Assembly (NCBI GenBank): GCA_030650195.1 | Contig: JAUSEP010000005.1 | Location: 1 to 38,713, forward strand | Direction: 5' to 3' | DNA length: 38,713 nt | Origin: Candidatus Berkelbacteria bacterium | GTDB lineage: Bacteria > Patescibacteriota > UBA1384 > 2-12-FULL-50-11 | In this document: positions 1-38,713 of the stretch, piece by piece | Numbering within the stretch: position 1 is the stretch's first letter | Layout: every line of letters begins with the position of its first letter | Position numbers and translations under genes: made by a program | The notes under the pieces: model-generated | The model's input: only the letters and a program-made list of their open reading frames with translations | What the model was told of the DNA's origin: nothing | Database searches by the model: none

Positions 1-111
1 AAAGCCGCAGGAATGAGATCTATCTTTTTGTCTCGCGAAGATCATCCAAACGCAGTAGCTACAATCAAAGAGTTCAAGGAATTGCTTAACGCCCTAGACG
101 AGCTTGTCTAA
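1..111 (+). CDS. C-terminal fragment of a HAD-like hydrolase (5' end outside window)
   Basis: Frame 1 open from base 1 to TAA at 109-111: KAAGMRSIFLSREDHPNAVATIKEFKELLNALDELV; resembles the C-terminus of HAD phosphatases. Confidence 0.5.
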   Translation, partial: KAAGMRSIFLSREDHPNAVATIKEFKELLNALDELV

Positions 112-196
112 AGTTCTAGTTTCCTTCACGGTTCGGAGCAGTAACTTTTAGAGGCCGGGAATGAGCTACCTTAATCTATTGGATATTGAGTTTTGT

Positions 197-233
197 CAGT
201 AGATTACGTAAATTGGAAATACGTAACCAACTG
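197..233. repeat. Imperfect inverted repeat (operator copy 1)
   Basis: CAGTAGATTACGT (197-209) / ACGTAACCAACTG (221-233), 11/13 complementary, 11-bp spacer. Confidence 0.8.
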
Positions 234-250
234 GTGGTGATAGTGCTCAT

Positions 251-293
251 TACCAGTAGGTTACGTATTGACACAAAACGTAACCTACTGGTA
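251..293. promoter_or_regulatory. Perfect 16-bp inverted repeat (operator copy 2) enclosing the -35 of the HATPase gene
   Basis: TACCAGTAGGTTACGT (251-266) / ACGTAACCTACTGGTA (278-293), 11-bp spacer containing TTGACA (268-273); possible -10 TAGAGT (292-297), ATG at 305. Confidence 0.85.
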
Positions 294-304
294 GAGTAAT
301 AATT

Positions 305-1279
305 ATGAGGATCCATTTATCAAATAACGACTACCTGCGAAATATCGACTCATTTTTGCGTAATTTTGATGCTTCTAACCCCAGCGAGCTTGCGGTAACT
401 ACTAACGATAAGTGGATAAGTGTCCACCCCGCCATTCTTACTCTCGTTGCGGCGCTAGGAATGGGAGTTAGCCCAAATAGGATAAACTTTGATGAGATTA
501 CTGCACGCTCTGGCCACTACTTGGAGAGTATGCATCTTTTTAAGATCCTGCATAAAGAATCTCCTTTTAAGATTACCAGCCATGAACCAGCCGGACGCTT
601 TATACCCCTGACTCAAATCAAAACCCAAGTCGAACAGAGCCAGTTCATCTCGGACATGATCCCCCTACTACATCTGAAGCCCTCCCACGTAGATGCGATA
701 AAATATACCGTGGGCGAATTAGTCAGAAACGTGCTTGAACACTCAGAATCCAGCAACGGGGCGATAGTGGCGGCTCAGTACTATCAAGAGTCTAATGTGA
801 TTCGTTTAGGTATCTGCGATACCGGAATCGGTATACGGCAATCGATCGGTCACGTGTGGCCAAATCACGCAAAAACCAACCTGAGTGCTATCAAATGGGC
901 TTTAATCCCGGGAGTTTCTGGAACTACTATACGCGAGGGTGGTACCTCTGAAAACGCTGGAGCTGGCCTTTTTATTGTTAAGTCAATCGCCATGCTAACG
1001 AGAGACTATTTCATGATTTATAGCGGAAATGCCGTTTACCGCCTGCTGAAAAGACGTCCGGATGTGAAGTTGATTCGTCTTAATGCCGACCCAAGCAAAG
1101 ACCGACATTCTGAGACAGAGAAAGCTCCTCATTTACAAGGCACGCTAGTAGCCATAGATATTTCTCTGGATAAAATTCACCAGTTTGCGCAAATACTTGA
1201 AGATATTCGGAAAGCTTACTCGTCGGCAGTCCGCGAAAGAAAAAAGGCACGTTATCAGCAACGCCCTAAATTCATTTGA
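305..1279 (+). CDS. HATPase_c (GHKL-like) ATP-binding protein
   Basis: 324 aa; N-box-like YTVGELVRNVLEHSES, G1-like GICDTGIGIRQSI, G2-like GTSENAGAGLFIVKSIA. Confidence 0.8.
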   Translation: MRIHLSNNDYLRNIDSFLRNFDASNPSELAVTTNDKWISVHPAILTLVAALGMGVSPNRINFDEITARSGHYLESMHLFKILHKESPFKITSHEPAGRFIPLTQIKTQVEQSQFISDMIPLLHLKPSHVDAIKYTVGELVRNVLEHSESSNGAIVAAQYYQESNVIRLGICDTGIGIRQSIGHVWPNHAKTNLSAIKWALIPGVSGTTIREGGTSENAGAGLFIVKSIAMLTRDYFMIYSGNAVYRLLKRRPDVKLIRLNADPSKDRHSETEKAPHLQGTLVAIDISLDKIHQFAQILEDIRKAYSSAVRERKKARYQQRPKFI

Positions 1280-1572
1280 CTAGAATGAAAACAATTAAAA
1301 TCCACAAATATGTTGGTGTTTTCGCCGAGGACAAGGATGCCGCACGCAATTTGCGAACTCGGGAGATTCTTCCCGCTCTCGAGACGGGTCAAGCGATTAT
1401 GCTTGATTTTGCTAATGTAACTGGCGCAACACAATCTTTTATCCATGCCCTCATTAGCGAGGTTATTAGGTTGAATGGCCCTGAAGTGTACGAACGTCTC
1501 ATTTTCAAGAATTGCTCACCGGAGATACAACAGGTGGTAAATATCGTGGCTGATTATATGGCCGAAGGATAA
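1276..1572 (+). CDS. STAS-like domain protein (DUF4325 family)
   Basis: 98 aa; overlaps the stop of the HATPase gene; AIMLDFANVTGATQSFIHALISEVIR is typical of DUF4325; ATG option at 1285. Confidence 0.75.
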   Translation: MTRMKTIKIHKYVGVFAEDKDAARNLRTREILPALETGQAIMLDFANVTGATQSFIHALISEVIRLNGPEVYERLIFKNCSPEIQQVVNIVADYMAEG

Positions 1573-1586
1573 CTGCTAATCATAAG

Positions 1587-1853
1587 ATGAAGTATTTTGA
1601 GTTAGCCGAGGAGGAGCAAGAGATACTCGACTCAGTGGAACGAGGCGAGTGGAAGTCAGTTGAGGATTTGAGCAAAACTAAAAACAAGCTACGAGAGACA
1701 GCGCGCGCTACCCTCAACAAGACCAGAAACATCAATATTCGTCTTTCAGAACGGGTTCTGCAGAAGCTGAAGGTGCGGGCCCAACGAGAAGGCATTCCGT
1801 ACCAAACTTTGGCCGCTTCAATCCTTCACCGTGACACCAACGGACAACGTTAG
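1587..1853 (+). CDS. CopG/BrnA-like antitoxin, ribbon-helix-helix (no toxin partner beside it)
   Basis: 88 aa; C-terminal half nearly identical to 6641..6907 (NINIRLSERVLQKLKVRAQREGIPYQTLAASILHRDTN). Confidence 0.75.
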   Translation: MKYFELAEEEQEILDSVERGEWKSVEDLSKTKNKLRETARATLNKTRNINIRLSERVLQKLKVRAQREGIPYQTLAASILHRDTNGQR

Positions 1854-1889
1854 CTCGACATTTCCAGGTTCGAGAGTACAATTTGAGAA
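1851..1889 (+). promoter_or_regulatory. Promoter cartridge copy: TAG-CTCGACA-N16-TACAAT
   Basis: TCGACA 1855-1860, 16 bp, TACAAT 1877-1882, ATG at 1890; CTCGA...TCGAG dyad in spacer. Confidence 0.75.
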
Positions 1890-2372
1890 ATGGCACTCCA
1901 TCCTCCTAGACGTATTTCGAGTACCGAAGGTCTGGGAATCAACACCGAAAAGCAGCTAGATTATGTGAGTGGGTTACTCGCATACGGAACAGAAACTTGG
2001 GGCGAACTAGAGAAACCGTGGCGACAAGACAATACGATTATCGCTCTTCCGGGTTACGTTTGGAGGACTAGATGGGAAGTTGGCAAGCCTTACATAATCA
2101 ATAAGTATTTAGATGACAAAGGAGAGCTTATTGGTATTTACTGCGACATTACCCGTCCCGTCGAGAAAACTGAAGATGGTTTCGCTTTTGACGATCTCTA
2201 TTTGGATGTTTGGCAGATTCAAGGAGGAGAACCGGTCATTCTTGATGAAGAAGAACTCGAGGATGCGGTAAAAGCAGGTTATATAAGCCTAGAAGAAGCC
2301 AGCACTGCACGCTCAGAAGCAGAGAAAGTAAAAGAGCTCTTGCTCACTAAGCCAGGTCTACTTGAGTTCTAA
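1890..2372 (+). CDS. DUF402 domain-like protein
   Basis: 160 aa; YCDITRPVEK...FDDLYLDVWQIQGGEPVILDEEELEDA resembles DUF402. Confidence 0.6.
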   Translation: MALHPPRRISSTEGLGINTEKQLDYVSGLLAYGTETWGELEKPWRQDNTIIALPGYVWRTRWEVGKPYIINKYLDDKGELIGIYCDITRPVEKTEDGFAFDDLYLDVWQIQGGEPVILDEEELEDAVKAGYISLEEASTARSEAEKVKELLLTKPGLLEF

Positions 2373-2412
2373 CGTCCTCCACGATCCAAAGTAGAAGTGT
2401 ATAGTGATACCA

Positions 2413-2751
2413 ATGGAAAATAAAACAAACGGTAATTCGAATACGGCAAAGTTAGTAGTAATAGGCGCGAGCGCTGCGGCAGCAGTTGCGGCATATTTCT
2501 TTCTGGGGCCTGACGGCAAGGCGCATCAGAAACACGCCAAGGCATGGGCAATAAAGATGAAGAGTGAAGTAGTAGAGAGACTGGAAGCGGCACGTGAAGT
2601 AAGCGAGCCAGCTTATCACACAATCATCGACGGCGTGGCGGCCGAGTTTACCAAGGCAATGAGCGGTGATCGCAAAGATATCGACGCTTTGGCGGCGGAT
2701 CTGAAAAAGCACTGGAAGATGCTCGCTGATGCAGCAGGATCGAAGTCGTAG
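2413..2751 (+). CDS. Small hypothetical protein with N-terminal TM segment (YtxH-like)
   Basis: ATG at 2413 inside ORF 2404..2751; TATAGT at 2400-2405 leaves a 7-nt gap to ATG. Confidence 0.6.
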   Translation: MENKTNGNSNTAKLVVIGASAAAAVAAYFFLGPDGKAHQKHAKAWAIKMKSEVVERLEAAREVSEPAYHTIIDGVAAEFTKAMSGDRKDIDALAADLKKHWKMLADAAGSKS

Positions 2752-2807
2752 AGAACTGTCCTTGTATTGCCTGTGAATAGGTACATGCTGAACAAAAGGA
2801 GCAAAAT

Positions 2808-3074
2808 ATGGGTTGGATTGTATTAATTATAGTTGGAGCAGTAATCGGTTGGGTTGCGAGCATGATAATGAACACGGACGAGCAGCAGGGTGCTCTAGCC
2901 AATATTGGCATCGGTATTGTTGGTTCGTTGCTGGGAAGTTGGCTATTTGGTTCGGTGTTGAAGATTGGTACCGCTACCGTAGCAGGAGAGCTTAGTTTCT
3001 GGGGGATTGTTTGGGGAGTAGTCGGATCGGTGGTACTGATTATCATCTTGAAGGCCTTAAAGGTACTCAAATAA
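2808..3074 (+). CDS. GlsB/YeaQ/YmgE family membrane protein
   Basis: 88 aa, Gly-rich TM helices [21 protein letters not shown]...[16 protein letters not shown]-like AAAGGAGC upstream. Confidence 0.8.
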
Positions 3075-3490
3075 TGCCTATAGAAGTTCAAAAAGAAGTT
3101 ACCAGTGCCAGCGAGGGTCCGGTTTCTGACCAAGTCAGTCAAACTGCTACCACCGCTCAAGTCTCAACGAACGCTGAAGTTCAGGACGCTCACTCGGATC
3201 GGGGTAATGCCTGGATATGGTATATCGTCGGGATCATCGATCTCTTGCTAGTGCTAGATTTGGTATTCAAATTGTTTGGTGCCAAGGCCGTTGGTTTTAC
3301 CAACTTCCTTTATAGCATTACCAATTTCTTCGCAGCGCCGTTCCGAGGAATATTCCCTAACCCAAATGTAGAAGGAGCTCACTTCGATACCGCCGCTTTG
3401 GTGGCGATCGTGGTCTATATTCTAGTCGGATGGCTAATCTCCCGCCTAATTGACCTAGCGACAAGACCGGCCGGCAGCGCCAAGGCTTAG
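3074..3490 (+). CDS. YggT-family membrane protein
   Basis: ATG overlaps the previous TAA (TAATG); TM helices and FFAAPFRGIFPN motif; ORF in track opens at 3011. Confidence 0.65.
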   Translation: MPIEVQKEVTSASEGPVSDQVSQTATTAQVSTNAEVQDAHSDRGNAWIWYIVGIIDLLLVLDLVFKLFGAKAVGFTNFLYSITNFFAAPFRGIFPNPNVEGAHFDTAALVAIVVYILVGWLISRLIDLATRPAGSAKA

Positions 3491-3525
3491 CTCGACGTTT
3501 CTAGGTTCGGGAGTATAATCTAGGA
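3488..3525 (+). promoter_or_regulatory. Promoter cartridge copy: TAG-CTCGACG-N16-TATAAT
   Basis: TCGACG 3492-3497, TATAAT 3514-3519, ATG 3526. Confidence 0.8.
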
Positions 3526-4002
3526 ATGTATAACCACGCACCAGACGACTATATTTGCCCGATCTGTATAGCTATAGAGGGTATTGAAGATGACCGGACG
3601 ATGATCCGAAAATCAGATATTGTTTACCAAGACGATTTAGTAACCGTTTTTATTGGCTCGTTCTTTGTTGCCGACAATCCTGGTCATCCAATTATCGTGC
3701 CGAATAAGCATTACGAAAACTTATACGACCTACCCGACCCAGAGGCACATCAAATTATTTCTGTCTCGCGACTAATTGCCCAGGCGCTGAAAATAAGCCA
3801 TTCGTGCGATGGAGTTACGATTAGACAGAATAATGAACCCGCAAGCAGTCAACACGCGTTCCATTATCACATGCACCTATTCCCTCGCTACGATGGGGAC
3901 GACTTTGACAAGAAAATAAGTACAAGTCGAAAAAGTACGGCGGAAGAGCGGCTACCATACGCTGACAAATTACGAGCCGCTATTAAGCGGGTGCAGAGTT
4001 AG
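3526..4002 (+). CDS. HIT family protein
   Basis: CPICIAIEG N-terminus, GHPIIVPNKHYENLYDLP, and histidine motif HAFHYHMHLFPRY. Confidence 0.85.
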   Translation: MYNHAPDDYICPICIAIEGIEDDRTMIRKSDIVYQDDLVTVFIGSFFVADNPGHPIIVPNKHYENLYDLPDPEAHQIISVSRLIAQALKISHSCDGVTIRQNNEPASSQHAFHYHMHLFPRYDGDDFDKKISTSRKSTAEERLPYADKLRAAIKRVQS

Positions 4003-4038
4003 CTCGACATTTCCACTTAGGCTCGTCACCATTAATTA
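4000..4038 (+). promoter_or_regulatory. Promoter cartridge copy, weaker -10
   Basis: TAGCTCGACATTTCC at 4000; TCGACA 4004-4009; CACCAT about 6 nt before ATG 4039. Confidence 0.55.
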
Positions 4039-4836
4039 ATGAGCGGGACAAGAAAAATCTTTCTGTTTGTTGCCTTGCCGTTAATAATCGTCTTTGGTGC
4101 CCTAGCGGTTTACCTCTTCTCTAGCAACTTCACCGGGCAAACAACATCCTCGACAACTAAGGGAACTGCTTCTGAAAAAGATGAGCCCCCAAAGTTGAAA
4201 AGTCTTGGTTTCAACCTGGACTACTACGACCCAGTTACCAATCGAGCCGGTGACTTTCACTTCACCCCGGGATTGGCTAAGACGTTAAGTGGTGACCCTA
4301 ACTATCAAAAGTTTATTTGGAGCGATTATGGCATTCAGGATGCCCGAAGTCCTGACGATCCAACTAAACGTAATGTCCAGCCAACTTTCTATTTACCCCT
4401 AGGAACAAAAGTTTTGGCACCGATTGATGGCGAGGTAGTAACAGTCAAAACTCTTTATTCGAACGATTACACGATTTGGTTTGCAACCAATAAAAACTAC
4501 ACTTGGAGCTATGAAATGGAACATGTCATTAATCCGATCGTGAAGGTTGGGGATAAAGTGACCGCAGGTCAAGTGGTAGCGGAAGTGAGTACTCACAACT
4601 CAGAGTTCAATACCGGTTTTGGAATTGTGGAAATCGGCCTCTTCCACCCAGTAAATAATGAGCCGACGCACTGGTGCCCGTTTGCTCACTGGGACGATTC
4701 GATTAAAGAGGAGATGGGCAAGAAGATCACCGCCCTCCACGCCGCCTGGGAAAGTTACTTGAATGATGAGTCAATCTACAATGATGCTAATTACCCGGTG
4801 CCTGGTTGCGCTACCCTCGAACCATCCAAAGGTTAG
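4039..4836 (+). CDS. Membrane-anchored M23/LytM-fold-like protein, paralogue of 9665..10480
   Basis: MSGTRKIFLFVALPLIIVF anchor; PLGTKVLAPIDGEVV...VKVGDKVTAGQVVAEVS LytM-like core; the usual HxH segment reads GIVEIGLF. Confidence 0.65.
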   Translation: MSGTRKIFLFVALPLIIVFGALAVYLFSSNFTGQTTSSTTKGTASEKDEPPKLKSLGFNLDYYDPVTNRAGDFHFTPGLAKTLSGDPNYQKFIWSDYGIQDARSPDDPTKRNVQPTFYLPLGTKVLAPIDGEVVTVKTLYSNDYTIWFATNKNYTWSYEMEHVINPIVKVGDKVTAGQVVAEVSTHNSEFNTGFGIVEIGLFHPVNNEPTHWCPFAHWDDSIKEEMGKKITALHAAWESYLNDESIYNDANYPVPGCATLEPSKG

Positions 4837-4994
4837 TGGCTCGACATTCGCGGTTCTAGCGATCCCTACGGTTCGTAATAAAGATCTAACACTCTGCGGC
4901 CAAGCCGTCGACATATGAACAGCAGTTTTTTATTTTCACAAAAGTTAATTGGCAATATAATTAGAACTTATTTAAAAACTAAGTAAAATTAGAC

Positions 4995-6278
4995 TTGATG
5001 AGTGAAAAGGGGTTTTCAAAAGTAATCTTGTTGGGCATTATTGCCGTTCTTGCCTTAGCTGGGGGGATTTTGCTGTTTCTAGGAAGAAACTTTCCCAACA
5101 CGGATAGCAAAAAAGCGGAAGAGATAGCAAGTAAGGCTGAAAACAATTATTTTGAAGACGTATCACAGTTGCCTTCCTGTGGAGATAAAAAGGAATTGTT
5201 TACCGCACTACCACTAGCGGTTGAGAATTTTACAACAATTGATCCCCTGGGACTTGTATCACCAACAGCACATACATTTCCGGCTCCCCACATATATTTT
5301 AGAATTAAAAGAGAAGGTACTGGCTTCGATGCCCCCGTGGCCAAAGTTCCGTTATACGCACCGGCAGATATTACGCTCACAAAGATTAATCTAATACGAG
5401 CCGTAAACAGTCAGGAGTTTACTGACGATGCAGCTGTCCATTTTGCGCTCTGTTCGGAAGTTAAGGCATACTTTGACCACGTGGTTAATTTAGCTCCAAG
5501 ACTACAAACTGCTTACGACACAGCCCCCGCTGGTAATTGCGACGAATATACGCTTACTTACAAGAGTGGGCCCGTTAACTGGAAAAAATGTGACAAAAAA
5601 ATTGAGCTGATTATTTCCAGAGGGGAGTTGATTGGTTATGCGGGCGGGGGGCAAGCACAAGCGGCGCTTGACTTTGGGACGTTTGATTCGAGAATTAAAC
5701 CCAACAATTATGCAAGCTCCAAAAGATCCTTTAGAGACGAACTTCCATATAGTGTTTGCCCGCTTGATTACTTCTCAGATAATCTGTCGGGTTTCTATAG
5801 GCCAAAACTCGGGGGATACGGATTGTCCCAGACAAGCGACGCCATTATTTCGTCTCCTACTTGCGGGAAAGCTCTTCAAGACATCCCGGGCACTGCAAAA
5901 GGCAATTGGTTTGTGCTAGGTGTCGACACGGCCAGATCTAGTCATGAACCACCTCACTTGGCTCTAGTGCAAGGACACATCCAACAGGACTTACAAGTAT
6001 TTTCTAGTGGTGATTCAACCCAAAAAAGCGGACTAGGTTCTGGGGTGTACTACTTCACTCCCTTGGATTCGGGTTTGGTTAATAGAGATTTCTCGCAAGT
6101 TAAACCAGATGGAAACGTTTATTGTTACAACACAAAAAATAACTACAAAGAAGATGAACCTACGACAATAATTATTCAACTCACAAATTCGGAAACCTTA
6201 AGAATCGAAAGGGAAGAGGCGTCCAGTTGCAATAACGGCCCATGGACTTTTGATAAAGAGACAGAATTTGATAGATAG
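4995..6278 (+). CDS. Secreted/anchored hypothetical protein, distant relative of 10481..11611
   Basis: 427 aa, N-terminal TM; shared CPxxYF...SGF...CGxxxxDxPGTxxGxWF pattern with 10481 ORF; ATG option at 4998. Confidence 0.65.
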   Translation: MMSEKGFSKVILLGIIAVLALAGGILLFLGRNFPNTDSKKAEEIASKAENNYFEDVSQLPSCGDKKELFTALPLAVENFTTIDPLGLVSPTAHTFPAPHIYFRIKREGTGFDAPVAKVPLYAPADITLTKINLIRAVNSQEFTDDAAVHFALCSEVKAYFDHVVNLAPRLQTAYDTAPAGNCDEYTLTYKSGPVNWKKCDKKIELIISRGELIGYAGGGQAQAALDFGTFDSRIKPNNYASSKRSFRDELPYSVCPLDYFSDNLSGFYRPKLGGYGLSQTSDAIISSPTCGKALQDIPGTAKGNWFVLGVDTARSSHEPPHLALVQGHIQQDLQVFSSGDSTQKSGLGSGVYYFTPLDSGLVNRDFSQVKPDGNVYCYNTKNNYKEDEPTTIIIQLTNSETLRIEREEASSCNNGPWTFDKETEFDR

Positions 6279-6285
6279 AAGGGCT

Positions 6286-6358
6286 TAGCTCGACACTTCC
6301 TGGTTCGGGAGTAGCGCTTCCATTGACAAAACATATCTTTCGTCATAACATCTAATGT
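6286..6358 (+). promoter_or_regulatory. Degenerate promoter cartridge followed by TTGACA-N17-TAACAT promoter
   Basis: TAGCTCGACACTTCCTGGTTCGGGAGTAGCGC (6286-6317), then TTGACA 6323-6328 and TAACAT 6346-6351, ATG 6359. Confidence 0.65.
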
Positions 6359-6634
6359 ATGAAGTATCTCAGCTGGGACGAAGCTAAAAATACCCAGTTG
6401 AGATTAGAACGTGATGTATCTTTCGAAGATGTGGTTACGGCAATTGATGATGGGCGGTTACTGGATAACACTGCTCACCCAAACCAAGAGCGTTATCCAG
6501 GTCAAAGGTTTTATATTGTCGACATAGAACATTATGCCTACCTTGTCCCCTATGTTGAGGACGAACAAAAAATTTTTCTTAAAACAATAATCCCAAGCCG
6601 TAAGGCAACAAAAAAATATATAATCGATAAATAA
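6359..6634 (+). CDS. BrnT-like toxin
   Basis: 91 aa; WDEAKN...FEDVVTAIDDG...YPGQRFYIVDI...TIIPSRKATKKYI layout of BrnT; followed by CopG-like partner. Confidence 0.6.
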   Translation: MKYLSWDEAKNTQLRLERDVSFEDVVTAIDDGRLLDNTAHPNQERYPGQRFYIVDIEHYAYLVPYVEDEQKIFLKTIIPSRKATKKYIIDK

Positions 6635-6640
6635 ATAAGA

Positions 6641-6907
6641 ATGAAATACTACGAGTTAGATAAAGAAGAGGAGCAAATCGTCAAGGACTTTGAAGCTGGC
6701 AAGCTGGTGCGTGTCAAGGACTTTGCCAAACATCAAAAGGAGCTTCGTCAAGCAGTTCGTGCTACCCTGAACAAGACAAAAAACATCAATATTCGCCTTT
6801 CAGAACGGGTGCTGCAGAAGTTGAAGGTACGGGCACAACGAGAAGGGATTCCTTACCAAACCTTGGCCGCTTCAATCCTTCATCGTGACACCAACGCACA
6901 AAATTAG
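6641..6907 (+). CDS. CopG/BrnA-like antitoxin
   Basis: 88 aa, starts 6 bp after the toxin gene; RHH-like C-terminus; paralogue of 1587..1853. Confidence 0.7.
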   Translation: MKYYELDKEEEQIVKDFEAGKLVRVKDFAKHQKELRQAVRATLNKTKNINIRLSERVLQKLKVRAQREGIPYQTLAASILHRDTNAQN

Positions 6908-6942
6908 CTCGACACTTTCTGGTTCGAGAGTACAATTTGAGA
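6905..6942 (+). promoter_or_regulatory. Promoter cartridge copy: TAG-CTCGACA-N16-TACAAT
   Basis: TCGACA 6909-6914, TACAAT 6931-6936, ATG 6943. Confidence 0.8.
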
Positions 6943-7209
6943 ATGAATAACAACACGCCACTTCCTGTTACACATCGTATATACGCCAGGATATTTGAGC
7001 TACTTGAGACTTACCCAGGAGGTCTGCATTGGTCAGAGCTACTATTAAAAACCAAGGGATCGGACGGTAGTTTTCACCCCAAAACGGTCAACGGCTGTAT
7101 CTGGAAACTGATCGAAAAATTTCCCGACAAAGTCTACAAACCATCTAAAGGACTTTTTCAATTGGTGAAATACAAAGCAACTATCAGAGGTGATGACCCC
7201 ACGAGCTAG
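6943..7209 (+). CDS. Small winged-helix-like protein
   Basis: ATG at 6943 within ORF 6937..7209; HRIYARIFELLETYPGGLHWSELLLKTKG...PKTVNGCIWKL suggests wHTH. Confidence 0.5.
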   Translation: MNNNTPLPVTHRIYARIFELLETYPGGLHWSELLLKTKGSDGSFHPKTVNGCIWKLIEKFPDKVYKPSKGLFQLVKYKATIRGDDPTS

Positions 7210-7245
7210 CTCGACAATCCCGAGTTCGGGAGTAGAATACAGTTG
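7207..7245 (+). promoter_or_regulatory. Promoter cartridge copy: TAG-CTCGACA-N16-TAGAAT
   Basis: TCGACA 7211-7216, TAGAAT 7233-7238, ATG 7246. Confidence 0.8.
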
Positions 7246-7716
7246 ATGAAAATACTATTGATTGTCGTTGCTGTCCTAGCGGTTTTGGTTTTGGGCAAGG
7301 TACTTCTAGACGACAAAGATTCCCAACCATCACCATCAACCACTGCCACCGAAACGCCAGACTCTCCGGCGGCCGAAGTAACGGAAGAGTCATCAAAGGC
7401 AGATCTTATTCAGGTCAATTCGCCCAAAACCGGCGATCAAATCACCAGCCCGGTCATTATTACGGGTAAAGCCAGGGGGGTATGGTACTTCGAAGCCAGT
7501 TTTCCGATAACGATTTTAGACGAGACCGGCAGAGCTCTTGGACGGGGTCACGCCGAGGCCAAAAGCGATTGGATGACAAGCGAGTTTGTTCCCTTCACAG
7601 CATTAATAACATTTACGCAACCAACGACTAAAACAGGAACAATTCTACTAGAGAAAGATAATCCCTCCGGATTACCAGAAAAAGCAGATTCGATCGAGAT
7701 CCTCATAAAGTTTTAG
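7246..7716 (+). CDS. Lipid/membrane-anchored Gmad2-like immunoglobulin-fold protein
   Basis: N-terminal TM; VNSPKTGDQITSPVIITGKARGVWYFEASFPITILD...LGRGHAEA resembles Gmad2. Confidence 0.65.
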   Translation: MKILLIVVAVLAVLVLGKVLLDDKDSQPSPSTTATETPDSPAAEVTEESSKADLIQVNSPKTGDQITSPVIITGKARGVWYFEASFPITILDETGRALGRGHAEAKSDWMTSEFVPFTALITFTQPTTKTGTILLEKDNPSGLPEKADSIEILIKF

Positions 7717-7753
7717 TGACTGGTTCGGCTCGATATCCTCGGGCTGGGGAAAC

Positions 7754-8791
7754 TCAGAACGTAGCGCAATAGAAATACGCCTTCAGATTGACCGCGTCAT
7801 CGGTTCGGTTGTAGACGGCTGTCGTCCACTTGGAATTATTGATGTTGAAGTACGAGGAGAAGGCTTCGGCTTTAGAGGCAAAGCCACCCATAATCGCTAG
7901 TCCGCTATCGCAAGATTTGGCTTTAGTCCACGTCCATCCCGTTGGAACGCTATCTGTAAGAAGGGTCTGGACAACACTTACGCTACCCCCTGAATAACAG
8001 TTAGTTAAAACTTTAAGTGTTCGATCACCCAGGACTTCGCTTTCCGCATTCACCCGCCATCCGTTATCAACTTTGGCTGAAAAAGTAATTGCCAGTTCGT
8101 TCTGAATGTTGTCAAAACCACCGCTAACAACAGTACTACCGCTTGGGCAATCTTTGTTAATAGTCCCGTTGCTTGTGGTAGCGATAGTGGTAGTGGCAGT
8201 CGTAACACTAATTGAGCCAGGGACGTTGTCCACACATTGCGCAAAGACAAAAACATTGGACGAGCTCAAGGTGCCGTTGACGGCTCTAACATACCAGCCG
8301 TTATTAGTTAAATAACTTGCAAAGAACCGAGTACTTTCGGCGGCGCGAAATCCACCTCCGACTGCGATTGTGCCAGAAGGACAAGTAGCCGTAACTGAGT
8401 CAAACGCCACAGCACCAAAGTTCTTTGAGTTCGTAACAGTGCTTAGAGCCGGCTGAGAAGCGACCGCGGTTGAACCTGAACCAGAAGATGATCCCGTTCC
8501 AGAGTTATCAGAGGATGAACCAGTAGTCCCGCCAGTCGAATCAACCGATCCAGATGCGGGTGAGCCAGTTGGATTACTTGCATCTTGCTCGTCGGCAATA
8601 TCACCACCACTTTTTTTAGCAGTGGGAGATACTGTTTCGGAATCGGTAGCTACTGTGTTAGTGGTTGATGACGTCTGTCTCATAACTACCCAAGTCAACC
8701 CAATTAAAACCAGGCCTCCCAGAATTATCGCGAGCAGACGCTTTTGACTAGAAGTCCAATTTTTCATTGAACCAAACATCACATTCATCAT
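7754..8791 (-). CDS. Membrane-anchored Ser/Gly-linker protein with three Cys-containing repeats
   Basis: 345 aa; TM anchor, low-complexity GSGSSSG linker, repeated C(P/D)SGx(x)(x)(V/M)(S/G)GGF motifs. Confidence 0.7.
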   Translation of the reverse strand: MMNVMFGSMKNWTSSQKRLLAIILGGLVLIGLTWVVMRQTSSTTNTVATDSETVSPTAKKSGGDIADEQDASNPTGSPASGSVDSTGGTTGSSSDNSGTGSSSGSGSTAVASQPALSTVTNSKNFGAVAFDSVTATCPSGTIAVGGGFRAAESTRFFASYLTNNGWYVRAVNGTLSSSNVFVFAQCVDNVPGSISVTTATTTIATTSNGTINKDCPSGSTVVSGGFDNIQNELAITFSAKVDNGWRVNAESEVLGDRTLKVLTNCYSGGSVSVVQTLLTDSVPTGWTWTKAKSCDSGLAIMGGFASKAEAFSSYFNINNSKWTTAVYNRTDDAVNLKAYFYCATF

Positions 8792-8819
8792 AACTAAAAG
8801 AAATTAGAAAACAAAAACT

Positions 8820-9596
8820 TTATTGTCTGGGCTCAACGTAACCGGTCAGTCGAACTTCGTCGGAAGATTCATCGTAAGAACTCGAACGAACAAACTGCTC
8901 ACCATTACATTGAAGTGGGTTTGCATCACGTTGGGATTTACTAATCATAAAATCCTCCCGGCTCTCTGCTCCTCGATCGATATAGGCTTGAAATAAATTA
9001 TCTGGCAGTACTTGAAAATACGATACGGCCTGTTTGGTCCATGGGGCCAATCCTTCTATGGCAATATCTGTACCTTGTTGGGCGCCAATTACCCCAATCT
9101 GCTGTCCGGCTTTAACTTCTGTTCCGCTGTTGATGCCGTCAGATAAGTAAATATGAAAGAGTCTGACTTTGTATTCTGGGGCTTTATCGGAACGGATCCA
9201 AACTTGTTTTCCAATAGGAGTATTCTCTTCCGAGACGCTCGTAATTTTGCCGTCAACGGGACTATAAATCGAGATGTCAGTTTTTCCGTCTGGCGGTGGT
9301 GGTAGGCCGTTAGTGCTGTTGCGGCGCCAGTTATTGGTCGGGTCAGCTATCGGCGTAAAGTAGTGTTTCATGCTGCGGCAAGTTTCACCGTTAGCGGCGT
9401 AGTCGTGCCCAGCACCGGAGCGATACTTAGAAATTGAGCCGATGCGGCTTAAGTCTATAAATTCGGCTTGTATAAATTGTGGCGGGTTTTCGACATCAAT
9501 ACTGCCCACACCTCCACCCAATTTGAAGAAACCTATCCCAGCAACTAAAATTATGGCCACAACCAGCCCAACCCAAAACTTCCAGTTTCTCCACAT
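8820..9596 (-). CDS. Membrane-anchored M23/LytM-fold-like protein
   Basis: MWRNWKFWVGLVVAIILVAG anchor; SPVDGKITSVSEE...GTEVKAGQQIGVIGAQQGTDIAIE; ORF in track opens at 9614. Confidence 0.65.
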   Translation of the reverse strand: MWRNWKFWVGLVVAIILVAGIGFFKLGGGVGSIDVENPPQFIQAEFIDLSRIGSISKYRSGAGHDYAANGETCRSMKHYFTPIADPTNNWRRNSTNGLPPPPDGKTDISIYSPVDGKITSVSEENTPIGKQVWIRSDKAPEYKVRLFHIYLSDGINSGTEVKAGQQIGVIGAQQGTDIAIEGLAPWTKQAVSYFQVLPDNLFQAYIDRGAESREDFMISKSQRDANPLQCNGEQFVRSSSYDESSDEVRLTGYVEPRQ

Positions 9597-9626
9597 ACAA
9601 CCAGAATACAGCATTTATCAATTAGT

Positions 9627-9664
9627 AGCTCGACATTTTCATTCTTAATCATTACGCTAGTTAT
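9627..9664 (+). promoter_or_regulatory. Promoter cartridge copy: CTCGACA-N17-TACGCT
   Basis: TCGACA 9630-9635, TACGCT 9653-9658, ATG 9665. Confidence 0.65.
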
Positions 9665-10480
9665 ATGAGCCGGACACGAAAAATATTTCTTTTTGTTGTT
9701 TTGCCGCTATTGGTCATGTTCGCAATTTTGGCGTTTTGGCTACTCGGCAATCAATCCACCAAAACTACCGGTAACAGTGCGACAACAATTCCCGCCGCCA
9801 ATAGCTCGGCCAAGACCAAAACCAGCAAGTCGGACGGTCCAACGCTCAAAATCAAGTCTCTTGGTATTAATCTAGCCCCCTTCGACCCGGCGACGGGCAT
9901 GGCGGGGGATTTGGAGTTCACCAAAACCAAGTTCACTTCCGGCATTCAGCTCTTGTTCTCGGATTTTGGCTATGTCATAAAGGCGGCCAATTCGGCTTCG
10001 GGCCAAGACAAATCCAATCCCCAACCCACGTTTATTGCCCCACTTGGCACCAAAGTAATGTCGCTGGTGGACGGCGTAGTGTTTAACGTGCCCAAGCTTT
10101 ACTCAAACGACTACTCGGTACAGGTTTATGATGGAGAAGACGCCACTTGGGTCTATGAGACCGAGCACATTATCAACGTGACGGTCAAAAAGGGCGACAA
10201 AGTTAAGGCCGGCCAGGTTGTTGGGGAAGTCAGTGATTACTCCGCTCACGGATACGACGGCCAGGGGTTATTTGAAATCGGCCTGCTTAAAGGCGGGCAA
10301 ACACCACAACATTTCTGCCCGTTCAGTTACCTCGATGAATCGATTAAAGACACCACCCTTAAGCAGCTCTCGGCCTTGATGAAATCCTGGGAAGAATACC
10401 GCGGCGACATGACGCTTTATCCGGACGAGTCCACTTACCCGATACTTGGTTGCCTCACCCTCGATCCGATTAACGGATAG
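9665..10480 (+). CDS. Membrane-anchored M23/LytM-fold-like protein, paralogue of 4039..4836
   Basis: MSRTRKIFLFVVLPLLVMF; PLGTKVMSLVDGVV...VKKGDKVKAGQVVGEVSDYS...GLFEIGLL. Confidence 0.7.
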   Translation: MSRTRKIFLFVVLPLLVMFAILAFWLLGNQSTKTTGNSATTIPAANSSAKTKTSKSDGPTLKIKSLGINLAPFDPATGMAGDLEFTKTKFTSGIQLLFSDFGYVIKAANSASGQDKSNPQPTFIAPLGTKVMSLVDGVVFNVPKLYSNDYSVQVYDGEDATWVYETEHIINVTVKKGDKVKAGQVVGEVSDYSAHGYDGQGLFEIGLLKGGQTPQHFCPFSYLDESIKDTTLKQLSALMKSWEEYRGDMTLYPDESTYPILGCLTLDPING

Positions 10481-11611
10481 ATGCCCAAGACCCGTAAAGT
10501 TTTTCTCTTTATTGCTCTGCCGCTGGTGATTATTTTCGTGGCGGTAATCGTTTGGGCAACTAGGAACCGCGCTACGCCGACAAGGAGTAGCGCCACCGAC
10601 ACCAACCAGGAAGTCGTCAAGACGGACGCAACAAAGACTGAATTCACTGCCCAAATTTTCGACCCGTTGCTAATTAGCCACATCGCTCCGCTTGGCGAGC
10701 TCAATGGAGGGGGTTCGGAGTGGCAGGCGACGACAGGGGTGATGATTAACATCAAGCCGACCGTCGTCACTGGAGATAAAATGATTGACGTTTTTGCCCC
10801 GACGGCAATGACCCTTGAGTCCTATTCATACCATAAAGATCCACGCAGCAACGGCAATGCCGATTGGACGCTGATTTTTCGCGTCAACCAGAACATAACA
10901 ATAAAATTCGACCATATTACCAAAGCGGTTGATAAGATTGTTGCCGTCACAACTTCAACACCGAAAGACCGTTCCAATGAAGAAGCGCCGAGAAGTAAAA
11001 TTAGTTTTGAGGCGGGCGAGCTGATCGCCCAGACTTTCGGCACCAAACTTGCCCACAACTGGAATATTTATATGACCGATAAGACTGTGAAGAATATTTT
11101 TGCTAACCAAGAACGCTACGAGAAAAGCCAAATTGGTTACAGATTCATTAATGGCGCCTGCCCTTTCAATTACTACGAGGAAAGCATCAACGCAGGTTTT
11201 ATTGCCCTGATGGGTGCAACCAAAGCTGGGCAGTCTCCTGATTGCGGCAACCCCTCAAACGACGTACCTGGGATGCTCTCTGGAACCTGGTTTTTTGATG
11301 AGCAGATTGAAAAAACCGAGGAACAGCTCGATGGAAATTTTGCCTCTCCTCTGTCAATTTACAAAGATTCGGCTAACCGCGTTATTATCGACCTCATTGC
11401 CAACACCCAATTTCGAGTTGAGGGTGGAATCGATCCAGCTACTGTCAGCACCGAGCAATGTTACGGCTTAGCTAACAGGGACAGCGGCCGAACTTCCGGT
11501 TATGCCTACTTTAAATTAGTTTCGCCGACAGTCATGAAGCTTGCTTATAGCGCCTCCGGTTCCTGCCCAACCAGTTTCCCAGAAACCAACAACAAAACTT
11601 ACTATCGCTAG
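10481..11611 (+). CDS. Membrane-anchored hypothetical protein (M23-like neighbour family)
   Basis: 376 aa, MPKTRKVFLFIALPLVIIF; start immediately follows the TAG of the previous gene. Confidence 0.7.
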   Translation: MPKTRKVFLFIALPLVIIFVAVIVWATRNRATPTRSSATDTNQEVVKTDATKTEFTAQIFDPLLISHIAPLGELNGGGSEWQATTGVMINIKPTVVTGDKMIDVFAPTAMTLESYSYHKDPRSNGNADWTLIFRVNQNITIKFDHITKAVDKIVAVTTSTPKDRSNEEAPRSKISFEAGELIAQTFGTKLAHNWNIYMTDKTVKNIFANQERYEKSQIGYRFINGACPFNYYEESINAGFIALMGATKAGQSPDCGNPSNDVPGMLSGTWFFDEQIEKTEEQLDGNFASPLSIYKDSANRVIIDLIANTQFRVEGGIDPATVSTEQCYGLANRDSGRTSGYAYFKLVSPTVMKLAYSASGSCPTSFPETNNKTYYR

Positions 11612-11648
11612 CTCGACTTTTCTGACCGATAGCCGCTACACTTAGTTA
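11609..11648 (+). promoter_or_regulatory. Promoter cartridge copy: TAG-CTCGACT-N18-TACACT
   Basis: TCGACT 11613-11618, TACACT 11637-11642, ATG 11649. Confidence 0.65.
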
Positions 11649-11702
11649 ATGAGTCGAACCAGAAAAATTTTTCTTTATGTCGCCCTACCCTCGGGTGGGT
11701 AA
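11649..11702 (+). pseudogene. Truncated N-terminus of a TRKIFLF-family paralogue
   Basis: MSRTRKIFLYVALPSGG* directly behind an intact-looking promoter cartridge. Confidence 0.75.
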
Positions 11703-11828
11703 AAACTCTCTGGATAGACAAGCATGGAGATGAAATTCGCTAGGACGATACTCCTAACCTCATAAAATAATCTAATTGGACTTGCTCTGCTGTTAGGTAC
11801 ATGATGGTTCCAACAACTAGGAGGCGTC

Positions 11829-12098
11829 ATGACGACAGGAACGAAAGCAAGAATCATTCCTGAGGCCGTCGAACCAGCCGATCTTAGGGATGCGCTTAAA
11901 GCAATGGAGGACCTAATAGTGGAGGTTTACGTTGCCAGTACGTACGGAGAATGCGCCGTACGACTACCAGAAGGAGTAACCGTCCCCGTTTTCTCCTGTG
12001 AGCTACCGTATGAAGAAGGTAGAGAAGGTGGGCGCTACATCAATTTGCCGTTGGAATGTTTAGAATGTGTCGAGGAGGTCGTCCTACTGGTAGGATAG
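11829..12098 (+). CDS. Small hypothetical protein
   Basis: 89 aa ORF, GGAGG-like upstream (aggaggcgtcATG). Confidence 0.5.
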   Translation: MTTGTKARIIPEAVEPADLRDALKAMEDLIVEVYVASTYGECAVRLPEGVTVPVFSCELPYEEGREGGRYINLPLECLECVEEVVLLVG

Positions 12099-12154
12099 CC
12101 ACCCTCCAACAACACCGCTTGGCCCGTAAGGGTCGAGCGGCTTCTTTGGAAGAC

Positions 12155-12182
12155 TCGACAATCAGCCTCTCAAGCGTAAAAT
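12155..12182 (+). promoter_or_regulatory. pyrD promoter TCGACA-N16-TAAAAT
   Basis: TCGACA 12155-12160, TAAAAT 12177-12182, ATG 12191. Confidence 0.6.
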
Positions 12183-12190
12183 CATATCCG

Positions 12191-13261
12191 ATGGGTCGAA
12201 TAACAACATCTCTAATTGCGACTGCTTATAGGTTCGTGGTTCGACCGATACTCTTTAAACGTGATCCGGAAGTTGCTCATAAAAAGATCACTTCTCTAGG
12301 AGAAAGGATCGGTCAGCGCCGATTACCGTTATCAATCCTTCGATTTTTATTCGGTACTAGAAGTTCCAGGCTTAAAAAGGTTGTGGCTGGAATTGAGTTT
12401 CCCTCTCCGATCGGTCTGGCTGCTGGTTTTGATTACCAGGCCAAATTGCCTTGGGTTTTAGAAGCCCTCGGGTTTGGTTTTGCTACCGTTGGTACTATCA
12501 CAAACCGCCCTTGTCTGGGCAATCCTCGACCGTGGTTGGCCCGATTGGTTAAATCTCAGTCTTTACTTGTGAATAAAGGGTTTAAAAATGACGGTATTGT
12601 TAAAACCCTGCCTCGACTTAGGCATCTACCAACTGGTATGCCGGTTGGTCTGAGTATCGGTCAGACTAACACTAGCGAAATCGATACTGAGTCTCAGGCC
12701 ATAAATGATATTGTTGAATGTTTTAAGTATGCCGAATCCCATAAGTATGACTGTAGATATTACGAGCTCAATATTAGCTGTCCAAACGTCCAAAAACATA
12801 TCTCGTTTTACACGCCTTCTTCACTGAGTAAGCTTCTCGAATGTCTTGAAAAAGTAAATACAACTCGACCGATTTTTATTAAATGCCCCATTAGCGTTAC
12901 GGATGCGGAATTAATCAATATTGCTGATACAACAAGTAAGTATTCTATTGTTTCTGGCTTGGTAATCGGTAACTTACAGCGAGATCGGAACCATCCTTCG
13001 TTACGAAAGGAAGAGCTGGTTAAATGTGGCCCAGGTAATCTTAGTGGTCGCCCAACACGAGATCGCTCAACCGAATTAATAAAAATTGTTCGGTCAAAAT
13101 ATGGCCAACGTTTTGCCATTATTGGTTGTGGTGGGGTCTTTAGCATTGAGGATGCCGAGGCTAAATTCGCCGCTGGTGCTGATCTAGTCCAGCTGATTAC
13201 AGGCCTGATTTTCCAAGGTCCTCAGTTAGTTGCGCAAATTAACGGAGAATTGGTTAAATAA
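12191..13261 (+). CDS. pyrD: Dihydroorotate dehydrogenase (class 2-like)
   Basis: PIGLAAGFD, FATVGTITNRPCLGNPRPW, NKGFKNDG, YELNISCPN, IIGCGGVFS motifs. Confidence 0.9.
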   Translation: MGRITTSLIATAYRFVVRPILFKRDPEVAHKKITSLGERIGQRRLPLSILRFLFGTRSSRLKKVVAGIEFPSPIGLAAGFDYQAKLPWVLEALGFGFATVGTITNRPCLGNPRPWLARLVKSQSLLVNKGFKNDGIVKTLPRLRHLPTGMPVGLSIGQTNTSEIDTESQAINDIVECFKYAESHKYDCRYYELNISCPNVQKHISFYTPSSLSKLLECLEKVNTTRPIFIKCPISVTDAELINIADTTSKYSIVSGLVIGNLQRDRNHPSLRKEELVKCGPGNLSGRPTRDRSTELIKIVRSKYGQRFAIIGCGGVFSIEDAEAKFAAGADLVQLITGLIFQGPQLVAQINGELVK

Positions 13262-13807
13262 CTACCGCCTGTATAGTCTGATTTTCGTTTTCTGCGCTAG
13301 ATTAGTAGTTTCAACCGTCTTATAGGGTTGGTGGTGGGAAAATGAAAAAGCTAATGAGGCCACTACTGTTCGTGCTCCAATATGCTGGAATAGCCAAGGC
13401 TCAATCTTAGCAAGAGTTTCGTTGAGTAAATAAAGATATACAAAGTCTGCATGAGCTAATTGCTTCTCTATTTTATGGAAATCTCCCTGCATGATAGTTA
13501 CGTTTTTTGATTGCCCGTGTATCCAAACATTTACTCTTGCCCTCCAGTAGCTATAGATAGATCTATCGATACCGATTCCTTTGGCCCCAAACTCTCTTGA
13601 GGCAATAATCAGCGATCGGGCATCCCCACAGCCAAGGTCGAAAACTGTTTGGCCTGGACCAACTCCAGCCAGTCTCAGACCGTCACGAATTGCTCTAGAG
13701 CTAGCAAAAACAATCGGCGAGCCAGTGATAACTGCTATTAGAAGTGACGATTGCCAAAAGAGAACAAAAACCGAAAAAATTAGAGCTACTAACAGGGTAG
13801 TCAACAT
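13262..13807 (-). CDS. Membrane-anchored class I SAM-dependent methyltransferase
   Basis: GVGPGQTVFDLGCGDARSLIIASREFGAKGIGIDRS motif I/II. Confidence 0.7.
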   Translation of the reverse strand: MLTTLLVALIFSVFVLFWQSSLLIAVITGSPIVFASSRAIRDGLRLAGVGPGQTVFDLGCGDARSLIIASREFGAKGIGIDRSIYSYWRARVNVWIHGQSKNVTIMQGDFHKIEKQLAHADFVYLYLLNETLAKIEPWLFQHIGARTVVASLAFSFSHHQPYKTVETTNLAQKTKIRLYRR

Positions 13808-13899
13808 CCTTAGGCCCTGATAGTAGAAGAATTCCCCAGGGAACTGTACCGAACAATTACCGTATATTGCAGGTTAATATCCGTCAGAATCATAGGTAA

Positions 13900-14253
13900 A
13901 TGTTACCATTTTTCGGGAGAGTATTACTCGCTTGTTGCGTTGGTTCTGGCATACTAGGGAACGTGAAATGCCTTCTATATAGTAAGAAGATTTCCGGAGC
14001 CCATACCAGCAGAATCAAAGTGGCCGAAAGCATAATTGAATCTGCTTCTAAGCTTGATTGCGTCAGCAAGATTGTTCTTGGTGTCATTAAGCAGGTAAAA
14101 TCACCTCCAGTACATAAAAGTATGAAGGTACTAGAGATACCAGCTGGAATCCGAGTTAAGGTTCGTGGTCCAAAGTCAGTTCAGGAACTCTTCATATATA
14201 CTAATGATCGTCCACTAGTGACCGATACCATCTTAAGAGCTTTTCAGGAGTAA
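13900..14253 (+). CDS. Hypothetical protein, possibly DUF2103-like
   Basis: 117 aa; family call is tentative. Confidence 0.45.
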   Translation: MLPFFGRVLLACCVGSGILGNVKCLLYSKKISGAHTSRIKVAESIIESASKLDCVSKIVLGVIKQVKSPPVHKSMKVLEIPAGIRVKVRGPKSVQELFIYTNDRPLVTDTILRAFQE

Positions 14254-14258
14254 GCAAA

Positions 14259-14286
14259 AGCCCCTCGAGCATTCGCACGTGGGGCT
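14259..14286. terminator. Possible hairpin between convergent genes
   Basis: AGCCCC (14259-14264) / GGGGCT (14281-14286). Confidence 0.35.
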
Positions 14287-14321
14287 CCCAAAACTGGTCT
14301 GGATTTACCCTGGCTAATTTT

Positions 14322-14729
14322 TTATTTCTTGTTGAGAAATTCGGTAATCTTCTGGTTAACTTGTGAGTCCGCCTTCATATCATCGATGTGGCTAATTCGA
14401 TCCCTGTTGATACGCATCTCACCAGCTGGACCGTAAATCTCATCGCCCAGTTTGATTAGATCAACCGAAGAAGTAGATGGGGCAGGAGCTTTAGTGTCAG
14501 CCGGCGTCAACGAAGGTTGAGATCGTAAGTAGTAAACATCCTTTAGGAGGACTACTTGATTATGCAAGTCACTGGCGTAACCGAAGAAAATCTGACCATC
14601 AGCCATAAACACCGCTTGTCGAGGTCCCGAAGTGTTTGGACGGCCGCTCTGCAAGGACGCGTATCCGTACCAGACTGCTGCTACTACGATTACTACTCCT
14701 AAGATCGTTCCCAAGAATTTATTGTTCAT
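14322..14729 (-). CDS. Membrane-anchored hypothetical protein
   Basis: 135 aa, N-terminal TM, GGGAGA-like SD upstream of ATG. Confidence 0.65.
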   Translation of the reverse strand: MNNKFLGTILGVVIVVAAVWYGYASLQSGRPNTSGPRQAVFMADGQIFFGYASDLHNQVVLLKDVYYLRSQPSLTPADTKAPAPSTSSVDLIKLGDEIYGPAGEMRINRDRISHIDDMKADSQVNQKITEFLNKK

Positions 14730-15079
14730 TTGTTGTTAGTCTCCCTTTCTATATTACTTACTTAAGTTATTACCTAGTGCGGACACACCTTAATACTAGG
14801 TGTTACATCCACCGATCGGCAACCGCCCTTAATACTAATATTTTCTGGCCAGAAATCAAATCCCGAAATTCAACCTCATTTATCCCTTGACTAAACATTC
14901 TTGTAATATGAGTGGATTTATTCTCCTCTTTTTCGATTCCACCAGAACGATTTGAACCAGTTAAGGCGGGTCTTGACAAGTTGTCAGCTTCGCCCATAGT
15001 AGAGTAGTGAGTAGTTGGTTTGTACTGGTCGACAACAGTCAGCTAGATACACGAGTAGTATAAGAAAAAGGAGGAAAAA

Positions 15080-17623
15080 ATAAAAAATATATCATTCATT
15101 AAAAAAAGCATTGGCTTATTAGTGGGAGTGGCCACTGCTTCCATCTTCGCACTCGCATTGTCGATTGCGGCTCCCATGGCGGCGTTGGCCGCCTCCGCTG
15201 ACAACGTAGTTGGAACATTCACTATCTACAACGCGGCTGGTCAGAACTGGGGATCACATTTCTACGACAACGGGGACTTGAACATCGCTACAGATGGTAT
15301 CATGAACCTTGTTGCTCCAAACCGAGTTGGTGTTTCTAACGCCTTGTTCGTCTACGGCGGACCACTCGTAGTCTCTGGAACCGCTCAAGCCGGGACATTT
15401 AACGTCGTCAGCCGACTTAACGTCGACGCTGGCGGTACTGTTGCCTTCGGATCTGGTGTGACCTTCTCTGGTCTACCTGTTGCCGCTGGTGCAATAGCAT
15501 TAGCTCCGACCGCGGCCCAGACACTTCTGCCAACTGGCAATACAGTGCCTTTGGCTATTCAGTTAGCATCAGGTGGTAACACTAACATCTTGAACTTGAA
15601 TAGCGCTGCTGGAACAACCGTAGTTAGCTTCGGCGCTACTGGTAACACAGCCATTTCAGGAACCTTGGCAGTTACCAATGACGCTACCTTCGCTGGTAAC
15701 GTCACATTGGGTGATGCCGCTGGTGACACAATCACCTTCACAGGCACACCGACATTCGCTGCCTTGAACGCTACTTCTGTTACTGCCAACACCCTTGCTG
15801 GTTCAGCAGTTACAAGCACTGGCGCTCTATACAACAACATCACCACTGGTGCTGTTGGTCTGGCAACTGGTCTAACGACCGGTAACTTGACCGTTGGTGG
15901 CGCTCAAACGACCGGTACAATTACCGTTGGTGTTGCGACCCAAACAGGGAACGTAGTCATCCACGGTGGTGTCACTGGTGGAGCAAATACGCTGTTTAGT
16001 GGTTCAACCACTTCAACAATCGCTATGGGTGGCTCGCTAACCACAGGTACTATGACCCTGGGTAACGCTGCCATGACCGGCGCAACCGTTCTAAGCGGTG
16101 GTACAACTGCTGCTAACACGATCTTCGCTGGAACAACAACTGGTTCGATCACCATGGGTGCTGGTCTAACGACTGGTACTTACACTCTAGGTGTCGCAAC
16201 TCAGACCGGCGCAGCCGTTCTAAGCGGTGGTACAACTGCTGCTAACACGATCTTCGCTGGTGTAACAACTGGTTCGATCACTCTGGGTGCTGGTAACACA
16301 ACCGGTAACATCACAATTGGTAACGCTGCTGCTACAAGCGGTATCACAGTTATCAACGGTGGTACGACTGCCGCGAACACCTTGTTCAACGGCACGACAA
16401 CTGGTTCGATCGCGTCTGGTGCTGCTTTGACAACTGGTAACTTCACAATTGGTAACGCTGCAGCTACGACAAGCCAAACCATTATCAATGGTGGCTTAAC
16501 TTCAACAACTGCTGCTCCAAACCAATTGTTCCCGAACACCACGACAGGTAATATGTCGATTGGTCAAGGTTTGACAACCGGTGGCTTATGGATCGGTGGC
16601 GGCGTAATTGCTGCTGGCGTAATCAACGTTGCTAACGGTACGGTTGCTGGTGCTGCCTCTGGTGGTGCTCAGACAATCAACATTGCTGGTGCCCTTGCGA
16701 CCGGTGGTGTCTCGACAATCAACATTGGTACAGCTGCTGCTGCTAACGTCGTAACCATGGGTTCAACCAACGGTGCGGCTTCAACAACAATCCACGCTGG
16801 TACCGGTGGTTTGGTACTCGGTAACTCTGCTGCCGCTCGCACATGGAGCGTTGGTACTGGTGCCGCTGTTCAAACAGTCAACATGTTCACAGGTAACGCT
16901 GCTCACACCATCGTTATGGGTTACGGTACTGCCGGTGTAGCTGGCACAACCACAATCCACGCTGGTACAGGTGGCTTGAACCTTGCTACCACAGCTGACG
17001 CTCGAACGATCGCTATTGGTACAGGTAATGCTGCTCAGACCTGGAATCTTGGTTCTGGTGGTGGCATTCAGACAGCCAACTTGTTCACCAGTAACGCCGC
17101 CAATGTTATCATCATTGGTAACGCTACGGCTGGCGGAGCTTCTGCAACCACAATCCACGCTGGTACAGGTGGCTTGAACCTAGGTACAACGGCTGATGCT
17201 CGAACGATCGCTATTGGTACTGGTGCCGCCATTCAGACGGTCAACCTTGCCACTGGTGACGTTGCTAATGTCATCACCATGGGTGACATCACCGGCGCTC
17301 CTGTCGGCACAGTCCGACTATCTGGTGCTACTGTCACCATCCAAGGTGGACTCAACTTCTTTGTTGATGCACAGATAAGCGACACCTATGTCCTTACCCT
17401 GGCGCCGGCTCTAACCGGTTATGTGGCTGGACAGATGATAGTCTTCACTGTTGCTACAGCGAACACTGGTGCGGCAACGGTCAATGTTAACGGCTTAGGT
17501 GCAGTTGCCCTGAACAAAGGCGCCGACGCTGCCTTAGCTACCAATGACCTGATCGTTAACCGAACTTACATCGCTGTCTACGACGGTACGGCCTTCGACG
17601 TCATTAACCCAGCAACTCAGTAG
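15080..17623 (+). CDS. Large secreted repeat protein (surface adhesin/fibre-like) with tail-fibre-like C-terminus
   Basis: ORF in track starts at GTG 15122, but the in-frame upstream extension from ATA 15080 gives KNISFIKKSIGLLVGVATASIFALALSIAAPMAALA signal peptide 5 nt after AAGGAGG; many TTGxITMGxGLTTGTxTLGxAxxTG repeats. Confidence 0.75.
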   Translation: MKNISFIKKSIGLLVGVATASIFALALSIAAPMAALAASADNVVGTFTIYNAAGQNWGSHFYDNGDLNIATDGIMNLVAPNRVGVSNALFVYGGPLVVSGTAQAGTFNVVSRLNVDAGGTVAFGSGVTFSGLPVAAGAIALAPTAAQTLLPTGNTVPLAIQLASGGNTNILNLNSAAGTTVVSFGATGNTAISGTLAVTNDATFAGNVTLGDAAGDTITFTGTPTFAALNATSVTANTLAGSAVTSTGALYNNITTGAVGLATGLTTGNLTVGGAQTTGTITVGVATQTGNVVIHGGVTGGANTLFSGSTTSTIAMGGSLTTGTMTLGNAAMTGATVLSGGTTAANTIFAGTTTGSITMGAGLTTGTYTLGVATQTGAAVLSGGTTAANTIFAGVTTGSITLGAGNTTGNITIGNAAATSGITVINGGTTAANTLFNGTTTGSIASGAALTTGNFTIGNAAATTSQTIINGGLTSTTAAPNQLFPNTTTGNMSIGQGLTTGGLWIGGGVIAAGVINVANGTVAGAASGGAQTINIAGALATGGVSTINIGTAAAANVVTMGSTNGAASTTIHAGTGGLVLGNSAAARTWSVGTGAAVQTVNMFTGNAAHTIVMGYGTAGVAGTTTIHAGTGGLNLATTADARTIAIGTGNAAQTWNLGSGGGIQTANLFTSNAANVIIIGNATAGGASATTIHAGTGGLNLGTTADARTIAIGTGAAIQTVNLATGDVANVITMGDITGAPVGTVRLSGATVTIQGGLNFFVDAQISDTYVLTLAPALTGYVAGQMIVFTVATANTGAATVNVNGLGAVALNKGADAALATNDLIVNRTYIAVYDGTAFDVINPATQ
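15644..17280 (+). repeat. Degenerate in-frame coding repeats
   Basis: e.g. gttctaagcggtggtacaactgctgctaacacgatcttcgctgg occurs twice (~16.09 and ~16.22 kb); acaatccacgctggtacaggtggcttgaacct twice (~16.96 and ~17.15 kb). Confidence 0.8.
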
Positions 17624-17643
17624 TTGCAGGAATAAGCGAATTA

Positions 17644-17671
17644 CCAAAAAAGGGCTTCGGCCCTTTTTTGG
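17644..17671 (+). terminator. Rho-independent terminator
   Basis: CCAAAAAAGGGC-TTCG-GCCCTTTTTTGG perfect hairpin. Confidence 0.95.
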
Positions 17672-17731
17672 TTGGGCAGAATCATCATCAGGCTTGTCTA
17701 TTGAGGCTTGAGAAGCTATATTATTTAAGCA

Positions 17732-18643
17732 ATGAAGACTAAATCTGTGGGACTAATTGCCTTAATTGTGATAATTCTTGCCTCCGGGGGGTTCTGGCTC
17801 TACCAGCGCTCAAGTGGAATCGATCCTCAGACTAGCGGTAAGTTCGGTAAGGACTACTATATCAGTTTCGATAATTATTATTATGAGATTCCTAAGAAGA
17901 AGGCGGCAGACGACCAGATCGTAGCTGGGGCACAATTTGTTTACAACAATGGTATGTCTACTAAGACCAACTCCCTGGAAGACCTTTATAATGACGGGGC
18001 GATCGGCGTCCAGCCGATAGTTCCGCTCAATGGTGACGATGCGGCATTCGAGTTCTACTTAAATAATACGGCCAAGCCGGCCGCCGCAACTTCGGTCGGC
18101 GGTGAGGCCGAATTGACGATCACCGAGCGTAAAGACGGCATTAAAGTGGCCGAACTGATAGCCAAGAAAGATGGCCAGGTCTTGCGGCGTCAATTGATCG
18201 TCAACTTACCTCAAGTTGTAGCCGTAGTAACCAAGGACGATAGCGAGGCCTTCAAGGCAATCGGCGCCTCAGTTGGCCGAGCATCTGATAAATTCTCCAG
18301 CTATGAAGACCTAAAAACATTAGCCGTTTCAAGCGCAGTTATGCTGAAACGTCGAATGTTCGAAGCAATGTTCGCCCAAGCTCATCCCGACCTGAAGGAA
18401 GCCAGTAGCGTTGATGAGATTAACCGCATTGCTGATCGTTCCAAGGAAATATTCGACCTGGAACCTAAGGTTTATGGCATAAACATCGTGGACAACGAGA
18501 TAACAGCCACCGTGATATTTTTTGACTCTAAGAAAAGTGAAAATAGTAAAATTGCCCATTTGAGCTTCCGCTTCGCGGACGGCAAGTGGAGACTTTTCAC
18601 TCTTCGTCTACCCAATGGCTTAGTCACGGGAGGCGCTGAGTAA
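17732..18643 (+). CDS. Membrane-anchored hypothetical protein, paralogue of next gene
   Basis: 303 aa, N-terminal TM, VQPIVPL/VQPIAEI and C-terminal DGKWRLFTLRLP-type ending shared with 18762 ORF. Confidence 0.65.
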   Translation: MKTKSVGLIALIVIILASGGFWLYQRSSGIDPQTSGKFGKDYYISFDNYYYEIPKKKAADDQIVAGAQFVYNNGMSTKTNSLEDLYNDGAIGVQPIVPLNGDDAAFEFYLNNTAKPAAATSVGGEAELTITERKDGIKVAELIAKKDGQVLRRQLIVNLPQVVAVVTKDDSEAFKAIGASVGRASDKFSSYEDLKTLAVSSAVMLKRRMFEAMFAQAHPDLKEASSVDEINRIADRSKEIFDLEPKVYGINIVDNEITATVIFFDSKKSENSKIAHLSFRFADGKWRLFTLRLPNGLVTGGAE

Positions 18644-18761
18644 TTACCCCGCACTCACCGTTGGTTCCAGTAGTGGAAGGGCCTTGATTAGGTGGGGGCG
18701 AAGTGATAAGTTATGAGTTGAAGTTATAAGAAGATTATTTTAATTAGATAGAAGGTGGTAG

Positions 18762-19760
18762 ATGATCAACAATATTCCATATACAAATAATGTCCCCGAA
18801 GCTAACAGCACTGCGGGAAAATCCAGTGGCAAAAAGTTATGGCGATGGTTACTTACTGTGATTATTGTAGCAGTCGTGGCCGTAGGAGGATACTTCGGTT
18901 ATCAGTACAGCCAGCGCGGTCCGAATCAAGAAAAACTGCTAGAAACAGCCCGAACTAGCTTCCCGGAGCATGCGCGTTATGTCAGTTTTGGTGCCAACTA
19001 CATGTTTGCGGTTTCTAAGTCTTTCAACGTCGATGAGTCTTCGATGCCTGGCGTTCAGTTGTTAATTTCAACTGGCTTGACCGACCTTAAGATCGACAAC
19101 TTTGAGCAGCTCTTCGATGCCGCCATTATTGCTGTTCAACCAATTGCCGAGATAAAGGTAAATGATAACGGTGATGTTAGTTCTTACGTTAAAAAGACTC
19201 TGCTACCCGATCTAAAGAAGAATCTCGGTGGAGACATTAAGGTTAAATATTCTATGCCTGGTAAATTCAAAGTTGCGACAATTACAGTACATAAGGACGG
19301 TAAGCTTGTTCGTCAGCTCCACATCCAAGGCGGAGCCCATCCAGTTATGGTAGCGGCTAAAGAGAACAGTGACGCCTACTACGAAACCGTATCAACGCTA
19401 ATAGGGGTTGAGGATGCCACAACCAAAGACGAGCTTGAACCTATCAAAAAACTTATTGAATCAAGTGTAACTCTGGCCCAACAAGGAAAGATCCAGGAAC
19501 TATTCAATAGCGGTTCAGCTGAGTTTAAAGAGAAAACCAACGTTAAAGACCTTACGGCAGCGACTAACAGCGCTAAGTCTTTCTTGTCGCGTAACGTTGT
19601 TGCCCCTGGTGGCACTCTCCTAGGTAACGCTTTCACTGGAACTCTGACATTCAATTCAACAAAGAAAGAAGAAGAGCCAGGACTAGGTGCTGTTCACCTC
19701 GCTAAGGTAGATGGAGTCTGGAAGCTAAACGGCTTATCTCTACCTGCGCCGAAGAAGTAA
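18762..19760 (+). CDS. Membrane-anchored hypothetical protein, divergent paralogue of preceding gene
   Basis: 332 aa; DGKLVRQLHIQGGAHPVMVAAKENSDAY parallels DGQVLRRQLIVNLPQVVAVVTKDDSEAF. Confidence 0.65.
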   Translation: MINNIPYTNNVPEANSTAGKSSGKKLWRWLLTVIIVAVVAVGGYFGYQYSQRGPNQEKLLETARTSFPEHARYVSFGANYMFAVSKSFNVDESSMPGVQLLISTGLTDLKIDNFEQLFDAAIIAVQPIAEIKVNDNGDVSSYVKKTLLPDLKKNLGGDIKVKYSMPGKFKVATITVHKDGKLVRQLHIQGGAHPVMVAAKENSDAYYETVSTLIGVEDATTKDELEPIKKLIESSVTLAQQGKIQELFNSGSAEFKEKTNVKDLTAATNSAKSFLSRNVVAPGGTLLGNAFTGTLTFNSTKKEEEPGLGAVHLAKVDGVWKLNGLSLPAPKK

Positions 19761-19763
19761 AAT

Positions 19764-20375
19764 TTAACGGTCTTCCGTTTCGGATCCGTTTTCTTTCGGC
19801 TTAGGCCGGAAGAAGCGAACGAAGGCAAAAATTGCTAGTGCCCCTACGATGATGCCGATACTTATAAAAATATGGGCACCGGGTGATCTTTGCCAGAGAA
19901 CAACCAGTAGAGCGCTTATTCTCATTGTTGGGTAAACAAAGATTAGCGTGCCTACAAGACTCCAGAAGAGAAACGGCCAGAACGGAAATTCGGCCACTCC
20001 CGCAACTAATGAGGACCACGGTCGGACGTACCCTATTAAACGAGTGGCTAGGACAGTAATTGAGCCGTATTTGTCGTACCAGAGACGAACGGCTCTTTCA
20101 GCATCGGTAAATTTTTTACTTTTGGCAAAGCGGTGGGCCAGTCCGCGTTTGAACCAACGACCTATGCCATATGCGGTAACAGCGCCTATCATATGTGAAG
20201 CGACAATAAACCAATACATCGCCCAAAAAGAATACTGGCCTTGGTTTATAAGGTGTGAGGCGACTAGAAATGCGCCCTCTGTCGGTAGGGGAATGCCGAT
20301 ATTCTCAATTAACATTGAAACAAAGATACCCAGTAGGCCGTAGTGGCTAATTAAACTAATTAGACGCTCAAGCAT
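19764..20375 (-). CDS. DedA family membrane protein
   Basis: LLGIFVSMLIENIGIPLPTEGAFLVASHL...TRLIGYVRPWSSLVAGVAEF. Confidence 0.9.
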   Translation of the reverse strand: MLERLISLISHYGLLGIFVSMLIENIGIPLPTEGAFLVASHLINQGQYSFWAMYWFIVASHMIGAVTAYGIGRWFKRGLAHRFAKSKKFTDAERAVRLWYDKYGSITVLATRLIGYVRPWSSLVAGVAEFPFWPFLFWSLVGTLIFVYPTMRISALLVVLWQRSPGAHIFISIGIIVGALAIFAFVRFFRPKPKENGSETEDR

Positions 20376-20377
20376 TT

Positions 20378-21181
20378 TTACAAAATTACTTTTGCAAACA
20401 ATTCATTCCGACGATCAAATGATTGCAAGAGTTGTCTCAGGATCGGATTAGATAACGACATCTGACTACGGTAGCTATTAATTGCCGCTCGTTTTTTAGT
20501 TTGTTCATCCTCAGTAGCACTGAAGACTTCCCAGTCGTATTCATCGGTCAGTTTCAACGGTGGGAGTAGGTACTTTTCTGGTGCGTCACCTATCGGTCGG
20601 GGATAGCGATCTGAATGGATTAGAAAAAAGAGGGTCGTAAAATGAGTTTCCGCAGTCGAAAGAGCCTTAACGGCCCTCCCAGAGGCAGAATGATCTGAGT
20701 GTTCATCTTCAGGAAGGGTAGTAATGACAATTGTTGGTTGGAAGGCTTTTATCTGGTCTCTTAAACGAATTACAAATTGATCGTACTCGGTTTGGGAAGA
20801 TAACTCGCCATCAGGAAAATCAAAGAAGATTAGCTGGTCTTCCTTGAGACCAAGCTTTGCATCAGCTGTAACTGCCTCATCATGTCTAATCTCCTTCTTA
20901 CCGTGCTTATCTCCATCCGTAGCAAATACCACTTCGACTTTGGCACCAACCGAGATTGCACGCTGGATATAATCACCAGCTCCCAACGCTTCGTCGTCCT
21001 GATGTGGAGCAATTACTAAGACCCGGTCGGCTGAATTTGGGGGATTAATCGAGCTTAGAAGCGAAAAACTGGCTTGAGGTAGGGTATCCAGACCGCTAAG
21101 ATAGAGCCCAAGACCAGCGCCAGCGGCAACAATTAGCCCTAAGATAATCTTCTTCCAATTAGTGCGCCAGTAGCTGTACAT
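20378..21181 (-). CDS. PIG-L/LmbE family deacetylase
   Basis: VLVIAPHQDDEALGAGDYI...TTLPEDEHSDHSASGRAV; preferred start 21181. Confidence 0.85.
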   Translation of the reverse strand: MYSYWRTNWKKIILGLIVAAGAGLGLYLSGLDTLPQASFSLLSSINPPNSADRVLVIAPHQDDEALGAGDYIQRAISVGAKVEVVFATDGDKHGKKEIRHDEAVTADAKLGLKEDQLIFFDFPDGELSSQTEYDQFVIRLRDQIKAFQPTIVITTLPEDEHSDHSASGRAVKALSTAETHFTTLFFLIHSDRYPRPIGDAPEKYLLPPLKLTDEYDWEVFSATEDEQTKKRAAINSYRSQMSLSNPILRQLLQSFDRRNELFAKVIL

Positions 21182-22319
21182 ACAAGTCCTCGAATAATTG
21201 TAAACTTTTTTGGAGTTCATGTTCTGTTGCAGTTTGAACGGCGGCAACCGAAAGTCGATTACGCAGATCAGAATCTTCAAGTAGGACCTTAATCTTGGTT
21301 GCTAGATCGGTTGATGATCCCGCCTCAAACAAAAGACCATTTTGGCCATCGTGGATAAGCTCTGGTAAAGCACCCCAGTTGGCGGCCACAACCGGTTTTC
21401 CGGCGGCCAGGGCTTCAAGCGTTGTGATACTCTGGGTTTCCATCGATGCAATGACATAGATATCTGCTACCTGGTAGAGCGCTACCAAATCAAGTGAGTG
21501 ATGGGGTATCGGGCCAGTTAGCGTTGCGGAGCGGCTTAGGCCTTGCTTTTCAATTTGACGCACCAAGGCGGATTGCTTGCCACCGCCTCCCACTAGAAGT
21601 AAGTGGCATGGCCTCTGGGCTCTAACTTGGGCAAAGGCGTCAATCAGTACGTCAAGTGACTTGTCCTTGTCTAGCCTTCCTAAATACAAGATTATAGGCA
21701 CATTTGGTAGGTTGTAGGCCTTCCTGGTCTGTTCAATAGGAATGTAAGCAAAGAAGCGTTCGATATCTACGCCATTACTTAATGCCCAAAGCGGTACCTT
21801 AACTCCCAGTCCTCGAAGATAATCTACTGTTGTATAACTCGGGGCGATAACGGCTTGGCAACGGTTGTAAAACTTAACATATTTCCGGCGTAACCAAGCT
21901 AAAATCATAGGTCGAATGAGTTTTGGTAAGTAGGCCCCAACGTAATCTAGCATGAAGTGGTTAGAAGCAATTGTAGGTACTCCGTGAAAGGTAGCTGATT
22001 TTTGTAAGTAGCGGCTCATTGCCATCGGATCATGGACATGAACAATATCGGGATTCACCTCCCGGAAAATTTTTTCAGTAATCCTACCGGTAAAAATTGG
22101 TAGATAGAATCCCCTACGGGCCGGGTTGGGGATCGACCTAACCCGATAAATGGTTAGATTGTCTTGATGCTCAACATAGCTTCTTAGCGATCGGGATGGT
22201 GCCACAATAAAGACCTGATGCCCGTGCTCTATTAGATATTGAGTTAAAAGATCAACACCAACTGCCACACCAGAAACATTAGGCTTGTAAGAAAGGGTGC
22301 CAATTAATACCCGCATCAT
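21159..22319 (-). CDS. Glycosyltransferase family 4
   Basis: NVSGVAVGVDLLTQYLIEHGHQVFIVAP...ILYLGRLDKDKSLDVLIDAF...YVIASMETQSITTLEALAAGKPVVAANWGALPELI. Confidence 0.9.
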   Translation of the reverse strand: MMRVLIGTLSYKPNVSGVAVGVDLLTQYLIEHGHQVFIVAPSRSLRSYVEHQDNLTIYRVRSIPNPARRGFYLPIFTGRITEKIFREVNPDIVHVHDPMAMSRYLQKSATFHGVPTIASNHFMLDYVGAYLPKLIRPMILAWLRRKYVKFYNRCQAVIAPSYTTVDYLRGLGVKVPLWALSNGVDIERFFAYIPIEQTRKAYNLPNVPIILYLGRLDKDKSLDVLIDAFAQVRAQRPCHLLLVGGGGKQSALVRQIEKQGLSRSATLTGPIPHHSLDLVALYQVADIYVIASMETQSITTLEALAAGKPVVAANWGALPELIHDGQNGLLFEAGSSTDLATKIKVLLEDSDLRNRLSVAAVQTATEHELQKSLQLFEDLYVQLLAH

Positions 22320-22445
22320 TTTACAGGATACTGATTGGCCTGCTGTTTTTCCAGTAACGATGTTTCCACTTGCGTTTCTATTGGCAAGTGCAATGATTTA
22401 TCTAAGTAAGATAGCGCTAAGAACCTAGAAAGGACTTAAGCAATA

Positions 22446-22529
22446 ATGATGTGGTATTGGTGGGTCGTTATAGCCGTTGTCGTCATCGCCTTGATTTGGT
22501 GGTGGTCGTCAAAAGGCAAGACTCAATAA
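22446..22529 (+). CDS. 27-aa Trp-rich single-TM microprotein
   Basis: MMWYWWVVIAVVVIALIWWWSSKGKTQ; AAAGGA upstream; missed by the ORF length cutoff. Confidence 0.5.
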   Translation: MMWYWWVVIAVVVIALIWWWSSKGKTQ

Positions 22530-22603
22530 AAGTCGTTAAGTCGGCTAGTCTAGGTTTATTTTAGCGCAGTTTTTAGAGTTAGATTAAAGGAGGAATAAAT
22601 ATT

Positions 22604-22852
22604 ATGGATTATAGTAGCTTCGTAAATTTCCCTACCGGCATGTTCTCAGGTGCCGCGGTAGGACTGTTAGTTTTGCTAGGAGTGTGGGATCTGGCTTGGA
22701 AGGCCTGGGGAATGTGGCATGCCGCTCGAAACAATCAAGTTTGGTGGTTTGTCGCCATCTTATTGCTTAATACTATCGGTATCCTGCCAATCCTCTATAT
22801 TTACGTCTTTAGCAAAAAAGGACCAACTCAACCTGCCTCACCACAACAGTAA
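22604..22852 (+). CDS. Small membrane protein (DUF5652-like)
   Basis: 82 aa; AAAGGAGG upstream; two TM segments, NNQVWWFVAILLLNTIGILPILYIYVF. Confidence 0.7.
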   Translation: MDYSSFVNFPTGMFSGAAVGLLVLLGVWDLAWKAWGMWHAARNNQVWWFVAILLLNTIGILPILYIYVFSKKGPTQPASPQQ

Positions 22853-22889
22853 TTAAAAAGTGCTACGATTGTTATATAAGGAGGTGCGA

Positions 22890-23111
22890 ATGTTGTTTGG
22901 ACATCCAAAAGATAAGTCGTTCATGGCAGTGGCCATCTGTATGATACTGGCTGGGGTAGTGTTTTTCGTGTTTGGTGTTCTGGGTTGGTGGGTAAATGTT
23001 GCTGCCGAACAGAACCTAATCGCTTTTCCGTCAGTGAAGGCGATGGGGGGACTAGTAATTATGGCTCTTGGCTACATTCAGCTTGAGCTAGGTTTGCTAC
23101 GAAATAAATAA
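22890..23111 (+). CDS. Small membrane protein
   Basis: AAGGAGGTGCGAATG start at 22890 within ORF 22860..23111. Confidence 0.6.
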   Translation: MLFGHPKDKSFMAVAICMILAGVVFFVFGVLGWWVNVAAEQNLIAFPSVKAMGGLVIMALGYIQLELGLLRNK

Positions 23112-23117
23112 ACTACC

Positions 23118-23615
23118 ATGAGTAACAGATTGGTTCGTTTTTTATACGTCCTGGTGATTGGACTGCTGTTTGTGGCGTTCATTGGTTTTGGACTAGCAAC
23201 GTTCTATAAAGCTCCGAAAGCTCCAGAGTATCCAGTTGAGCTGTCTTACCCGGTAAAAACTGACAGTAGTGCAGACGTAGAAAGCTTAGCAACGCAGAGG
23301 AAGTATAACGATCAACAGAAGGCCTACCAAACCGAGATGTCACGTTACAATCTCTATGCTTCTGTCATTCTAATTGCCGTTGCTGTATTGGTCCTGGCAG
23401 TTTCGATGCTCGGCTTAGAAAAAGTAGAGGTAATTGGCGATGGACTTACACTTGGCGGCGTATTTACCCTGCTCTACGGTTTAGGACGAGGTATGGCCGT
23501 TGAAAATGATATATTTCGTTTCATTGCCGTAACGGCGGGACTGGTTATCATTTTGATTCTGACTTATCTGAAGTTCATTAGGCACGCCCCAACAGGCATA
23601 ACTACTCCGAGCTAA
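23118..23615 (+). CDS. Multi-TM hypothetical protein
   Basis: 165 aa, four predicted hydrophobic segments. Confidence 0.65.
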   Translation: MSNRLVRFLYVLVIGLLFVAFIGFGLATFYKAPKAPEYPVELSYPVKTDSSADVESLATQRKYNDQQKAYQTEMSRYNLYASVILIAVAVLVLAVSMLGLEKVEVIGDGLTLGGVFTLLYGLGRGMAVENDIFRFIAVTAGLVIILILTYLKFIRHAPTGITTPS

Positions 23616-23620
23616 GGAAA

Positions 23621-23652
23621 GGCGCTCGGACGTTTTGGATTTGTCGAGCGCC
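23621..23652 (+). terminator. Inverted repeat after membrane-protein gene
   Basis: GGCGCTCG (23621-23628) / CGAGCGCC (23645-23652). Confidence 0.5.
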
Positions 23653-23676
23653 CGGAGAAGTAGAACCTTTTGGTTC

Positions 23677-23892
23677 TTAGAGTTTTTGCAGGGCCTGATA
23701 GCAGGCCTGCATGCCTTCCATGATGCTTCCGTCGTTGGTTTTGAGAACCGGTCTCCTTCTTCGATCGGTGTCGGGTTCGTATTTCGTTGCCCTCGTGATC
23801 AAAAGCGGGAATTCCTTTTCTGACGCAAGTGCGCCACATCTTTCCTCAAAACCACTAAGCCCTTCCTCCGGAAGTAATAACTCTGCTGGCAT
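23677..23892 (-). CDS. Small hypothetical protein
   Basis: MPAELLLPEEGLSGFEERCGALASEKEFPLLITRATKYEPD...; GGGAGG upstream of internal ATG at 23892; ORF opens 23910. Confidence 0.5.
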   Translation of the reverse strand: MPAELLLPEEGLSGFEERCGALASEKEFPLLITRATKYEPDTDRRRRPVLKTNDGSIMEGMQACYQALQKL

Positions 23893-23997
23893 AATGCCTC
23901 CCTGCCGCACGTTGCGGTTTTAATATTTTCCGACTTTCAAACCGTTGTTGCAAGCCCGTGGTGAAAATTTCTGGTATAGGTGTAGGATTAGTAGACG

Positions 23998-25065
23998 ATG
24001 TCGAGTGAGTTATATCTACTAGTTGGTGTAATTGTTGGGGCTATCGGTACCTTTGTTCTGCTTAAGAATCGGGGTAACGACCTTAAGTCCGCTACTGAGC
24101 ACTTGGTAATGCTGGCTAAAGAGAAAATGGCTGACGACAAGAAACAGTTTGCAACTGACTTAGACGGTAAGAAGGATGCAATCAAGATCATGATAGAAGA
24201 GATCGGAAAGCGACTCAAAGATACCGACGACAAATTGGTCAAGAGTGAAGAGCAACGTATTTCTGGGTTCTCCGCTCTCGTAAAAGAGCTTGAGAGCCAT
24301 AAACTGCTCACAAGCCAGCTTCGGGGTAGCACCGATCAATTAAAGAATATCCTTTCCAATAACCAGATGCGGGGCGCCTTTGGCGAACGTATAGCTGAGG
24401 ACCTTCTTAAAATGGCTGGATTTGTTATCAACCAAGATTATTTCGTTCAGGATAACTCGGGAGAAGGGCGACCGGACTTTACCATTGTTCTACCAGATAA
24501 AACTAAGGTTAATATTGATGTGAAGTTTCCCTACCAGAACTTACAGAAGTACGTAGAAGCCTCAAGCGCGGAAGAGAAAAAACGACACTTCGACCAGTTC
24601 CAGCGTGATGTGCGAGAAAAAATTAAACAGATCGCTACTCGTGATTACATTAACCCTGACGACAATACAGTGGATTTTGCCGTTGCCTTTATACCAAACG
24701 AGATGATATTCAGTTATATCTATGAACAATCCAATAATATATGGGAAGAGGCGATGCAGAAGAAAGTCGTTTTGGCTGGACCATATTCATTCGTTGCCCT
24801 ACTGCGTCTAGTTAAGCAGGCTCACTCTAATTTCCGCCTGCAAGCAAATATTCATCAAATCATAGGACTAGTTCAAAAGTTCCGTGGTGAATACGACAAA
24901 TTCTCTGAATCACTAGACACCCTAGGTGATAGGTTGGATTCTGCCTCAAAACAGTTTCAAGTTGTCTCCTCTACACGCGCCAGACAGCTCGGGCGAGTTA
25001 TGGACCAAATAGATAGCCAGCAGGTACTGGAAAGTCCTGAGAGCTCCAAGCTCCTCGACGACTAA
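23998..25065 (+). CDS. rmuC: DNA recombination protein RmuC-like
   Basis: NNQMRGAFGERIAEDLLKMAGF...GEGRPDFTIVLPDKTKVNIDVKFPYQN...AFIPNEMIFSYI. Confidence 0.9.
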   Translation: MSSELYLLVGVIVGAIGTFVLLKNRGNDLKSATEHLVMLAKEKMADDKKQFATDLDGKKDAIKIMIEEIGKRLKDTDDKLVKSEEQRISGFSALVKELESHKLLTSQLRGSTDQLKNILSNNQMRGAFGERIAEDLLKMAGFVINQDYFVQDNSGEGRPDFTIVLPDKTKVNIDVKFPYQNLQKYVEASSAEEKKRHFDQFQRDVREKIKQIATRDYINPDDNTVDFAVAFIPNEMIFSYIYEQSNNIWEEAMQKKVVLAGPYSFVALLRLVKQAHSNFRLQANIHQIIGLVQKFRGEYDKFSESLDTLGDRLDSASKQFQVVSSTRARQLGRVMDQIDSQQVLESPESSKLLDD

Positions 25066-25102
25066 GCTACTTTCATCTCATCAGGTTTGGTAAACTAAGC
25101 GC

Positions 25103-26563
25103 ATGGCAGAGCAGTCACGACCAGAAAGTGAAATCCGTTTAGATAAACTGGGTCAGCTTAAAAAGCTGGGAATTAACGCGTACCCTTCTGTAACGCCGGG
25201 GCATATTACTATTGAGGAAGCCCGTAACAAAAAGGAAGGTGCCACAGTTGCTACCGTTGGTCGCCTCACTTCAATCCGCAAGCACGGTAAAATTGCCTTT
25301 TTGGACTTAACCCATGAGGACTCTAAAATCCAGCTTTTCGTATCTCTTGAGGAAAAAGAGACCTTTGAATTAATCGATCTACTTGATGTTGGTGATTACC
25401 TCTGGGTTGACGGCGAACTCTTTACCACTAAGGCAGGGGAGCTAACTATTAAACTTAAATCTGCCACCCTGCTTGCTAAGTCTTTACTACCCATTCCCGA
25501 GGGCTGGCACGTCTTAGAGGACGTTGAAACTCGTTACCGTCAACGAGCACTAGACTTCAAGACGAATGAAGAAGCCCGTAAGATTATCCAGACTCGCTCC
25601 AAAGTTATTTCCACCATACGTAACTTTTTGGAGCGTCACGGTTTTATTGAAATTACTACTCCAGTATTACAGCCAATTCCTGGTGGAGCGACAGCCAAAC
25701 CGTTCGTTACTAAATACAACGCCTTAGACGCTGATTTTTACCTTAGAATTTCTGACGAGCTTTACCTAAAGAGATTGGTCGTCGGTGGTTTTGAAAAGGT
25801 ATTTGAGATTGGACCAGATTTCCGTAACGAAGGTTTAAGTCATATGCATAACCCAGAATTTACGATGTGTGAGTTCTACTGGGCGTACCAAACACATGAC
25901 GATCTGATGAAGGTTACAGAACAGATGGTTCAGGAACTAGTTAAGGTTACTCATGGAGATAAGCTAGTATTTGAATACCAAAAACAGAAACTAGATTTTT
26001 CCGGTCAATTCGCCGTAAAAAAATATCGTGACTTGATTAAAGAGGAGACCGATATCGATATTAGTAAGGCAGACACGTTTGCTAAGTTAAATGATTCCGT
26101 TAAGGCTAGAAACATTACCTTTGAAGGTCAGAAGATTAAAGTCTGGAGTGAATTAGTCGATGAGCTGTTCAAAAAAGAGGTTCGACCGCATATTGTCTCA
26201 CCAACATTTGTAACAGACTACCCAATTTCAACAGCGCCCTTAGCAAAAGGGTACGAGAAGGACCCCGAAACAGCCCAAAAATTTCAGTTGATAGCCGCTG
26301 GGGGATTTGAGCTAGTAAATGCCTATAGTGAGCTCAATGATCCAATCGATCAGGAAAATCGTTTTAAAGAGCAGATGAAGATGCGTTCGGAAGGTTGGGA
26401 TGAGGCTCAGATGTTAGACGAAAACTATATTGAAGCCCTAAAGTACGGTATGCCTCCGACTGCTGGTTGGGGAATGGGAATCGATCGGATGGTGATGATT
26501 CTTACCGATCAACACTCAATAAAAGAGGTTATTCCGTTCCCAACGCTCCGACCCAAACCCTAA
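25103..26563 (+). CDS. lysS: Lysine--tRNA ligase (class II)
   Basis: RQRALDF...GFIEITTPVLQPIPGGATAKPFVT...FEIGPDFRNEG...GWGMGIDRMVMILT. Confidence 0.95.
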   Translation: MAEQSRPESEIRLDKLGQLKKLGINAYPSVTPGHITIEEARNKKEGATVATVGRLTSIRKHGKIAFLDLTHEDSKIQLFVSLEEKETFELIDLLDVGDYLWVDGELFTTKAGELTIKLKSATLLAKSLLPIPEGWHVLEDVETRYRQRALDFKTNEEARKIIQTRSKVISTIRNFLERHGFIEITTPVLQPIPGGATAKPFVTKYNALDADFYLRISDELYLKRLVVGGFEKVFEIGPDFRNEGLSHMHNPEFTMCEFYWAYQTHDDLMKVTEQMVQELVKVTHGDKLVFEYQKQKLDFSGQFAVKKYRDLIKEETDIDISKADTFAKLNDSVKARNITFEGQKIKVWSELVDELFKKEVRPHIVSPTFVTDYPISTAPLAKGYEKDPETAQKFQLIAAGGFELVNAYSELNDPIDQENRFKEQMKMRSEGWDEAQMLDENYIEALKYGMPPTAGWGMGIDRMVMILTDQHSIKEVIPFPTLRPKP

Positions 26564-26757
26564 AACCCTAGCTTATTAGGCAGAGCCGCTATTCATTTGG
26601 TGCTTTTAGTTGAACCTGTAACACTTCTAACTATGTCCCCGCTCCTAGCTTATTATTTTTCGCCTTAGAACCTTGACTTTCTGACTATTTTAAGGTAGGA
26701 TCACCAGTATAACTTCTGGAGCAATCGGGCTCCGAAGAGTGTACACGGAGATGTAAC

Positions 26758-27402
26758 ATGAAGGTCCAAAAAAACGCGCTCGCTATCACAATCGAAGGGG
26801 TCTCGTTTCGCCCTGGTCACTTTCGTTTGGTGGTGCCCTACAAGGAGATGGAGGCTGTCGAGCAAGGAAGCTGCTCCGACAAAGTGATGGTCGAGTTGTT
26901 CCGTTTGGCAGCTCTCAAGCGGGAAGAGTCGAACTGTTGGGTCGGTTACTTCCAAGCCGAGACTCCTGGCTGGACTCCGGTGCTGAACGCCGCGGCCATG
27001 CATAAGGAGCGCCTAACCGTCGACCAGTTCGCCGTTCTGAGCCATGTCATCCGCAAAGACAAGTTCGAACTTCGCGGTGAACCGGCCCATTTCTTCATCA
27101 GTAGACTTTGGGAGCTAACGCCTGGTGCGAGACTCGGCTCTATCAAGTTCCCGAAGCCGGCAGACGAGATGGAGTCAGTCCAACTGGTGAAGTTCTTCGA
27201 CGAAGATTACGGCAAGACCTCTCTCCACTTCCGCTTCCCAACCGAAGAGCTGATCGGGCAGATGATCGGTCGAGAAGGCCGGAACAGAAAGCACCTTAGC
27301 AAGATCTTGGGTGAAGGTGCCGGCGTTTACCCGTTCATCAACCCGGAGGTGATGACGCTGCCGGTTACGCAATCTCTCGAGCCATCTGGGCAAGTCGCTT
27401 AA
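26758..27402 (+). CDS. Hypothetical protein with C-terminal KH-like GxxG segment
   Basis: 214 aa; ELIGQMIGREGRNRKHLSKILGEG; codon usage richer in G/C than neighbours. Confidence 0.6.
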   Translation: MKVQKNALAITIEGVSFRPGHFRLVVPYKEMEAVEQGSCSDKVMVELFRLAALKREESNCWVGYFQAETPGWTPVLNAAAMHKERLTVDQFAVLSHVIRKDKFELRGEPAHFFISRLWELTPGARLGSIKFPKPADEMESVQLVKFFDEDYGKTSLHFRFPTEELIGQMIGREGRNRKHLSKILGEGAGVYPFINPEVMTLPVTQSLEPSGQVA

Positions 27403-27416
27403 CGCCGCTCAGCCTT

Positions 27417-27451
27417 GAGCCTCGCACGTCCCTGTGCGAGGCTCTTCTTTT
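27417..27451 (+). terminator. Rho-independent terminator
   Basis: GAGCCTCGCAC-gtccct-GTGCGAGGCTC then TTCTTTTA. Confidence 0.95.
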
Positions 27452-27463
27452 ATCTAAAAAACT

Positions 27464-28585
27464 TTAGTTCAAGTAATCCCGTAGCTTCGAAGCCTCTTCG
27501 TGTTTTTTTAACTTTTGAAGGGCTTTGGCTTCGATTTGGCGGATACGTTCACGGGTAACACCAAATTCTTTACCAACTTCTTCAAGCGTATGTGTACGTC
27601 CAGCGTGTCCCGCATCTTCTAGTCCAAAACGCATGCGGAGAATTTTTTGTTCTCTTGGGGTAAGAATCGACATCGAGTCTTCAACGTGCCCCTTCATTAA
27701 ACGGTAAATCGCTTGTTCTTCTGGTGACATCGCTTGCTTGTCTTCGATAAAGTCACCTAGCGTTGAGTCACCGTCATCACCAACAGGGGATTCGAGAGAA
27801 ACTGTTTCTTGGCTAATCCGTTGGATGTGTTCGAGCTTATCCATTTCAACTCCAAGCTTCTTGGCTAATTCCTCGTTAAGCGGTTCACGACCAAGCTCTT
27901 GTTGTAATTCTCGCTGAGCTCTCATAAAACGGTTAATTGTTTCCACCATGTGGACTGGGATACGGATTGTTCTGGCTTGGTCAGCAATAGCACGAGTAAT
28001 TGCTTGGCGAATCCACCAAGTAGCGTAAGTCGAAAACTTAAATCCTTTATGGTAATCAAACTTTTCTACGGCTCGTTGTAACCCTAAGTTGCCTTCTTGG
28101 ATCAAATCTAGAAGCGAGAGTCCGCGACCGATATATTTCTTGGCGATTGAGACCACAAGACGAAGATTAGCTTCTGCCAAACGACGCTTAGCAGACTTAT
28201 CTCCTCGTTCAATTCTTTTGGCTAATTTAACTTCCTCGTCTCCTGTTAAGAGGGGATATTGTCCGATTTCCCGTAAGTACATCCGGACCGAGTCCTCAGA
28301 GATACCAGAAAGCTCATCATCTTTAGCGGCTTTCTTCTTACCGTCATCTACGGCTGGGATTTCAAGCAATGGCTTAGCGTCACGGATTTCAACACCAATC
28401 TGACCTAAATAACGCAAAAAGGCGTCGATCATCTCTAGATCATTTTCTGGTTCACTGTAGGCTTGCAAGATCTCTTTATGGGTAACGAATCCGTGAGTTC
28501 GACCCTTTCGGATCAGATACATCAGTTCTTCTGGAAATGTTAATCCAGAATCTTGTTTTATTTTTTTTGGAACGGCTTTTGTCAT
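27464..28585 (-). CDS. rpoD: RNA polymerase sigma-70 factor RpoD
   Basis: [31 protein letters not shown]...[33 protein letters not shown]...[25 protein letters not shown]. Confidence 0.95.
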
Positions 28586-28590
28586 TAAAA

Positions 28591-30342
28591 TTAAACTCCT
28601 TTAGCGGTCAGGTCACTTAACTGACCCATTAACTTTTTTACTTCACTGATATCCCCTGCCTCTTGAGCGCGCTTAATTGCTCGGGCCAGGTTCTCTTTCT
28701 TTAAATCATAACGCTTAGTTGCTAGACGACTAATTTTTTCGTCAATCAATCCTTTGGCAGTCTCGTCAGTGAGTTCTGGCCATTCCCCGGAAACCCAAAA
28801 TTGCCACGAGTCGATCTTCCCCTCTAAATCGGGGCCAAGAGTGTTTTTCACCTTTGAGAGAAACTGGGTCGGTGATTTAACCAAAGTGGTGTCAGTATAC
28901 AATTTTTTAAGCGTTTCGGCAATGGTGGTAGTCTCGACAGACTGCCAGATTACTTCGTCGAAATCTTTCTTTCGTTCAACAATTAATGACGGCCTAGCAA
29001 TCGCTAAGGCTAAAAATTGTTCCTCATTTGTTAGCAAGGCTACTTTTGCCCCTTTGCCGTCAGTCTTGGGCCCTGAATCTCTAGGTACTGGCTGATTGGT
29101 CTTTTTAACAGATTCATAAACGCTATCCGTTTTAACGCCTACTGCTAGAGCTAGTCGTTGAGCATAGTGATCCAGCCTTGTTGGGTCAGTTATTAATCCC
29201 AGGATTGGTAGCATTGCCTTAATTACTTTCTTTTTGTTTTCAATAAAATCTAGTTGACCGGCAACAGCAATTTCACCAGCAATCCACCACTCAACACCTT
29301 CAACTGCTTCTTTAACGGCAGGCACCCAAGCATCTTTGTTTTTCTCAAAAAGTTCACCTGCATCTTTGTATTGGCCAAAATCAATTACTTTTGAGTTCAA
29401 ATCTAGTCTCAAAAGCATTTCGATAACCTTCCTGGTAGTTGCTTTGCCTGCCGTATCGTTATCAAAAGCCAGTAAGAAATTAGGAGTGTACTTACTTAAA
29501 GTTACAAGTTGGGTTTCGGTAATGGCCGTTCCCGATGAAGCAACGGCATTTGTTACTCCGGCCTGATGCAATGCCACCACGTCCATCTGTCCTTCAACCA
29601 AAATGACATAATTTTTTTCTTTTAACGCTGCCTTGGCTAAATTAAGGCCGTAAAGCACCCGGCTCTTGTTAAATATTGGTGTTTCGGGAGAATTCAGATA
29701 CTTTGGCTCGCCCTCCCCTAGAATACGACCCGTAAAACCAACCGGATTACTTAACACATCAAAAATAGGAAACATTATCCGGTCATAAAAACGTTCTGGG
29801 GAGCCGGCCTTGGCCAGGTCGCTAGATATGAAACCGTGCTTAAGTAGCAAACTCTTTAGATCGAAATTCTTAGGAGCGTATCCGATTGCGAATTGCTTAA
29901 TAGTTTCAACTTTTATGCCACGTTTTTTGAGATATTCTAGTGCTGACTTACCGGCGTCACGTTCAAGCAGTATTGTTTGAAAAACCTTAGCGCAGGCTCG
30001 GTTTATTTGGTAAAGATTGCTTTTGCTATCCTGAGTTTGGTATTCAGAACGGGTTCGACTCTCTAGAGTTACCCCAGCTTTTTGGGCCAGTAACCTTAGC
30101 GCATCGCCGAATTCTAAGTGTTCGGCCTCCATGATGAATTTATAGTGATCGCCACCTTTGCCGCAACCAAAACATTTCCAGATCTGTTTCTCTGGACTCA
30201 CCATAAGAGAGGCTGTCTTCTCTTGGTGGAACGGGCATTGAGCCTTATAGTTAACCCCAGCTTTTTTAAGTGTCACGTACTGGCCGACCAATTCTATGAG
30301 GTCTAGGCGTTGTTTTACTTCTTCGATTTCGTTTGTTGACAT
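28591..30342 (-). CDS. dnaG: DNA primase DnaG
   Basis: [57 protein letters not shown]...[17 protein letters not shown]; start MSTNEIEE at 30342. Confidence 0.95.
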
Positions 30343-30392
30343 TGTTCTCGCTTGAAAGAATACCCTTATCATATATTAGGTACAATAAGAAT

Positions 30393-31064
30393 ATGGATGC
30401 TAGCCTACTTAAGTACCCAAAGAAAAGTCATAGAAAAATGGTTAAGTTACCAGAAGATAGTGTCGAACTGGCCGAGTTTATGGGAATCATGGCTGGCGAT
30501 GGCGGTGTTAGTAACCCCTGGCAATTTGCAATTACTGTCAATTCAATAGCTGATAGAATCTACGCAGAGTATATAAAAAACCTTATCTTTCGATTATTTA
30601 AACTCGAGATTCGATTTATGGAGCGAGAGCGCCACGCACTAGTAATTGTTTGTTCGAGCACAACCGTTCTCGACTTTCTAATCGACAGGGGATTTACACG
30701 AGGCGACAAAATACGACTCGGGATCGGCTTCCCTTCATGGGTTCATAAGAAAGCTAGTTACGAGAAAGCTTTCGTGAGAGGGCTAATGGATACCGATGGC
30801 TGTCTCTTTATCCATAAACACAGAGTTGCGGGGAAAGAATACCGGAATCTGGGATTAACCTTTACTAGCTTTGCCCCCGGACTTGTCGGTGGGATGGCTA
30901 AAGCTCTTCAAAATAACGGAATTACTCCTCATTTTTCTAACGATAGAAGGTCGATCTATTTATATAAGGTGGAATCAGTAGTAAAATACCTTAGTATTTT
31001 CGGATCTTCCAACCCCCGGATCACTCGAAAGTACGAAGAATGGAGAGGTGTCCGAGTGGCTTAA
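30393..31064 (+). CDS. Stand-alone LAGLIDADG homing endonuclease-like protein
   Basis: LAEFMGIMAGDGG and AFVRGLMDTDGCLFI motifs; TACAAT 30381-30386 six nt before ATG; stop codon lies inside tRNA-Ser. Confidence 0.8.
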   Translation: MDASLLKYPKKSHRKMVKLPEDSVELAEFMGIMAGDGGVSNPWQFAITVNSIADRIYAEYIKNLIFRLFKLEIRFMERERHALVIVCSSTTVLDFLIDRGFTRGDKIRLGIGFPSWVHKKASYEKAFVRGLMDTDGCLFIHKHRVAGKEYRNLGLTFTSFAPGLVGGMAKALQNNGITPHFSNDRRSIYLYKVESVVKYLSIFGSSNPRITRKYEEWRGVRVA

Positions 31065-32697
31065 GGGCCGCGCTTGGAAAGCGCGTATATCCGAAAGGGT
31101 ATCGAGGGTTCGAATCCCTCCCTCTCCGCTGACTGGGATTTTTGGGGTCTGAGTCACCACCGTCAACCTGTTGTCTAGCCTCTTTGAGGGGTTCTAACGT
31201 GGCCAATTTGAGAAGCGTCGGGTCTGGCCTGATGGTCAACTTTCCCAGAGTGAGAACATAGGACTCAGCCAGAACCGAGGCGATCTCCCGCTGCTCCTCG
31301 ATGGTGGCGGTTGGGAACATGGGTGGAGCTTCGTTGAGAAACTGAACGGCCCGTCGAACTGCTCGCGCGTTGCCGGCGGTGACTTTACTTGTCTTCTCGA
31401 TCGAGTTGCCGAGGTCCGTCAGTTCGTTCTGGTAGCGCTTCTTTCTCTGAGCGAATTCTTCAGCGGTGACCTCGTTGTTTTCCCGCATGAGATAAAGGGA
31501 GTCGAGTCGGCGCTCGATGTCCTGCCGCGTGGTCTGCTTACGCTCTTTTATGGCTCCTTCGAACCCATGAGATACCTGCTCCTCTCGGTCAATGGCCACA
31601 TCTGCGATGGCTTTTGCCTCATCGGCAACGTGCCAGGTGTTCAGCAGGCCAGAAATTCGCCTGAGGAGGTACTTCTCCGAGACGCTCTGGTAGGGACAGC
31701 CTTTGCGGCCGGTACAGTGATAGTAGACGTACTCGGCACTCCGACCCGTGGTCCAGTAGTGCTTCGACTTACGTTCCGCAGTGATCAAGCAGCCGCAGAC
31801 ACCGCACCGAATCATGCCGGTGAAAGCGAACTTGTGCTTCTTTCGAGGAATCCGGTTCGTGCCCTTGATCAGCTCTTGGACCCGGTTGAACTCCTCTTCG
31901 GTCACCATCGGCTTGTGGGTCCCCTTTCGCCATTCGCTTCCGTAGAAGAAGGTTCCGGCATAGAACGGGTTGTCGAACAGGCGATACAAAGATGATCTGC
32001 CCATCGGCATTCGTCCACGGCCTTGGCGCGTTGGTAACGAGAGATATCCCCAGCCATTCAGCTCGGCGCAAACCTGGGGCACCGAGTAGGCACCAGTCAA
32101 CATGAGATCCCACGCCCGCCGAATCAGGGGAGATCGCTCTGGATCGGTTTCGATGCTTCGAATCTCTTTGCCTTCGACGATCCTGATGACGTTTCGATAG
32201 CCGGGTTTGGCTTGAGTCGGCCAACAGCCACGCTCGGCTTTTTCATGAAGGCCGCGCTTGACGTTGACGCTGAGCTCTCGTACCTGTTGGGTGGCACTGG
32301 CTTCCTCGACCGCGAGCAGCAGCGAGTTGTCACTCGGCCTAAACTCCCGGTCAACAGTCCGGATTGATTGAATGATGCCCTCTTGGAGCAGCCACCGGAT
32401 CTTGCCGCCAAGGACGATGCTTTCGGCTTCAGTCTCAATCGCGTCGAGCTGAGCCGGCGTATGGTGGTTTCGGCCAAAGGCCGCATCCACGCAGCCCAGC
32501 TTGGCGCCGAGCAGCTTGACGTTTCCATAAAGCCAGAGACCGCTCACGTCGTCAAAGAAGGGCGATCCCTCGTAGTCGAGGATGCAAGGCGGAATGTGCA
32601 TCTGGCGCTTCTCTTTGGCGCTGAGGACTCGGCTGCCGTAAGCAGGCGCAAGCGCGCCAGTAGCGGACAAAGGGGAAGACATAGCTCTCACCTCCAA
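31021..32697 (-). CDS. Large serine recombinase relative; recombinase and zinc-ribbon domains present, catalytic N-terminus not recognisable; C-term tail reads antisense into tRNA-Ser
   Basis: LSVNVKRGLHEKAERGCWPTQAKPGYRN, YRLFDNPFYAGTFFYG, FAFTGMIRCGVCGCLITAERK, YVYYHCTGRKG; no YxRxS motif in first ~100 aa. Confidence 0.8.
   Translation of the reverse strand: MEVRAMSSPLSATGALAPAYGSRVLSAKEKRQMHIPPCILDYEGSPFFDDVSGLWLYGNVKLLGAKLGCVDAAFGRNHHTPAQLDAIETEAESIVLGGKIRWLLQEGIIQSIRTVDREFRPSDNSLLLAVEEASATQQVRELSVNVKRGLHEKAERGCWPTQAKPGYRNVIRIVEGKEIRSIETDPERSPLIRRAWDLMLTGAYSVPQVCAELNGWGYLSLPTRQGRGRMPMGRSSLYRLFDNPFYAGTFFYGSEWRKGTHKPMVTEEEFNRVQELIKGTNRIPRKKHKFAFTGMIRCGVCGCLITAERKSKHYWTTGRSAEYVYYHCTGRKGCPYQSVSEKYLLRRISGLLNTWHVADEAKAIADVAIDREEQVSHGFEGAIKERKQTTRQDIERRLDSLYLMRENNEVTAEEFAQRKKRYQNELTDLGNSIEKTSKVTAGNARAVRRAVQFLNEAPPMFPTATIEEQREIASVLAESYVLTLGKLTIRPDPTLLKLATLEPLKEARQQVDGGDSDPKNPSQRRGRDSNPRYPFGYTRFPSAALKPLGHLSILRTFE
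31042..31128 (+). tRNA. tRNA-Ser (anticodon GGA), CCA not encoded
   Basis: GGAGAGG acceptor/CCTCTCC; anticodon stem CGCGC-TTGGAAA-GCGCG (anticodon 31076-31078); long variable arm; T-loop GGGTTCGAATCCC. Confidence 0.97.
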
Positions 32698-32901
32698 GGT
32701 GCTGGAGCCGGGCGATCACCGAGGCTCCTCATCCCATGGATAAGGCAGGAGCACGAGAGACGCAAGAATCGAGGCGTGGAGGAAACGAGAAAGCAGCCGC
32801 TTGGGACATTGATGCCACCAGCTAGGAAATGAAAAGGCGGATAGGTTTGTGACCTATCCGCACGAATGATCCGACCGATCCGAACCGATCAATGGACCAA
32901 T

Positions 32902-33492
32902 TCAGGACGAAGGAGCAAGCCCACCTGAAACCTCACTCCCAAAGATCTCTGAGAGCTCGACTTGTTTTGGCAGCATGCTTGCCAGACCTGCAATCTCACC
33001 TTCCGCCCGCGTCTGATCGAAATTCCTGATTCCCCCATCTGCTCGTCGATTGAAGATGAGGTTCCATAACGCGCGGCCATAATTCGGCCAGTTGGACAAT
33101 GCTAACGGTCTTCCCAAAAATATGAGAAACCAGTAGTAATGCCACGCGGCGCTTCCAAAAGGAGCAAAGTACTTGTAGCTTACCGCAATGTCCTGACTTG
33201 TCGATGTCGAGAAGCGGTCTCGATGCACTGTGTTGCACGCCTCTCGAACCTGATTCGTCGCCAAGAATGGTCCCAAAGCCGCGGCTAACAGAATCAGGCC
33301 ACGAAACTCCTTTACTGCTTCATCATCTTCCTGGTGCTGCTCGTGGGCCAGCGAAAGGACCGCATTCCCGATCCCCTCCAACCGTCCCATCGCTAAATGC
33401 GTCAGTTGCGATCGGAAGCCAAGGATCAGGATGAGCAGAGCGCCGAATGTGGCCACTCCGTATGTTCCCCAGGCTGCAATCTGCAACTCATT
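32902..33492 (-). CDS. Single-TM hypothetical protein
   Basis: ORF 32902..33507, MNELQIAAWGTYGVATFGALLILILGF start at 33495/33492 region. Confidence 0.55.
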   Translation of the reverse strand, partial: NELQIAAWGTYGVATFGALLILILGFRSQLTHLAMGRLEGIGNAVLSLAHEQHQEDDEAVKEFRGLILLAAALGPFLATNQVREACNTVHRDRFSTSTSQDIAVSYKYFAPFGSAAWHYYWFLIFLGRPLALSNWPNYGRALWNLIFNRRADGGIRNFDQTRAEGEIAGLASMLPKQVELSEIFGSEVSGGLAPSS

Positions 33493-33826
33493 CATTTTTT
33501 TCACCATCCTCGATTTCTATGCCAGATTCCTCGGTTGAGGTAGGCAGTGGCTTGTTCTCCGGTTGGGATTTCAGGCGTTTTCTTGGCCGCCGGAGTGCGG
33601 CCACCGCCCGAGCCAGTCCGAGTGCGTACTCCTTTTGGGCCTTGAGAACCTCTGGAACCGTCACCCGATGCACGATGTAGGCGCCGACCAAGGCAATAAC
33701 AACAGTCAACCAGGGCTCTGTGTGGGTGATAACCAGGGTCGAAAGGAGCGCTACAAAGGCCAGAGCAACAGCCGCGCCGGTTGGAAGAGTCGGAGGACCC
33801 GTTAACCGACGTTGATTTGCATCCAC
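33488..33826 (-). CDS. Small two-TM hypothetical protein
   Basis: 112 aa, GAAVALAFVALLSTLVITH...LTVVIALVGAYIVHRVTV; overlaps next gene. Confidence 0.5.
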   Translation of the reverse strand: MDANQRRLTGPPTLPTGAAVALAFVALLSTLVITHTEPWLTVVIALVGAYIVHRVTVPEVLKAQKEYALGLARAVAALRRPRKRLKSQPENKPLPTSTEESGIEIEDGEKNE

Positions 33827-34516
33827 TGACAGAAGCCTCCAATTCAGCCCTCAGCTCCTGTGTGGGGAACCAATTCTAATGGCTGGACACCCTTTGTAAA
33901 AGTGCATCTTGTTACCAAAAGCACACTACTACTGTAGCATAGCAGAACGACGTGGGTCAGGCCAATGTGAATCCGAGTGTCGCGCCTCGCTCTTCGTCTC
34001 GCGATGAGTCGAAATAGCGATCTTCATCCGTTCTGTGAACTGAAGGGCAGCTTTGACGCGCCCGGAATTTGCCCTATCTTTGGCTTTGTCAGAACTGTGC
34101 CCTGTCAGCGGCGAGGGGTCGATATGCCTCGCTCGCCATCGACTGCCGACAACCCAACGGCATTTTGGGTCAACCGCCTGTTATCTGGCCGTTCAAGTTG
34201 GAGTACGAGCCTGAACCTGGAGAACGATCCTGGCAACGAGCCATAGCGCTGTACAGGTTCGAGCGCACCCTAAGTCTTGTGACTGGATTCCCTAGATCTT
34301 GGCGGGGAATTGCCGCCCTTTTCAAATGGGGTTGTCAGGCTTCGCGTGCAGCAAAGAGCGAGTTGGACACGAACGGCCCACGAAACATGAGGCCTTTCCG
34401 GCCACAGGGACTACACATATCGACACGTTGGCGATCATAACGTTGCGGTTCGCAAGACCTCCATGGTGTCGGTCTGAGCTTCCCGAGCATTCAGAACGCA
34501 AAGTGAGGAACTGATC

Positions 34517-35242
34517 TCACCGATCGGCGATTGCGGTTCGAATTGCATCCAAGATGGGCAGCCATTTTCCAATTTCGCGATTGTCACCATCGATTTCGAT
34601 CGTTTGAAGCATTGTTTTGAACGGTTCTTGAAGGCAAAGTTGGACTGATCCGTTCTCCAACTGGCAGTTCGAACATAGAGAATTGAGGATTTCTCGTTTC
34701 TCCTTCGAAGTGGCCCTTTCGAACCTGGAATGGCAGTTCGAACCTAATTCCAGAAGGGTCACGCCCAGCTCATAATACGACGACTGAGCTTTGCCCAGGC
34801 TTGAAAGTAGAAGCCGACAGGCATTGAGCTCTTCTTCCCACTTGAGCTTGAGCTTGTCGAAGATGGCCATGGGGACTTGGCCGGACATCTTGTCCAGATA
34901 CAACATCTCCAACTTGCCTTCGAGGCTCTTGGCTTCATTTTCCAGAGTCTCTCGCTGTTCGTCGTGAAAGGCTCGCTCTTCCTCAAAGCTCTCTTGCAGA
35001 GCCCCACGGAGCATCTCCAGTATCTCCGCGTCGATATGCAGGCGCCCAAGGAGGTCTGAGACCTGGGCGGTAACTGCCTTTTCTTCGACACACTTCTGAC
35101 CCGGGCACCTGCCTCTCTTTCCGGTGCAGTGGTAGTAGACGTATTTTCCTTTCCTTCTCTCTGATGTGATAGCACAGCCGCAGTGGGCACAGGTGAAGAT
35201 GCCCTTGGCAAAAGGAAGTACATTGTTCGAAGAACAAGTAAA
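34517..35242 (-). pseudogene. C-terminal fragment of a second large serine recombinase
   Basis: In-frame reading upstream of ORF 34517..35014 gives VLPFAKGIFTCAHCGCAITSERRKGKYVYYHCTGKRGRCPGQKCVEEKAV...; catalytic and recombinase domains absent. Confidence 0.75.
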
Positions 35243-35376
35243 GTCAGGTTTGATCGCAGGTTCACCGCGAACCTGGCTTGTTCGAGTAAGGCTGCTCGAA
35301 CCGTTAATCGACCTGCTGCTCGAACTCAGTTTGCATTCTGGAGCTTCACTTTGCTCCGGTTTGACACCGGAGCGAG

Positions 35377-36348
35377 TTACTCGATCGCGGTAGCAGCTTC
35401 GAAGCTCTCTTCGGGAGTTACCGGGGCAGGCAGGGCGTCAGGCGATGACAGTTGCGACGAATCGAACAGACTGAGCTGAGCTGACATCTCTCCCTGAAGA
35501 CCGAATTGCGACGAAAACACGAAATGAACGAGTTGACCGAGCCTCCAATAGCTCCTCCTTCTTCTTGTAGCACGCTCCAGAGCAGCGAGTTTCGCCAGAT
35601 CATGTTCATTATCCATGCATCCGGGTGGTGCCAGATCTGCAAACACGCGAACCCCGGCCTTAAGATGCAACCTGCATGCTCGTTTGTGCAGTATGTAGGC
35701 CACGTAGTCTGGGTCAAGCGGCCTTACCTGATGATCGCCCAGTAGGCTCGGGACCTGAGGCACGACTGTCTGGGCTGAATTGAGCGCCTCGGTCAAGCTC
35801 CCGTTTCGAACGAATCGAAGTGCCTTGCCAATCGTCGAGCCAAAGACGAGGGAAACGTCGGCGCCGGTGGCTTCGCAGAAATCTACTAGGTCATGCAGGA
35901 AAGATACTGGTTCATCTACCCAGTTAACAACAGCGTGGCATAGTATGAGGTCGATCCGAGTACGCATCAGCTTTGGGAACACTCCCGGAACGGAATCCAC
36001 GATCCTCTCGACGCTCGCAGCGGGGATTCCGAGGGATGCTTGACGCTCCTCGGCACTTCTAAGCAATTCTGCCGACGGATCGACCAAGATGGCCCGCAGA
36101 TTGGGACGCTGTTTCAGCAACTCCAGGGTCATGGGCGCGTGCCCGGCGCCTAAGTCCAAGATTGTGGTCAGGTCGGGGCGAGCGTCGATCCAGGGCAGAA
36201 GATCGCTCAACAGGCTTGCGATCCGGAGATTGCCTAAAGCACCGCCATAGATTGTTTGGGTAAAGAGCTCGGGATCATGCTTGAAGACCGAGCTCGTTTC
36301 CTCGAATGGTAGCATCCCGTCGGGCTGGTTATCGCGATTACGCCTCAT
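35377..36348 (-). CDS. Class I SAM methyltransferase, CmoM/SmtA-like
   Basis: TILDLGAGHAPMTLELLKQRPN...ILCHAVVNWVDEPVSFLHDL...LHLKAGVRVFADL. Confidence 0.7.
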   Translation of the reverse strand: MRRNRDNQPDGMLPFEETSSVFKHDPELFTQTIYGGALGNLRIASLLSDLLPWIDARPDLTTILDLGAGHAPMTLELLKQRPNLRAILVDPSAELLRSAEERQASLGIPAASVERIVDSVPGVFPKLMRTRIDLILCHAVVNWVDEPVSFLHDLVDFCEATGADVSLVFGSTIGKALRFVRNGSLTEALNSAQTVVPQVPSLLGDHQVRPLDPDYVAYILHKRACRLHLKAGVRVFADLAPPGCMDNEHDLAKLAALERATRRRRSYWRLGQLVHFVFSSQFGLQGEMSAQLSLFDSSQLSSPDALPAPVTPEESFEAATAIE

Positions 36349-37726
36349 TCGGAAAGAACTGATCCCAAAAGGAGAAGCCCGGACAAGCTACGACAAGACA
36401 AACGAACTTCTCCTTCGCGAACACCTGGTGAGCCATTCCTTCCGGAACGACCAAGAACTGTCCCGGAGACATGTTGAAGTCCTGTGCGGAGCCTGTCTTC
36501 TTCGGATCCCATACACTTATCCTCGCTTCACCATTTTCGGCAATATACACCTCTTCGGACCGATGATGATAGTGACCTGACGTTGTTGAACCGGCATCAA
36601 ATACAGCCCGTGCAATCGTGAAACTCCTGATACCATTGACACCTGAGACGGCAATTGGAGTCACCGAACCGAATGGTCGGTCGCCTGCCTTCAGTTGCTC
36701 CGGTGCGATTAGTAGAGGCTGACGAATCTCACGCGGAGCCTCACAGAATCCTGCGACGAGTTTCTCGATCTCTGGTGGGAGGTTCAAGACACCTGCTTTC
36801 TTTGGAGACAGCTCGATCGCAGCGCAGAGCATCAGTGCAAAGACAATATCAATGGCATCCGACGCGGTACCCGGAAAGTGATGAAGATTGATGGTGCGTC
36901 CGTCTGAGAGGATCTGGATCGTCTTTTGCTTGCCTTCCTTGGATATCTCGATGTGAAGATGGCCTTCGACCACCTTAACATTCATTTCACTCCGATGTGC
37001 ACTCCGTTTCTGGGGGGACCTGATCTCAGCAGCAAACTCGCCGGTTCCACTCCCAGCATTCAACAAACAACAACCGTCCTTCAGGAGCATGACCTCGGTT
37101 ACTCCGATCGTGCTTCCATCTCGATTTGCCGTTGCCGAGATCACGTAGTCTGCATCGACAAGTGCACCGTGAAGAGCTTGAAGATCGACCGCTTCGAAGC
37201 CATGTGTTCTTGCGATTACCCGGCGCACCGGGTCAGGTTCAACTGCAAGTATTCGACTGCCGCAACTCGCTAAGATCCTTGCTAAGCCGGATCCAACGGA
37301 CCCATACCCCAACAAAGTAACACGCTTCCCAGCAAGACTCGACCGCGAGAAAGTGCTGAGCGCGGTGACTATGGCAGCGGGCGTAGCCGTTCCATTCTCA
37401 ACACTGAGCTTAAGTTGGCTCTCCGCGACATTCACGACGGGATGGCGAAGGCCGTCCTTGGCGTCATGGTACCGGATTCCAGAGGTAGTTTGCTCTATCG
37501 TGAAGAACCCTGGCCGCAGGATAACCTCATCAGTTACGAGGCGGGAAACCCTGGCTCCGTCCTCAAATGCGATGTCAATCGTCGGTAACGTCGCTTGAAC
37601 ATCGTCTTCAAGGAGTCGATTGCTGAGGCAACACGGGTGTTCGCTGACGCGTCTGAGCCGCGGCAACTCAATGGTGAAGTCGTCCAAACACGGGTAGTGC
37701 CTTACACGCTTCCAGCCAATGGCCAA
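36338..37726 (-). CDS. S-adenosylhomocysteinase-like NAD-binding domain fused to C-terminal cupin
   Basis: LAGKRVTLLGYGSVGSGLARILASCGSRILAVEPDPVRRVIARTHGFEAVDLQALHGALVDADYVISATAN; C-terminal GHYHHRSEEVYIAENGEARISVWD...VVPEGMAHQVFA; stop overlaps MT start by 11 bp; true start may lie downstream of 37726. Confidence 0.75.
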   Translation of the reverse strand: MAIGWKRVRHYPCLDDFTIELPRLRRVSEHPCCLSNRLLEDDVQATLPTIDIAFEDGARVSRLVTDEVILRPGFFTIEQTTSGIRYHDAKDGLRHPVVNVAESQLKLSVENGTATPAAIVTALSTFSRSSLAGKRVTLLGYGSVGSGLARILASCGSRILAVEPDPVRRVIARTHGFEAVDLQALHGALVDADYVISATANRDGSTIGVTEVMLLKDGCCLLNAGSGTGEFAAEIRSPQKRSAHRSEMNVKVVEGHLHIEISKEGKQKTIQILSDGRTINLHHFPGTASDAIDIVFALMLCAAIELSPKKAGVLNLPPEIEKLVAGFCEAPREIRQPLLIAPEQLKAGDRPFGSVTPIAVSGVNGIRSFTIARAVFDAGSTTSGHYHHRSEEVYIAENGEARISVWDPKKTGSAQDFNMSPGQFLVVPEGMAHQVFAKEKFVCLVVACPGFSFWDQFFPNEA

Positions 37727-38002
37727 CTCGTTCAGAAGGTTCTAATTGACTGGAAGAACACCAGTGATCTACCAGCCGGCGCCGCCTTTGCTGACATCGT
37801 CGCCTATGATGCAGATGGTGAGAAACTCCAGTCTGGGACGAAGGATTATTGCATCTTTAGCTACGATGGCTGCGAAGAGAGCAAGATTCTGCCCGGGAAG
37901 ACCTACATCGAGCCCGATGATGATGGTTACGTTCTGCTCTCAAACGCCTTCGGAAGAGCGGAACACGTGGAGGCAAAGATCACAAAACTCCTTGACTGCT
38001 AA
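37595..38002 (+). CDS. Hypothetical secreted-protein-like fragment
   Basis: 135 aa; LIDWKNTSDLPAGAAFADIVAYDADGEKL looks coding, but the 5' part overlaps the SAHH-like gene. Confidence 0.4.
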   Translation: MNIVFKESIAEATRVFADASEPRQLNGEVVQTRVVPYTLPANGQLVQKVLIDWKNTSDLPAGAAFADIVAYDADGEKLQSGTKDYCIFSYDGCEESKILPGKTYIEPDDDGYVLLSNAFGRAEHVEAKITKLLDC

Positions 38003-38286
38003 AAAACGAGGATGGCAAGACCTCAGTGCTCCGCACCGCGCCAGCGAAGAGGATACCTTTGGTCCAAAGAAACTCACACGTCAGGATCGGCTGTTGGCGG
38101 TTGGTCGGCTACGATGTCGCTATAGGACTTCTCATGGCAAACAAGACGATCCGAGTTCCGATCTGACGCCCGGGCACTGATTCGTTCGATACTCGAAACG
38201 CAGTTCCGAACCTGTCAACAGACTTCTAATAGCGTCCCACCCTCTCCGCAATTTTTCGAAAAGGGTTTCCGAATCAAAAATATGGT

Positions 38287-38363
38287 CGGCACGAAGTGCC
38301 GTCTGTTCTGAATTCCCCCCAATAAGTCCTGAATCCAAACGGGTTCGCCACGCAGAGCGTGGC
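38287..38363. repeat. Two short perfect hairpins with 3-nt loops
   Basis: CGGCAC-GAA-GTGCCG (38287-38301) and GCCACGC-AGA-GCGTGGC (38347-38363). Confidence 0.7.
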
Positions 38364-38386
38364 TCCTCGTTATCCAATGCAACAAT

Positions 38387-38713
38387 ATGAATAATCAAAC
38401 TAGAAAATTTTTTATATACACCAGAAAATCTACCGACACCGAAGATCGGCAAGTTAGAAGCATTTCGGACCAACTGGCCGAGTTAAAAAGTTTAGCGTTA
38501 AAAGAGAATATTGAGGTTGTAGATATTTTTGTGGAGAAACAAACCGCTAAAGCTCCGGGTCGGCCAGTATTTAATGAAATGCTTCTCCGTATCGAAGCAA
38601 ATGAGGCAAATGGAATTTTAGCGTGTCACCCAGACAGATTAGCGAGAAATAGTGTTGATGGTGGAAAAATAATATATTTGCTCGATACGGGAAAAATTGC
38701 CGAGCTAAAATTT
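38387..38713 (+). CDS. N-terminal catalytic domain of a large serine recombinase (3' end outside window)
   Basis: MNNQTRKFFIYTRKSTDTEDRQVRSISDQLAEL...GRPVFNEML...ILACHPDRLARNSVDGGKIIYLLDTGKIAELKF; catalytic YTRKS and DRLARN motifs present. Confidence 0.9.
   Translation, partial: MNNQTRKFFIYTRKSTDTEDRQVRSISDQLAELKSLALKENIEVVDIFVEKQTAKAPGRPVFNEMLLRIEANEANGILACHPDRLARNSVDGGKIIYLLDTGKIAELKF

Follow-up and report, generated by a model that had tools for sequence, protein, structure and literature searches.

Promoter-gene units in a probable modular array downstream of tRNA-Asn in a Berkelbacteria family

Integron attC sites carry the consensus boxes R'/R'' (GTTRRRY / RYYYAAC), and the pdif/Xer modules of Acinetobacter plasmids have dif-like sites with 28-bp inverted arms in alternating orientation. 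Mobile promoters, or promoter propagation, were reportedly described by Matus-Garcia, Nijveen and van Passel in 2012. Most integron cassettes have no promoter of their own (PMC9024848, PMC8946536), and clusters of attC sites without an integrase (CALINs) are common (PMC9024848). No paper on integrons in Berkelbacteria, and none on leaderless promoters in Patescibacteria, was found in literature searches. Berkelbacteria are a family of tiny uncultured bacteria in which unrelated small genes lie head-to-tail, each behind a putative 36-base promoter sequence. This arrangement was studied in one genome (G000; 787 kb, 100 contigs), of which the window, i.e. the whole 38,713-nucleotide stretch analysed, is contig C42, and in seven other genomes of the family (G001 to G007), mostly drafts, with movement deduced from comparison across genera. 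The locus probably consists of promoter-gene units in a modular array, and the region downstream of tRNA-Asn would be a hot spot for them in this family.

A preliminary description of the window had claimed a recurring cartridge of about 36 bp, shared by at least seven junctions. The cartridge is real, with five full copies at ≤3 mismatches (starts 1854, 3491, 6289, 6908 and 7210), zero being expected by chance at that threshold in shuffled window sequence, and with a further four that comprise just the left half. The junctions at 1851, 3488, 6286, 6905 and 7207 share the full motif, while those at 4000 and 11609 share only its left (-35) half. The variants placed at ~4837 and ~9627 likewise have the left half (weak at 4837) and not the full motif, the one at ~7727 was not convincing, and the site at ~112-160, supposed to be degraded, has a divergent sequence and is not a full copy. 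After TAGCTCGACATTTCC, the copies at 4000, 9626 and 11609 continue with another spacer and a -10 of their own (TACGCT/TACACT type at 9626 and 11609), the -35/-10 distance being unchanged. The 29-base core CTCGACAnTTCnnGGTTCGnGAGTAnnnT has eight matches at ≤3 mismatches in the whole 787-kb genome, all on one strand, five of them in the window and three in contig C50 (3,959 bases). The last 141 bases of C50 are identical to the 141 with which the window opens, so that C50 and the window are very probably parts of a single same-strand array, which reaches upstream into C50 and holds 8/8 of the full copies in the genome.

Among 35 copies from six genomes, CTCGAC is almost invariant, followed in conservation by GGTT, GGAG, TA and AAT. 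The spacer GGTTCGGGAG retains 1.05-2.0 bits per position, in agreement with its claimed conservation, and the CTCGA/TCGAG dyad said to lie in it is present but imperfect, with a weak fold. Most copies can be read as a -35 TCGACA, 16 bp, a -10 TAnAAT and 6/7 nt to the ATG; this spacing fits a leaderless sigma-70 promoter, for which 16-18 bp between the boxes and 6-10 nt from the -10 to the ATG are expected. Judged from the sequence, the 36 bp would be a sigma-70-type promoter giving a leaderless mRNA, and its spacer may be bound by a regulator or serve as an exchange boundary. TAnnnT is enriched 6-10 nt before the ATG genome-wide in the samples from G000 and G002, and leaderless promoters look common in both. 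The proposed unit would read CTCGACATTTCCA-GGTTCGGGAG-TAnAAT-6/7 nt-ATG-gene(s)-stop, with units stacked stop-to-start on one strand and the next -35 placed directly after the previous stop, usually TAG. As had been claimed, the TAG is the stop codon of the upstream gene at exactly six junctions (1851, 3488, 4000, 6905, 7207 and 11609), where the distance from stop to next start is 36, 35, 36, 35, 36 and 37 nt, respectively; the TAG at 6286 is the exception, as the preceding gene ends earlier, at 6278. Stops abutting sites are TAG in 19/23 cases, a count that includes related sites and so has an optimistic probability and an inflated significance, against a background of 24% in G000 and 33% in G002. 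Background stops, like background promoters, were sampled from stretches of genome.

All features of the array in the window are on the + strand. The divergent or degraded site (AGTTCTAGTTTCCTTCACGGTTCGGAGCA, 112..160) follows a HAD gene, and a similar form occurs in G004 (L048:12300). At 197-293, a near-perfect inverted repeat (20-nt arms, 95%) containing GGTTACGTA units lies upstream of a HATPase/STAS-like pair and is a possible operator. Copy 1 of a CopG-type antitoxin gene (1587..1853; PF12441, 2.8e-8) has no BrnT partner, and its DNA homology to copy 2 extends to 1889, adjoining the following ATG; it is followed by a full site (1851..1889: stop TAG, CTCGACA, spacer, TACAAT and 7 nt to ATG 1890) that heads a DUF402 gene (1890..2372; PF04167, 2.1e-13). 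The Transgly_assoc and YGGT gene pair (2808..3490), which is intact in G001 and G004 beside other neighbours, is followed by a full site (3488..3525, stop TAG to ATG 3526), a HIT-domain gene (3526..4002; PF01230, 1.7e-16), a left half only with a different spacer and -10 (4000..4038), an M23 peptidase gene with the N-terminus MSGTRKIFLF (4039..4836; PF01551, 1.1e-8) and the weak left half TGGCTCGACATTCGC (4837..4851). Next listed is the full site whose TAG is not a stop codon and whose -10 is poor (TAGCGC; 6286..6317), and then a BrnT-like/CopG toxin-antitoxin pair (6359..6907; PF04365, 3.2e-8, just under the cut-off), kept in G001 between other neighbours. A full site (6905..6942) precedes a small gene of unassigned function (6943..7209), which is flanked by other genes where it occurs in G004 and G006, and another (7207..7245) precedes the gene of a Gmad2-domain protein (7246..7716; PF10648, 1.7e-14). 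Of the remaining left halves, one is followed by a TACGCT -10 and ATG (9626..9664), and the other (11609..11648) precedes what is left of the 5' end of a broken TRKIFLF-type gene. The right flank begins with what we take to be a pyrD-like gene (12056..13261, +), collinear with G001.

Proteins of different kinds have in common the N-terminus MSxTRKIFLFVALPL and a distinct upstream -10 (genes at 4039, 9665, 10481 and 11649 in the window, the last a broken 5' remnant; L040:7395; L042:7894; L050:7, 1023 and 2812), and the left-half-only copies at 4000, 9626 and 11609 precede genes of this type or the remnant of one. Across the arrays, the accessory cargo comprises toxin-antitoxin, HIT, Ham1, methyltransferase, GNAT, HAD, Mrr, isochorismatase and dCMP deaminase genes. 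Some array genes have no site, and some gene families occur site-free, e.g. Transgly_assoc/YGGT in G001. Elsewhere in the window, an 833-aa protein with tandem 66-132 nt repeats (15122-17623) is 75% identical in G001, and the right end contains serine recombinase genes and a tRNA-Ser (31021-32682 (-), 31042-31129 (+), 34517-35014 (-), 38387-38713 (+)), which perhaps belong to an integrated element with no connection to the array.

The preliminary description had proposed modular cassettes, each carrying its own promoter, and comparison with relatives supports this. G000 and G001, which belong to the same genus, have the same six flank genes in collinear order, while their arrays differ by a transposition of HIT and most array genes are present in one of the two only. 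At the HIT gene the two genomes share sequence through TAGCTCGACATTTCCA and then diverge to different genes, and the CopG gene also has a different next gene in each. The dCMP-deaminase-like gene lies inside the array in G002, and between hicA (identified by Pfam) and a gene presumed by eye to be valS in G000 (C38) and G001 (C2). Homology of this unit has exact boundaries, from the first base of CTCGAC to the stop codon of the gene, and it appears to have changed its place in the genome together with its promoter. Modular gain and loss, whose absence had been named as evidence against the proposal, is thus represented by this relocation and by the different genes following HIT and CopG. Sites heading orthologous genes are 86-97% identical (mean 92%, from five pairs that are not independent) vs 81% for random pairs, suggesting that each unit carries its own promoter, which would belong to and travel with the downstream gene, so that the unit would be promoter plus gene. 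A different view of the left half, as a promoter-independent element tied to the upstream gene, was first favoured and then dropped, because left-half-only copies keep the -35/-10 spacing and the dCMP-deaminase-like unit starts at CTCGAC. Concerted homogenisation within genomes is slight, copies being 82% identical within genomes and 81% between them.

A rival reading is a family-specific regulated promoter, i.e. a regulon in which the spacer is the operator of one regulator and the clustering reflects nothing more than accumulation of accessory genes at a tRNA-Asn hot spot, with no special process that moves units together with their promoters. When G000 and G001 are compared, the isolated site adjacent to valS matches at 28/29 positions, with no array there to homogenise it, which suggests constraint in place, and the dyad-like spacer and the leaderless spacing likewise count in favour of a regulon. 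However, some observations would not be expected from a promoter alone: the homology boundary that coincides with the -35 edge, the enrichment of TAG at the preceding stop, and a site shared by unrelated cargo in several genera. We consider a regulon of this kind rather unlikely, and the regulatory and modular readings are compatible, not exclusive.

The motif is restricted to the family, being found in 0/91 genomes of the phylum outside it. It is present in 5/7 other members, clustered in G001, G002, G005 and G006 and as one copy in G004, and G003 and G007 have none. The possibility of a general genome promoter, which the preliminary description had itself raised, was rejected, since all eight copies lie in one array and the motif is near-absent upstream of non-array genes: CTCGACA precedes 2/126 sampled non-array genes in G000 and 0/145 in G002, and TAGCTCGAC precedes none of either sample. 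A phage origin was rejected on zero exact matches in 2.9 million viral contigs. G001 has a second site cluster (C74; L041:12232-15813) upstream of genes adjoining what we take, by eye, to be ftsA and ftsZ, and no motif was found at the corresponding position in G000.

Long forms of the site, with 25-57 nt between the two halves, occur in G001, G004 and G006 (L040:1257 and 4410; L044:12556, 15200 and 19773; L050:2184 and 6106; L048:10620; centre 25-57 nt or longer). Such a centre puts the -35 out of reach of the -10, and either the long forms are not promoters like the short ones or their left half serves a different purpose. Three genera share the 25-nt centre, whose exact matches are confined to array sites, so that it is not a dispersed REP; an origin from REP/Y1 transposases was rejected on this ground and on the absence of Y1_Tnp from G000 and G002.

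The array is located downstream of tRNA-Asn(GTT) in G002, G004, G005 and G006, and the left flank of this locus is shared among relatives. The first site of G005 lies ~25 bases beyond the end of the tRNA. Between tRNA and array, G006 has a ~9-kb serine-recombinase block, beside which lies a LOOT sRNA (RF03000; L044:5833-5961). A group I intron (Rfam RF00028) splits the tRNA-Asn in G004 (L048:8919-9175) and G006 (L044:615-877). In G002, G004 and G005 a variable region lies directly 3' of the tRNA, with a shared left flank, as in tRNA-anchored islands, and the corresponding tRNA-Asn is followed by other genes in G003 and G007. Since the tRNA-Asn of G000 was not recovered from the draft assembly (an assembly gap), the array would adjoin it there by analogy.

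Membership of the integrons or CALINs was rejected on intI, attI and attC boxes. The right half GGTTCGGGAG gives GTTCGGG, with C and G where GTTRRRY needs R and Y, and the left half GCTCGAC is one position off RYYYAAC. No intI was found, nor an attI next to one, the arrays beginning at tRNA-Asn instead, and the integron integrase model TIGR02249 gave 0/55 class genomes over its 265-bit cut-off. A decayed, CALIN-like integron, whose sites are unusual attC and whose integrase is lost, is improbable: besides the missing integrase and the GTTCGGG box, in its usual form the site measures no more than 23-29 bp and folds weakly (about -2 to -5 kcal/mol), the long forms fold differently from one another and have no conserved single hairpin, and the site appears to include a promoter and to accompany the downstream gene. 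In its favour are the one-way array of accessory genes, the sites overlapping stop codons, the variable-length centre between conserved ends in the long forms, and the commonness of integrase-free CALINs (PMC9024848).

In G001 (C24) and G006, large serine recombinases occupy the tRNA-Asn end, and the window has them at its far end. They might suggest that the sites serve an active recombinase of an unrecognised kind or a large serine recombinase element at tRNA-Asn, a reading that is highly improbable. The G006 element is a separate block of ~9 kb between tRNA and array, and G002 (a single contig, 95% complete) has an array of 6-7 sites and neither PF00589 nor the large serine recombinase family PF07508. 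Family genomes searched with PF00589 contain at most one tyrosine recombinase each, outside the array, and G001 and G002 have none.

As no recombinase accounts for the arrays, general recombination between shared junctions would be the most economical route for the modular array. Units would be swapped by recombination between shared junction sequences, through a RecA-type process after DNA uptake or through an as yet unnamed recombinase, and exchange at a junction would always leave an intact stop, promoter and start, so that a gene could be expressed on arrival. Promoter activity and movement are both predictions from sequence comparison. More tentatively, the locus may be a gene-capture platform outside integrons, in which the junction combines stop, promoter and recombination site downstream of tRNA-Asn and is used by an unrecognised recombinase or by ordinary junction recombination. 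Patescibacteria genomes are tiny, and the array would show gene gain without an integrase. A leaderless promoter for each acquired gene would bypass the integron limit, by which the first cassettes alone are expressed, and the TAG/CTCGAC junction offers a precise, countable marker of gene gain and loss in uncultured populations.

The array works like a cassette array, and by the features tested it is not an integron. Like integrons and CALINs, it has small accessory genes in one orientation at a single chromosomal locus, gene ends marked by a recurring junction that in many cases overlaps the stop codon, and turnover of content; unlike them, it is without IntI, attI and GTTRRRY/RYYYAAC boxes, and its junction is a short putative promoter travelling with the downstream gene. 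The pdif/Xer modules also consist of gene-sized units bounded by short repeated sites, whereas the Berkelbacteria sites are co-oriented putative promoters with no dif similarity by eye. Islands anchored at tRNA genes by serine or tyrosine integrases resemble it in the variable region directly 3' of tRNA-Asn and in the serine-recombinase elements of G001 and G006, but the array is split into gene-sized units by the repeated putative promoter, and that of G002 is without an integrase. Mobile promoters share with it a near-identical promoter sequence before unrelated genes of one genome; by contrast, in Berkelbacteria promoter and gene would move together, stacked stop-to-start at one tRNA locus.
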